The notes under the pieces are model-generated. The model did no database searches and was not told the origin of the DNA. It worked only from the letters and a program-made list of their open reading frames with translations. Below are positions 1 through 47,575 of a DNA stretch of 47,575 nucleotides, in pieces. The translations under genes and the position numbers were made by a program. Source of the stretch: Oscillospiraceae bacterium (GTDB lineage Bacteria; Bacillota; Clostridia; Oscillospirales; Ruminococcaceae). Every line of letters begins with the position of its first letter. Position 1 is the stretch's first letter. Where the stretch lies: positions 1 through 47,575 of the forward strand of contig JAKSPL010000016.1 of the NCBI GenBank assembly GCA_024404815.1, written 5' to 3'.

Positions 1-1291
1 GCAGTTTTTCCTGTGCCTCCGAGGAAATCGTTGCGGTACGAGCCTCTGTTTGCACATCGACCGTAGTTTGTCCGCGGAATACGAGTTTCAGCAGGATCGG
101 GCAGAGGATCGAAGTGCAGATAATCAGGAAAATCGTTGCAACAAGGGGATCTATGCCCACAAGCACCCCGTTTTTGTATGCGATCATACCGCTGCCTGTC
201 GCATAGACAGCGAGGGCGACCTCACCGCGTGCGATCATGCCGCAGCCTGCGGTCAGGGATTCACGGCGGCTGTAACGGAAACATCTTGCAACGGCGCTGC
301 ATCCGAGGATCTTTCCGAGAATGCCCACCGCAACAAATGCCAGCACAAACAGCAGACTGCTTGGGACAAAATTGCTGAAATCTGCGCTGATACCGATATA
401 TGCGAAGAACATCGGCGTAAAGAGCATATAGCCGCTAACGATGACTTTTCGGTCAACAAAATGGCTGTCGCCGAGTCCCGAAAGCATCAGTCCTGCCATA
501 TATGCGCCCGTAATTGCGGCAATGCCGAAGAATTCCTCTGCACAGTACGCAAACAGCAGACACATGGAAAGTGCGAAAATACTGGTGCGGCGTTTATGCG
601 GATAAATACGTACCAGCGCACCAAACGCCTTGCGGAGAAGAAGTCCTGCACCGATGGTAAACACGAAAAATCCGAGGACATGAAGGCAGGTTTTGCCGAT
701 GCTGCCCTCGCCGCCAAGCCCGGTAATGATACTCAGGACAACAATGCCGATGACATCGTCGATGATGGCGGCACTCAGAACAGTTGTACCGATTTTGGTT
801 TTCAGCTTTCCGAGTTCACGGAGCGTTTCAACGGTAATGCCCACGCTGGTCGCAGAGAGAATACATCCGACAAACAACGCATTCAGGAGCAGATTGTGGT
901 CTTTTACCGCAGAGAAACCGCCCATAAAGAGGAGTGCCGCACCTGTGCCGAGGGCAATCGGAACAAACACACCTGCGAGGGCAATGGCAGTCGCGGCGAT
1001 GCCGCTGCGTTTCATTTCACGAAAATCGGTTTCCAGACCGCTGGAAAAGAGAATGAATACCACGCCGATCTGCGAAAAGCTTTGCAGGACGTTCATTTCC
1101 GCGGCTGATGGATGGATCAGCCCGTGAAATGCGGAGCAATGGACAAAAAACGCAGGGCCGATCAGCAAGCCTGCAAGAATCATGCCGACGACCTGCGGCA
1201 GACCGAGTTTTCGCGTCAGCATACCGAGTGCTTTTGTCGCCAGCAGGATGATACCGCAGTCGAGCAGAATATTCATGACATTGAATTCCAT
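1..1291 (-). CDS. Cation/proton antiporter (CPA2/KefB-like), 3' end outside window
   Basis: About 430 residues are visible from the start codon, and the frame is still open at the window edge. The protein is almost entirely hydrophobic helices separated by short loops. It begins MEFNVMNILLDCGIILLATK, then LGLPQVVGMILAGLLIGP, a classic CPA2 N-terminal motif, followed by SATSVGITVETLRELGKL and SAAIIDDVIGIVVL, which carries the Asp-Asp pair of the ion-binding site in helix 5. These proteins exchange Na+ or K+ for H+ across the cytoplasmic membrane. The start at 1291 is supported by AAAAGGAG about 10 bases upstream. No ligand-binding RCK/TrkA domain is visible, but it could lie beyond the window. 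The family call is firm; the transported ion cannot be read from sequence. Confidence 0.88.
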   Translation of the reverse strand, partial: MEFNVMNILLDCGIILLATKALGMLTRKLGLPQVVGMILAGLLIGPAFFVHCSAFHGLIHPSAAEMNVLQSFSQIGVVFILFSSGLETDFREMKRSGIAATAIALAGVFVPIALGTGAALLFMGGFSAVKDHNLLLNALFVGCILSATSVGITVETLRELGKLKTKIGTTVLSAAIIDDVIGIVVLSIITGLGGEGSIGKTCLHVLGFFVFTIGAGLLLRKAFGALVRIYPHKRRTSIFALSMCLLFAYCAEEFFGIAAITGAYMAGLMLSGLGDSHFVDRKVIVSGYMLFTPMFFAYIGISADFSNFVPSSLLFVLAFVAVGILGKILGCSAVARCFRYSRRESLTAGCGMIARGEVALAVYATGSGMIAYKNGVLVGIDPLVATIFLIICTSILCPILLKLVFRGQTTVDVQTEARTATISSEAQEKL

Positions 1292-1323
1292 TTGAAATTC
1301 GACTCCTTTTGTCAATGACACAG

Positions 1324-1354
1324 CAAAAGCAGGGCGGTAATGGCCCTGCTTTTG
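1324..1354 (-). terminator. Terminator of glyA
   Basis: A perfect 12-bp stem (CAAAAGCAGGGC and its complement) with a 7-base loop lies between glyA and the antiporter. T-rich arms on both ends let it work in either direction; here it would end glyA transcripts. Confidence 0.75.
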
Positions 1355-1378
1355 TAAGATGATACGATGTTTTACGAA

Positions 1379-2632
1379 TTATTCGTAGAGCGGATACTTT
1401 TTGCAGATCTCGCAGACACCTTCACGGATTGCATCTGCCTTGTTTTCGAAATCGGTTGCGCAGAGATACATAAATTCTGCGATTTTGTCCATATCCTCGG
1501 TCAGCAGACCACGGCTGGTGACGGCAGGTGTACCGACACGGATACCGCTGGTGATGGACGGCTTCTCAGGATCGTTGGGGATCGCGTTCTTATTGACGGT
1601 GATGTAAACCTCATCCAGACGGTGCTCGAGTTCCTTACCTGTGATGTGAACAGGACGGAGGTCAACGAGCATGAGGTGGTTGTCAGTACCGCCGGAAACA
1701 AGGTCAAAACCGCGTGCCAGCAAGCCTTTTGCGAGAGCCTGTGCATTGTCAACGACCTGCTGCTGATAAGCCTTGAACTCAGGCTTCAGAGCCTCGCCGA
1801 AGCAGACAGCCTTTGCAGCGATGACGTGCATCAGAGGACCTCCCTGGATGCCGGGGAAGATTGCCTTGTTGATCTTCTTAGCGATTTCCTCGTCGTTGGT
1901 GAGGATCAAGCCACCACGCGGACCACGCAGGGTTTTGTGTGTGGTGGTGGTGACGACATCTGCCAGACCGATCGGGGACTGGTGCAGACCTGCAGCGACC
2001 AGACCTGCGATGTGAGCCATATCGACCATCAGGAGCGCGCCGTTTGCGTGTGCAATGTCAGCCAGACGCTTGAAGTCGATCGCACGCGGATATGCAGAAG
2101 CACCTGCAACGATGAGCTTCGGATTGTTTTCTTTTACGAGAGCTTCTACCTTGTCGTAGTCGATGCGTTCGTCATCGCCCAGACCATAGGAAATGAAGTT
2201 GAAATATTTGCCGGAAAGGTTGACGGGAGAGCCGTGGGTGAGGTGACCGCCGTGTGCGAGGCTCATACCGAGAACGGTATCGCCGGGCTGAAGCAGAGCA
2301 AAATAGACAGCGGTATTCGCCTGAGAACCGGAGTGTGCCTGAACGTTTGCAAACTGGCAGCCGAACAGTTCCTTTGCGCGAGCGATGGCAATGTCCTCAA
2401 CGACATCGACGCATTCGCAGCCGCCGTAGTAACGCTTGCCGGAATAGCCTTCAGCGTACTTGTTGGTCAGAACAGAACCCATAGCAGCCATAACAGCAGG
2501 AGAAACGATGTTTTCGCTGGCGATCAGCTCAAGGTTTCTTCTCTGACGAGCAAGCTCGGTGTTCATTGCTGCGCCGACCTCTGCATCCACAGAGCTAACG
2601 TAGCCGATGGTGTCGATCAATGAATTATACAT
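1379..2632 (-). CDS. glyA: Serine hydroxymethyltransferase
   Basis: 417 residues, the usual GlyA length. It converts serine and tetrahydrofolate to glycine and 5,10-methylene-tetrahydrofolate, the main entry of one-carbon units. The PLP-binding lysine lies in [16 protein letters not shown] (K233). The N-terminal [20 protein letters not shown] and the GKRYYGGCE substrate loop are typical. GAAAGGA stands about 10 bases before the ATG. It is monocistronic, with its own promoter (2693-2721) and terminator (1324-1354). pflB, also tied to one-carbon supply through formate, lies 1.6 kb away on the other strand under a ZTP-type riboswitch. Confidence 0.97.
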
Positions 2633-2692
2633 CTCAAATCATCCTTTCCGATAATACGGGGATTTCCTCCCCAGTAATTTCACAGCCTTACT

Positions 2693-2721
2693 ATTATACC
2701 ACATAATTCGGCAAGATGCAA
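2693..2721 (-). promoter_or_regulatory. glyA promoter
   Basis: Read on the minus strand: TTGCAT, a 17-base spacer, then TATAAT, about 60 bases before the glyA start. The 5' leader is too short for a riboswitch. Confidence 0.75.
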
Positions 2722-2752
2722 GGGCTCTGACAAAAATTTTTCAGAAAACGAA

Positions 2753-2788
2753 AAAAATCCGCGCTGTCAAGTAACAACGCGGATTTTT
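2753..2788 (-). terminator. Terminator of the cohesin-dockerin gene
   Basis: 11-bp stem (AAAAATCCGCG with CGCGGATTTTT) and a 14-base loop, 12 bases after the stop of the minus-strand gene at 2801. Confidence 0.8.
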
Positions 2789-2800
2789 GATTCGCAGAAA

Positions 2801-3622
2801 TTAGCCCTTGTAAGGCATCTGGCTTTCGTTGAGCAGTTTAGCAACAAGCTGGAGAATGATGACGGAGTCAGCACCGTTGATCTTGCTGTCGGCGTTGCAG
2901 TCAGAATTCAGCTTGCCCTGTGCGCTCAGGGACAGTTCCTTGTCCTCAGCAGCAACACGGCTTACGAAGATAACGTCAGAGATGTCAACTTCGCCGTTGC
3001 AGTCAGCATCGCCCCACTTGGAAACGGTCGAAGGATTGTTGTTAGAAGTGGTTTCTTCCTGCTGCTGGATGGTAATAGTACCATTGGTAGCCTTGCAGGA
3101 GGTAGCAGTACCTGCAGCTTCGCAGACGATCGCGCTGTTGTTCTTGCCGGATTCCGGATATTCAGAACGGGTAACAGGCTCGATGCTCAGAGTGCTGGAG
3201 GTTGCCTTGGTGCCGCTTGCGACGGTACCTTCAACGGTAACAAAAGCACCTTCCTTGGAGACCCAGTAGTTAGCCTCTTCCAGACCGGTAGAGAACAGAA
3301 CGATGTACTGGCTGCCTGTATCATAGGTTGTGAAAACGGTATCACCGAGGTCGCCTTCCTTGGAAGCCGCGCCGGTATCGTTTGTCAGAGAAACCTTCGA
3401 GATGTTAAGGACAGAAGAATCATAGCCGATTGCGAACTCAATCGAGTTTACGCCGCCCGACGGAAGCGAAGCGAGGGAAACATCGACCTTGAAAGAGTCG
3501 CCGGGTTTTGCAGTTGCATTGCCTGCGCTGATTGCCACATCAGCAGCGCTTACGACTGAAGTCAAAGACATAGCAGCCATAGCCATTGCCATAAGGCCGG
3601 AAATAAGTTTCATTTTTTTCAT
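2801..3622 (-). CDS. Secreted cohesin-dockerin adaptor scaffoldin (ScaC-like)
   Basis: 273 residues. A signal peptide (MKKMKLISGLMAMAMAAMSL, cleavage likely after VVSAA) is followed by one cohesin domain (about residues 26-180; starts VAISAGNATAKPGDSFKVDV, with FAIGYDSSVLNI). A Thr/Ser/Asn linker follows (about 185-198), then a C-terminal dockerin with two calcium loops (GDADCNGEVDISDV and SDCNADSKINGADS). A single cohesin joined to a dockerin is the layout of R. flavefaciens ScaC, an adaptor that plugs into the primary scaffoldin and changes which enzymes can dock. An in-frame ATG at 3628 lies only 2 bases from GGAGGA; the ATG at 3622 has the normal 8-base spacing and is preferred. The gene stands alone, not in a scaffoldin cluster. 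Its docking partners cannot be told from sequence. Confidence 0.9.
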   Translation of the reverse strand: MKKMKLISGLMAMAMAAMSLTSVVSAADVAISAGNATAKPGDSFKVDVSLASLPSGGVNSIEFAIGYDSSVLNISKVSLTNDTGAASKEGDLGDTVFTTYDTGSQYIVLFSTGLEEANYWVSKEGAFVTVEGTVASGTKATSSTLSIEPVTRSEYPESGKNNSAIVCEAAGTATSCKATNGTITIQQQEETTSNNNPSTVSKWGDADCNGEVDISDVIFVSRVAAEDKELSLSAQGKLNSDCNADSKINGADSVIILQLVAKLLNESQMPYKG

Positions 3623-3750
3623 GTTCATACTCCTCCAAAGTATAAAAACTGGTCAGCACTTTTGCGGCAAGTGAGAAAGAATTGCTTGTCGCCGCCACAC
3701 GTGAATCAGAAGGTCCCCTTCTTCCTTCTATTTCACATTATGCTACTCTT

Positions 3751-3779
3751 ATCTTAACTGAATCTGAAAGAAATAGCAA
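3751..3779 (-). promoter_or_regulatory. Candidate promoter of the cohesin-dockerin gene
   Basis: Minus strand TTGCTA, 17 bases, TAAGAT, giving a leader of about 115 bases. The rest of 3629-4025 is AT-rich and shows no open frame worth calling. Confidence 0.45.
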
Positions 3780-4025
3780 TGACTTATTGTATCATGTTTA
3801 TGTCACATTGCATACTTTTTGCATATCAGCAAGATATACTGGGACAGGATTGCGAAGTGCCGCAAGAAAATACCATTTGCCACAATAATATTTTCCACAT
3901 TGCACGATACTTGTCCCACTATCTAATATAATACTGGAAAAATGCTAAAAAGTCAATGATGAATTGTCATTACAAAGTGTCTTTTCCTGCACAGTTTCTA
4001 CGGACAGGAAAATCCGCCGCGATGA

Positions 4026-4054
4026 TTGACAAACCGTGAACTCTGTGTTATAAT
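4026..4054 (+). promoter_or_regulatory. pflB promoter
   Basis: Exact consensus TTGACA, 17-base spacer, TATAAT. Transcription should start near 4061, leaving a structured leader of about 150 bases before pflB. Confidence 0.9.
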
Positions 4055-4075
4055 AGTATCTGTCAGTAACCGCTG

Positions 4076-4147
4076 ACGGAACGTGAATCGACACGGTGCG
4101 GTACTGGGGCAGGTTCATCCTGCGAAATGCCGACCGTCTGGGCAGTC
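4076..4147 (+). promoter_or_regulatory. ZTP-type (pfl motif) riboswitch
   Basis: The leader carries the two conserved parts of the pfl/ZTP motif. The 5' part has a short P1 (GAAC 4079-4082 with GTTC 4113-4116), the sequence CGTGA at its base, an internal hairpin and GGGG (4106-4109). The 3' part is CCGTCTGGGC at 4134-4143, close to the family CCGCCUGGGC. The intrinsic terminator 4141-4183 begins inside this 3' part, so ligand binding would block terminator folding and turn pflB on. ZTP/ZMP build-up signals a shortage of 10-formyl-tetrahydrofolate. The motif was recognised by eye, not with a covariance model. Confidence 0.75.
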
Positions 4148-4183
4148 AGGAGCGTATCATACGACTCATGGACTGCCTTTTTT
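4141..4183 (+). terminator. Attenuator terminator of the pflB riboswitch
   Basis: GGCAGTC (4141-4147) pairs with GACTGCC (4171-4177), enclosing a small inner hairpin (4153-4163), followed by six Ts. Its 5' arm overlaps the GGGC of the riboswitch, so the two folds exclude each other. Confidence 0.85.
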
Positions 4184-4211
4184 ATTTCAAATTTTTCAGG
4201 AGGAAGCGAGT

Positions 4212-6443
4212 ATGGATTTTTCGGAATGGAACGGCTTTGTGGACGGCGACTGGAAATCAAGCATTGATGTCCGAGGATTTATCCAGTCAAACTACACGCC
4301 CTATACGGGAGATGCAGGATTTCTGGCACAGGCGACGGAGAAAACCAACAGTCTGATGGCGAAACTGCGCGATTTGCAGCAGCAGGAGCGCGACAAGGAC
4401 GGCGTACTGGATATTGATACCACCACCGTTTCCTCGCTATGCAATTACAAACCGGGCTATCTCGACAAGGAAAATGAGCTCATTGTCGGCTTGCAGACGG
4501 ATGCACCGCTGAAACGCGGCGTCAATCCGTTTGGCGGCATCCGCATGGCAAGAGAAGCCTGTGCGGCATACGGCTATCAGCTTTCTGATACCATCGAAGA
4601 ATATTTCAAATACCGCACCACGCACAACGATGGTGTATTCCGTGCGTATACGCCTGAAATGAAAGCGGCACGGCATTGTGCGCTTCTGACGGGTCTGCCT
4701 GACGCTTATGGCAGAGGCAGAATCATCGGTGACTACCGCAGAGTTGCGCTCTACGGCATTGATGCGCTGATCGCCGCAAAGCAGGAGGACAAACTGCAAA
4801 TCGGCATGGGCAATATGGACACCGAATCCATCCGCCTGACCGAAGAACTGTTCGAACAGATCTCGTTCCTCAAGAAAATGAAGGAAATGGCGGCGATGTA
4901 CGGCTATGACATCAGCAGACCTGCACAGAACGCGCAGGAAGCGATGCAGTGGACGTATTTCGCATACCTCGCAACGAACAAGGAGCAGAACGGTGCGGCA
5001 ATGTCGCTCGGCAGAACCTCCACATTCTTTGACATCTACATCGAGCGCGATATGAAAAACGGTCTGCTGGATGAAACAGGCGCACAGGAACTGTTTGACC
5101 AGTTTGTCATGAAGCTTCGCATGGCACGGCATCTCCGCACTCCCGAATACAACGAACTGTTCGGCGGCGATCCGATGTGGATCACGGAAAGTGTCGGCGG
5201 TATGGGCGAAAACAACCGTACCCTTGTCACAAAATCCAGTTTCCGTGTGCTGAATACCTTATATACACTTGGCAGCGCACCCGAACCGAATCTGACGATT
5301 CTCTGGAGCAAGCGTCTGCCTGAGGGCTTCAAGCGGTTCTGCGCAAAGGTCTCCGCAGATACGGATTCTATCCAGTACGAAAATGACGACCTGATGCGTC
5401 CGCGCTTTGGTGACGACTATGCGATCGCGTGCTGTGTGTCCGCGATGAAAGTCGGCAAGCAGATGCAGTTTTTCGGTGCAAGAGCGAACCTTGCAAAGCT
5501 GCTGCTGCTGGCGATCAACGGCGGTACGGACAATGTGTTCGGTACACAGGTCGGTCCGCAGATGGCACCGATGGATGATGAATATCTTGACTACAACAAG
5601 GTCATGGAGCGGTTTAAGATCTATCGCGCATGGCTCTGCAATTTGTACGTCAATACGATGAATGTTATTCACTATATGCACGACAAGTATGCCTATGAAA
5701 AGACGCAGATGGCACTCCATGACACCAATGTGGAGCGTCTGATGGCGTTCGGTGTGGCTGGTCTGTCGGTCATTACCGACTCGCTTTCTGCCATTAAGTA
5801 TGCAAAGGTCAAGCCGATCCGTGATGAAAACGGACTGATCGTTGACTTCGAAACCGAGGGCGACTTCCCGAAGTACGGCAACGACGACGACCGTGCTGAC
5901 ACCATCGCACAGAATATGACACACGAATTCATCGACGAGCTGAAAAAGACACCTGCTTACCGCGGCGCACAGCATACGCTCTCTGTCCTGACGATCACTT
6001 CGAATGTCATGTACGGCAAGAAAACAGGTTCTACCCCCGACGGCAGAAAGAAAGGCGAACCGTTTGCACCCGGCGCGAATCCGATGCACAACCGCGAGCA
6101 GAACGGTGCTTTGGCATCGCTCAATTCCGTTTCGAAGCTTTCCTATTCCGCCTGCATGGACGGCATTTCCAACACGTTTTCAATCACGCCTGATGCACTC
6201 GGCAAGAGCGAGGAGGAGCGTATCTCGAATCTGGTCAACATTCTGGACGGCTATTTCCTGAACGCTGCACACCACATCAATGTCAACGTGATGAACCGTG
6301 AAACCCTGCTGAAAGCCTATGAACACCCCGAGGATTATCCGAACCTGACGATTCGTGTTTCGGGTTACGCGGTGAACTTCTGCAAGCTGTCGCGCGAACA
6401 GCAGCGTGAAGTCATTATGCGAACCTTCCACGAGGCAGTCTGA
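4212..6443 (+). CDS. pflB: Formate C-acetyltransferase (pyruvate formate-lyase)
   Basis: 743 residues. This cytoplasmic glycyl-radical enzyme turns pyruvate and CoA into acetyl-CoA and formate; formate then feeds 10-formyl-tetrahydrofolate. The active-site cysteine pair is in [10 protein letters not shown] (C407, C408) and the radical glycine in RVSGYAVNF near the C-terminus (G718). Length matches the family. The frame is open back to 4083, but AGGAGGAAGCGAGT before the ATG at 4212 sets the start; the longer N-terminus would be riboswitch sequence. The activating enzyme PflA is not next to it and must be elsewhere. The stop is followed by a long hairpin without a T run (6458-6493). Confidence 0.97.
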
Positions 6444-6457
6444 CAACAAATATCAGC

Positions 6458-6493
6458 GGCGTGCGATACTATATATAGTATGTATCGCACGCC
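6458..6493 (+). repeat. Perfect 12-bp inverted repeat after pflB
   Basis: GGCGTGCGATAC (6458-6469) pairs with GTATCGCACGCC (6482-6493) across an AT-only loop. No U tract follows, so it is more likely an mRNA 3'-end stabiliser or processing hairpin than a plain terminator. A second inverted repeat (TTTTCCAATA 6544-6553 with TATTGGAAAA 6575-6584) lies between it and the tRNA promoter. Confidence 0.6.
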
Positions 6494-6608
6494 ACCAAAT
6501 CCCTATGGCAAATAGTCCAAAAAAATCTGCCAAAGCAGTTTCATTTTCCAATACCTCTCTGAAAAGGGACGGTTTATTGGAAAATTTTGGAAAAAATAGA
6601 TTTTCCTC

Positions 6609-6637
6609 TTGACAAACGGTACAATATCTGATATAAT
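6609..6637 (+). promoter_or_regulatory. Promoter of the Gly-Arg-His tRNA cluster
   Basis: Exact TTGACA, 17-base spacer, TATAAT, 44 bases before the first tRNA. Confidence 0.9.
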
Positions 6638-6681
6638 ATTTCATGCGGTGCTAAGGAAATACCGAACTGCCGCTATGAAAT

Positions 6682-6755
<74 letters not shown>

Positions 6756-6761
6756 TTGTGT

Positions 6762-6835
6762 GCGCCTTTAACTCAGCTGGATAGAGTAACTGCCTTCTAA
6801 GCAGTAAGCCATTGGTTCGAATCCAATAAGGCGCG
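6762..6835 (+). tRNA. tRNA-Arg (TCT)
   Basis: Acceptor GCGCCTT/AAGGCGC, anticodon TCT in CCTTCTAAG and T-loop GGTTCGAATCC. CCA is not encoded. It starts 6 bases after tRNA-Gly. Confidence 0.95.
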
Positions 6836-6875
6836 TTATTGCTTACAAATCGGAGATTTTTCTCCGCATAGATAT

Positions 6876-6950
6876 GGTGGGTATAGCTTAGTTGGTTAAA
6901 GCGTCGGATTGTGGTCCCGAAGACCAAGGGTTCGAATCCCTTTACCCACC
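6876..6950 (+). tRNA. tRNA-His (GTG)
   Basis: Anticodon GTG in GATTGTGGTC. The acceptor GTGGGTA/TACCCAC is extended by the histidine-specific extra G at 6876 opposite C at 6950. CCA is not encoded. Confidence 0.95.
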
Positions 6951-6956
6951 CTCACA

Positions 6957-6988
6957 AAATCCTTATTGCTTGCAATAAGGATTTTTTT
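6957..6988 (+). terminator. Terminator of the tRNA cluster
   Basis: Stem ATCCTTATTGC/GCAATAAGGAT with a 2-base turn and a run of Ts, 7 bases after tRNA-His. Confidence 0.9.
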
Positions 6989-6999
6989 GTATAGAAAAA

Positions 7000-7165
7000 T
7001 ATGGGGGAACCCCTTGATAGGGTTCCCCCAAGCCCCCTCCTGATCTTTGGGAAGGAGGGGGTGTTTCGCGCTCTGCGGAGCGCGACTTAGGGCTCTGCCC
7101 TAAGAACCCGCAAGCTTTTGAAAAGGCTTGACCAAAACTTTTGATTCGCTTCGCGTATCCACACA
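7000..7165 (-). repeat. Hairpin-rich dispersed intergenic repeat, copy 1 (inverted)
   Basis: A chain of short palindromes with no coding frame: GGGGGAACCCC/GGGTTCCCCC, CCCCCTCC/GGAGGGGG, CGCGCTC-TGCG-GAGCGCG (7067-7084), CTTAGGGC-TCT-GCCCTAAG (7086-7104), AAGCTTTTGAAAAGGCTT and CGCTTCGCG. Read on the minus strand it follows copy 3 (41107-41371) module by module, with changed bases that keep the stems paired. Confidence 0.8.
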
Positions 7166-7171
7166 TAAAAA

Positions 7172-7193
7172 GGCGGAGAATTCTCTCTCCGCC
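7172..7193 (-). terminator. Terminator of the DegV gene
   Basis: GGCGGAGA/TCTCCGCC stem flanked by A and T runs, about 60 bases after the minus-strand stop. Confidence 0.75.
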
Positions 7194-7254
7194 CTTTCAA
7201 TGCTATCATTCGCGCTAAAATGGGATTCCAAAGGGACAATGTCCCCACAAAACC

Positions 7255-8121
7255 CTACCCCTCTCTATGCTCCGCAAAATAGTAGACTGAAATCGTTCCC
7301 GGACCGCAATGTGCTCCGATGACTGCACCAATTTCTCCGATGATGACGCTGACAACTCCGTAGTCCTTTTGCAGGGTTTCTTTCAGGAATTCCGCATCCT
7401 CTGCGGCATCTGCGTGTGCGATAAAAACGGTGTCTTTCGGGTTCAGACATTCCTCTCCGAAATGCTTAGCAAGGGCAAGAACGGCATTTTTTCTGCCGCG
7501 CACCTTGCTGTGAAGGGCGAGTTTTCCCTCGCTGTTCATATACATAACAGGCTTAATGCCGAGCAGTGTACCTGCCATTGCGGAAAGATTGCCGATTCTA
7601 CCGCCGCGCCGCAGGAACATCAGATCATCGACCGTGAACCAATGGACAGTATGCAGACGCTGAGCGGTGACATCTTTTGTGAGGTCATCCAGCGAAAGGC
7701 CGCGTTCTTTCTGTTGGGCCGCGTAGTACACAAGCAAACCCTGTCCCAGACACGCACAGAGCGTATCGACAATGCGGATGGTTCTGTCGGGATATTCTTC
7801 CTGCAATTCTTCCGCGGCGATGCGTGCAGTCGCGTGCATACAGCTCAGCGCAGAGGAAAAGGAAAGGTACAGGAGGTCTTTGCCCTCCGAAAGTACTTTG
7901 GCAAACATCTCCCGAAATGCGGAGAGGTTTGCGGCGGAGGTGCAGACTGCCTGTCCGTCACGGAGAGCCTGAAAAAATTCTTTTCCGTGCAGGGTGCAGG
8001 GGACGGCAGGCGAATCTTTCAAAAAGACGTTCAGCGAAATGGAAAGTACACCCAGTCTGTCAAGCATTTCAGGTGCCAGATCGCACGCGCTGTCAGTAAT
8101 TATCGTATAGTTTTGTATCAT
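7255..8121 (-). CDS. DegV family fatty-acid-binding protein (FakB-like)
   Basis: 288 residues. DegV/FakB proteins hold one fatty acid and present it to the kinase FakA. The N-terminal ITDSACDLAPEML is the family TDS motif, FLRRGGRIGNLSAMAGTLLGIKPV is the central signature and the C-terminal IGAVIGAHCGPGTISVYYF matches the usual end. The frame extends to an upstream TTG (8139), but AAGGAG seven bases before the ATG at 8121 fixes the start. It is monocistronic. No FakA is nearby. Confidence 0.92.
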   Translation of the reverse strand: MIQNYTIITDSACDLAPEMLDRLGVLSISLNVFLKDSPAVPCTLHGKEFFQALRDGQAVCTSAANLSAFREMFAKVLSEGKDLLYLSFSSALSCMHATARIAAEELQEEYPDRTIRIVDTLCACLGQGLLVYYAAQQKERGLSLDDLTKDVTAQRLHTVHWFTVDDLMFLRRGGRIGNLSAMAGTLLGIKPVMYMNSEGKLALHSKVRGRKNAVLALAKHFGEECLNPKDTVFIAHADAAEDAEFLKETLQKDYGVVSVIIGEIGAVIGAHCGPGTISVYYFAEHREG

Positions 8122-8288
8122 AGCGGTACTCCTTTGCAAAGAGATTTTTTTGTCTTGCCTTTATTATACTATCATGCGGAAGAAAAGTCACGATACTGTT
8201 GCGAAGTGCATGGAAACTACACGTAGAGATGCGGTAGAGTCCAAAAAATGACAATTCTACTGCCGGTAGAGTTTCTAGAAATTCGTAC

Positions 8289-8317
8289 TTGCATTCTTTT
8301 GAAAAGTATGGTATAAT
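8289..8317 (+). promoter_or_regulatory. Promoter of the XRE regulator gene
   Basis: TTGCAT, 17 bases, TATAAT, about 30 bases before the TTG start at 8348. Confidence 0.75.
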
Positions 8318-8347
8318 AGAAAAAATTACATGGAAGGAGGCGCCTGT

Positions 8348-9028
8348 TTGGAGGAACTCAAACGAACGGTTGCTGAAAATCTGACCGAGATGCGAAAATC
8401 GCATCACTATACCCAGCTTCAGCTTGCAGAATTGCTGCACTATTCTGATAAAGCGGTATCCAAATGGGAACGCGGCGAATCGCTGCCCGACCTGGCTGTT
8501 CTGAAACAGATCGCAGACCTTTACCATGTGACGTTGGATGACCTTGTGACGAGCGCGGAGGAACGCGCACAGCGTTCAGCAGAAACGGCGGCTGAAGAAA
8601 TGCTCCAAGCGGAACCCGAACAGATGGACGCTCCGCACGGAAAACCGACCTTACGGACAAGAGTGGTTGTGACTGCGCTGTCAGGCTTGCTGGTCTGGCT
8701 GATCGCCACGATCGCATTTGTGTCGCTGGATACGTTTGCGCCGAGTTTCAAGATCTCACCGTTCATGTTCCTGTATGCTCTGCCGCTGACGGCGATCGTT
8801 GTGCTGGTGTTCAATTCCATCTGGTTCAACCGCCGCACGAATTATGTGATTATTTCTGTGCTGATGTGGCTGATTTTGCTGAGCATTTATTTGTCTTTTC
8901 TGAAATATAACTGCTGGAAGATTTTCTATATCGGCATTCCCTCACAGATCATTATTATTCTCTGGTCAAGGCTCAGACCATCCAAAAAACAGCCGACAAA
9001 ACCAAAAGATCAAGCAGATGCGGAATGA
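8348..9028 (+). CDS. XRE-family transcriptional regulator with membrane domain
   Basis: 226 residues. Residues about 1-60 form a helix-turn-helix (QLQLAELLHYSDKAVSKWER is the recognition region), a close match to Cro/C1-type regulators. An acidic linker follows, then three or four membrane helices (from about residue 105) and a Lys-rich tail. Membrane-bound XRE proteins of this shape are common in Clostridia, and their ligands are mostly unknown. An ATG at 8330 lies upstream, but it overlaps the ribosome binding site (AAGGAGG, 8334-8340); the TTG at 8348 has the correct 7-base spacing. The terminator folds across the stop codon. No target operon can be assigned. Confidence 0.85.
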   Translation: MEELKRTVAENLTEMRKSHHYTQLQLAELLHYSDKAVSKWERGESLPDLAVLKQIADLYHVTLDDLVTSAEERAQRSAETAAEEMLQAEPEQMDAPHGKPTLRTRVVVTALSGLLVWLIATIAFVSLDTFAPSFKISPFMFLYALPLTAIVVLVFNSIWFNRRTNYVIISVLMWLILLSIYLSFLKYNCWKIFYIGIPSQIIIILWSRLRPSKKQPTKPKDQADAE

Positions 9029-9047
9029 ATCCCGTGTCTGCTTTTTT
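9012..9047 (+). terminator. Terminator overlapping the end of the XRE gene
   Basis: AAGCAGA/TCTGCTT stem ending in a T run. It starts inside the last codons of the XRE gene and touches the stop of the convergent flippase gene. Confidence 0.75.
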
Positions 9048-10626
9048 ATGCGGCAGGACGAAGCTGTACGCGCAGACACCACAGACAAAGCAGGTACACA
9101 CCGCCGCCGACCGCGACCGCACAAAGGAGCGAAACCGACTGCGGAAAATAACGCATCAGCAGGGGATACGCAGAAGCGGCGGCGACTGCACAGGCACAGC
9201 CTGAAAGGGCAGGCTTGCGGCAGACCACGGAAAGGCTTGCGGAAATGCCTGTTTTTCTGCGGAATATGACAGCAGCGCGGATGAGTATTACTGTATAGCA
9301 GATCAGCGTTGAGACCGCCATGCCCATCAGTCCGATACGCGGAATCAGCAGGAGGTTGCAGAGCAGCTTTGTCAAAGCACCCAAAAATGTCGCAAATGCG
9401 CTCTGTCCTGCGGCGTCTGCGGCTTGCAGCATACTCATCAAGGGAATGCTGAGGGCGAGGGGGATGACTGCCAGTCCCAGCAGCATCAGCGGCGGTGCGG
9501 CAGCGGCGATCTCCGCAGGACGCGATGGGAACAGCAGGGTGAGAATCGGCGCAGAAAGGGCGAAAATGCCGAGTCCTGACGGGACAGCCAGCAACGCCGC
9601 CGCCTGCAAAGCGGATGCGGCGTTTGCGGACATTCCGCGTGCATCTCCTGCGGAATAGTTGGATGCAAACGCAGGTAATACGCCTTTTCCGAGCATATTG
9701 ATCATGGACGGGATCAGATTGAAGATCGTCACGGACATTCCTGAAAATGCACCATATAGATAGTTGGCTGCCTGTTCAGCGGACGAGAACTCTGAAAATG
9801 CAGAAGGTGTGCGTGAAATCATCTGCTCCAAGCCACGCATTCCCGTTGCAAGGTCAACGATCGAGGTGAGATTGGTTACGAGTGCGGCGGCGGAAATCGG
9901 CAGGAGAAGTTTCAGAAGCGCCTGCATAATGGGACGGCTGTCGGTCTGTGCGGGGGCGGATTCGGGATGCTTTGGCAGCCGAAAAAGGCAGAGCAGAAGT
10001 GTTCCTGCGGCAGTCGAGAGCGTCACGCCGAGAATCGCGGCGGCGGCGGCAATCTGCGGCTGTGAGTAGTGATTGGACGGGAGAATATTCGGATGTGTCA
10101 GCACGAAACGGCAGAGAAACAGTCCGAACCCGAGCCTTGCCGCACTTTCCAGAAACTGTGAAAAAGCGGTCGGACACATATCCTGTCTGCCCTCCCACAC
10201 ACCGCGGAGTACCGCATTGATACAGCAGAAAAATACAGCAGGTGCGAAACATTGTACAGCCAACACCGCACCCGAATTGTGGAGAAACCGAATGCACAGC
10301 GGCTTTGCAGCGAGAAACAGCAGCAGACTGCCGAGCAGTCCGAACAACGAGAACAGACGCAGACTTTTGCGGTAGAGTACCCATGCGGCGGATTCTTCAT
10401 TTGCGGAGAGCAGTCTTGCGGTGAGCGCGGCGACTGCGGTGTTCATGCCTGTGACGGACAGCGAGAAGATAGGCAGAAAAAGTCCGTATGCGCTGGAAAA
10501 ATAACCCATACCCTCTCCGCCGAGCATGGCGGTCAGGGGAATGCGGAATACCGCGCCGAGCAGCTTTGCGGCGGCGGCAGAAGCCATCAGCAGCAGCGAG
10601 CCGCCAAGCACAGATTGTCGTTTCAA
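9046..10626 (-). CDS. MOP-family polysaccharide/lipid flippase (SpoVB/MurJ-like)
   Basis: 526 residues with about 14 hydrophobic segments. It begins with the family motif region (GGSLLLMASAAAAKLLGAVFRIPL, MLGGEGMGYFSSAYGLF). Proteins of this group flip lipid-linked sugars across the membrane; SpoVB and YabM act in spore cortex or wall assembly. The start is TTG at 10626, with GGAGGAG about 8 bases before it and no better ATG. In Bacillus the relative yabM is followed by yabN (MazG) and yabO (RqcP); here mazG and rqcP lie 2-3 kb away on the other strand, a loose trace of that order. Confidence 0.88.
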   Translation of the reverse strand: MKRQSVLGGSLLLMASAAAAKLLGAVFRIPLTAMLGGEGMGYFSSAYGLFLPIFSLSVTGMNTAVAALTARLLSANEESAAWVLYRKSLRLFSLFGLLGSLLLFLAAKPLCIRFLHNSGAVLAVQCFAPAVFFCCINAVLRGVWEGRQDMCPTAFSQFLESAARLGFGLFLCRFVLTHPNILPSNHYSQPQIAAAAAILGVTLSTAAGTLLLCLFRLPKHPESAPAQTDSRPIMQALLKLLLPISAAALVTNLTSIVDLATGMRGLEQMISRTPSAFSEFSSAEQAANYLYGAFSGMSVTIFNLIPSMINMLGKGVLPAFASNYSAGDARGMSANAASALQAAALLAVPSGLGIFALSAPILTLLFPSRPAEIAAAAPPLMLLGLAVIPLALSIPLMSMLQAADAAGQSAFATFLGALTKLLCNLLLIPRIGLMGMAVSTLICYTVILIRAAVIFRRKTGISASLSVVCRKPALSGCACAVAAASAYPLLMRYFPQSVSLLCAVAVGGGVYLLCLWCLRVQLRPAA

Positions 10627-10702
10627 ATGACGTTCTCCTCCTTACGGGATCGGAAAAAATAATTGTCTGACAAAAAAATCACGGTGAATACTCAAAAATA
10701 TG

Positions 10703-10731
10703 TTGCAAATTCGGAAAATATGTGTTATAAT
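10703..10731 (+). promoter_or_regulatory. Promoter of the 172-residue gene and trpS
   Basis: TTGCAA, 17 bases, TATAAT, 65 bases before the ATG at 10797. Confidence 0.8.
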
Positions 10732-10796
10732 AGTGAAGTCCGCAGACGAACTCCGTTCTGCGTATCATTACAGCATTTGAAAGGAAGATTCAATCC

Positions 10797-11315
10797 ATGG
10801 CAATTTCGAATTCTATCAGCCGCGCTCCGGTTGCGAAAAATTATCTTGTGACCAGAAATCAGGCTCTCCGCATTTCTCCGTCTAATTTTACCCAGTTTAT
10901 GACCAAAAATACCATCTATGGTGTGATTATTGATATGCCGATGGCAGCGAATTTCATTACAACAATGGCTTGCTTTGTCAACGGTGCTGCAAACCTCTAT
11001 TTCAGCAACGGCAACGATTATTCCGGTGCTGCACAGCGTTATCCGGGTGTTGTTCAGGCAACGCGCGTGTTTGTTTCCAATATCGCAAACTATCTGGATG
11101 ATGCGCAGAAGGTCACTTCGTATCCGCTTCCGGCAGGCAGAACCCATTTCGTCTACATCCTGACCACAGGTGGTGTTTATAAGCTGGAACTGGATTCCAC
11201 ATCTGCAAATCAGGACCAGAAACAGCGCATTCTGATGAATCTCTATCAGCGCGTCATGAACGAACTGCATCAGGCACAGATGAAAGACAAGGCAGCAAAC
11301 GGCGGCAATGTCTGA
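10797..11315 (+). CDS. Conserved-looking protein of unknown function upstream of trpS
   Basis: 172 residues, soluble, with no signal peptide or membrane helix. I do not recognise a family. The protein opens MAISNSISRAPVAKNYLVTR and has an aromatic and glycine-rich middle (FVNGAANLYFSNGNDYSG). A strand-like segment THFVYILTTGGVYKLEL is followed by an amphipathic C-terminal helix (KQRILMNLYQRVMNELHQAQ). AAGGAAG precedes the ATG by about 8 bases. Its stop lies 22 bases before the preferred trpS start, so the two are probably co-transcribed. Confidence 0.8.
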   Translation: MAISNSISRAPVAKNYLVTRNQALRISPSNFTQFMTKNTIYGVIIDMPMAANFITTMACFVNGAANLYFSNGNDYSGAAQRYPGVVQATRVFVSNIANYLDDAQKVTSYPLPAGRTHFVYILTTGGVYKLELDSTSANQDQKQRILMNLYQRVMNELHQAQMKDKAANGGNV

Positions 11316-11337
11316 CGGACGAAAGGAACAGGACAAA

Positions 11338-12351
11338 ATGTCTGAACAACAGGAAACAAAGAAACAGCGTATTTTCAGCGGCATTCAGCCGACAGGTGTC
11401 TTTACGCTGGGCAACTATATCGGAGCGATCCGCAACTGGGGACAGCTCCAGCAGGACTATGAGTGCATCTACTGCATCGTTGACCTGCACGCGATTACGG
11501 TCATGCAGAAACCTGCGGATCTCCGCGCAAACACCATGCGCTGCTATGCAATGATGCTTGCCTGCGGCATTGATCCGAAGCAGAGTGTTGCATTTGTCCA
11601 GAGCCGCAATCCGCACCATGCGGATCTGAGCTGGGTTCTGTCCTGCTCGACCATGTTCGGCGAACTGAACCGTATGACGCAGTTCAAGGACAAGAGCGCA
11701 CGCCACGCCGACAATATCAATGCAGGTCTGTTTACATATCCTGTGCTGATGGCGGCGGATATTCTCGCATACAACGCGGATCTTGTGCCGATCGGCGCAG
11801 ACCAGAAACAGCATCTGGAACTCGCACGCAATGTTGCGATTCGCTTCAATCAGCGCTACGGCGAAACATTTACCGTTCCCGAACCCTATATTTCGCCCGC
11901 AGGTGCAAAGGTCATGTCCTTGCAGGATCCGATGAAGAAGATGTCCAAGTCGGATGAAAATGTCAACGGCTGTGTCTATATTCTCGATGATAAAGACACG
12001 ATTTTGCGGAAATTCCGCCGCGCTGTGACTGATTCGGATGCAGAGGTCTGCTATCGTGAGGGTAAGGACGGCATCAACAATCTGATGACCATTTACGGCT
12101 GTGTTACGGGCAAAACAATGGACGAGATCACGGCAGAATTCGCAGGCAAGGGCTACGGCGATTTCAAGACCGCTGTCGGTGAGGCTGTTGCTGACCATCT
12201 CGCACCCGTTCGTGATGAATTTGCGCGCCTTTCCGCAGATAAGGCATACCTGAATGCCTGCATCGATGCAGGCAGTGAACAGGCATATCGTCTGACGCGC
12301 CCGATTCTCAGCAAGGTCTATCGCAGAGTCGGATTTATCGACCGCAAATAA
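11338..12351 (+). CDS. trpS: Tryptophanyl-tRNA synthetase
   Basis: 337 residues, the usual class Ic size. It charges tRNA-Trp using ATP. The HIGH-equivalent is in SGIQPTGVFTLGNYIGAIRN and the second motif is KKMSKSDENV. Substrate-pocket stretches YPVLMAADILAYNADLVPIG and DQKQHLELARNVA are typical. An in-frame ATG at 11308 would overlap the upstream gene by 8 bases; the ATG at 11338 has GAAAGGA about 10 bases upstream and gives a normal N-terminus. There is no room for a T-box leader, so expression appears to follow the upstream gene. Confidence 0.96.
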   Translation: MSEQQETKKQRIFSGIQPTGVFTLGNYIGAIRNWGQLQQDYECIYCIVDLHAITVMQKPADLRANTMRCYAMMLACGIDPKQSVAFVQSRNPHHADLSWVLSCSTMFGELNRMTQFKDKSARHADNINAGLFTYPVLMAADILAYNADLVPIGADQKQHLELARNVAIRFNQRYGETFTVPEPYISPAGAKVMSLQDPMKKMSKSDENVNGCVYILDDKDTILRKFRRAVTDSDAEVCYREGKDGINNLMTIYGCVTGKTMDEITAEFAGKGYGDFKTAVGEAVADHLAPVRDEFARLSADKAYLNACIDAGSEQAYRLTRPILSKVYRRVGFIDRK

Positions 12352-12427
12352 GTGCATTATTTAGCATTTATGCAGTTTTTCATGGCTTTGACTTTGTGAG
12401 AAATGACAGGAACGCCGTGAAAACAAA

Positions 12428-12468
12428 CTGCTTTTTTGACAGAATATGAAAATCTGTTTAAAAAGCAG
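12428..12468. repeat. Inverted repeat between trpS and mazG
   Basis: CTGCTTTTTTGACAG (12428-12442) faces CTGTTTAAAAAGCAG (12454-12468), 13 of 15 positions paired. It may end trpS transcription or act as an operator next to the mazG promoter. Confidence 0.5.
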
Positions 12469-12476
12469 AAAAAAGC

Positions 12477-12505
12477 TTGCATTTTCGTAAAAAATGAGGT
12501 AAGAT
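12477..12505 (+). promoter_or_regulatory. mazG promoter
   Basis: TTGCAT, 17 bases, TAAGAT. The predicted transcription start falls about 7 bases later, at or beside the GTG start codon (12512). Confidence 0.6.
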
Positions 12506-12511
12506 ATTATC

Positions 12512-13330
12512 GTGAGCAATGAAGTTTTATCCACAGAAGCACTCCGCGATCTGCCGCATTACGGCATCGGAGAACTTTTGCAGGTAATGAAGATCCTGCG
12601 GAGCGAAAACGGCTGTCCGTGGGATAAGGAACAGACACACGCAAGCATCCGCGCCGATTTTCTGGAAGAATGCTACGAGGCAATCGAGGCGATCGACGCT
12701 GAGAGTGTCCCGATGATGCGCGAAGAATTGGGCGATGTGCTGCTGCAGGTCGTGTTCCATTGCGAGATCGAGGATGAACTCGAACATTTTTCGTTCGATG
12801 ACATCTGCGATGAACTTTGCCGTAAGCTGATCGTCCGTCATCCGCACGTTTTCGGTGATGTGACGGTATCCGACAGCGGCGAGGTGCTGAAGAACTGGGA
12901 TGCCATCAAAAAGCAGACCAAGGAGCAGGAAACCTATACCGACACGCTGAAAGGCGTTTCGAAGGCTCTGCCCGCACTCATGTATGCGCAGAAGCTCGGA
13001 AAGCGTGCAGGGCGTGCAGGCATGGACTGGGAGAGCGCAGAAGAAGCGTTTGACTGCATTCCTGCGGAAACAAATGAACTTGCCGAGGCAATGGATGCAG
13101 GCGACAAGGCACAGATGGAAGCGGAGTTGGGTGATTTGCTGTTCTCCGTAGTCAATGTTGCAAGAAAGCTGGGCATCGACGCGGAAACCGCGCTGAGAGC
13201 CTCCTCTGAGAAATTCCTGCGCCGATTTGAAAAAACCGAGCAGCTGGTTTCTGCGGACGGCAAGGATATGCCGAATCTTTCGCTGGATGTTCTGGACACC
13301 TACTGGGCGAAAGCGAAGGCTTCGGAGTAG
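12512..13330 (+). CDS. mazG: Nucleoside triphosphate pyrophosphohydrolase MazG
   Basis: 272 residues with two MazG halves. The first has LLQVMKILRSENGCPWDKEQ, LEECYEAIEAID and REELGDVLLQVVFH, with the metal-binding Glu and Asp. The second has AEEAFDCIPAETNELAEAMD and EAELGDLLFSVVNVARKLG. MazG cleaves dNTPs/NTPs to the monophosphate and PPi, clearing aberrant nucleotides and modulating ppGpp. The start is GTG, since the conserved LLQVM..LR begins only about 23 residues in and an internal ATG would cut it. There is no well-placed ribosome binding site. Next come hup and rqcP, as in many Firmicutes. Confidence 0.95.
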   Translation: MSNEVLSTEALRDLPHYGIGELLQVMKILRSENGCPWDKEQTHASIRADFLEECYEAIEAIDAESVPMMREELGDVLLQVVFHCEIEDELEHFSFDDICDELCRKLIVRHPHVFGDVTVSDSGEVLKNWDAIKKQTKEQETYTDTLKGVSKALPALMYAQKLGKRAGRAGMDWESAEEAFDCIPAETNELAEAMDAGDKAQMEAELGDLLFSVVNVARKLGIDAETALRASSEKFLRRFEKTEQLVSADGKDMPNLSLDVLDTYWAKAKASE

Positions 13331-13415
13331 TTTTTATATACGGCATCATGCGGTCTGTTTGGGACTGCCTGAATATATGCAAAGAAAAACAATATCTATG
13401 TGGAGGATGTACGAA

Positions 13416-13691
13416 ATGACCAAAATCGAACTCATTACCGCTCTGGCTCAGAAGGGCCGCTGCACAAGAAAAGAAGCTGACGAGGCTCTGAACCTTGTCA
13501 CATCTGTTCTGATTGATTCCCTGATCGCCGGTGAAAAGGTTCACCTGACCGGTTTCGGAACCTTTGAGATCCACGAGCGCAAGGAAAAGGAAACCAAGAA
13601 TCCGCGTACCGGCAAGCCGATGGTGACTCCTGCAAAGAAGGCACCTGCATTCCGCGCTTCCAAAAATCTGAAGGAAGCTGTCAACAAATAA
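13416..13691 (+). CDS. hup: DNA-binding protein HU
   Basis: 91 residues. This small dimeric nucleoid protein bends DNA. The sequence has the family pattern MTKIELITALAQKG, LTGFGTFEIHERKEKE and the arm motif NPRTGKP, ending in FRASKNLKEAVNK. The frame is open far upstream, but GGAGG nine bases before the ATG at 13416 sets the start. The stop is one base before rqcP. Confidence 0.97.
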   Translation: MTKIELITALAQKGRCTRKEADEALNLVTSVLIDSLIAGEKVHLTGFGTFEIHERKEKETKNPRTGKPMVTPAKKAPAFRASKNLKEAVNK

Positions 13692-13692
13692 G

Positions 13693-13935
13693 ATGCGGCT
13701 TGACAAGTACCTCAAGGTTTCGCGGCTTGTAAAACGCCGTACCGTTGCGAACGAAGCCTGTGATGCAGGCAAGGTCGAGGTCAACGGAAAGGTCGCCCGC
13801 GCATCATACGATGTCAAGGTCGATGATGTGATTGCCATTACCCTCGGTGCCAGAGTCATGCGTGTGCGTGTGACACAGGTCAACGAGTTTGCGACCAAGG
13901 AAAATGCGGCGGAGATGTATACCGTAGAACCGTGA
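13693..13935 (+). CDS. rqcP: S4-domain ribosome quality-control protein RqcP (YabO)
   Basis: 80 residues, one S4 RNA-binding domain: MRLDKYLKVSRLVKRRTVAN, then AGKVEVNGKVARASYDVKVDD. RqcP binds the stalled 50S subunit and helps RqcH add alanine tails to stuck peptides. It begins one base after the hup stop and is surely translated from the same mRNA. The gene order mazG-hup-rqcP recalls Bacillus yabN-yabO. Confidence 0.92.
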   Translation: MRLDKYLKVSRLVKRRTVANEACDAGKVEVNGKVARASYDVKVDDVIAITLGARVMRVRVTQVNEFATKENAAEMYTVEP

Positions 13936-13952
13936 GAATTCCCTATTATCCA

Positions 13953-13986
13953 AAAAACCTGCTGACGTACAGTCGGCAGGTTTTTC
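13953..13986 (+). terminator. Terminator after rqcP (bidirectional)
   Basis: AAAACCTGCTGAC/GTCGGCAGGTTTT stem with one G-T pair, a GTACA-type loop and a T run. It lies between convergent genes. Confidence 0.85.
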
Positions 13987-14039
13987 TTTTGTATATACAG
14001 AAACGGCACCGCCCATGAATGGAGCAGTGCCGTATTGTT

Positions 14040-15608
14040 TCAGAGAATACCGTTTGTTCTGCCTGCAAGGGTGTCGCAGAGTTTCCGCATGATGTGCTCA
14101 GGCATGGGCAGTTTCCCGACGACCTCTTGCTGCGGGATGTAATCCACAGAAATGACTTCTCGTCCGAGTACGCCGATATGGGAGTCATCGTGTTCGACAA
14201 CGACTTCATAGTAATGCTTCAAATCGTCGTAAGTCCAAAGAAAATCGCTGTCCAGGTCGCCCAGATACATGACGTGTCCCTGTCCGCTGTTGACACCCCA
14301 TTCCATCTGAATATCATCACGGTTTGTGGTCTGGAACACCATCTTGTAAAGAGGATATGTGTCGGTAAACTCGTATCCATCTTCAATATGGACGACCACC
14401 TTGCTGCTCGCATCAGGGGATTCCACTATAGACGGTTCTTCTGCAAACGTCATATGCTGCGGCAGAGGATCACTGCTCAGAAACGAATGCATCTGCTTTC
14501 CGAGATACTGTGTCGTTTCAGTGTTATAGAAGCATTCGATTTTCTCATAATTGAACGGCTGATGGTTTTCGTAGTATGTGATGAATCCGACAGCGATCTG
14601 CGGACCGCGTGTAGAAATGTCGATCTTTGCGGATTTCATCTTTGTGATCTCTGCGTCGGTGTATCCGCAGTCGCGCAGATAGCTTTCCAGACCGATATTC
14701 AGTTGTTTGTCCGCCTGCTGATCGTTCTTTCGGTTGGGCTGGTAGAGCGTCTGATATTCCTTGCCGATACAGTAGTCGATCGACTCCATTTCCAAACAGA
14801 TCACAACATATTCCTGTGTGTCGGTATTCAGATCGAACCGCAGGAGGGTGACACCCGAACCGTAGGTATCAGACGGGAGCTGATACGCAAGAATGGTTTC
14901 ATACATTTCCCGAAAGCTGCCGCTTGCGGAGATGATTTGCTTGACCGTATCCAATGTGAGAATGCTGGTGTGCTTGCGTGTATTTCCGCTGATGGTTGTT
15001 GCGGATGCAGACATTTTCGGATCGGAGCAGATGCCTGTGGTCGTGGTCGTTTTGGTCGTGCCATTTTTACCCGATGTGGTTTGCATGGTGGAAAGGTATG
15101 CTTTTGTGGTTTGCGGCGTGTTGTCGGCGGCGGTGGAAATACTTTCCGAACCGACAAATCCGTTTGAGACTTGTGTTTGCAGACTGCCGTCCATGTCCTC
15201 GGTGATGTTGTCCGTGTCATCGGATACGAGCGCAGCATTTGGCTGGTCAGCATCCGCAGACGGATTGTTGTCCTGTGCGGCGGTTGTATCCGTACTGTTG
15301 GTTTCTGCGGATAGCCCATTGCTCGGTGAGGTTTCGTGCAGCATGGTACCGATGCCGAACACCAGCAGCAGAGATGCGGCAATGCCGCCGACTGCGGTAA
15401 CGGTTCGGGTGATTCGGCTCATTTTCTTTTCGGGTTTTGTCGTTTTGTCCGCATGGGAAGCGAACACCTCTGCGGCAGACGGGGAATCTTCCAGCTCTGC
15501 CAAATTGATCTGCGGCTCTGAAAGTTCCGCGATATAGTCCTTAGAAATGCCGTCGAGGAAGCCTTTTGCCTGTTCGGCAGATGGTGTGCCGTTCAGATGT
15601 TGTTTCAT
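14040..15608 (-). CDS. Membrane-bound anti-sigma factor-like protein
   Basis: 522 residues. The cytoplasmic N-terminus (about 1-66) is followed by one membrane helix (about 68-90, VTAVGGIAASLLLVFGIGTML). A long Ser/Thr/Asn-rich extracellular linker follows (about 92-215), then a C-terminal globular part of unknown family. The start ATG overlaps the stop of the ECF sigma gene by four bases (ATGA), and its ribosome binding site is inside the sigma gene. Genes placed this way usually encode the cognate anti-sigma factor, holding sigma at the membrane until an outside signal arrives. No zinc-binding ZAS motif is visible, so the assignment rests on context and topology. Confidence 0.75.
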   Translation of the reverse strand: MKQHLNGTPSAEQAKGFLDGISKDYIAELSEPQINLAELEDSPSAAEVFASHADKTTKPEKKMSRITRTVTAVGGIAASLLLVFGIGTMLHETSPSNGLSAETNSTDTTAAQDNNPSADADQPNAALVSDDTDNITEDMDGSLQTQVSNGFVGSESISTAADNTPQTTKAYLSTMQTTSGKNGTTKTTTTTGICSDPKMSASATTISGNTRKHTSILTLDTVKQIISASGSFREMYETILAYQLPSDTYGSGVTLLRFDLNTDTQEYVVICLEMESIDYCIGKEYQTLYQPNRKNDQQADKQLNIGLESYLRDCGYTDAEITKMKSAKIDISTRGPQIAVGFITYYENHQPFNYEKIECFYNTETTQYLGKQMHSFLSSDPLPQHMTFAEEPSIVESPDASSKVVVHIEDGYEFTDTYPLYKMVFQTTNRDDIQMEWGVNSGQGHVMYLGDLDSDFLWTYDDLKHYYEVVVEHDDSHIGVLGREVISVDYIPQQEVVGKLPMPEHIMRKLCDTLAGRTNGIL

Positions 15609-16162
15609 AGATAACCCTCCTTTTCGAGATACGTCCGCAGCCGTTCACAGGTGCGGCGCAGGGTGCTTCTGACCGTATTTTCGTTCATGCCGTATTTGCG
15701 TGCAATGTCGGCGGCGGACATCATTGCCCAGTACCGCTGTATAAACAGAATTCGCACCGCTTTTGGCTGTACGGCAAGAAAATCGTTGACCGCACGCTGT
15801 ATCAGCTTGGCGTCTGACTGTGCCTCAACGTCAAAGTTCGAGGGGATACATTCTGACAATTCGTCAAGCGCGAGCCTGACCTGTTCCCCGAAACGCTTTT
15901 TGCGCGTTTTTGCACGGCATTTGTCATATGCCATGTTGCGGATCAATACGGCGAGATAGGCAAACAGGCTTTGCGGACGCTGTGGGGGAATCGTATTCCA
16001 GAGTTCCATGAGTGCGTCATTCCAGACTTCTTCCGCGTCCTGCGCATTGCCGAGAATATTTGCGGCGATCTTCTTGCCGCTGTCGCCGTACTGTGCTGTA
16101 AGATGTGTGAGAGCATCTTTGTCGTGTGCCGTCAGCAGGTTCAGAAGTTCTGAATCCTCCAT
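15605..16162 (-). CDS. ECF RNA polymerase sigma factor
   Basis: 185 residues. Region 2 spans about 10-90 (ANILGNAQDAEEVWNDALME, SLFAYLAVLIRNMAYDKCR). Region 4 spans about 125-180 (FIQRYWAMMSAADIARKYGM, NENTVRSTLRRTCERLR) and binds the -35 element. An in-frame GTG (16174) exists upstream, but AAGGTGG with 8-base spacing supports the ATG at 16162. It is the first gene of a two-gene operon with the membrane protein. A perfect short palindrome stands 25 bases upstream (16187-16202). No TGTAAC-type promoter like those near the peptide locus is seen in front of it. Confidence 0.9.
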   Translation of the reverse strand: MEDSELLNLLTAHDKDALTHLTAQYGDSGKKIAANILGNAQDAEEVWNDALMELWNTIPPQRPQSLFAYLAVLIRNMAYDKCRAKTRKKRFGEQVRLALDELSECIPSNFDVEAQSDAKLIQRAVNDFLAVQPKAVRILFIQRYWAMMSAADIARKYGMNENTVRSTLRRTCERLRTYLEKEGYL

Positions 16163-16186
16163 TTCGTCCACCACCTTTCGTTTTGC

Positions 16187-16202
16187 GTGAGAGTTCTCTC
16201 AC
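16187..16202. repeat. Palindrome upstream of the sigma gene
   Basis: GTGAGAG-TT-CTCTCAC, a 7-bp perfect inverted repeat, between the presumed promoter region and the sigma start. It could be an operator or a leader hairpin. The remaining bases to 16360 are AT-rich with no gene. Confidence 0.5.
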
Positions 16203-16363
16203 CATATAGTCGTTTTTCGTTTCTGAATCGGTGCAGGGAAACCGATATTTTTTTGAGAAGAAATACCGTACTGTTGAATGAATAGCATAGAAAAAGCTTC
16301 GTATTTGCTGAGAATATAATCATTATATCATCGGAACGGCCGGATGTCAAGCGGCACCGGCTA

Positions 16364-16392
16364 TTGCTTTTTTTGTTGGAATATGATACAAT
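16364..16392 (+). promoter_or_regulatory. Promoter of the GNAT-MATE operon
   Basis: TTGCTT, 17 bases, TACAAT, 36 bases before the ATG at 16429. Confidence 0.65.
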
Positions 16393-16428
16393 AAAAGCTG
16401 TCGAAAGCCTTTTTGGGAGGATATATCA

Positions 16429-16857
16429 ATGAACAAATGGACTTTGAAATATAACGAACTGACTGCGGCAGAATTCACCGAACTCTGGGAAACAGTCTGG
16501 GGCGATGCGCCGAATTACGAACAGATCGAACTTGCCATGTCGAATACGCTGTTTCGCATTTCCGTCTATGACGGGGAGCAGCTGATCGCGATGTCGAGAA
16601 TGATCGGTGACAAGGGACTTTGCTATAATATCAAAGATGTGGTCGTTCGTCCCGAATATCAGGGCAAAGGTGTCGGTCGGATGATGATACAGGAGCTTTT
16701 GCGTTTTGTTGGAGAAAACGGCATCCCTAACACCGAAATCTTCGTAGAGCTTTGTGCGATGCCCGACAAGATCCCGTTCTATGAGAAATTCGGTTTTGCG
16801 GCGAACGAAGCACAGCGTCTGAAAATAATGTATCCTGTTCGGGAGCTGCTGAAATGA
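16429..16857 (+). CDS. GNAT family N-acetyltransferase
   Basis: 142 residues, one GNAT domain. Motif A (IKDVVVRPEYQGKGVGRMM, with the Q-x-x-G-x-G acetyl-CoA pyrophosphate loop) is clear, followed by FYEKFGF near the C-terminus. It transfers an acetyl group from acetyl-CoA to an unknown amine. GGGAGGATATATCA precedes the ATG. The last four bases overlap the start of the MATE gene (ATGA), so the two are translationally coupled; a drug or polyamine modification plus export pair is possible but unproven. Confidence 0.92.
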   Translation: MNKWTLKYNELTAAEFTELWETVWGDAPNYEQIELAMSNTLFRISVYDGEQLIAMSRMIGDKGLCYNIKDVVVRPEYQGKGVGRMMIQELLRFVGENGIPNTEIFVELCAMPDKIPFYEKFGFAANEAQRLKIMYPVRELLK

Positions 16858-18191
16858 ACAAGAAAGTATTCTATGACAAATTGCTGAAACTGACGCTTCC
16901 TGCGACCATTCAAAGTCTGATGCTTGCGCTGGTCGCAGTCGCGGATGCGCTGATGCTGGGAAGTGTCGAGCAGGATGCAATGGCGGCTGTAACGCTTGCC
17001 ACACAGATTCAGTTTATCCAGAATGTCATTCTTGTCAGCGTGACTTCCGCCGCCTCTGTACTGGGCGCACAGTATTTTGGAAAAGGGGATCATCAAGCGC
17101 TGGTTCGGATTTTTCATATCTGCTTAAAGCTGTGTGCATTGATCTCGGCGGCATTTTTCCTTTCGTGTCAGTTTGCACCGCATTTGCTGATGCGGCTGTT
17201 TACGGATGAGCAGGTGTTGATCGACATTGGTGTCAAGTATCTGAAAATCTCTGCTTTTTCGTATCTTTTGACAGGAATATCCCAAAGCTACCTGACGATC
17301 ATGAAAGTCAGCGGTCATCAGAAGTATACGGCGGCGGTCAGTTCGTCTGCTGTCGTTGTGAATATCCTTTTGAATGCTGTCCTGATTTACGGCTGGTTCG
17401 GATTCCCTGAAATGGGCGTAGAGGGTGCCGCATTGGCAACCGCTGTGACAAGAGTGCTGGAATTGGGCGCCTGCGTGCTGCTCTCGTATCGAAAAGGGTA
17501 TGTCCGAGTAGATCTCAAGCGGTTTTTTGAGCGGACACGGGTGTTGTTTGCCGATTACTGCAAGGTCATGATGCCGCTGTTGGGTGCAGGAATGCTGTGG
17601 GGCATCGGCTTTACATCCTATACATCATTTATGGGACATATGGGACGGGATGCCGCAGCGGCAAATTCCGTGACTGCGGTCGTCAGAGATCTGATTTGTT
17701 GTATGACAGACGGTATGGCAGTCGGCGGCGGTATTCTTGTCGGAAATGAACTGGGCGCAGGAAAACTGGATACTGCAAAGGACTACGGCAGAAAACTGGT
17801 GAAGATCGCATTTGCCATCGGTTTGGGTTCGACTGCCTTGATGCTTCTGGTCACACCGCTGACGGAACTCTTTGTCAAGCTGACACCGCAGGCATCTGCA
17901 ACACTCCACGGACTGATGCTGGTGATGTCGGTCTATATGATCGGCAGGGCGGTCAATACAATTATGATCAACGGGATTTTTGCCGCAGGCGGCGATACCC
18001 TGTATGATATGTACAGTCTTGCTGTCTGTATGTGGTGCATCGCAGTACCGCTTGCAGCACTGGGGACTTTTGTATTTCATTGGCAGGCTGTGGTCGTTTA
18101 TGCCTGTACTTGTCTGGATGAAGTCGGAAAAATACCGTGGACACTCCTCCATTTCAAAAAGTACAAGTGGGTACGGGATATGACTCGCTGA
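16854..18191 (+). CDS. MATE family efflux transporter
   Basis: 445 residues, 12 predicted membrane helices in two homologous halves. It starts KLTLPATIQSLMLALVAVAD and has ADALMLGSV; the second half opens at VMMPLLGAGMLWGIGFTSYT. MATE proteins export cationic drugs or metabolites in exchange for Na+ or H+. It overlaps the GNAT gene by four bases. A strong terminator follows. Confidence 0.92.
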   Translation: MNKKVFYDKLLKLTLPATIQSLMLALVAVADALMLGSVEQDAMAAVTLATQIQFIQNVILVSVTSAASVLGAQYFGKGDHQALVRIFHICLKLCALISAAFFLSCQFAPHLLMRLFTDEQVLIDIGVKYLKISAFSYLLTGISQSYLTIMKVSGHQKYTAAVSSSAVVVNILLNAVLIYGWFGFPEMGVEGAALATAVTRVLELGACVLLSYRKGYVRVDLKRFFERTRVLFADYCKVMMPLLGAGMLWGIGFTSYTSFMGHMGRDAAAANSVTAVVRDLICCMTDGMAVGGGILVGNELGAGKLDTAKDYGRKLVKIAFAIGLGSTALMLLVTPLTELFVKLTPQASATLHGLMLVMSVYMIGRAVNTIMINGIFAAGGDTLYDMYSLAVCMWCIAVPLAALGTFVFHWQAVVVYACTCLDEVGKIPWTLLHFKKYKWVRDMTR

Positions 18192-18193
18192 TG

Positions 18194-18233
18194 AAAGCAA
18201 GCAGATACGAGAAAAAGTATCTGCTTGCTTTTT
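18194..18233 (+). terminator. Terminator of the GNAT-MATE operon
   Basis: 15-bp stem (AAAGCAAGCAGATAC and complement) followed by a T run, directly after the MATE stop. Confidence 0.9.
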
Positions 18234-18252
18234 GTTAATAATCCTGTATAAT
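18225..18252 (+). promoter_or_regulatory. Candidate promoter of the two-component system
   Basis: TTGCTT, 16 bases, TATAAT. The -35 lies in the 3' arm of the preceding terminator. Confidence 0.5.
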
Positions 18253-18341
18253 AAGAAATAAGAAAAAATTTGTTGTTTTTGGGAATCCACATACAAAACA
18301 CATATCCGTATGGTATTCTGTTATCAGAAGGAGGTCAGGAC

Positions 18342-19013
18342 ATGAAAAAGATACTGGTCATTGAGGACGATATGCAGATCTGTGACGTTATCCGCATTTA
18401 TTTTCAGGACGAGGGCGCAGAATGTGTATTTGTTCACGACGGCAATGCTACAATGGAGTTGATCGACAGCGGACTGGAAGACATCGGACTGGTACTGCTG
18501 GACATCATGCTGCCCCATACGGACGGCTTTGCAATCTGCCGCAGACTGCGGAAAAACTACGATTTCCCGATTCTCTTTATCACCGCAAGGGGACGCGAGG
18601 AGGACATACTCCGCGGCTATCAGCTGGGCTGCGACGATTATATTGTCAAACCGTTCTCTCTTGCACAGCTCTACGCAAAATGTATGGCATTTCTGCGGCG
18701 GTCGGAGGGGAGAGTGCTTTCGGAGCAGCTCCGTGTCGGCAGTATCACGCTTGATCCCAATACGCTGCAATGCTTTGCGGACGGGAAAGAGGTCGAGCTG
18801 CCGCCGAAGGAGTATGCGATCCTGCGGTATCTGCTGGAACACAAACAGCAGGTCGTCACGCGGGATACCTTGCTCAATCAGGTCTGGGGGTATGACTACT
18901 TCGGCAATGACCGTGTGGTAGATGACCGCATCCGTGTCCTCCGAAAAGCACTCGGCAATGCAGGCAAACAGATCAAGACCGTGATCGGCAGCGGCTATAA
19001 GCTGACCGACTGA
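18342..19013 (+). CDS. OmpR-family response regulator
   Basis: 223 residues. The receiver domain (1-about 120) has the acidic pocket IEDD, the phospho-acceptor D54 in LLDIMLP and K103 in VKPFS. The C-terminal winged helix (about 130-223) has LPPKEYAILRYLLEHKQQVV and DDRIRVLRKAL, followed by IKTVIGSGYKL. It binds DNA when phosphorylated by the downstream kinase. An upstream in-frame start exists at 18270, but AGGAGG eight bases before the ATG at 18342 decides. The kinase gene begins 21 bases after its stop. Confidence 0.95.
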   Translation: MKKILVIEDDMQICDVIRIYFQDEGAECVFVHDGNATMELIDSGLEDIGLVLLDIMLPHTDGFAICRRLRKNYDFPILFITARGREEDILRGYQLGCDDYIVKPFSLAQLYAKCMAFLRRSEGRVLSEQLRVGSITLDPNTLQCFADGKEVELPPKEYAILRYLLEHKQQVVTRDTLLNQVWGYDYFGNDRVVDDRIRVLRKALGNAGKQIKTVIGSGYKLTD

Positions 19014-19034
19014 TAACATCAAGGAGGGATTCCC

Positions 19035-20789
19035 GTGAAAAAAACAACATACAACCCACAAAAACGCACGAACTTTTGGAAACTGTTCGGCACATCTGGA
19101 CTTTGCGCTCTGCTGGCGACAGGTATCTTTGCATACGGCTATCGGCAGTATCTGTACACGGACATTCGTGAACAGCTTGAGGATGAAGCTGATTTCCACA
19201 CAAAATCATTGTTCACAGTCATCGACCATGCAGAAAACGGAGATGCTGATCCGTTTCCGGAGATTCAGGAGGCATTTTCTATGTGGACCGGTTACGGTGT
19301 GATCGTTGACTGGCTTGCACGGGATTACAACAAGGTGCAGATATGTCCTGAAATGACGGACGGCTGCTATGCGGTCAGTGCATTGGTCAATGCAGAAAAT
19401 GAGGTGGTCGTATCCAACAGACGCATTCTTTCTGCAAGGCTGAACTTTGATGAAGAACTGGATAACGGGAACGGCTTTGAGGTTTTTATTTGTGATAACG
19501 AAAAGCTGAAAATGCCGGAGGTAGATGCGCTTTATCAGACGCTGGAAAATGCATATATCAAAAGCGGAGATGCCTGCTGGTTTGAGCTGCGGTTGTCCTC
19601 TGTTTATGTCAACCGCGACGATAGGACCTTTATTCCGCATACAGGCACAATTATCTATCCATCGAAGGAAGATCCGTATGGGCCATTAACGGAAATGGGC
19701 GAAACAGAGGAATTCAGCGTCACGATCGACAATTCGAATTACGAGTTGTTTGAGGTTAACGGCACTGAAAAAAAACCGAAAATCCTGCTGACAGGTTATC
19801 GCGGCGCAAATGTGAACTTGGTGAATGCTGTGGCTGCGGAATATTCGTTTAATGACAATACGTCGGGAGGGTTTGACGGTGCAGGACGTACTGTAAAAGA
19901 AGTGGCGGAACTGATGGGCAAAACGACTGACTCCGATCACGATGTTCTTGTGGTGTATGATACCCAGAAGCTTACCATTCAAGGCGAACAATACCATCTG
20001 TTTCTTGAATATGGAATCGACGCAGATGCACCGATCATCGTCCGCCGCTGGCTGCAAAAGGTATTGATCTGTCTGGCGGTCATGCTGATTCTCGCACTCC
20101 TTTGGAGCTGGTGGAAGAATACGAAAAACAAGGCGAGATACGCTTTTGAGGACTACCAGAAAACGCTCATCAACAACCTCGCGCACGACATCAAAACACC
20201 TCTGACCGCCATCAGCGGCTATACGGAAAATGCCCTGCGGACACTCAAAAAAGGCGAGGTCGGGGACAGCGTATCCTATCTGGAAGCGATTATGGAAAAT
20301 GTCGATTATACAGACAAAATTGCATCGCGGACGCTGGAACTGAACCGCATGAGTGAGATCCGCAGTCTGCAAAAAGAGCCGATCGCTCTGCACGAACTGA
20401 CGGAGAAAGCCTTGCAGAAATACAGCCTTTTGCTCGAAGAAAAGCAGATCACCGTCCGTACCAACGGCGAAGCGGAGATACAGGCGGACAAGGATACCCT
20501 CACGGCGGCAGTCGAAAACCTGATTGCAAATGCGGTGCAGTACACGACCGACCACGGCACGATCTCTCTGGAATTCTCCGACAAGGGCATGACCATTGAG
20601 AACACGGTCGCGGAACAGGTGGATACCAAAGACCTGACGATGCCCTTTGTACGCGGCGACAGTTCCCGTACAGGCAAAAACGGCACGGGACTGGGGCTTG
20701 TGCTGGTGAAGAATGCCGCAGACCTCAACGATTTGAAGCTGACACTCACCTGCGATGAGAAACACTTCACCGTAAAGCTCCTGAAATAG
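19035..20789 (+). CDS. Membrane sensor histidine kinase
   Basis: 584 residues. Membrane helix 1 is at about 15-36, an extracellular sensor of about 300 residues follows with no recognised fold, and helix 2 is at about 342-360. The HisKA domain has the phosphorylated His384 (NNLAHDIKTPLTAISGY). The ATP-binding domain has the N box (AAVENLIANAVQYT) and G box (GTGLGLVLVKNAA). The start is GTG with AAGGAGGG six bases upstream. It pairs with the response regulator just before it. No transporter or resistance gene is attached that would point to a ligand. Confidence 0.95.
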   Translation: MKKTTYNPQKRTNFWKLFGTSGLCALLATGIFAYGYRQYLYTDIREQLEDEADFHTKSLFTVIDHAENGDADPFPEIQEAFSMWTGYGVIVDWLARDYNKVQICPEMTDGCYAVSALVNAENEVVVSNRRILSARLNFDEELDNGNGFEVFICDNEKLKMPEVDALYQTLENAYIKSGDACWFELRLSSVYVNRDDRTFIPHTGTIIYPSKEDPYGPLTEMGETEEFSVTIDNSNYELFEVNGTEKKPKILLTGYRGANVNLVNAVAAEYSFNDNTSGGFDGAGRTVKEVAELMGKTTDSDHDVLVVYDTQKLTIQGEQYHLFLEYGIDADAPIIVRRWLQKVLICLAVMLILALLWSWWKNTKNKARYAFEDYQKTLINNLAHDIKTPLTAISGYTENALRTLKKGEVGDSVSYLEAIMENVDYTDKIASRTLELNRMSEIRSLQKEPIALHELTEKALQKYSLLLEEKQITVRTNGEAEIQADKDTLTAAVENLIANAVQYTTDHGTISLEFSDKGMTIENTVAEQVDTKDLTMPFVRGDSSRTGKNGTGLGLVLVKNAADLNDLKLTLTCDEKHFTVKLLK

Positions 20790-20802
20790 TAATGGTACAA
20801 AA

Positions 20803-20840
20803 ATCCCCCTGCTGCCCATATCGGGTGCAGGGGGATCTGT
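20803..20840. terminator. Bidirectional terminator between convergent genes
   Basis: ATCCCCCTGC/GCAGGGGGAT stem with an inner GCCC/GGGT pairing, flanked by A and T runs. It serves the kinase gene and the dockerin protein gene. Confidence 0.85.
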
Positions 20841-20847
20841 TTTGTTG

Positions 20848-23490
20848 TTAGCCGATCAGTGCGCGTTTCATCAGGGTGAAATCGGAAATCGTGCATATGC
20901 CGTCGCCGTTTGCATCCCAGTTCTTCCAGCCGAAGAACTCAACCTTTTTGCCTGTCAGGTACTTATGTACCAGAACCAGATCAGCCATGTTGAATTTGCG
21001 GTCCCCGTTGGCATCGAACTTGCGGTTCGGATGGTCAGCGGTGGGTTTGAGGCGGATATAGACATCCTTGCAGCCGTTTGCACACGGGATCTCATCTACG
21101 GTCTGGAGTACGTAGTATTCGGGCAGATTGACATCCAGCGAGCGAATTGTGGCATCGACCTCAGCGTTTTCATATTCGGAATAATCGAGAATGAATGGGT
21201 TTTCTTCTTTCCAGTTCCAGGTTACAATCGGACCTGTGGTCTTTTTCGAACCATTTTCGGTGATGGTGATATTGGTAGCAAGTGAGAACACATATTCCTT
21301 GTCGCCCTTCGGATGAATCGGCAGACCGGAATCATAATCCACGACCTGGAAACGGATGGAGTTCTTATCCAGGCCCTTTGCGTAGAATTCAACATTCTTG
21401 CCGTTATCGCTGATGAGGAAAGTGCGCTGCGTGCGTTCGAGCCATTCATCGGGGATCCACGGTCTTGCGAAAGCCCATGTCATATCGACCAAACCGTCTT
21501 TCTTTCCGCGGTAGATGTGAATGTGGAGAATGCTTGAGCCGCCCTCAGAATATCGATATGCAACACCGTTACAGTGTTGGGTTTTGATGTGTTCCAGTTC
21601 ACCGTCGCCGCTTTGTGTATCGATGGTTGAGTAGCCTGTTGAGCCGTTGGGCATATCGCAATAGCAAACCAGACCGTCACGGACACCTACGCCGCCGTTT
21701 TCCCGTTTGAATGCCGAATACTCAGAACGGCTGTCCGGAAGCCAGCTGTAAATATCGGTTTCTTCGACAGTCAGATCTTCGGAAACGGAGAATGAATAAT
21801 CAAAAATGCTTGGTTCAGAGGGATATGTCGGGAATGTGCCGGGCTTATTTGCTTGGAAGACAATGACATCACATTGATCGTTGCATTCTGCACCCAGAGA
21901 TGCATCTGCGAGATAACTCTCCTGCGAAATGCGGATCAATGCCGCATCTTCATCGTCTTTGCCGCCGAATTGTACTGCATCGCCTGCGTTGTGGACATAG
22001 ACCAGACAGACATACTGTCCGTCTACATGGGTGACACCATACGTATTGCGGAATTCGAGTGCGGATGTATAATCGTTCGGTACCCAGTCGGGCAGGAGAT
22101 AAGACTCGGTAGTGATGTAGTTCTTATGGATGTCAATAGCACCGGAAGACTGCCAGCTGTCCACCAGAAGATTGATGTCTTCGAGGTATCCGCTCATATC
22201 AAGCCCTTCTTTTTCCCATGCCTTGAAGTGGTCGGAGATCGAAATATGGCCTTTCAGGCTGTTCTTTTGGTCGATTTTTGCAGGATTGTTTTGTACGACA
22301 CTCCAATACTTTGTACGCAGAGTACCGTCATCGAGGAGTTCCTCGGATTGAAAAATGTCGTATTTCTTGCCGTCTATGGTTGCAGAAGTGAGCGGTTTTA
22401 TACCGCCCGGTCTCCAATTTCCCCATGCTTCGATGATGAAGAAATCAACGTCGCCGTGTTCTTTCGTGTCGGAGAATGTGCCGCTGTAACCGAAATATGC
22501 ATTGCTGTTCGGTGTGAAATCAACGATATAGTCAGCATCGCAATCGTAGTATTGCTTGATGGCTTTTGAACCGCCGAATTCCATTCCGTCGGTAAAAATC
22601 ATTTCATCGTCGATCTTATCCCATTGCATTTTGCAGCATCCGGGAACATCCGAATAGTCCAGCTGATAGCTGTCATCGTATTCACTCGGGACATCCACCG
22701 AATATGTGTATCCGTCCTTGGTTGTGAGAACATTCGAATCCTGTCCATCTTCGGCGTAAAAATTACTGATCATATTTTTCTGAATGTCAATGGAACCTGA
22801 GGAATTCCAGCTGGAAACCAGAAGATCGATGTTTTCAAGTTTGCCGCTCATATCAAGCCCTGCTTCTTCCCATGCCTCGAAGTGGTCGCAAAACGAAATA
22901 AGGCCGCGCAGGCTGTTCTCTTGGTCGAATTTTGCAGGATTGTTTTGTACGACACTCCAATACTGTGTACGCAGAGTACCGTCGTCGAGGAGTTTCTCGG
23001 ATTGAAAAATGTCGTATTGCTTGCCGTTTATGACCGCAGAATCAGTCGGTTTTGTGCCGCCCGGACGCCATACTCCCCATGCTTCGATGACGAAGAAATC
23101 AACGTCGCCGTATGTTTCCGTGTCGGAGAATGTGCCGCTGTAACCGAAATATGCATTGCTGTTCGGCTCAAAAACAACGTCATATTCAAAATTGAGGAGG
23201 CCGAATTGTTTGTGGGTTCTTGTGCCGTCGAATTCAAGTCCAACGGTGAAATTCATTTCATCGCTGATCGTATCCCATCGGAATTCGCAGCATCCCGGTC
23301 TTCTATCCTTATAGTCCAGTGAGTAGTCTTTATCGGTCACGTTCAGGCCGTCAATGGAATATGTGTATGGTTCGTTGGTTGCCAGAACTTGCGGTTTGTT
23401 TTCTTCTGAAAGTGCAGTTGCAGGAAATGTCGGAAGGGCAGTCCAGACCATAGCACCTGCACTCAGAATACTGAGCAGTTTTTTCTTCAT
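20848..23490 (-). CDS. Secreted dockerin protein with two GH11-like domains lacking catalytic glutamates
   Basis: 880 residues. A signal peptide (about 1-27) is followed by two homologous domains (about 45-245 and 260-470) that read as GH11 xylanases: YFGYSGTFSDT, VIEAWGVWRPGG, QYWSVVQNNPAK and DHFEAWEEAGLDM. The nucleophile motif, E-Y-Y in active GH11, is D-F-F in both (GDVDFFVIEAW, GDVDFFIIEAW). The acid/base motif, E-G-Y-Q-S-S-G in active enzymes, is SSWNSSG in the first and DSWQSSG in the second. Both catalytic Glu are therefore replaced in each copy, so these are more likely xylan-binding modules than xylanases. A region with three LPDW-like repeats (about 485-720) follows, then a C-terminal dockerin with two calcium loops (FDANGDRKFNMADL, WDANGDGICTISDF) for cellulosome attachment. 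AAAGAGGTG precedes the ATG. Confidence 0.85.
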   Translation of the reverse strand: MKKKLLSILSAGAMVWTALPTFPATALSEENKPQVLATNEPYTYSIDGLNVTDKDYSLDYKDRRPGCCEFRWDTISDEMNFTVGLEFDGTRTHKQFGLLNFEYDVVFEPNSNAYFGYSGTFSDTETYGDVDFFVIEAWGVWRPGGTKPTDSAVINGKQYDIFQSEKLLDDGTLRTQYWSVVQNNPAKFDQENSLRGLISFCDHFEAWEEAGLDMSGKLENIDLLVSSWNSSGSIDIQKNMISNFYAEDGQDSNVLTTKDGYTYSVDVPSEYDDSYQLDYSDVPGCCKMQWDKIDDEMIFTDGMEFGGSKAIKQYYDCDADYIVDFTPNSNAYFGYSGTFSDTKEHGDVDFFIIEAWGNWRPGGIKPLTSATIDGKKYDIFQSEELLDDGTLRTKYWSVVQNNPAKIDQKNSLKGHISISDHFKAWEKEGLDMSGYLEDINLLVDSWQSSGAIDIHKNYITTESYLLPDWVPNDYTSALEFRNTYGVTHVDGQYVCLVYVHNAGDAVQFGGKDDEDAALIRISQESYLADASLGAECNDQCDVIVFQANKPGTFPTYPSEPSIFDYSFSVSEDLTVEETDIYSWLPDSRSEYSAFKRENGGVGVRDGLVCYCDMPNGSTGYSTIDTQSGDGELEHIKTQHCNGVAYRYSEGGSSILHIHIYRGKKDGLVDMTWAFARPWIPDEWLERTQRTFLISDNGKNVEFYAKGLDKNSIRFQVVDYDSGLPIHPKGDKEYVFSLATNITITENGSKKTTGPIVTWNWKEENPFILDYSEYENAEVDATIRSLDVNLPEYYVLQTVDEIPCANGCKDVYIRLKPTADHPNRKFDANGDRKFNMADLVLVHKYLTGKKVEFFGWKNWDANGDGICTISDFTLMKRALIG

Positions 23491-23563
23491 AGTAACACCT
23501 CTTTATTATGTTGTCTTGTATGGATGGGCGAATGACCGGCATATAAAATGCCAGCTTAAAAAC

Positions 23564-23592
23564 ATTTTAACATATAACCGCCCAGAAAACAA
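23564..23592 (-). promoter_or_regulatory. Promoter of the GH11-like dockerin gene
   Basis: Minus strand TTGTTT, 17 bases, TAAAAT, about 75 bases before the start. The rest of the 310-base gap 23491-23801 holds only this promoter and the divergent MATE promoter. Confidence 0.55.
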
Positions 23593-23680
23593 GTAAAATA
23601 TTGCTGACTTTTCGTATAATATTTCAGAAATTGTGAAGCACCTTCTGAAAAAAGTTCATGTTCTATCCATCAAAAACAGA

Positions 23681-23709
23681 TTGACTTTTGCGGCAGGCTG
23701 TGGTATCAT
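23681..23709 (+). promoter_or_regulatory. Promoter of the second MATE gene
   Basis: TTGACT, 17 bases, TATCAT, about 90 bases before the ATG at 23802. Confidence 0.6.
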
Positions 23710-23801
23710 AGAAGGCATGGAAAGCTCTGGGATCTTCCTGCGAAAAAATAGAAATATACAATTTTCTGCGGTGAATCTTTCCACTTCTGGAGGCGGTAAA
23801 A

Positions 23802-25151
23802 ATGTCGGATACCACAGATATGACAGAGGGTAATATCCGAAGTACGATTTTGAAATTTTATTTTCCGATGCTTGTGACCAGTATGCTGCAGCAGCTTTAC
23901 ACAGTTGCAGATATAGCGATTGTCGGAAAAGGACTCGGTGATGATAAACTTGCCGCGGTTGGCAATATGTCCTCGGTGACATTTTTGATTTTTGGCTTTG
24001 CAATGGGACTTTCGAACGGCTTTTCGGTCATTGTCGCACAGGAATTCGGTGCGAAACAGCAGACGCGACTGCGGCAGAGCGTTGCGGCGGCGATACGGCT
24101 TGCGGTAGTGATCGCTGCGGTGCTGACCTGTCTGAGCCTGATTTTTCTGCCCGATATTTTGCGGCTCATGCAGACGAATCCTGCGATCATCGGGGACAGC
24201 CTGCGATACGGCTACTATATTTTCGGCGGACTGACCATCACATTTTCATACAATCTTTGTGCAGGCTTTCTGCGTGCGCTCGGCGACAGCCGAACACCGC
24301 TCCGTGCGATCATCGCATCGTCGATCGTCAACCTTGCGCTGGATTCGCTGTTGATCTTCGTTTTCAAGACAGGCGTGGAGGGTGCGGCGATTGCCACCGT
24401 GTTCTCGCAGATGGTTTCCACGGCGATTTGTCTGCATCGACTGCGGCGAATTGAGGACATCCATCTAACCCGTGTGGATTTCAAAACCTGTGCGCCGTTC
24501 TACGGGATCCTGTTCGGAAACGGTCTGCCGATGGCGCTGATGAATTCGATTACCGCCATTGGCTGCGTTGTGGTACAGTATTTTGTCAACGGCATGGGTG
24601 TGGCATTTACATCGGCGTATTCTGCGTGCAGCAAGTACATCAATCTGTTTATGCAGCCCGGCTGTACCGCAGGCTACACGATGTCGGCGTTCACCAGCCA
24701 GAATTACGGCGCAAGAAAATATGACCGTATTCGTTCGGGGCTGACCGTCTGCGTGATGATCTGTGTGATTGCGTATGCGCTGCTTGGTTCTATGATGTGT
24801 TTTCTGCCGCGGCAGCTTGCAGGCATCATGCTGAACGGAGAGGATTCGCTTGCACTTGCGGCACAGTTTTTGCCGATCAGCGGTGCGCTTCTGATCGGGG
24901 TGGATCTGCTTTTTGTGTTCCGCAGCGGTGTGCAGGGTATGGGACATCCGACTGCGCCGATGATTTCGGGTGTGATGGAAATGGTCATGCGAATTTCTGT
25001 GATCGTGATTTTTACGAAGCTGATCGGTTTCCGTGCAACGGCGTTTGCCGAGGCATCCGCATGGTTTGGCGCACTTGCCATAAACCTGCCTGCGTTTTTC
25101 TACTATTACTGCAAGGCGAAAAAGAACGGGACTGAAACCCTGTCGGTATAA
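23802..25151 (+). CDS. MATE family efflux transporter
   Basis: 449 residues with 12 membrane helices. The N-terminus (RSTILKFYFPMLVTSMLQQL, YTVADIAIVGKGLG) and the mid-protein LCAGFLRALGDSRTPLRA are typical of the NorM/DinF-like MATE group. It is more like the YPNAB/MepA branch than the other MATE protein in this window (16854-18191). CTGGAGG precedes the ATG by about 8 bases. It is monocistronic, ended by a strong terminator. Substrate unknown. Confidence 0.92.
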   Translation: MSDTTDMTEGNIRSTILKFYFPMLVTSMLQQLYTVADIAIVGKGLGDDKLAAVGNMSSVTFLIFGFAMGLSNGFSVIVAQEFGAKQQTRLRQSVAAAIRLAVVIAAVLTCLSLIFLPDILRLMQTNPAIIGDSLRYGYYIFGGLTITFSYNLCAGFLRALGDSRTPLRAIIASSIVNLALDSLLIFVFKTGVEGAAIATVFSQMVSTAICLHRLRRIEDIHLTRVDFKTCAPFYGILFGNGLPMALMNSITAIGCVVVQYFVNGMGVAFTSAYSACSKYINLFMQPGCTAGYTMSAFTSQNYGARKYDRIRSGLTVCVMICVIAYALLGSMMCFLPRQLAGIMLNGEDSLALAAQFLPISGALLIGVDLLFVFRSGVQGMGHPTAPMISGVMEMVMRISVIVIFTKLIGFRATAFAEASAWFGALAINLPAFFYYYCKAKKNGTETLSV

Positions 25152-25156
25152 ATAGG

Positions 25157-25202
25157 AACGGCACGAATGATACTCAATTTGAATATCGTTCGTGCCGTTT
25201 TT
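25157..25202 (+). terminator. Terminator of the second MATE gene
   Basis: AACGGCACGAA with TTCGTGCCGTT, with further imperfect pairing of the inner bases, followed by Ts. Confidence 0.85.
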
Positions 25203-25235
25203 GTGTGAGTGAAATGGAGCGGAGATACCGCGCTT

Positions 25236-26609
25236 TTAATGCTTTGGGGATTTTTTCGCAGGCTTCTGTGCTTTCTTCTGTTTCGATTTGTGAATTACCA
25301 GAAGCAGGATGGCAATGACCAGAACCGCTGCAATGCCGATCCAGACAAACAGGCAGACACCCAGCAGCTGCACAGGACAAATGCCGCAGAGTTTACAGGA
25401 CGGTGTGACGGGTTCGTTGTCGATGCCTGCGTCATTGGCAAAGAGCATTGCATCATCCACAGCATTGTCATCCAATGCTGCCTCCTCATTTGCTGCAAGC
25501 TGAGCGTCCGTTGTTTCGCTGTGGATACAGCTGACTACATTCGACCACTCCGATGCCATGCCGTCTGCTGTATTGCAGACGATGCGTGCGCGGAATTCCA
25601 CATTGCTTTCGGGGGCAAGGGGACTGTCTGCGGCGTAGACCGTAGTGCGGTAGCCGCCGTTGAGCCATGCAGCATTTTCTCCGTAGGCATCTGTCCATTC
25701 GCCGTCGTCCACGCGAATCTGTGTTTCGATGAGGTAGGGGTCAAAGACATTTTCGCAGGCGAGATAGTATTTCTGTCCGTCGTAGACGCTTTGCGGAATG
25801 TCCATATAGTATTTTGCGTTGCAGTATCCCGTTTCGTCAATCAGCACCTCGAATTCCGAAAGTGTCGGAGCTTCTATGGAATCTGGCTTTTGCAGGATCG
25901 GGAGATTCTCGGCTGGTCCGATAGAGGCTTCGGGGGACCTGTCGCTGAAAATCGCTTTTTGCTGTTCGGAGACGCCCACTCCGTCAAAATCCATATAGGA
26001 ATAGGGGAGATAGCAGCGGTAGCGATAGGTGAATGTATGATTTTCAAGATCGTACTGACAGAAGCCTGCCGTGTCCTTCGTGACGCAGGGTTCCGAAAAC
26101 GGGTACTTCTCCTTTTCGGTTTCATAGTACGCAAGGTAAGCCTGCATGACGCTGTGCATTCTGGAACAGTCGTCCAGCCAGAATACATCGTCCACCTTGA
26201 AGCATTCGGTTTCTGTGTCGATTTTCTCGCCGTAGTCCAGATTATCCCAGTCGCCTGTCGAAGAAAGCCACGCACCATCGTCGATTTTCATATCCATCTG
26301 GATATGACAGCCGTCGTTCAGTTCGATTTGATACTGTGTGTAGAAATCATCCTCGCCAAGCCGTTCGAATTCGTCAAAGACTGCGGTGATCTCGGTCGGG
26401 ACATCATAGTAAAAATTGAGCTGACCGCCGATCGCCGTACCGTCTGCCATGGTGTTGACATAGGTGAGGTAGGGCGCGGCGGAAGGTGTCGGGATTTTAC
26501 CGTTCGGGAAAAAGGTATCGACAAAGCTGCTTGCATCTGCTGATGCGGAAAGTGCGCCAAACGGTGCAAGCGTCAGAAGCGCACCGAGAAAAACAGCGAT
26601 TCGTTTCAT
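25236..26609 (-). CDS. Surface protein with signal peptide and C-terminal membrane anchor, unknown function
   Basis: 457 residues. The frame is open to 26753, but GGAGGAATTCTT before the ATG at 26609 opens a clear signal peptide (MKRIAVFLGALLTLAPFGAL, cleavage near SASA-DA). The extracellular part is rich in Asp, Tyr and Trp and has two similar motifs, MDMKIDDGAWLSSTG and IETQIRVDDGEWTDAYG, suggesting two beta-sandwich modules. A cysteine cluster (CKLCGICPVQLLGVC) comes just before the single C-terminal helix (about 416-440) and a Lys-rich cytoplasmic tail. No sortase motif or dockerin is present. I recognise no family. Confidence 0.8.
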   Translation of the reverse strand: MKRIAVFLGALLTLAPFGALSASADASSFVDTFFPNGKIPTPSAAPYLTYVNTMADGTAIGGQLNFYYDVPTEITAVFDEFERLGEDDFYTQYQIELNDGCHIQMDMKIDDGAWLSSTGDWDNLDYGEKIDTETECFKVDDVFWLDDCSRMHSVMQAYLAYYETEKEKYPFSEPCVTKDTAGFCQYDLENHTFTYRYRCYLPYSYMDFDGVGVSEQQKAIFSDRSPEASIGPAENLPILQKPDSIEAPTLSEFEVLIDETGYCNAKYYMDIPQSVYDGQKYYLACENVFDPYLIETQIRVDDGEWTDAYGENAAWLNGGYRTTVYAADSPLAPESNVEFRARIVCNTADGMASEWSNVVSCIHSETTDAQLAANEEAALDDNAVDDAMLFANDAGIDNEPVTPSCKLCGICPVQLLGVCLFVWIGIAAVLVIAILLLVIHKSKQKKAQKPAKKSPKH

Positions 26610-26657
26610 AAGAATTCCTCCATGCTGTGTTTTGCGGCAGATGCCGTTTCTTTGTCC

Positions 26658-26686
26658 ATTATACCATAGAATCTGTCGGAAAGCAA
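26658..26686 (-). promoter_or_regulatory. Promoter of the surface protein gene
   Basis: Minus strand TTGCTT, 17 bases, TATAAT, about 50 bases before the start. Confidence 0.75.
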
Positions 26687-26739
26687 TCTTTTTTCTTTGT
26701 GGAATGTAGAAAATCCTACGGTTGGATATGGACAGAACC

Positions 26740-26768
26740 TTGACGCAGGACAATATCTGTGCTATAAT
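26740..26768 (+). promoter_or_regulatory. Promoter of the 281-residue membrane protein gene
   Basis: TTGACG, 17 bases, TATAAT, 33 bases before the ATG at 26802. Confidence 0.8.
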
Positions 26769-26801
26769 AAAAAGGCTTCAAATTATGAGGGAGGAATCGA
26801 A

Positions 26802-27647
26802 ATGGGAAAAATAAAACAATGGTTCTGCGGACAAAAGATGAGCTGGCTGAAAGTGATTCTGCTGGCAGTGGGGAGTGCCGTCTATACGGCGGTGATGCTT
26901 CTGCTTCCACCGCTGAAAGACACATCTTTTCAGGACATCGGCGTTTATCTGGAATGCTGGATCCTGCTTGCATTGTTCATCATTGTCAACTGCAAAAAAT
27001 GGTGGGAGGCAATGCTGAAATGCTTTATGTTTTTCCTTATCAGCCAACCGCTGATCTATCTGCTGCAGGTTCCGTTTTATATTGACGGCTTCGGGATTTT
27101 CCGCTTCTACAAATCGTGGTTCAATATGACGCTTCTGACGCTTCCGGGTGCTGTGATCGCCTATCAGGTGAAGCGAAAAGACTGGCTGAGTGTTCTGGTG
27201 CTTTCTGTGGCGAATGGTTATCTTGCCTATCAGGCGGTGACATATCTGCGGATGACGATCGGAAATTTTCCGCACCATCTGCTGAGTTTCCTGTTCTGCA
27301 TCGCGCTGATCGTGTTCTTCACGTTCTTACTGCTGGACAAGGGAAGTCATCGTGTGACTGCTTTGGTGCTTGCGGCAGGTATCTTCGCAGGAACAGTCTG
27401 TATCTGCGGTATCGGACTCAAAAAGGAAACCGAAGAGATCACCTTGCCGACAGGTGAATGGACCGTCACGATTGATGATGAAACGGTCGCATCTGTTGAG
27501 ATTACAGGCGAAACGACTGCCGATATCACGGCAAAGAAAAACGGCGATACGTTCCTGACATTTGAAGCAGCGGACGGGCAGTCAGTAGAGTATTATGTAA
27601 CGGTCAACAATGGAAATTTGTTCCTCGATGAAATGGACGCTGAATGA
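26802..27647 (+). CDS. Polytopic membrane protein with extracellular C-terminal domain, unknown function
   Basis: 281 residues. About seven hydrophobic segments occupy residues 13-210, then a C-terminal domain of about 70 residues rich in Thr and Glu (starting near ETEEITLPTGEWTVTIDDE), probably outside the cell and shaped like a small beta domain. No family was recognised; the layout recalls membrane proteins with a terminal Ig-like domain. GAGGGAGGAATCGA precedes the ATG; an upstream in-frame start at 26697 lies before the promoter and is rejected. The terminator follows within a few bases. Confidence 0.75.
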   Translation: MGKIKQWFCGQKMSWLKVILLAVGSAVYTAVMLLLPPLKDTSFQDIGVYLECWILLALFIIVNCKKWWEAMLKCFMFFLISQPLIYLLQVPFYIDGFGIFRFYKSWFNMTLLTLPGAVIAYQVKRKDWLSVLVLSVANGYLAYQAVTYLRMTIGNFPHHLLSFLFCIALIVFFTFLLLDKGSHRVTALVLAAGIFAGTVCICGIGLKKETEEITLPTGEWTVTIDDETVASVEITGETTADITAKKNGDTFLTFEAADGQSVEYYVTVNNGNLFLDEMDAE

Positions 27648-27652
27648 TTTTC

Positions 27653-27687
27653 AAAACACATCCCGAAATATCGGGGTGTGTTTTTTT
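27653..27687 (+). terminator. Terminator of the membrane protein gene
   Basis: 14-base arms (AAAACACATCCCGA / TCGGGGTGTGTTTT, one G-T pair) and seven Ts. Confidence 0.9.
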
Positions 27688-27717
27688 GTAACACCCGAAG
27701 TGATGCTGTGTATAAAC
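27687..27717 (+). promoter_or_regulatory. Two-part TGTAACAC/TGTATAAAC element 1
   Basis: TGTAACAC, 14 bases, TGTATAAAC. First of five copies with identical spacing. It begins in the T run of the preceding terminator. See the separate finding for the two readings: an alternative-sigma promoter or a direct-repeat operator. Confidence 0.6.
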
Positions 27718-27820
27718 ATCCAGAAGCGAGTTCACGGATGACAAGACGGCTTCGGCGCAGAGATATATTGGAATTTGTCTGCTGCCTGAACGGCTTTTTC
27801 GGAAAAGCTTCTGACATTCA

Positions 27821-27851
27821 TGTAACACCAAACGCATTGATGTGTATCAAC
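27821..27851 (+). promoter_or_regulatory. Two-part TGTAACAC/TGTATAAAC element 2
   Basis: TGTAACAC, 14 bases, TGTATCAAC: one change from element 1. Confidence 0.6.
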
Positions 27852-27914
27852 TGAGGGACGCGGAACTGCTTCGATAAACGGCAGTCCGAATTGTCCGAGA
27901 GAATACACATACGA

Positions 27915-27945
27915 TGTAACAACTGCTCAATTCGAGTGTATAAAC
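27915..27945 (+). promoter_or_regulatory. Two-part TGTAACAC/TGTATAAAC element 3
   Basis: TGTAACAA, 14 bases, TGTATAAAC: one change from element 1. Confidence 0.6.
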
Positions 27946-28105
27946 TCACAGCCAAACATCTTCTGCATGATGCATACATTCCGCATACAAAGCTGACATT
28001 CTTGTTTGTTCGCGGGTATACGTTTATCACAGAAGATTGAAGAACTACGGTATTCGGCAGCAGTTACCGCAGAACTGTGCAGGCAGGATCAAACGCCGCA
28101 CATAA

Positions 28106-28136
28106 CGCTGTAACACTTACCGAATATGCGGGTATA
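28106..28136 (+). promoter_or_regulatory. Two-part TGTAACAC/TGTATAAAC element 4
   Basis: TGTAACAC, 14 bases, GGTATACTG. The second half is the most divergent. It is the closest copy to the peptide operon, 145 bases before the first small frame. Confidence 0.55.
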
Positions 28137-28280
28137 CTGAGACAGGGAACGGTTTGGTTAAAGGGAATATAGTTCACACGCAAAGCCACAAATACTTGTT
28201 TGCTCGTTGACGCATATTCCATTTCCGAACTGTGAAGCAAAATGCTGCGGCATTTCCTGCATTTGTGAGGATACACACCC

Positions 28281-28391
28281 ATGAAAACGATTACGATTTC
28301 ACAGCATCAAGATACAGCACATTCGAAGCTGATATTTTCGCACAGTCTGACTACTGCTGCTGTGGAATACGCAACAATGAAGGAGTTTTGA
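28281..28391 (+). CDS. Possible 36-residue leader peptide
   Basis: Frame starting MKTITISQHQDTAHSKLIFS and ending ATMKEF, with GAGGAT about 9 bases upstream. Its stop (28389-28391) is four bases before the next ATG and its end overlaps that gene's AAGGAG, a layout typical of translational coupling. It has no double-glycine motif or membrane helix. It may be a regulatory leader or chance. Confidence 0.35.
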   Translation: MKTITISQHQDTAHSKLIFSHSLTTAAVEYATMKEF

Positions 28392-28394
28392 ACA

Positions 28395-28868
28395 ATGGAA
28401 ATCACTGAAAACAACATGATCGAACTGACGAACGTCCTGTCATTCCGCGGAAAGATCACCCAGCGTCAGGCAGGAGATATTACCAAGCAGATGAAAGAGA
28501 TCGTAGATCAGAGCGGTGCTGTCAAGAACGGTCCGATGATCACTGCAACGCATTCGATCGACACCAACGGTGCAGAGCCTCTGATGGATATTGAAATGAT
28601 GATTCCGCTTGATCGTGCTGTAACCGTTTCGGCTCCGTTCCAGTTGAAACCGTTGTTCCGCCTTTGCAATGCAGTCAAGATCCGTCATCAGGGCAATCCT
28701 GAAAAGGTCCAGAATACTGCAAAAGAGCTGATGGAGTTTATCCAGTCCAACAAGCTGACACCTGTGACCCCCGGCTACAATGTTACCATGCAGGAGCCGA
28801 AAGGTCCGGAGGATATGGACAACCTGATCATTGATATGTACGTTGGTGTCAGCTACAATATTCTCTGA
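28395..28868 (+). CDS. Small GyrI-like (effector-binding fold) protein at the head of the peptide operon
   Basis: 157 residues, soluble. The pattern of strands, the mid-protein GPMITATHSIDTNGAEPLMD followed by IEMMIPLD, and the C-terminal IIDMYVGVSYNIL resemble GyrI-like/AraC effector-binding proteins, which bind small amphipathic molecules in a cleft. That match is by eye and uncertain. There is no DNA-binding domain. AAGGAG lies nine bases before the ATG. Only 119 bases separate it from the first double-glycine peptide, with no terminator, so it is likely co-transcribed. It might sense or protect against the peptides, or control their synthesis; this is inference. Confidence 0.7.
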   Translation: MEITENNMIELTNVLSFRGKITQRQAGDITKQMKEIVDQSGAVKNGPMITATHSIDTNGAEPLMDIEMMIPLDRAVTVSAPFQLKPLFRLCNAVKIRHQGNPEKVQNTAKELMEFIQSNKLTPVTPGYNVTMQEPKGPEDMDNLIIDMYVGVSYNIL

Positions 28869-28987
28869 TCATCAGCCTGAATCCGTTATGAAAGTGCCAT
28901 GCAGATCTCCATATCGGATGTTTGAATGTGCATTTTGATAAATAACTCACCACAAAACACACTAACAATCACAGGAGGTTCATTGCT

Positions 28988-29131
28988 ATGAACGAAATCA
29001 AAACAACCGGTTTCGCAGCACTGTCTGAACAGGAAACCATGGCGATCGACGGCGGTTCCATTTTGACCGATATTATGATCGGTGCAATCAAGTTTGCCGT
29101 CTGGACAGCCACTCATCCCGTTATTCTTTGA
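28988..29131 (+). CDS. Double-glycine leader peptide 1 (bacteriocin-like)
   Basis: 47 residues: leader of 23 (ends FAALSEQETMAIDGG) and a 24-residue core beginning SILTDIMIGAIKF and ending HPVIL. AGGAGG lies 9 bases before the ATG. The leader has the class II pattern F-x-x-L-S ... I-x-G-G, cut after GG by the C39 domain of the transporter at 31503. The core is hydrophobic with one Lys and one Trp and no Cys, consistent with a membrane-active peptide. Confidence 0.85.
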   Translation: MNEIKTTGFAALSEQETMAIDGGSILTDIMIGAIKFAVWTATHPVIL

Positions 29132-29277
29132 GCGCTGAGCGTGTAAGTGTTCAGTCAGGTGAATCAGATCACCGCTGATTACGTACAGGTTCGGCAAATA
29201 CCGAGCGGATATGGCAGGGGGAACTCTGCCATCCGCAAGCGGAATTTCTATCACTACTTGAAAGGAGGATGAAATCT

Positions 29278-29409
29278 ATGACAAAGTCTTTCACTGAGCT
29301 GTCTGCTGCTGAGCAGATGGAAATTGATGGCGGTATGTTTTCTTGGCCGGCATTGCCGATTATTGTGACTACATGGATCGTCAGCAAGATCTATGGTCTG
29401 TTTCACTGA
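29278..29409 (+). CDS. Double-glycine leader peptide 2 (bacteriocin-like)
   Basis: 43 residues: leader of 19 (MTKSFTELSAAEQMEIDGG) and a 24-residue core starting MFSWPALPIIV, with two Trp and two Pro and no Cys. AAAGGAGG lies 8 bases before the ATG. Leader and ribosome binding site are nearly identical to peptide 3, so the two arose by duplication while the cores diverged fully. A hairpin (ATGGCAG/CTGCCAT, 29208-29230 region) sits in the gap before it. Confidence 0.88.
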   Translation: MTKSFTELSAAEQMEIDGGMFSWPALPIIVTTWIVSKIYGLFH

Positions 29410-29526
29410 TCCTCACGAAATGCGTGTATCCCGAAAAAGCTGTCGGCAATTCTGAAACGGCAGGGGCAATACTCTGCTCCGTACAGCATTTTCGTTGATA
29501 TTTTCTCAGAAAGGAGGATGCACTCT

Positions 29527-29667
29527 ATGACCAAGTCTTTCACCGAGCTGTCTGCTGCTGAGACCATGGAACTTGAGGGCGGCAGAATCAGCACTATTAT
29601 GCTTCCTGCATTTGGCCCGCTTCTCGGCATTTATGTTCCGAGTATTTTTAAGCCGATCATTTTCTGA
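29527..29667 (+). CDS. Double-glycine leader peptide 3 (bacteriocin-like)
   Basis: 46 residues: leader of 19 (MTKSFTELSAAETMELEGG) and a 27-residue core starting RISTIMLPAFGPLLG and ending FKPIIF, rich in Pro and Ile, with no Cys. AAAGGAGG lies 7 bases before the ATG. It is a paralogue of peptide 2 in the leader only. Confidence 0.88.
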   Translation: MTKSFTELSAAETMELEGGRISTIMLPAFGPLLGIYVPSIFKPIIF

Positions 29668-29730
29668 TTTTCAGCACACAATCTTCTACAAAACACAATT
29701 ATCAATCAATGAAAAAGGAGTATTACAATT

Positions 29731-29865
29731 ATGGAACTTACTAACACTCAATTCGCAGCACTTTCGAACGATGAAATGATGGACACCGAAGGCGGATGCC
29801 TTCTTATCGTCGGTGCAATTATTGTTGGCGTGGGCTTTATACATATCTGCAAATATTGCCTGTAA
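29731..29865 (+). CDS. Double-glycine leader peptide 4 (bacteriocin-like)
   Basis: 44 residues: leader of 22 (MELTNTQFAALSNDEMMDTE-GG) and a 22-residue core CLLIVGAIIVGVGFIH-ICKYCL, with three Cys and G-x-x-x-G-like glycine spacing. A disulphide between terminal Cys residues is possible. AAAAGGAG lies 9-10 bases before the ATG. Its leader is shared with peptides 5-7. Confidence 0.88.
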   Translation: MELTNTQFAALSNDEMMDTEGGCLLIVGAIIVGVGFIHICKYCL

Positions 29866-29891
29866 TAGCTTCGATAGGAAGGAATAATAGG

Positions 29892-30041
29892 ATGGAACTG
29901 AAGAATACAAAATTCGAAGCACTTTCGAATGAAGAACTGATGGACACAGAAGGCGGATTTCTGCGTTATCTGCTCTATATCTGCAATCCTACATATCGTC
30001 TGCTGACGGATGTGGTGAATCTGGTTTCGAAATCCAAATAA
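29892..30041 (+). CDS. Double-glycine leader peptide 5 (bacteriocin-like)
   Basis: 49 residues: leader of 22 (MELKNTKFEALSNEELMDTE-GG) and a 27-residue core starting FLRYLLYICNPTYRLL and ending VSKSK. The core is more cationic than its neighbours (two Arg, two Lys) and has one Cys. It starts 26 bases after peptide 4, preceded by AGGAAGGA, and was probably born from it by duplication. Confidence 0.88.
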   Translation: MELKNTKFEALSNEELMDTEGGFLRYLLYICNPTYRLLTDVVNLVSKSK

Positions 30042-30084
30042 TCCACAGGCATCTGTAATCCCATTTTGGGACAGATCACATGAT

Positions 30085-30219
30085 CGAATGCAGGAGGTTG
30101 TGCGAAACAGCCTTGTTGACAGCATGACCTCTTACATATACACTTTTTATACTTTCTATACTATATTAAAAGGAGAATAATACTATGGAACTCACTACTA
30201 CAAATTTCGCAGCACTTTC
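30085..30219 (+). repeat. 135-base direct repeat, copy A (leader region of peptide 6)
   Basis: From CGAATGCAGGAGGTTGTGCG through the first twelve codons of peptide 6. Nearly identical to 30384-30518; I see only two or three differences. It contains a 10-bp hairpin (GAGGTTGTGC with GCATGACCTC, counting G-U pairs), TTGACA at 30116, and an A+T-rich run ending in AAAAGGAG. Confidence 0.9.
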
Positions 30220-30334
30220 TAGCAATGACATGATGGATATTGAAGGCGGCAAATTCTCTCTTCCGAGCAAGGTTGAAGTTTTGTGCTGGGCAGCAACCAC
30301 AGCTATCGGCTTTGTTTCCCTTTTCTATAACTAA
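30185..30334 (+). CDS. Double-glycine leader peptide 6 (bacteriocin-like)
   Basis: 49 residues: leader of 22 (MELTTTNFAALSSNDMMDIE-GG) and a 27-residue core starting KFSLPSKVEVLCWAATT and ending SLFYN, with one Cys and one Trp. AAAAGGAG lies 10 bases before the ATG. Its upstream region and first twelve codons are repeated almost exactly at peptide 7. Confidence 0.88.
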   Translation: MELTTTNFAALSSNDMMDIEGGKFSLPSKVEVLCWAATTAIGFVSLFYN

Positions 30335-30383
30335 TCAGCATACCGGCAAATGTCGGTTTCCGCTTTGATGCGGATCCTATACC

Positions 30384-30518
30384 CGAATGCAGGAGGTTGT
30401 GCGAAACAGCCTTGCTGACAGCATGACCTCTTACATATACACTTTTTATACTTTCTATACTATATTAAAAGGAGAAAAATACTATGGAACTCACTACTAC
30501 AAATTTCGCAGCACTTTC
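30384..30518 (+). repeat. 135-base direct repeat, copy B (leader region of peptide 7)
   Basis: Second copy, 299 bases downstream of copy A. The main change is C for T in the TTGACA-like hexamer (CTGACA), plus one base near the ribosome binding site. Confidence 0.9.
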
Positions 30519-30639
30519 GAACGATGAAATGATGGACATTGACGGCGGCATTGGTCTGGTAGCTGCCGGACTTATCTGCGCAGGCTGCTTTGTGCTTGGC
30601 GGTCTGATCGTTGGCGGCATCTGCTTCCTCGTTGGCTAA
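30484..30639 (+). CDS. Double-glycine leader peptide 7 (bacteriocin-like)
   Basis: 51 residues: leader of 22 (MELTTTNFAALSNDEMMDID-GG) and a 29-residue core IGLVAAGLICAGCF-VLGGLIVGG-ICFLVG. The core is very rich in Gly, with repeated G-x-x-x-G spacing and three Cys and no charged residue, like pore-forming two-peptide bacteriocins. AAAAGGAG lies 9-10 bases before the ATG. Confidence 0.9.
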   Translation: MELTTTNFAALSNDEMMDIDGGIGLVAAGLICAGCFVLGGLIVGGICFLVG

Positions 30640-30693
30640 TCAACTTTTTTCAAATATCTGATTATTTAATAACGTAAAAGGAGAACTAAGACT

Positions 30694-30861
30694 ATGACTA
30701 ATTTTGTTGAACTGAATGCAACTGAACTTGAAACGATTGACGGCGGTTCCCCGGCGTGGTGGGTACTGATGGGTGCTGCGATTGCCGTAGCAGCTGCTTG
30801 CAATACCGTATTTGATTTGGGCAAGAATGTTGGCTCTACCGTTTACTATCTGACTCACTAA
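30694..30861 (+). CDS. Double-glycine leader peptide 8 (bacteriocin-like)
   Basis: 55 residues: leader of 18 (MTNFVELNATELETIDGG) and a 37-residue core starting SPAWWVLMGAAIAVAAAC and ending GSTVYYLTH. It has a Trp pair, an Ala/Gly helix and a C-terminal tyrosine pair resembling the end of the leaderless peptide at 31152. AAAAGGAG lies about 11 bases before the ATG. Confidence 0.9.
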   Translation: MTNFVELNATELETIDGGSPAWWVLMGAAIAVAAACNTVFDLGKNVGSTVYYLTH

Positions 30862-30883
30862 TTGATTATAATATAAGGAGAAT

Positions 30884-31063
30884 ATGAACATGATGGATAA
30901 TATGAATATGATGAAAGAAATGACAAATGAAGAACTCTATGCAGTTGATGGTGGTTTTGTAATCACTACGACCACACTTGTAATCTGTGCAGTTTCCTCT
31001 TTCTGCCTGGGCGGCCTTTTCGGCGCAGGTGTTTATGTCGGCTATAGAGAAGCAGGCAAATAA
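30884..31063 (+). CDS. Double-glycine leader peptide 9 (bacteriocin-like)
   Basis: 59 residues: Met/Asn-rich leader of 24 ending MTNEELYAVDGG, and a 35-residue core starting FVITTTTLVICAVSSFC and ending GYREAGK. The core has two Cys, then GGLFGAGVYVG with G-x-x-x-G spacing. AAGGAG lies 5 bases before the first ATG (30884); a start at the ATG 30890 is also possible and spaced better. Only the last part of the leader matches the others. Confidence 0.85.
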   Translation: MNMMDNMNMMKEMTNEELYAVDGGFVITTTTLVICAVSSFCLGGLFGAGVYVGYREAGK

Positions 31064-31151
31064 TCGGTAACATCATTGATGCAACGGTGAACGCATACAC
31101 GTTGATAACTTGGCGCTGTATGCGTTTTCCCAATGCAATGGAGGGATAAAC

Positions 31152-31292
31152 ATGAAAGACGTATTCAACTATATCTGTTCCAATAGAACCTTGCAGGTTG
31201 CATTGGGAATTGCGGCCATTTTGATTCTGTGCATTCTTGTATTTGGCTTTGGAAGACGAATGGGCGAATTGATGTATTATTTGAAGCACTGA
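31152..31292 (+). CDS. 46-residue membrane peptide without leader (immunity or leaderless peptide candidate)
   Basis: 46 residues: MKDVFNYICSNRTLQ, then one membrane helix (about 15-34, VALGIAAILILCILVFGFG), then a basic end (GRRMGELMYYLKH). GGAGGGATAAAC lies before the ATG. It is the last gene before the terminator at 31366 and has no double-glycine site. Small single-helix proteins at the end of bacteriocin operons often give immunity; its G-R-x-x-G-x-x-x-Y-Y end also resembles some bacteriocin cores, so a leaderless toxin is the alternative. Confidence 0.75.
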   Translation: MKDVFNYICSNRTLQVALGIAAILILCILVFGFGRRMGELMYYLKH

Positions 31293-31365
31293 TTTGATAT
31301 GAAATCGCTGCAAATGTGTCGATATCTGAATAAGATGATGATTGCGGCTTTCATATCCGAATTCA

Positions 31366-31396
31366 GAACCCGTTCCATACAGGAACGGGTTCTTTT
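31366..31396 (+). terminator. Terminator of the peptide operon
   Basis: Perfect 11-bp stem GAACCCGTTCC/GGAACGGGTTC, 5-base loop, then TTTT. It separates the peptide genes from the transporter genes. Confidence 0.9.
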
Positions 31397-31401
31397 ATAT
31401 T

Positions 31402-31432
31402 TGTAACACTTTTTTTCTTGTTGTGTATATAT
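31402..31432 (+). promoter_or_regulatory. Two-part TGTAACAC/TGTATAAAC element 5, likely promoter of the transporter genes
   Basis: TGTAACAC, 14 bases, TGTATATAT. It lies five bases after a strong terminator and 70 bases before the transporter ATG, just where its promoter must be. This ties the four upstream copies to transcription of the same system. Confidence 0.65.
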
Positions 31433-31502
31433 ATACAGCAAGGGCGAAAGGGTTCAGAAAGAATCCACCCGAAAACAAAGAAAGAACATAGGATGTGAAC
31501 CG

Positions 31503-34022
31503 ATGAAGTACATTTGCGTAAAACAACACGACATTGCTGACTGCGGTGCAGCTTGCTTGGCAACGATCTCCAAGCAGTACGGTCTGAATATTCCGATTTC
31601 GCGGATCCGTGAGATCGCAGGCACCGACAAGCAGGGCACCAACGCCTACGGCATGATCAAGGCAGCTGAGGAGCTCGGCTTTACGGCGAAGGGTGTCAAG
31701 GGCGATCAGGATGCGTTTTTCAGCGAGTTTCCGCTCCCTGCGATCGCACACATCGTCGTAGACGGCAGCCTTCTGCACTACGTTGTTGTCCATAAGATCA
31801 CCAAGAAACAGGTAATCATTGCCGATCCCGGAAAGGGCATCGTCAAATACACACCTGAGGAATTCTTCAAGGTCTGGACCGGCGTCCTGATCCTGATGGT
31901 CCCGACGGTGAAGTTCAAGAAGGGCAATGAGAATCAGGGTGTTCTTTCCCGATTCTTCAGCCTGATCCTTCCGCAGAAGCGTCTGCTTGTAAACATTTTC
32001 CTTTCTTCTCTGATCATTACCGTTTTTGGTATTTTGTCATCGTTCTACTTCCGGTTTATCATGGATGACATTGTACCGAACGGATTAAAGAAAAGTCTTT
32101 TGACGCTTTCGATCGGCGTCATCGCGCTCTACTTATTCAAAGCAGTTCTCGAAGCGTTCCGCTACCGACTGATGATGTATCTTGCACAAAAGCTTGACAT
32201 CCCGTTGGTGCTTGGATATTACCAGCACGTACTTGGTTTGCCGATGAACTTCTTCGGCACGAGAAAAGTCGGTGAGATCGTTTCCCGATTCATGGATGCT
32301 TCGAAAATCCGTGATGCGATCTCCAGCGCAACACTTTCCATTATGATCGATACGCTGATGGCTCTGGCAGGCGGCGTGGTACTTTATATGCAGAATAAAC
32401 TGCTGTTCGGTATTTCGCTGGTAGTCGTTCTACTGTATGCGGTGATCGTATTCGCATTCAACAAGCCTGTAAAGAACATCAACGAAAAGCAGATGGAGGA
32501 AAACGCACAGCTGACCTCCTACCTGATGGAATCCCTCAACGGCATTGAAACGCTGAAAGCATTCAGCGCAGAAGAAAAAGCACAGTCCAAGACCGATACA
32601 CTCTTTGTCCGTTTCCTGAGAAGCGTATTCAAGGGCGGCATGATCACCAACGCACAGCAGACCATTACCACGGTTGTTTCGACCGTCGGTACGACCGTTA
32701 TCCTCTGGGTCGGCGTTGTTGCAGTTCTGAAAGGTGAAATGACGATCGGCAGCCTGATCACATTCAACTCGCTGCTGGCTTACTTCCTTGATCCTGTCAA
32801 GAACCTCATCAACCTCCAGCCGACCATGCAGACCGCGATCGTTGCGGCAGAACGTCTGAGCGAGATCCTCGACCTCGAACTGGAAAAGGATGCAAACGAG
32901 AACAGAAAGCTTGTTCCTGATTCGCTCAACTATCCGATTCGCATTGAAAACGTAGATTTCCGCTACGGTACCAGACGTCTGATCCTGGACGACCTCAGCA
33001 TGACCATCGGCGCAGGCGAACGCATCGCGCTGGTCGGCGAGAGCGGCTCCGGTAAGACCACCCTCACCAAGCTTCTCATGGCATTCTATCCGTGGGAAAA
33101 AGGTGAAATTTACATTGGCGACTACAACCTCAAAGACATCAGTCTTGATGCACTTCGCAGCAAGATCGCGTACATCTCGCAGGACATCTTCCTGTTCAGC
33201 GGTACGATTCGTGAAAACCTGCAAATGGGCAATGAGGATGCGACCATGGAACAGATCGTTGCAGCCTGCAAGCTCAGTAAGGCAGATGAATTTATCAACC
33301 AGCTTCCGCTTCGTTATGAAACGATGCTCGAAGAAAACGGTGCAAACCTCTCCGGCGGTCAGCGTCAGCGTCTTGCAATCGCAAGAGCACTGCTGAAAAA
33401 CCCCGACATTCTGATTATGGACGAAGCGACCAGTGCGCTGGACTCCATTACCGAAAAGGCAATCGAAAAGACCATCAACAGCCTGCCGCGCAACATCACG
33501 ACCATCATCATCGCACACAGACTCAGCACGATCATGCGCTGCGACCAGATCTACGTGATGGAAAAGGGCAAGTTCATCGAAAAAGGTACACACGACGAAC
33601 TGCTCCAGCAGCAGGGCAGATACTACAAACTCTGGAAAGATCAGCTTCCTGACAATATGTCCTCGATGCCTGCACAGATTCCGATGCAGCACACCGAAGC
33701 ATCCTTCACGCAGAAGGCAACTGACAGCCAGTCCTCCACGCTGACCAACGCAAGACCTGCTCTGGGCAGCAGCGCACTCAGCAATATGCAGAGCGTTGGC
33801 AGACCGGCAGCACTTTCCAATCAGACCAATGCACTCTCCAATACACAGACCACCGCAAGACCTGTGGCTCTGTCCAACCAGACATCTTCTCTCAGCAACA
33901 CACAGTCCACCGTCAGACCTGCGGCTCTGTCGAATCAGACCTCCGCGCTGACCAACGGTACGATCACTCAGGTTTCTATTGATAAACGTGTCAATGCTTG
34001 TATTTCAAATCTTCATAATTAA
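31503..34022 (+). CDS. Peptidase-containing ABC transporter (C39, bacteriocin export) with repeat-rich C-terminal tail
   Basis: 839 residues. The N-terminal C39 peptidase (1-about 135) has C14 in QHDIADCGAACL, H92 in LLHYVVVH and D108 in IADPG, with Q8 as oxyanion residue. It cuts leaders after Gly-Gly. Six membrane helices (about 155-440) are followed by an ATPase (about 475-715) with Walker A GESGSGKTTL, signature LSGGQRQRLAIARALL and Walker B ILIMDEATSALD. Family members usually stop near residue 720; this one runs on for about 115 residues of Ser/Thr/Asn/Gln-rich sequence with a period of about 19 to 20 residues (RPAALSNQTNALSNTQ, RPVALSNQTSSLSNTQ, RPAALSNQTSALTN). It exports and matures the nine peptides upstream. 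The HlyD partner follows after 11 bases. Confidence 0.95.
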   Translation: MKYICVKQHDIADCGAACLATISKQYGLNIPISRIREIAGTDKQGTNAYGMIKAAEELGFTAKGVKGDQDAFFSEFPLPAIAHIVVDGSLLHYVVVHKITKKQVIIADPGKGIVKYTPEEFFKVWTGVLILMVPTVKFKKGNENQGVLSRFFSLILPQKRLLVNIFLSSLIITVFGILSSFYFRFIMDDIVPNGLKKSLLTLSIGVIALYLFKAVLEAFRYRLMMYLAQKLDIPLVLGYYQHVLGLPMNFFGTRKVGEIVSRFMDASKIRDAISSATLSIMIDTLMALAGGVVLYMQNKLLFGISLVVVLLYAVIVFAFNKPVKNINEKQMEENAQLTSYLMESLNGIETLKAFSAEEKAQSKTDTLFVRFLRSVFKGGMITNAQQTITTVVSTVGTTVILWVGVVAVLKGEMTIGSLITFNSLLAYFLDPVKNLINLQPTMQTAIVAAERLSEILDLELEKDANENRKLVPDSLNYPIRIENVDFRYGTRRLILDDLSMTIGAGERIALVGESGSGKTTLTKLLMAFYPWEKGEIYIGDYNLKDISLDALRSKIAYISQDIFLFSGTIRENLQMGNEDATMEQIVAACKLSKADEFINQLPLRYETMLEENGANLSGGQRQRLAIARALLKNPDILIMDEATSALDSITEKAIEKTINSLPRNITTIIIAHRLSTIMRCDQIYVMEKGKFIEKGTHDELLQQQGRYYKLWKDQLPDNMSSMPAQIPMQHTEASFTQKATDSQSSTLTNARPALGSSALSNMQSVGRPAALSNQTNALSNTQTTARPVALSNQTSSLSNTQSTVRPAALSNQTSALTNGTITQVSIDKRVNACISNLHN

Positions 34023-34033
34023 GGAGTCCACCC

Positions 34034-35935
34034 ATGAAAGGTATTGTGATTGACCTCAAAGATATGTCCGATAGCCGCGAAGTCCTCGAAAGCAAGGAAG
34101 CACCCGGCATCCGTTGGTTTATTTACATCCTGCTGACTGCGCTGATCGCCGCTATCATCTTTGCCTGCGTTTTTGAGGTGGATGAATGTGTCCGCGTACA
34201 GGGCGAGATCAAATCGGCAGACGCAGAAAGCTCTGTGCTTGCAACCGCAAGCTGCTGCATCAAGGAGATCAATGTGACTGAAGGACAGTCCGTCAAGAGC
34301 GGCGATGTCCTCTATGTCCTCGATGCGGATTATGCGATCGACCGTAAGGCAGCCCTGACTGCTCAGCTGGACGGTTATACTTCGGATCTCGACAATACGA
34401 TGCTTCTGAAACAGTCCATCGAGTCGAATGTCAATCTTCTGGACAATACCCCTGAATGCTCCAAATACTACTATCGTTATGAACAGTATCAGAACGGTGT
34501 GCAGCTCAGCGAACAGGAATTTGAACGCAATCAGCAGAGCAGCAACCTGACACTCGAAGAAAAACAGCGCAACCTTTCCGATACCAAGAACGCGATCAGC
34601 TCCAAACGCGCACAGCTCCGTGAATACCGCGCACTTGCAGACTGCATCCAGTCCGATTGTGCATACGGCGGCGGCGACGCACAGGTAATGACACAGTACA
34701 ATGACTATGCAGCAGCCCGCGAAAAGGCATTGCAGGCATCTCAGCAGTACAAGTCCGCTTACGATGCAGCTGTCAATCAGCTGAACACACAGGACAACAA
34801 TCTTGTTTCCGCTTATCAGGTAGAATCCGCAAAGGCAGCACAGGATGCTGTACAGCAGGCAATGACCGTTTTGCAGTCCTCGTTCCTGACCGACCTTCGC
34901 TCGAAGATCCTCGTTTGTGAAAACCAGATCGCTGCTGCACAGGCAGGCGTGGGCAGTGCAGATGTCCAGACCGTTTCTCAGCAGCTTGCAGAATACACCA
35001 AGCTTCAGACCGCAGTCGAACAGAATGCTGCATTCTCCACTCCGCTTGCAGATGTACAGGCAATGTACAACCAGTATGCAGCGAATTTCCAGAACCTCGC
35101 TGCGGATTATCAGAACAAGACCGCTGAATACGAAACCCTTTGCGGCAAGTATGAAGCACAGGCAAAGAACATCACCAGCGCAGATGTCGATATGTCCAAG
35201 ACCTCTTACGAAAGTGCGCTCAGCGATGTCAGCACCGTCAAGAACAACTACACCGCACAGATCTATTCCACCATCTCCCAGCTCGAAACCGAGATTCAGT
35301 CGCTTGACAGCAGCCGTGCAGGTCTGGAAGCATCCATCAACGGCACCGAAGACCTCACCGAATATGAAAAACTTTCCGGCGATAAGATGAGAAATGAAGC
35401 AATCATCTCCATCAACTCCGAGATCGACAGCCTCAACCAGACCGTTGCATCCGTCAAGGCACAAATTGCTGAACTGGATGAAACGATCAAGAATTCCGAG
35501 ATCAAAGCAGCGGTTGACGGTGTTGTAACACTTGTCAATGAGATGAATGTCGGCGATATTGTCAGCTCCGGTTCTTCTCTCTGCACGATTCTTCCGACAA
35601 CCGAAGACCTCAAAGTAATGCTTTATATCCCTGAAAATGAAGTATCCAAGCTGACTGTCGGTCAGTCTACCGAGTACGCATTCGATGCTATCCCGTACCA
35701 CGAATACGGCAAAGTCAAGGGCGAGATCCAGTCGATTTCCGCAGACTCCATCGGCGATGAAAAGAGCAGTGCGAAGTATTACCTCGCACAGGCTGATCTG
35801 TCCGCTGTATCGCTCGAAAACGACAAGGGTGAAACCCGTGACGTCAAGGTCGGTATGCTTGTTGAGGGTAAGATCATCACCCAGTCCAAGAAAGCCATGA
35901 TCTGGTTCTTGCAGAAACTGAATCTTTGGAATTAA
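34034..35935 (+). CDS. HlyD-family membrane fusion protein of the peptide exporter
   Basis: 633 residues. A short cytoplasmic N-terminus is followed by one membrane helix (about 27-46, WFIYILLTALIAAIIFACVF). Next are a first biotinyl-lipoyl half (VLATASCCIKEINVTEGQSV), a very long coiled-coil region rich in Gln, Ala, Ser and Glu (about 105-490), the second lipoyl half (IKAAVDGVVTLVNEMNVGDI) and a beta barrel. It links the ABC transporter to the cell exterior, as LcnD/ComB/MesE-type accessory proteins do, and is longer than those (about 450-475 residues), perhaps to cross a thick wall. AAGGAG lies 8 bases before the ATG. It forms an operon with the transporter. Confidence 0.92.
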   Translation: MKGIVIDLKDMSDSREVLESKEAPGIRWFIYILLTALIAAIIFACVFEVDECVRVQGEIKSADAESSVLATASCCIKEINVTEGQSVKSGDVLYVLDADYAIDRKAALTAQLDGYTSDLDNTMLLKQSIESNVNLLDNTPECSKYYYRYEQYQNGVQLSEQEFERNQQSSNLTLEEKQRNLSDTKNAISSKRAQLREYRALADCIQSDCAYGGGDAQVMTQYNDYAAAREKALQASQQYKSAYDAAVNQLNTQDNNLVSAYQVESAKAAQDAVQQAMTVLQSSFLTDLRSKILVCENQIAAAQAGVGSADVQTVSQQLAEYTKLQTAVEQNAAFSTPLADVQAMYNQYAANFQNLAADYQNKTAEYETLCGKYEAQAKNITSADVDMSKTSYESALSDVSTVKNNYTAQIYSTISQLETEIQSLDSSRAGLEASINGTEDLTEYEKLSGDKMRNEAIISINSEIDSLNQTVASVKAQIAELDETIKNSEIKAAVDGVVTLVNEMNVGDIVSSGSSLCTILPTTEDLKVMLYIPENEVSKLTVGQSTEYAFDAIPYHEYGKVKGEIQSISADSIGDEKSSAKYYLAQADLSAVSLENDKGETRDVKVGMLVEGKIITQSKKAMIWFLQKLNLWN

Positions 35936-35968
35936 ATCTCTTTCGCATCCATCTTTCACATCCTTTAT

Positions 35969-35999
35969 GACCGCAGATTGATTCTGCGGTCTTTTTTTT
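35969..35999 (+). terminator. Terminator of the exporter operon
   Basis: 9-bp perfect stem GACCGCAGA/TCTGCGGTC, 5-base loop, eight Ts. Confidence 0.95.
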
Positions 36000-36010
36000 C
36001 TGGGAAATAC

Positions 36011-36039
36011 TTGAATTTGGAAACAGTTTGTTGTATAAT
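36011..36039 (+). promoter_or_regulatory. Promoter of the second ABC transporter
   Basis: TTGAAT, 17 bases, TATAAT, 35 bases before the ATG at 36074. Confidence 0.8.
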
Positions 36040-36073
36040 GAGGGTATCTTAAATAAAGAGGGAGTTGATACCT

Positions 36074-37930
36074 ATGGCCCCACCTATGGGCGGACGCGGC
36101 GGACGGTTTCTGACAGACGAAGAAATGGAAAATCGTCCAAAGGTCACAAAAGAACTGCTGATTCGTATTTTTTCGTACCTGAAACCATATACGAAGCAGT
36201 TCTGTCTGGTACTCGCTGCGATTCTGATTTCGTCGATTTTCAACCTCCTGCCATCTGTTCTGACAGGTAAGATCATCGACGAGGGACTCATCGGGAGAAG
36301 CATGAGCAAGCTTGTCACATTTATTGTGCTGTCGCTTCTGGTCACGCTTGCCGCAAATCTGATCGGCGTTCTCGAAAGTTACCTCAATACATGGATCGCA
36401 CAGCATATCACGTTTGATATGCGAAACAAGATGTATCTGCATCTGCAAAAAATGTCCCAGCGATTCTTCACGACAAACAATCAGGGCGACATCATTACCC
36501 GTATGACCAGCGATATTTCGGGCGTGCAGCAGATCATTACCAGCACGCTCACCAGCATCATCTCCAATTCGATCACGCTGGTGGTTGCGCTTGTGGTCAT
36601 GTTCCAGAAAAACTGGATTCTGGCACTCATCGGTCTGGTCGTTGTGCCGCTGTTCACCATTCCGACCAGAAGCGCAGGCAAAACGCGCTGGTCGATCACC
36701 AATGAATCGCAGGCGTGCAGCGATGAGATCAACGGTATTCTGAATGAAACCCTGTCTGTCAGCGGCCAGCTTCTCGTGAAACTGTTCGGCAGAGAACAGC
36801 ATGAGTACGAGAAGTATGAAAAGGTCAACAAAAAGATGATCGACCTCAATATCCGCGAGAGCATGGCAGGCAGATGGTTCCGTGTTGTACTCAGTACGTT
36901 TTCCAGTATCGGACCGATGCTTTTGTATCTGGTCGGCGGCATTCTGATGATGAAGTTCGATTCCGATCTGACTGTCGGTGATGTAAGTGTTCTGGTCGCA
37001 TTGCTGTCGAGAATGTACGGTCCTGTCAATCAGCTGCTGAACATTCAGGTGGACTGGATTCGTTCGATGTCAATGTTTACCCGTATTTTCTCGTATTTTG
37101 ATATGCCTGTCGAGATTGAGAACGCCCCCGATGCGATTACTCCGACCGAGGTGGACGGCAGAGTGGAGTTCAATAATGTCGGCTTTTACTATGACGAGGA
37201 GCGTCAGATTCTCAAGGACATCAATTTCGAGCTGGAAAGCGGCAAGTGCGTTGCGATCGTCGGGCCGTCAGGCTCAGGCAAGAGTACGCTGGTCAACCTG
37301 ATTCCGCGTCTGTACGATGTCACATCGGGTACGGTGACTTTTGACGATGTCGATGTCCGCAATCTCGATCTGGGTTTCCTGCGGCAGCATATCGGCATTG
37401 TCAGTCAGGAAACCTACCTCTTTAACGGTACGATCCGTGACAATCTGCTCTATGCAAAGCCGGATGCGACAGAAGAAGAACTGATCTCTGCGTGCAAGCA
37501 GGCGAATATCTATGACATGATACAGAATCAGGAGGATGGTCTGGATACACTGGTCGGCAACCGCGGCCTGAAACTGTCGGGCGGCGAAAAACAGCGTATT
37601 TCCATTGCGCGTGTCCTGCTGAAAGATCCGACGATCATGATTTTCGACGAGGCAACTTCGGCACTTGATTCGATTTCCGAGCAGAAGATCCAGGATGCGA
37701 TCGAACCGCTGATCGAATCCCGCACCAGTATTCTGATCGCGCACAGACTTTCAACGATCCTCGCCGCAGACGAAATTCTCGTCATTCAGGACGGTGTGAT
37801 CGCAGAGCGCGGTACGCACGACGAACTGGTCGGTGCAGGCGGTGTTTACACCCAGCTTTACGAAACACAGTTCAGCAAGGCAATGCCTGCCAAGGACGAG
37901 CCGTTTGAATACACCGAGGGTGAAGATTGA
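36074..37930 (+). CDS. ABC exporter, fused membrane and ATPase domains (multidrug/lipid type)
   Basis: 618 residues, half-transporter that must dimerise. Six membrane helices (about 35-320) precede an ATPase domain with Walker A GPSGSGKST, signature LSGGEKQRISIARVLL and Walker B IMIFDEATSALD. There is no C39 peptidase. GAGGGAG precedes the ATG at 36074 by nine bases; a TTG at 36065 is less likely. The N-terminus is Gly/Pro-rich (MAPPMGGRGGRF), usual in the YknV/LmrA-like group. It stands right after the peptide export operon but has its own promoter, so a role in self-protection against the peptides is possible, not shown. Confidence 0.93.
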   Translation: MAPPMGGRGGRFLTDEEMENRPKVTKELLIRIFSYLKPYTKQFCLVLAAILISSIFNLLPSVLTGKIIDEGLIGRSMSKLVTFIVLSLLVTLAANLIGVLESYLNTWIAQHITFDMRNKMYLHLQKMSQRFFTTNNQGDIITRMTSDISGVQQIITSTLTSIISNSITLVVALVVMFQKNWILALIGLVVVPLFTIPTRSAGKTRWSITNESQACSDEINGILNETLSVSGQLLVKLFGREQHEYEKYEKVNKKMIDLNIRESMAGRWFRVVLSTFSSIGPMLLYLVGGILMMKFDSDLTVGDVSVLVALLSRMYGPVNQLLNIQVDWIRSMSMFTRIFSYFDMPVEIENAPDAITPTEVDGRVEFNNVGFYYDEERQILKDINFELESGKCVAIVGPSGSGKSTLVNLIPRLYDVTSGTVTFDDVDVRNLDLGFLRQHIGIVSQETYLFNGTIRDNLLYAKPDATEEELISACKQANIYDMIQNQEDGLDTLVGNRGLKLSGGEKQRISIARVLLKDPTIMIFDEATSALDSISEQKIQDAIEPLIESRTSILIAHRLSTILAADEILVIQDGVIAERGTHDELVGAGGVYTQLYETQFSKAMPAKDEPFEYTEGED

Positions 37931-37943
37931 ATCCATGCAAACA

Positions 37944-37975
37944 AAAAGCCATCAGACTGCGGTCTGGTGGCTTTT
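37944..37975. terminator. Bidirectional terminator
   Basis: AAAAGCCATCAGAC with GTCTGGTGGCTTTT (one G-T pair) and a 4-base loop, between convergent genes. Confidence 0.85.
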
Positions 37976-37981
37976 GGCTTG

Positions 37982-38275
37982 TCAGCGTTTATTGGTGATC
38001 TCGCTGGTGGCTTTGGTGAGAATGGAGGTCACATCGTCCTTGATGTCGGTCATAATATCCTCGGCATCGGACAGCAGACCGCTTTCTTTTGTGGTTTCAG
38101 ATGCGGTCGTTTCGGTCGTTGTTTTCTCGGTGGTGGTGATGGTCGTGGTCGTTGTGGTGCGCGAACTGTGGTCAACCCTGCCGCTTTCATCCGCGATCTG
38201 ATTTGGACCGCAGCCTGTCAGTATTCCGCAGAGCAGGAGCGTTCCTGCCGCCGCAGCGCAAAATTGTTTTTTCAT
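37982..38275 (-). CDS. Small Thr-rich lipoprotein
   Basis: 97 residues. It has a lipoprotein signal peptide with lipobox LTGC (C22 becomes the lipidated N-terminus), then a Thr-rich stretch of about 35 residues (TTTTTTITTTEKTTTETT), a likely glycosylated spacer, and a short amphipathic end (DIMTDIKDDVTSILTK). GAAAGGA lies seven bases before the ATG at 38275; the ATG at 38281 is too close to it. Function unknown. Confidence 0.8.
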   Translation of the reverse strand: MKKQFCAAAAGTLLLCGILTGCGPNQIADESGRVDHSSRTTTTTTITTTEKTTTETTASETTKESGLLSDAEDIMTDIKDDVTSILTKATSEITNKR

Positions 38276-38391
38276 CGGCATATCCTTTCTGACATTTCGT
38301 CACAAAATGGCTGCCTGATCTGCATTCAGGCGGATTTAGTATATCCGCAAAAAACACAAATATCCGAAAAATGTTTCTATTCGTTTTTTCG

Positions 38392-38512
38392 TGGGGACTC
38401 CGTCCACCATCGCTGTCCGCAGACAGCGAAACACCCTTCTCCTTACAATAGTTCAGGAAGGGGCATGGGGGAACCCTACCAAGGGGTTCCCCCATGCTTT
38501 TTTGACAAACTG
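38392..38512 (+). repeat. Hairpin-rich dispersed intergenic repeat, copy 2
   Basis: Shares with copy 3 the GGGGACTCCGTCC start and the exact hairpin CGCTGTCCGCAGACAGCG (38411-38428) followed by AAACAC, and with copies 1 and 3 the GGGGGAACCC/GGGGTTCCCCC palindrome (38465-38495 region). It lacks the middle modules. No open frame. Confidence 0.8.
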
Positions 38513-38513
38513 A

Positions 38514-38543
38514 GGGCAGAGTATCGTAACTCTGCCCTTTTTT
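38514..38543 (+). terminator. Terminator-like hairpin facing proS
   Basis: GGGCAGAGT/ACTCTGCCC stem, 6-base loop and six Ts on the plus strand. It could stop antisense transcription into proS; it does not have a T run in the proS direction. Confidence 0.65.
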
Positions 38544-38560
38544 CACTATCATATTGTGTG

Positions 38561-40273
38561 TTATTTCCCAAGCAGTTCCTGTACTTTTGCTTTCAGCCAT
38601 GCTGCTGCTTCTGCAACAGGAACATTTTCCTTGAACGATTTGTCTCGTGCTGCAATCTCAATGCAGCCTGCCGCCAAGGTTTTCGGGCTGACGATCGCAC
38701 GAACAGGAATGCCGAACAAATCCGCATCTGCGAACATAACGCCCGGACGAATGTCGCGGTCATCGTACAGGACCTCGACACCTGCCGCCTGCAAATCTGC
38801 ATAGAGCTTGTCGGCGGTTTCCTTGACCTCTGCATCGTCCACACGGAGGTTGCAGACCTCGACCTGCCACGGCGCAATCGCCATCGGCCAGATCGGACCG
38901 TAATCGTCGTGGGATTCCTGACAAATGGACGCGCACAGTCTGCCGACACCGATGCCGTAGCAGCCCATAATCGGGTACTGACGCTCACCGTTTTCGTCCA
39001 GATACGTCATTTCCATTGCCTTGGTGTACTTCTGGCCAAGCTGGAAGATGTTACCGATCTCGATGCCCTTTTCGATGCGGATATGGGGCTTGCCGCATTG
39101 CGGACATACAGCACCTGCGAATGTTTTTGCGACATCGACATAGCTGACCTCGCCGCAGTCGCGTGCGATGTTCATGCCCGTAAAGTGCGTATCAGCTTTG
39201 TTTGCGCCGCAGACCAATGCGTTGATGCCCTGCAAAGATGCATCGAAAACGAGCTTGATGTTCTTCGGCAGACCGACAGGACCGATAAAGCCAGCGATGA
39301 TGCCGCTTTCTTCGGGGATGACTGCCGCAGGGTGGATCTCATAGCCGAGATAGTTGCGGAGTTTGGTTTCGTTGACTTCCAGATCGCCGCGGACAAACGC
39401 GATGATAAAGCTGTCGTCTTCGTTTTTCTGGTAGACAACTGCCTTGCAAAGCTGTTTTGCGTCAATTTTCAGGAATGCGGTCAGATCTTCGATGGTCTTG
39501 ACATCGGGCGTATTGACCTCGGTCAGCTCTGCGATTTCGCCAGCTTCGTTGGTGACGGAAACCTCTGCCGCTTCCATGTTTGCGCGGTAGCCGCAGTCGC
39601 AGATTGCGAGGGTGTCCTCACCGACCTCGGTCAGAAGCATGAATTCGTGGGAAATGCTGCCGCCCATCATGCCCGAGTCGGACTTGACGGAGATGAAGTT
39701 CTTGCAGCCGCAGCGTTCAAAGATGCGGTTGTATGCATCATATGCGCGGTCGTAGTATTCTTCCAGATCTGCCTGCGAGGTGTGGAAAGAGTACGCATCC
39801 TTCATGGTGAATTCGCGGACACGGATCAGGCCGCCTCTTGCACGCGGTTCATCGCGGAATTTGGTCTGGATCTGATAGATCATAAACGGGAAATCGGCAT
39901 AGGATTTTGCGGTATCTCTTGCGAGGTGGACAGCAGCTTCCTCATGTGTCATGCCCAGTACCATCGGGTTACCGGAACGGTCTTTCCAGCGAGCCATTTC
40001 GCTGCCGATGCTGGTGTATCTGCCCGATTCCTCCCAGAGGGAAGCAGGCATGGTGACGGGGAACATGACTTCCTGACCGTCGATCGCGTCCATTTCCTCA
40101 CGGATGATCTGTTCAATTTTTCTGGTAATGCGCTTGGTCGGCATAAACAGCGAGAAGATGCCGTTTGCCATGTATTTCATATAGCCGCCGCGCATCATCA
40201 GCGCATGGCTTTCAATGACACAATCCTTCGGCGGCTGCTTGAAGCGTTCGCCGAGCATTTTCGATACTTTCAT
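38561..40273 (-). CDS. proS: Prolyl-tRNA synthetase (bacterial type, with editing domain)
   Basis: 570 residues. Class II core motifs: LMMRGGYMKYMANGIFSLF, motif 2 TKFRDEPRARGGLIRVREF and MKDAYSF, motif 3 CYGIGVGRL. An inserted YbaK-like editing domain (about 220-380, including QLCKAVVYQKNEDDSFIIAF) clears Ala-tRNA-Pro. The anticodon-binding domain is C-terminal (MAIAPWQVEVCNL). The ATG at 40273 gives the usual N-terminus MKVSKMLGERF. Its leader is too short for a T-box. Confidence 0.97.
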   Translation of the reverse strand: MKVSKMLGERFKQPPKDCVIESHALMMRGGYMKYMANGIFSLFMPTKRITRKIEQIIREEMDAIDGQEVMFPVTMPASLWEESGRYTSIGSEMARWKDRSGNPMVLGMTHEEAAVHLARDTAKSYADFPFMIYQIQTKFRDEPRARGGLIRVREFTMKDAYSFHTSQADLEEYYDRAYDAYNRIFERCGCKNFISVKSDSGMMGGSISHEFMLLTEVGEDTLAICDCGYRANMEAAEVSVTNEAGEIAELTEVNTPDVKTIEDLTAFLKIDAKQLCKAVVYQKNEDDSFIIAFVRGDLEVNETKLRNYLGYEIHPAAVIPEESGIIAGFIGPVGLPKNIKLVFDASLQGINALVCGANKADTHFTGMNIARDCGEVSYVDVAKTFAGAVCPQCGKPHIRIEKGIEIGNIFQLGQKYTKAMEMTYLDENGERQYPIMGCYGIGVGRLCASICQESHDDYGPIWPMAIAPWQVEVCNLRVDDAEVKETADKLYADLQAAGVEVLYDDRDIRPGVMFADADLFGIPVRAIVSPKTLAAGCIEIAARDKSFKENVPVAEAAAWLKAKVQELLGK

Positions 40274-40351
40274 GTGAATCGTCCATCCTTTTATCATAAT
40301 CTGGGGGCAGGGGAAGCGGCACATAAGCCGTCCGATGCCATTCGCCTATCT

Positions 40352-40380
40352 ATTTTACCACATTCTTTGACAAAATGCAA
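40352..40380 (-). promoter_or_regulatory. proS promoter
   Basis: Minus strand TTGCAT, 17 bases, TAAAAT, about 80 bases before the start. It lies just after the stop of the upstream CYTH gene. Confidence 0.7.
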
Positions 40381-40405
40381 GTGGTTCGGGGGATTTTTTG
40401 CGGAA

Positions 40406-41017
40406 TCAGACTGCCATAGCGCGTGCAAGTTTGGAGAGCGGCTGCGGGATCAGTCCGAACGTGTCAGCCATGACCGCACAGAACGCATGGAAAGCCGCTT
40501 CGTCACCCGATTTGAATTCCAGCTCGATCTCTTCAAATGCCTGTGAACGGTTTTCGCGGCGGAAAAAGCCTTTGTCCATTGCGAGTTCCGCGACGGTTTC
40601 ACCTGCATCGGAGGGAATGCTGAGTGTCCATGCGCTGCGGTGGAAGTCTGTTTCGCAGAGCAGGAGGATCATATCCTCGTTGAGCGCAGCCTCGCAGAGC
40701 GCGGCAGGCGCGCCGGCATCGGGCAGTTTGTGCAGTCCGTCGATGAGGTTGTCCGCTTCGGCTTCGTACTCCTCGCGGAGTGCTTTTGCGCCGATTTTCT
40801 CCTTGGTGATCTTCATACAGGCGACACCGTGATCGTTTTCTTTGCGAAAGCGGAGTGTGCCGCCGAGCCGCTGAAAGAGGTGCGACTGGGTGTCGTAGTA
40901 GCGGCCGAGCATATCAAATTCTGTGCGGTTCTGTACGATTTCGGCAATCAGAGGATGTGAGCCGACAGTCTGAAAAGTACAGTCCTGCGGCAGCATCCAT
41001 TTGTATTCGAGTTCCAT
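40406..41017 (-). CDS. CYTH-domain protein (triphosphate tunnel enzyme family)
   Basis: 203 residues. The N-terminal E-x-E-x-K signature (MELEYKWML) and the alternating charged strands (LGGTLRFRKENDHGVACMKI, FEEIELEFKSGDEAAF) are those of CYTH proteins, which bind triphosphate in a beta barrel. Members include inorganic triphosphatases, thiamine triphosphatases and class IV adenylate cyclases; the substrate cannot be told. AAAAGGAGCAGGAAC precedes the ATG at 41017. It has its own promoter. Confidence 0.9.
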   Translation of the reverse strand: MELEYKWMLPQDCTFQTVGSHPLIAEIVQNRTEFDMLGRYYDTQSHLFQRLGGTLRFRKENDHGVACMKITKEKIGAKALREEYEAEADNLIDGLHKLPDAGAPAALCEAALNEDMILLLCETDFHRSAWTLSIPSDAGETVAELAMDKGFFRRENRSQAFEEIELEFKSGDEAAFHAFCAVMADTFGLIPQPLSKLARAMAV

Positions 41018-41052
41018 GTTCCTGCTCCTTTTGATTGTGATTTCCGTAAAAT

Positions 41053-41081
41053 ATTGTAGCACAACTGTGATGATTTGTCAA
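41053..41081 (-). promoter_or_regulatory. Promoter of the CYTH gene
   Basis: Minus strand TTGACA, 17 bases, TACAAT, about 35 bases before the start. Confidence 0.85.
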
Positions 41082-41106
41082 ACGATAGAGGTATCTCCGA
41101 TGGAAT

Positions 41107-41371
41107 TGAAATGGGGACTCCGTCCCCAAGCCCCTGCCAAAGGGATACTATCCCTTTGGAATCCCATTATGGTGGGGTGAACACGCGAAGCGCAATAAAA
41201 GTTTCGGTCAAGCCTTTTCAAAGGCTTGCGGAGTCCAGAGGTGGAACCTCTGGTCGCTGTCCGCAGACAGCGAAACACTCCCTCCTTCTAAAACGCAGGA
41301 AAGGGTGAATTTGATTGCTCCGCAATCAAAGAGGGGAAACCCCTCGTTGGGGTTTCCCCTGAGAACTGAAC
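41107..41371 (+). repeat. Hairpin-rich dispersed intergenic repeat, copy 3 (longest)
   Basis: About 265 bases of linked palindromes: GGGGACTCCGTCCCC, CCAAAGGGATA-CTATCCCTTTGG, the run CGCGAAGCGC, AAAGTTTCGGTCAAGCCTTT then TCAAAGGCTTGCGG, CCAGAGGT-GGA-ACCTCTGG (41235-41253), CGCTGTCCGCAGACAGCG (41255-41272), GATTGCTCCGCAATC, and AGGGGAAACCCC/GGGGTTTCCCCT. No coding frame; it fills the gap between the CYTH gene and the serpin operon. Confidence 0.8.
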
Positions 41372-41409
41372 GGCACGATTGCTTTTGGGGGTACTGTCTC
41401 GAAAAAAAG

Positions 41410-41437
41410 AGCGGACACAGTCGTTCCTGTGTCCGCT
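41410..41437 (-). terminator. Terminator of the serpin operon
   Basis: 11-bp stem AGCGGACACAG/CTGTGTCCGCT, 6-base loop, long T run on the minus strand. Confidence 0.9.
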
Positions 41438-41446
41438 TTTTGTATC

Positions 41447-42982
41447 TTACATCTGAGGATTTTCGCAGCCGTTCATATCGGTGACCATACCGATAAAGAC
41501 GGGCAGATCGGTGTCCATGTCGAGGATCATGTATACAAACGGTCTGTCAAGATAGATGTCCTTGTTGACCTCGGGCATTGCTGCGCCTGCTTGCATTTCT
41601 ACGATCGTAGCCGCCGCTGCGCGTGTGCCTTTCGGTGTGACGTCGATATGTGTTTTTTGCAGGACTTTTCCAATGAAGAAATCTCCCGCCTGTGCGCCGT
41701 CGTACATATTGCCAAATTCCGCATGATATCCGTCGAACGCCTTCTCCATGCCCATTTCCTTGAGCGCATCGTTCATGGTGTAGCTGTAATCATAGGTGAA
41801 TTCGGGGATAGAGTAGGAAATATGCCAGGTGTACGGGACACGTTCTGCCGTACCGCTCGCCAGCATTTTGTGGAACGATTCCGCTTCCAGTCCTGCGACA
41901 TAGTCGTAAATATCCACACCCTCATTCGGGAGCATTGCCACAAATGCATATTTATCATTCTGGTAGCTCTTCACAAAGCCCATTGCATTTTCATCTTCCA
42001 GATAGTAGACGGAGCTGCCATACATCATCTGGACTTCGGTTTTGCTTCCGTCGTATGCGGTAAAGTCCTTCTCACCGATCGAATCTGCATTAAACGGGGC
42101 GAACCAGTCCGATTCAAATGCCAGCGTGTTGACCAGATACATGGATGTACTAAGTGAGGGCGGCTGTTCCAGAATTTTTGGGATCATTCCCTTGGTGTGT
42201 TCCTTGACATAGTCGTTGATCTCATCCTTGACGGATTCATCAAACGGGGAAGCGTATGCGCCTGCGTCATAGAATGTGGCATTCTTCTGAAGGAAATCCA
42301 TGCTGGGCAGAGGCATCGTACCGTCATCGCGGAACCAGATGGCATTTGCAAGGGAAAGTTCGTCGGATTTTGCGACGTCTTTTTTCTGTGTATAGAGATA
42401 GCGGTTCAGGTCGTCGATCGACAAGCCGCCGAGTGCCTGTTCCATGCCTGCAAGGGTTTCGTCGGACGCGCCGTTTGCGGTCATACCGAGTGCCATGACT
42501 GCGGAGAGGGGAGAAACGAGAATGTTTTTCTGCTTTTCTTTCGAGCCGTCGTTGCCCTTTGCCGCCTGTTGCAGCAGGTCGAGACTGAACTTGGTCTGTG
42601 CGATCTCAAAGGCTTCGTCTGCGTTTTTGGAATTTGCGAGATCGGCAGCAATCCCTGCCATCAGATCGCGGGAACCTGACTTGACGGGTGCCGTTTCGAG
42701 CTTTGCAATGATGCGGAGGATTTTCGTGACATCCGCAGAGGTGAATTTTCCGTCCTCGTTGAGGTCTGCGTTGGCAAGTCCCTGTTTTGTGACGGAAACA
42801 GTCGTGTCCTCTGCGGTATAGCGTGCGAGCATGATAACATCTGAAATGTCCACGGCATTATCCACATTGACATCGCCCATGCGCGTGGGTGACAGGGCAT
42901 CGTCAGCGGAAACGGTCGGCATCGCCGCGGAGAATACGGTCGCGCAGGCAAGCATACCTGCAAGTAATCGCTTCACGTTCAT
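41447..42982 (-). CDS. Secreted dockerin-serpin 1 (protease inhibitor, P1 Gly)
   Basis: 511 residues. A signal peptide (about 1-26) is followed by an N-terminal dockerin (about 33-98; loops GDVNVDNAVDISDV and ADLNEDGKFTSADV) and a serpin domain (about 120-505). Serpin hallmarks include a shutter-region equivalent and the C-terminal YLDRPFVYMILDMDTDLPVF. The reactive-centre hinge is PKGTRAAAATIVEMQAGAAM; counting from P15 Gly puts P1 at Gly with Ala around it, which suggests elastase- or subtilisin-type targets. Serpins trap serine or cysteine proteases by irreversible cleavage. The dockerin ties it to the cellulosome. AAAAGGAG precedes the ATG. Last gene of a three-gene operon, 17 bases after the middle one. 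Confidence 0.93.
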   Translation of the reverse strand: MNVKRLLAGMLACATVFSAAMPTVSADDALSPTRMGDVNVDNAVDISDVIMLARYTAEDTTVSVTKQGLANADLNEDGKFTSADVTKILRIIAKLETAPVKSGSRDLMAGIAADLANSKNADEAFEIAQTKFSLDLLQQAAKGNDGSKEKQKNILVSPLSAVMALGMTANGASDETLAGMEQALGGLSIDDLNRYLYTQKKDVAKSDELSLANAIWFRDDGTMPLPSMDFLQKNATFYDAGAYASPFDESVKDEINDYVKEHTKGMIPKILEQPPSLSTSMYLVNTLAFESDWFAPFNADSIGEKDFTAYDGSKTEVQMMYGSSVYYLEDENAMGFVKSYQNDKYAFVAMLPNEGVDIYDYVAGLEAESFHKMLASGTAERVPYTWHISYSIPEFTYDYSYTMNDALKEMGMEKAFDGYHAEFGNMYDGAQAGDFFIGKVLQKTHIDVTPKGTRAAAATIVEMQAGAAMPEVNKDIYLDRPFVYMILDMDTDLPVFIGMVTDMNGCENPQM

Positions 42983-42999
42983 GATTCAAACTCCTTTTC

Positions 43000-44529
43000 T
43001 CATTCCGAGCATCCGTCAAGATTGGTGACCATACCGATAAAGACGGGCACTGCGGTATTGGCGTCCATGATCATATAGACAAACGGACGGTCGAGATAGA
43101 CGTACTTATCAACGGTTTTTTCGGGAGAAACACAGGAACTATCCTCCATGATAACGATGGTGGCTGCCGCCGCTTTTGTGCCCGCTTCGCTGACCTCGAT
43201 GTGTGTTTTCTGGATGACATTAGCGATGTGGACGCCATCGCGGAGTGCGTGTTCAAACATATTGGAGAAATCTGCGGTTTGGTCATCGAATGCGGTTTCC
43301 ATGCCCATTGCTTTCAGCGAGTCTGCCATGGAACAGCCGTAGTCCAGCTTGAATTTCGGGATCATCGTGTGCAGTATCCAGTTTTCGGGGATGGATTCGG
43401 TCATGCCCTTTTTGAGCATCGCGCTGAATCCTTCTGCATCGAGTCCGTTGACATAGTCATAGATATCGACACCCTCGTTCGGGAGCAATGCGGCAAAGCA
43501 GTAGTCGCCTCCCTCGTACCACTTGACGAAGCCTGTTGCATTTTCGTCCTCTAAGTAGTGGTATACTTCGGAGCTGTACATCGCGTTGATGCTGTTTTCC
43601 GTGCCGTCGTATGCGGTAAAGACCTCGTCAGGTATGACCTGATATTTCTCATACGGCGTACCCCATTGACCATCGAAGGTCAGCGCGTTGACAAGATACA
43701 TACGGTCGTATTCGCTGATTTCATCAAGAATCTTGGAAATCCTGCCTGCGGTATTCTCATTGACAAAGCCGTTGACATCATCGAGTGTGGTTTCGTCAAA
43801 CGGAGCGGCAAACAGCCCAGCATCGTAGCAATCTGCGTTGCAGGTCAGGAAGCTTTCCAGCGGAAGCTCGCGTGTGCCGTCATCGCGGAACCAGATAGCG
43901 TTTGCAAGCTTGATGTTGTCGCCTGCATTCAGAATATTGCGCTGGGTGTAGAGGTAGCGGTTGAGTGTGTCAATGGGAAGTCCGCCGAGTGCGTCTTCCA
44001 TGCCTGTGAGGGTATCGCCCTTTGCGCCGTTTGCGGTCATGCCAAGCGCAAAGACAGCGGAAAGCGGCGACAGCAGGGGATTTGTTTCCTTTTCATTCTC
44101 TTTGACCATGTTCTGTTTCAGCAGATTCAGCGAGAATTTGGTCTGTGCGAGCGTGTAAGCATCGTCAGCATCCAGTCCCTCGAAGTTTGCGGAAGCGGTG
44201 ATGCCCTCCATGAGGTCTTTCGAACGGTTTCTGTACGGTTCGTCAAGCATTGCGATCTTGCGGATGATTTTTGTGACATCCTCTGCGGTATATTTTCCGT
44301 CGGCATTGAGGTCGGCGTTTGCGAGTCCCTGTTTTGTGACGGTGATTTTCGTGTCCTCTGCGGTGTAGCGGGACAGCAGAATGACATCGCTGATGTCTAC
44401 CGTTTCATCCGTGTTGACATCGCCCATGAGCGTTGGCGCAAGCGAATTATCAGCGGAAACGGTCGGCATCACAGAGCCGAATACGGCTGCGCAGGCAAGT
44501 ACGCCTGCAAGGATTCGTTTCGTTTTCAT
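43000..44529 (-). CDS. Secreted dockerin-serpin 2 (P1 Ser)
   Basis: 509 residues with the same plan: signal peptide, dockerin (GDVNTDETVDISDV, ADLNADGKYTAEDV), serpin domain (YLDRPFVYMIMDANTAVPVF at the end). The hinge is EAGTKAAAATIVIMEDSSCV; the predicted P1-P1' bond is Ser-Ser. The body is closest to serpin 3, and long stretches are nearly identical at the DNA level (for example around 44060-44130 and 45620-45690), while the loops differ. AAGGAGGATGCACC precedes the ATG. Confidence 0.93.
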   Translation of the reverse strand: MKTKRILAGVLACAAVFGSVMPTVSADNSLAPTLMGDVNTDETVDISDVILLSRYTAEDTKITVTKQGLANADLNADGKYTAEDVTKIIRKIAMLDEPYRNRSKDLMEGITASANFEGLDADDAYTLAQTKFSLNLLKQNMVKENEKETNPLLSPLSAVFALGMTANGAKGDTLTGMEDALGGLPIDTLNRYLYTQRNILNAGDNIKLANAIWFRDDGTRELPLESFLTCNADCYDAGLFAAPFDETTLDDVNGFVNENTAGRISKILDEISEYDRMYLVNALTFDGQWGTPYEKYQVIPDEVFTAYDGTENSINAMYSSEVYHYLEDENATGFVKWYEGGDYCFAALLPNEGVDIYDYVNGLDAEGFSAMLKKGMTESIPENWILHTMIPKFKLDYGCSMADSLKAMGMETAFDDQTADFSNMFEHALRDGVHIANVIQKTHIEVSEAGTKAAAATIVIMEDSSCVSPEKTVDKYVYLDRPFVYMIMDANTAVPVFIGMVTNLDGCSE

Positions 44530-44547
44530 GGTGCATCCTCCTTTTTC

Positions 44548-46068
44548 TTACTCTGTTTGTTCACCCAGATCGGTGAGCATACCGATAAAGACGGGTGTTG
44601 CGGTCTCGTTGTCGAGAATCATATAGACAAACGGGCGGTCGAGATAGACATACTTTTCTACGGGGTTGGGGGTGATGCAAGCGCGGCGTGTCATTGTGAC
44701 GACTGTTGCAGCGGCTGCTTTCGTGCCCTCTTCGCTGAGTTCGATATGTGTTTTCTGAATGACATCGCCGATGCAGAGATTGTCATAGTAAGAAAGTCCG
44801 TACATATTGGAGAAATCTGCTTCGTTCGGATCGAATGCCTTTTCCATGCCCATTGCTTTGAGCGAATCTTTCATGCTGCAGCCGTAATCCAGTTCGAACT
44901 TCGGGATTCTGGTGTACAGTGTCCAGTTCGACGGGATGTATTCGGTGATACCTTTTTTGAGCATCGCATTGAAGTCTTCGGCATTGAGTCCGTTGACATA
45001 GTCGTAAATATCGACACCTTTGTTCGGGAGAAGTGCTGCAAAGCTGTATCGTCCGCCTTTGTACGGCTTGATGAAGCCTGTTGCGTTTTCGTCTTCCAGA
45101 TATCTGGATTCTTTGCCTGTCAGGAACGAAGCGGTGCTCTTTTTGCCGTCGTAGGAAGTGAACGTATCTTCGTTGACATTGTATGGCAAGTATTCTTCTG
45201 TCCATTCACCGTCGAATGTCAGCGCGTTGACAAGAAACATACAGTCGTCCTCGGTGATCTCGTTGAGGATCTTGGGGATTCTGCCTGCGGTATTTTCGTT
45301 CACATAGTTGTTGACATCCGTGAGTGTGGACTCATCAAACGGCGCGGCGTAGAGTCCTGCGTTGTAGTAATCCGCGTTCTTTGTCAGGAAGCTTTCCAGC
45401 GGCAGTTCGCTTTGACCGTCATCGCGGAACCAGATGCCGTTTGCGAGCTTGATGGTATTGCCATCTTCGACTTTTTTGCGCTGGGTGTAGAGATAACGAT
45501 TGAGCTTGTCGATGGGCAGTCCGCCGAGTGCGTCCTCCATGCCTGCGAGTGTATCGCCATTCGCACCGTTCGCGGTCATGCCGAGCGCATAGACAGCAGA
45601 AAGCGGCGACAGCAGGGGATTTGTTTCCTTTTCATTCTCTTTGACCATGTTCTGTTTCAGCAGATTCAGCGAGAACTTGGTTTGTGCGAGCGTGAAATCG
45701 TCGTCTGCTTCCAGTCCCTCGATGTTCAAGGTGGCGTGAATGTTTTTCATCAGATTTGTGGAGCCGCTTCTGGAAGGGCTTTCGAGTTTTGCAATCGTGC
45801 GGAGAATCTTCGTAACGTCCTCAGCGGTGTATTTCCCGTCGCCGTTGAGGTCGGCATTTGCGAGTCCCTGCTTTGTGATAGAAATCTGGGTGTCCTCTGC
45901 GGTGTAGCGTGCCAGCAGAATGACATCGCTGATGTCTACGGTTTCATCCTCGTTGACATCGCCCATGATGGTCGGCACGATGGGTTCGTCGGCTGAAACG
46001 GTCGGCAGTGCTGAGCCAAATACCGTCATGCAGGCGAGGAATCCTGCCAAAAGTTTTGATGTTTTCAT
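44548..46068 (-). CDS. Secreted dockerin-serpin 3 (P1 Arg)
   Basis: 506 residues, first gene of the operon. It has a signal peptide (MKTSKLLAGFLACMTVFGSA), dockerin (GDVNEDETVDISDV, ADLNGDGKYTAEDV) and serpin domain. The hinge is EEGTKAAAATVVTMTRRACI, which puts Arg at P1 (and P2), so a trypsin-like target is likely. GGAGGGATTACT precedes the ATG at 46068; the frame extends to 46095 without a better start. It is followed by serpin 2 after 18 bases. Confidence 0.93.
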   Translation of the reverse strand: MKTSKLLAGFLACMTVFGSALPTVSADEPIVPTIMGDVNEDETVDISDVILLARYTAEDTQISITKQGLANADLNGDGKYTAEDVTKILRTIAKLESPSRSGSTNLMKNIHATLNIEGLEADDDFTLAQTKFSLNLLKQNMVKENEKETNPLLSPLSAVYALGMTANGANGDTLAGMEDALGGLPIDKLNRYLYTQRKKVEDGNTIKLANGIWFRDDGQSELPLESFLTKNADYYNAGLYAAPFDESTLTDVNNYVNENTAGRIPKILNEITEDDCMFLVNALTFDGEWTEEYLPYNVNEDTFTSYDGKKSTASFLTGKESRYLEDENATGFIKPYKGGRYSFAALLPNKGVDIYDYVNGLNAEDFNAMLKKGITEYIPSNWTLYTRIPKFELDYGCSMKDSLKAMGMEKAFDPNEADFSNMYGLSYYDNLCIGDVIQKTHIELSEEGTKAAAATVVTMTRRACITPNPVEKYVYLDRPFVYMILDNETATPVFIGMLTDLGEQTE

Positions 46069-46158
46069 AGTAATCCCTCCTGAATGTTTTGCCATTGTTT
46101 GTAATATTCACACAAAATATAACTTTCTGTAAACTTAAACACAACAATCTATATAAGT

Positions 46159-46187
46159 AGTATACCAGTTTTCGGTACAGCTGTCAA
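46159..46187 (-). promoter_or_regulatory. Promoter of the serpin operon
   Basis: Minus strand TTGACA, 17 bases, TATACT, about 85 bases before serpin 3. Confidence 0.85.
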
Positions 46188-46307
46188 GATTCTGTGCGGA
46201 TGTTTTATATATTTTGCGCTCATTTATCTATTCGGATAAATTTTTCCAATTCTCACAGCATTTCCATAATATTGTAGGAGTACACAATCTTCACACGGCT
46301 GTTTTGT

Positions 46308-46350
46308 GCATACTGCTGCTTTCTGACAGGAGAAACAAGCGGCAGTATAC
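46308..46350. repeat. Imperfect inverted repeat in the gap 46188-46429
   Basis: GCATACTGCTGCTT (46308-46321) faces AAGCGGCAGTATAC (46337-46350), 12 Watson-Crick pairs of 14 plus one G-T. Apart from a second small hairpin (ATTTATC/GATAAAT near 46221) this AT-rich gap shows nothing. Confidence 0.5.
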
Positions 46351-46429
46351 AGATGATTGGATAGAATGGACAGTAATTGACAAGAAATAAATTGCAAAGT
46401 GTGCAGACATCCAAAACTTTGAAATGCTA

Positions 46430-46458
46430 TTGACTTTTGGATAGAAATGCGGTATAAT
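46430..46458 (+). promoter_or_regulatory. Promoter of tRNA-Met and tRNA-Glu
   Basis: TTGACT, 17 bases, TATAAT, 52 bases before tRNA-Met. Confidence 0.85.
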
Positions 46459-46510
46459 GTTTAAGTCGCAAGTGATTCGGACGAAAACACAGAATTGCTT
46501 CACGATGCAT

Positions 46511-46587
46511 GGCTGCGTAGCTCAGCTGGCTAGAGCAATCGGTTCATACCCGATCGGTCACTGGTTCGAATCCTGTCGCAGCCACCA
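46511..46587 (+). tRNA. tRNA-Met (CAT)
   Basis: Acceptor GGCTGCG/CGCAGCC, anticodon CAT in GGTTCATACC, T-loop GGTTCGAATCC, encoded CCA (46585-46587). The paired first position of the acceptor suggests an elongator tRNA; a lysidine-modified Ile tRNA cannot be ruled out by eye. Confidence 0.92.
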
Positions 46588-46590
46588 TAT

Positions 46591-46667
46591 ATGGCCCGTT
46601 GGTCAAGAGGTTAAGACGACGCCCTTTCACGGCGTAATCATGGGTTCAATTCCCGTACGGGTCACCA
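46591..46667 (+). tRNA. tRNA-Glu (TTC)
   Basis: Acceptor GGCCCGT/ACGGGTC, anticodon TTC in CCTTTCACG, T-loop GGTTCAATTCC, encoded CCA (46665-46667). Confidence 0.93.
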
Positions 46668-46676
46668 TTTCAAACT

Positions 46677-46713
46677 CTCGGAAATGCCTAAATACAGGCG
46701 TTTCCGAGTTTTT
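46677..46713 (+). terminator. Terminator after tRNA-Glu
   Basis: 13-base arms (CTCGGAAATGCCT / AGGCGTTTCCGAG, one G-T pair), 6-base loop, five Ts. Confidence 0.9.
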
Positions 46714-46721
46714 CTTTTATA

Positions 46722-46975
46722 CTAAAAATAGAGTTTGTCCGTTATTGGGATTTTGCAGCGGATATTTTTGTATTCAGTTGTCGTATCTTCACAAGGCAGA
46801 AAACTGAATGCACCGTCCATCGCCTGAGCCACTCTCGCCTGTGCGGTCTGGAACAGATGAGCATAGACATTCAAAGCCGTTCCCGAATTACAATGTCCTA
46901 ATGCACCCGATACCGTCACCACATCAAGTCCCGATGAAATCAAACCGAGGCTGCGAAGTGTCTGAAACTGTGGAT
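46722..46975 (-). pseudogene. Tyrosine recombinase (integrase) C-terminal remnant, frameshifted
   Basis: The minus strand encodes IHSFRHFAAS (box II, H-x-x-R region) at 46975-46946. After a shift of frame near 46944 it continues LISSGLDVVTVSGALGHCNS, GTALNVYAHLFQTAQARVAQ and AMDGAF, which are the LGH motif and the catalytic Tyr region of phage-type integrases. The N-terminal two thirds are absent, and the readable frame ends at 46722. It is a dead remnant. Its place about 55 bases after tRNA-Glu is typical of an element that once integrated at a tRNA 3' end. Confidence 0.8.
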
Positions 46976-47106
46976 ACGGACGAACAGAGAGCGTGAGATA
47001 ATGCTTATATCATTAAAAGAGAGGGCAGAGAGAATTCTGTCATATGACGAATTCATTATATGTTTGCTGTAATTTTAACATCTGAAAGGGTCAATAAGGT
47101 GACAAA

Positions 47107-47575
47107 ATGAATATGTACGAAACAAATATGAATATGATAGAACGCAGGATCAATGCGGGACTTTCTATGCTGCGTCAGTATTACAGAGTGACCGAAATAG
47201 ATACTGGTGCGCTCGAGCATTTTGTGGTGGCGGGACGATTTCACGCCGTCAGGCAATACGAGATTGAAGGTGTCGGAAATCTGCTCGTTATGACCAATCC
47301 CCAAGAAGGCCTCATGCAGATGGACACCTTTACCATTACACCGTATTATAAAAATCTTCCGCTTTTCACTACGGACTATATGTATTTTGAAGACAAGCGG
47401 ATGTTCCTCAATGAGATCTACGATCTTGTCGAAGATAAGGACGGGCTTTATAGGGAGTATATCGGCAGATTCGCTGAAAACTGCGCATCGGTAGACGATC
47501 TCGCGAATATGCCGATGAAGAAGTGCTGGTACGACAGTATCCGTCCCGTAGTTGCCGCCAAGATCGCACCTCCGG
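47107..47575 (+). CDS. Protein of unknown function, 3' end outside window
   Basis: About 156 residues are visible: MNMYETNMNMIERRINAGLS, then QYEIEGVGNLLVMTNPQEGL, PYYKNLPLFTTDYMYFEDKR and ANMPMKKCWYDSIRP. Soluble, no signal peptide. The LPLFTTDYMYF stretch faintly recalls bilin-reductase-like proteins, but I cannot assign a family. AAGGTG lies about 7 bases before the ATG. It uses AGG and ATA codons that are rare in the neighbouring genes and follows an integrase remnant, so it may belong to acquired DNA. Confidence 0.65.
   Translation, partial: MNMYETNMNMIERRINAGLSMLRQYYRVTEIDTGALEHFVVAGRFHAVRQYEIEGVGNLLVMTNPQEGLMQMDTFTITPYYKNLPLFTTDYMYFEDKRMFLNEIYDLVEDKDGLYREYIGRFAENCASVDDLANMPMKKCWYDSIRPVVAAKIAPP

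What the first reader, a model, noticed from the sequence alone, without database searches (positions are those of the whole stretch)
28281..35935. Nine-peptide double-glycine export locus
Nine consecutive small genes encode leaders ending in GG with different hydrophobic cores of 22-37 residues, next to a C39 ABC transporter and a HlyD protein. No lanthipeptide, radical-SAM or other tailoring enzyme is present in the window, so the products look unmodified. Nine substrates for one transporter is far above the usual one to three of class II bacteriocin operons. The leaders fall into families (peptides 2-3; 4-7; singletons 1, 8, 9) while cores diverge completely, which suggests selection for diversity: a cocktail bacteriocin or a set of signals. 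Leader and transporter logic is established; the activity is inference.
Basis: partly seen in the sequence, partly recalled or inferred. Interest (0 to 1): 0.88.

Follow-up and report, generated by a model that had tools for sequence, protein, structure and literature searches.

The report
Nine-peptide bacteriocin-like export regulon
A gut Ruminococcus carries a compact locus that appears to make and export nine different small greasy peptides, probably weapons against rival bacteria; their export tags look copied from one another while the active parts look swapped.

Summary
Nine intact ORFs with double-glycine (GG) leaders lie at 28988-31063 beside a C39-peptidase ABC exporter and an HlyD protein. 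The same scan finds only these nine in 47.6 kb; 20 simulated windows gave 0 or 1. The locus really begins near 27.7 kb.

(1) A GyrI-like gene (28395-28868), present with the exporter in seven of seven close relatives that can be judged, though not in all distant ones. (2) A leaderless 46-residue peptide (31152-31292) resembling the peptide 8 core; an unrelated locus has an equivalent pair. (3) A promoter-like motif, TGTAACA-N14-GTGTATA, five times here (two copies with one mismatch) and before other leader-peptide genes in this genome and two other genera. (4) A tenth GG peptide elsewhere under that motif.

Peptides 4, 7 and 9 pass the class IIb bacteriocin model. Peptides 6 and 7 share 133 nt with 2 mismatches, yet their cores are unrelated: duplication with core replacement.

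Best reading: a patchy, co-regulated class II bacteriocin locus of rtg/blp type, with one class IIb pair (8/9), a mimic-like immunity candidate and seven short orphan peptides. Activity is inferred; the multi-peptide format is known.

The parts
27687..28136 (+). Array of four promoter-like motif copies (27687-27714, 27821-27848, 27915-27942, 28109-28136) ahead of the cargo operon
   Evidence: two exact, two with one mismatch; promoter function inferred
28395..28868 (+). GyrI-like / DUF5085-like protein, 157 aa
   Evidence: Pfam GyrI-like E 1.1e-4 and DUF5085 E 1.7e-4, both below cut-off; co-located with the exporter in relatives
28988..29131 (+). GG peptide 1, core 24 aa
29278..29409 (+). GG peptide 2, core 24 aa (ATG at 29269 possible)
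29527..29667 (+). GG peptide 3, core 27 aa (ATG at 29518 possible)
29731..29865 (+). GG peptide 4, core 22 aa, over the TIGR03949 cut-off
29892..30041 (+). GG peptide 5, core 27 aa (TIGR03949 below cut-off)
30085..30251 (+). First copy of the duplicated 5'UTR + leader block of peptides 6 and 7 (second copy 30384-30550)
30185..30334 (+). GG peptide 6, core 27 aa
30484..30639 (+). GG peptide 7, core 29 aa, over the TIGR03949 cut-off; leader mosaic of peptide 6- and peptide 4-type
30694..30861 (+). GG peptide 8, core 37 aa, GxxxG; putative class IIb subunit
   Evidence: (TIGR03949 18.3 bits, below cut-off 21.5)
30884..31063 (+). GG peptide 9, core 35 aa, two GxxxG; over the TIGR03949 cut-off; putative class IIb subunit (start at 30890 possible)
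31152..31292 (+). Leaderless 46-aa hydrophobic peptide resembling the peptide 8 core; immunity candidate
   Evidence: (z 11.2, E 1.1e-4 over 328 comparisons)
31365..31393 (+). Terminator-like hairpin closing the cargo operon
   Evidence: 12 pairs; consensus match only
31402..31429 (+). Promoter-like motif ahead of the exporter operon
   Evidence: exact match
31503..34022 (+). C39-peptidase ABC exporter (PCAT), 839 aa
34034..35935 (+). HlyD-type accessory protein, 633 aa
35969..35991 (+). Terminator-like hairpin closing the exporter operon

Best explanation
A two-operon export locus for unmodified bacteriocin-like peptides, switched on through a dedicated promoter element. Operon 1 (four motif copies, GyrI-like gene, peptides 1-9, leaderless peptide, terminator) makes the cargo; operon 2 (one motif copy, PCAT, HlyD, terminator) makes the exporter. 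The C39 domain cuts each precursor after GG and releases a 22-37 residue membrane-active peptide. Peptides 8 and 9 most likely act together as a class IIb two-peptide bacteriocin, and the leaderless peptide behind them is the immunity peptide: it looks like a membrane-anchored copy of the peptide 8 core and may protect by pairing with peptide 9 or by occupying the target. Peptides 1-7 are short orphan bacteriocins, spectrum-widening partners or signals. Variety arises by tandem duplication of 5'UTR + leader with replacement of the core, and the module spreads horizontally. Shown: anatomy, family matches, motif distribution, duplication with core replacement, mimic similarity, patchy distribution. 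Inferred: secretion, killing, immunity, promoter function, horizontal spread, the role of the GyrI-like protein.
For: Nine leaders and a PCAT over the TIGR01193 cut-off. Peptides 4, 7, 9 over the TIGR03949 cut-off. Order GG peptide, GxxxG GG peptide, short leaderless peptide as in L113 and as in Abp118. CPBP/Rce1-like genes, a bacteriocin-immunity type, near exporter or GG peptides in four relatives, L013, L016, L018, L113. The motif heads both operons, is absent from the 29 other genomes of the genus (exact form), and elsewhere precedes leader-peptide genes. UTR + leader copying with unrelated cores in three loci. Patchy exporters: 10 of 396 family genomes including the own one.
Against: No activity, expression or secretion data. 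No immunity candidate recognised for peptides 1-7. The factor that would read the motif was not found, and the motif is absent from the relatives' loci (exact form; best matrix score 14.0 in L032 and 12.1 or less in the others). C18 carries a one-mismatch site before a non-peptide gene, and 5 of 13 sites in other genomes precede nothing of the kind. Peptide 8 itself is below the class IIb cut-off. The GyrI-like gene is not found in G152 although its exporter is 67% identical, and it also occurs without a PCAT. Mimicry is absent in the Abp118 immunity protein.
Confidence: 0.6

Rival explanations
1. The peptides are secreted signals or community modulators (pheromone- or biofilm-type GG peptides) rather than weapons; variants serve strain-specific addressing.
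For: Seven short cores lack a recognised immunity gene. Peptide 8 also matches the ComC pheromone model just over its cut-off (21.9 against 20.4 bits). PCATs also export signals (PMC7018657 passages).
Against: Class IIb model matches. No histidine kinase, response regulator or Rgg-type receptor was recognised beside the locus by eye (not searched with models). Nine unrelated cores would need nine receptors. The ComC match covers the leader only.
Confidence: 0.15
2. Only peptides 8/9 (with the leaderless immunity peptide) are a working bacteriocin; peptides 1-7 are drifting duplicates, i.e. a graveyard of cores without function.
For: Immunity candidate only for 8/9. Duplicated UTR + leader blocks. 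Decayed related clusters exist (L131; broken GyrI-like copy in L113).
Against: All nine frames are intact with strong ribosome sites and complete leaders. Locus L014 independently keeps nine intact ones.
Confidence: 0.12
3. The leaderless peptide 31152-31292 is itself a leaderless bacteriocin or a paralogue of peptide 8 that lost its leader, not an immunity peptide.
For: It resembles the peptide 8 core; leaderless bacteriocins exist (PMC7332713, listing only).
Against: Same position and order in an unrelated locus (L113); related leaderless peptides stay just upstream of the exporter in L013 and L023 without a matching core, which suits immunity better. Short class IIb immunity proteins of 42-55 aa are known (PMC6957408 passages).
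Confidence: 0.3
4. The products are modified by enzymes encoded elsewhere, i.e. the locus is a RiPP system acting in trans.
For: The same motif also precedes a Nif11-like precursor in this genome and similar ones in G358 (TIGR03798 just below cut-off for the two scanned). L022 has a radical-SAM-like ORF near its exporter (by eye).
Against: None of the nine matches a Nif11 model at E up to 10. No tailoring gene was recognised in the locus or in the complete close relatives (by eye). Distant parts of this genome were not searched for tailoring enzymes.
Confidence: 0.06

Closest known systems
Pneumococcal rtg locus (Wang et al. 2020, PMC7018657; passages and section 9 read)
   Same: PCAT + accessory protein + several GG peptides with conserved signal sequences + a GyrI-like gene (rtgX, 21.1% of 318 loci; rtgB intact 18.6% plus disrupted 2.5% gives the same 21.1%). 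GG peptides per strain and locus vary.
   Different: Rgg/SHP pheromone control; four GG peptides per strain in the two strains named and eight in all; no motif of this kind reported in what I read. Their function was also not determined by the authors.
Pneumococcal blp bacteriocin-immunity region (PMC6422914, passages)
   Same: Variable array of GG bacteriocins served by one PCAT; two-peptide bacteriocin with immunity genes.
   Different: Histidine kinase/regulator/pheromone control; recognised immunity genes.
Streptococcus infantarius LP90 multi-bacteriocin cluster (PMC7058333, abstract and outline)
   Same: Eight class II bacteriocins with secretion genes in one cluster; at least six shown to be produced.
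   Different: Immunity and regulation genes reported; other species.
Ruminococcus flavefaciens XPD3002 locus L014
   Same: 81% identical exporter, GyrI-like gene, HlyD, nine GG peptides.
   Different: Unrelated, often cationic cores; a LytTR-like regulator and kinase upstream (by eye) and no motif.
Class IIb bacteriocins with short immunity proteins, e.g. Abp118 on pMP118
   Same: Gene order two GG peptides, then a short hydrophobic immunity protein (I take the 55-aa gene to be AbpIM from its length and place).
   Different: The Abp118 immunity protein does not resemble either peptide (z 0.4 and -0.7).
Conserved-leader/hypervariable-core RiPPs such as Nif11-type and prochlorosin families (recalled; PMC2890512 seen only in the listing)
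   Same: One leader type, many unrelated cores.
   Different: Those are modified peptides; here no modifying enzyme and no Nif11 match.

Membership tests
Class II (unmodified, GG-leader) bacteriocin locus | Small precursors with GG leaders | tested here: met
   9 of 9
Class II (unmodified, GG-leader) bacteriocin locus | C39-peptidase ABC exporter with accessory protein | tested here: met
   TIGR01193 over cut-off; HlyD_3 over cut-off, but TIGR01000 (bacteriocin accessory) below cut-off
Class II (unmodified, GG-leader) bacteriocin locus | No modifying enzyme | tested here: inconclusive
   None recognised by eye; not all window ORFs were scanned
Class II (unmodified, GG-leader) bacteriocin locus | Dedicated immunity gene | tested here: inconclusive
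   One candidate, 31152-31292; none recognised for peptides 1-7
Class II (unmodified, GG-leader) bacteriocin locus | Antibacterial activity | not testable with these tools
   Needs peptide assays
Class IIb, lactobin A/cerein 7B family (TIGR03949) | Score over the curated cut-off | tested here: met
   Peptides 4, 7, 9 (24.1, 25.8, 29.0 bits; cut-off 21.5); not 5 and 8 (16.9, 18.3); no match for 1, 2, 3, 6
Class IIb, lactobin A/cerein 7B family (TIGR03949) | Two adjacent peptides with GxxxG | tested here: met
   Peptides 8 and 9
Class IIb, lactobin A/cerein 7B family (TIGR03949) | Synergy of the two peptides | not testable with these tools
   Needs assays
rtg-type locus | PCAT + accessory protein + several GG peptides with related signal sequences + GyrI-like gene | tested here: met
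   compared with table 2 of PMC7018657, no sequence comparison with rtgX
rtg-type locus | Rgg/SHP control | not tested
   No Rgg gene recognised beside the locus by eye; no model search
rtg-type locus | N-terminal signal motif at -22 to -18 | not tested
   rtg leader letters were not at hand
Nif11/NHLP RiPP precursors (TIGR03798) | Nif11-like leader | tested here: not met
   No match for any of the nine at E up to 10

The most novel reading that the evidence does not exclude
Ruminococcaceae run a dedicated secreted-peptide regulon from an ECF-sigma-like promoter (TGTAACA-N14-GTGTATA) that switches on GG- and Nif11-type leader peptides and BspA-type leucine-rich surface proteins together. Within it, class IIb bacteriocins are neutralised by a new kind of immunity: a leaderless, membrane-anchored copy of one of the two toxin subunits that poisons pore assembly. 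New weapons are made by copying UTR + leader and exchanging the core.
Probability: 0.3. Interest if true: 0.78.

Novelty: new variant of a known kind. Interest (0 to 1): 0.6.

Why it matters
If true, it gives a DNA tag (the motif) that finds exported peptide genes without any similarity between the peptides: searched across 396 family genomes it led to GG-leader precursors in two other genera. It also offers a simple, testable idea for an open question: a source read here says that the mechanism of immunity to two-peptide bacteriocins remains a mystery (PMC6957408, passage). And it documents leader-anchored core exchange in unmodified bacteriocin-like peptides of gut anaerobes.

Tried and rejected
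Rfam on 26000-37000: no family. Exporter and GyrI-like protein in viral contigs: candidates but no confirmed relative in either scan. A sigma gene carrying the motif itself: none convincing among 22 sigma-gene regions. Mimicry in the Abp118 immunity protein as a control: absent. The GyrI-like gene as an exclusive export partner: rejected; 23 of 396 family genomes have it (28 places), and 19 of 20 further stretches fetched show no C39 match, some of them only 5.6-6.1 kb long. Motif at two mismatches: not usable, 18 hits against 18 for the reversed pattern. More close exporters in the genera of G209 (11 genomes) and G256 (16): none new. Gapped DNA identities are inflated and were replaced by ungapped ones. 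The structure job for the GyrI-like protein was accepted but not finished at the last look, so no fold result is used. Literature on mimic immunity and on leader/core cassettes: nothing matching recognised in the listings, which cover the held open-access library only.
Full report
WHAT IS THERE. Its closest named exporter relatives are from Ruminococcus. Nine + strand ORFs with GG leaders run from 28988 to 31063, followed by a C39-peptidase ABC exporter (31503-34022) and an HlyD protein (34034-35935). The same scan over both strands of the 47.6 kb finds these nine and nothing else; 20 simulated windows gave 0 (18 times) or 1 (twice). Cores are 22-37 residues, hydrophobic, charge 0 to +3. NCBIfam TIGR03949 (class IIb, lactobin A/cerein 7B) is passed by peptides 4, 7 and 9; peptides 5 and 8 match below the cut-off; 1, 2, 3 and 6 do not match it.

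THE GYRI-LIKE GENE. A 157-aa GyrI-like/DUF5085-like gene (28395-28868) opens the operon; both Pfam scores are below cut-off. Of the eleven exporter relatives at 59-84% identity (L013-L023), seven have it upstream (L013, L014, L015, L017, L018, L019, L023); L016, L020 and L021 start too close to or inside the exporter to tell; L022 (59%, exporter apparently in pieces) shows none in the 3.2 kb held. Among more distant exporters, L010, L034 and L036 have a diverged copy after the exporter. Against a strict link: G152, whose exporter is 67% identical, has no match in the profile search, nor does G396 (41%); that search also missed the diverged copy of G011 (L010), so its absences are not proof. 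Nor is the gene exclusive to exporters: 23 of 396 family genomes have a match and 19 of 20 further stretches fetched show no C39 match. In 6 of 9 neighbourhoods printed it lies beside what looks by eye like a LytTR regulator/histidine kinase pair. On R. albus plasmid pRUMAL03 a 28% identical copy lies behind an annotated LytTR/GHKL pair and before huazacin-family RiPP genes. Against solved structures only BmrR appears, at E 0.83, not significant.

TWO OPERONS AND A SHARED SWITCH. Terminator-like hairpins at 31365-31393 and 35969-35991 split the locus into a cargo operon and an exporter operon. Both start with a motif, TGTAACA-N14-GTGTATA: four copies at 27687-28136 (two with one mismatch) and one at 31402-31429. 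Weight-matrix scores of these five are 23.3-26.3 against 12.5 for the next best place in the window; the matrix was built from these five and three remote sites. The whole genome has 5 exact sites and 0 of the reversed control; the 29 other genomes of the genus have none. With up to one mismatch there are 10 sites: the five here; three in front of leader-peptide genes elsewhere (a GG peptide on C11; a Nif11-like GG precursor that spans the ends of C43 and C11, read by eye across the contig ends; a precursor without GG at the head of an exporter cluster on C59); one in front of a BspA-type LRR protein (C33); one in front of a phosphoesterase-like gene (C18, by eye). At two mismatches the motif is indistinguishable from its reversed control (18 against 18).

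THE MOTIF ELSEWHERE. TGTAACAC-N13-GTGTATA occurs exactly in 6 of 396 family genomes, the reversed control in none of the rows shown. I looked at 13 distinct sites outside the own genome: 7 in G358 (10 of its 11 counted sites were listed, three of them repeating the letters of others), 3 in G295, one each in G099, G357 and G389. Five precede GG precursors and one a similar precursor without GG, with start codons 69-87 nt after the motif's first base (four GG and the one without in G358, one GG in G295); two precede LRR_5 proteins, one of them only as second ORF; five precede nothing of the kind or run into a contig end. The AAC core and the spacing resemble ECF-sigma promoters (recalled). No sigma gene with its own motif was found among 22, so the factor is unknown. 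The motif does not travel with the exporter: none of the close relatives' loci has it; L013 and L023 instead have genes resembling an agr system by eye, of which AgrB of L013 was confirmed (PF04647), and L014 a regulator/kinase pair by eye.

CORE EXCHANGE. Peptides 6 and 7 share the 100 nt before the start codon and the first 33 nt of the leader with 2 mismatches in all, then 6 mismatches in the next 33 nt, then nothing: 23 of 80 nt match after the GG codons. Peptide 7 has a 34-nt identical run with peptide 4 inside the leader, so its leader is a mosaic. Among 37 peptides from nine loci, 13 pairs have leaders at least 70% identical; 12 of these have cores at most 17% identical by position (one of the twelve, L013_7075/L023_4726, still shows a weak core match, E 0.0098), and one pair, in L018, has related cores. 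Two more pairs with near-identical UTR and leader but unrelated cores lie in L014 and L023. The 37 were taken from scan output by a list that I chose by eye; L016, L021 and L022 gave none. Selection was not tested.

A MIMIC IMMUNITY CANDIDATE. After peptide 9 lies a leaderless 46-aa hydrophobic peptide (31152-31292). It aligns with the peptide 8 core over 32 residues with one gap (z 11.2; E 1.1e-4 over 328 same-locus comparisons of 102 small ORFs with 46 GG peptides). A stronger case lies in L113, a locus without an exporter in the 12 kb held and with a broken GyrI-like copy: a leaderless 49-aa peptide against a GG core, E 1.4e-6, in the same order (mimicked GG peptide, second GG peptide, leaderless peptide), followed by a CPBP gene. 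The third hit (L131, E 0.0085) is a glycine-rich match in a broken cluster. All other pairs of the 25 listed have E above 1. L013 and L023 have related leaderless peptides directly upstream of the exporter (z 4.1-5.4 to the window's), but no matching core at their own locus. In Abp118, used as a control with an immunity gene of known type, gene order is the same but there is no resemblance. A membrane-anchored copy of one subunit could block assembly; that step is inference.

DISTRIBUTION. Exporters at E up to 1e-180 occur in 10 of 396 family genomes, the own one included. In the genus only 3 of 29 others pass 1e-150, at 41-42% identity, while R. flavefaciens and other genera have 78-84%. This suggests horizontal transfer; no tree was built. 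GC falls to 41-45% over the peptide genes against about 50% around.

PRIOR ART. The closest system read is the pneumococcal rtg locus (PMC7018657, passages and section 9), which also has a GyrI-like gene. Eight class II bacteriocins in one cluster are on record (PMC7058333, abstract). IIBacFinder mined gut genomes at scale (PMC12648078, a commentary, first of two parts read), so sequences like these may already sit in such a catalogue. The Hungate1000 survey (PMC13289728; abstract, passages, section 10) mentions R. flavefaciens XPD3002 for lanthipeptides in the passages seen. Passages only were read of PMC6957408, PMC10059821, PMC6422914 and PMC10301443. I recognised no description of this locus, the motif or mimic immunity in the searches, which cover a held open-access library only.

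VERDICT. A real, well-formed locus of a known kind (multi-peptide class II bacteriocin-like export) with three testable features that I did not find described: the shared promoter motif, the mimic-like leaderless peptide, and clean UTR + leader copying with core exchange.

Noticed in passing
window 33650-34019: The exporter carries a C-terminal tail of about 120 residues with an ALSNQT-type repeat (57-nt unit, 2.5 copies); its full-length close relatives are 748-781 aa against 839 here.
   Followed up: partly
G000:C11, L133 6024-6227 (- strand): A lone GG peptide with a 47-aa core and the same promoter-like motif (one mismatch), with no exporter recognised in the 12 kb held; possibly served by the window's exporter.
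   Followed up: partly
G000:C59, L135 3369-13040: Second peptide export cluster under the motif: precursor without GG, HlyD-like gene, C39 ABC exporter, further ABC gene and a BspA-type LRR protein.
   Followed up: partly
window 41447-46095 (- strand): Three tandem genes that look by eye like dockerin-bearing serpins.
   Followed up: no
L131 6500-9300 (G362): Apparently decayed relative of the locus: a GyrI-like remnant, a GG peptide, and an ORF whose start resembles the exporter's first residues running into a bacteriocin-like glycine-rich core. Described only.
   Followed up: partly
L014 4160-4267 and 4310-4417: Two near-identical 35-aa ORFs behind a putative LytTR regulator/kinase pair in R. 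flavefaciens XPD3002; possible signal peptide genes.
   Followed up: no
L022 489-1325: The 59% identical exporter of a Lachnospiraceae MAG lies near an ORF with a radical-SAM-like cysteine motif (by eye), so this exporter clade may also serve modified peptides.
   Followed up: no
L132 5784-15146 (R. albus 7 plasmid pRUMAL03): LytTR regulator, kinase, GyrI-like gene, two identical huazacin-family RiPP peptides, radical SAM protein, ABC genes and a CPBP protein on a 15.9-kb plasmid (annotation).
   Followed up: no
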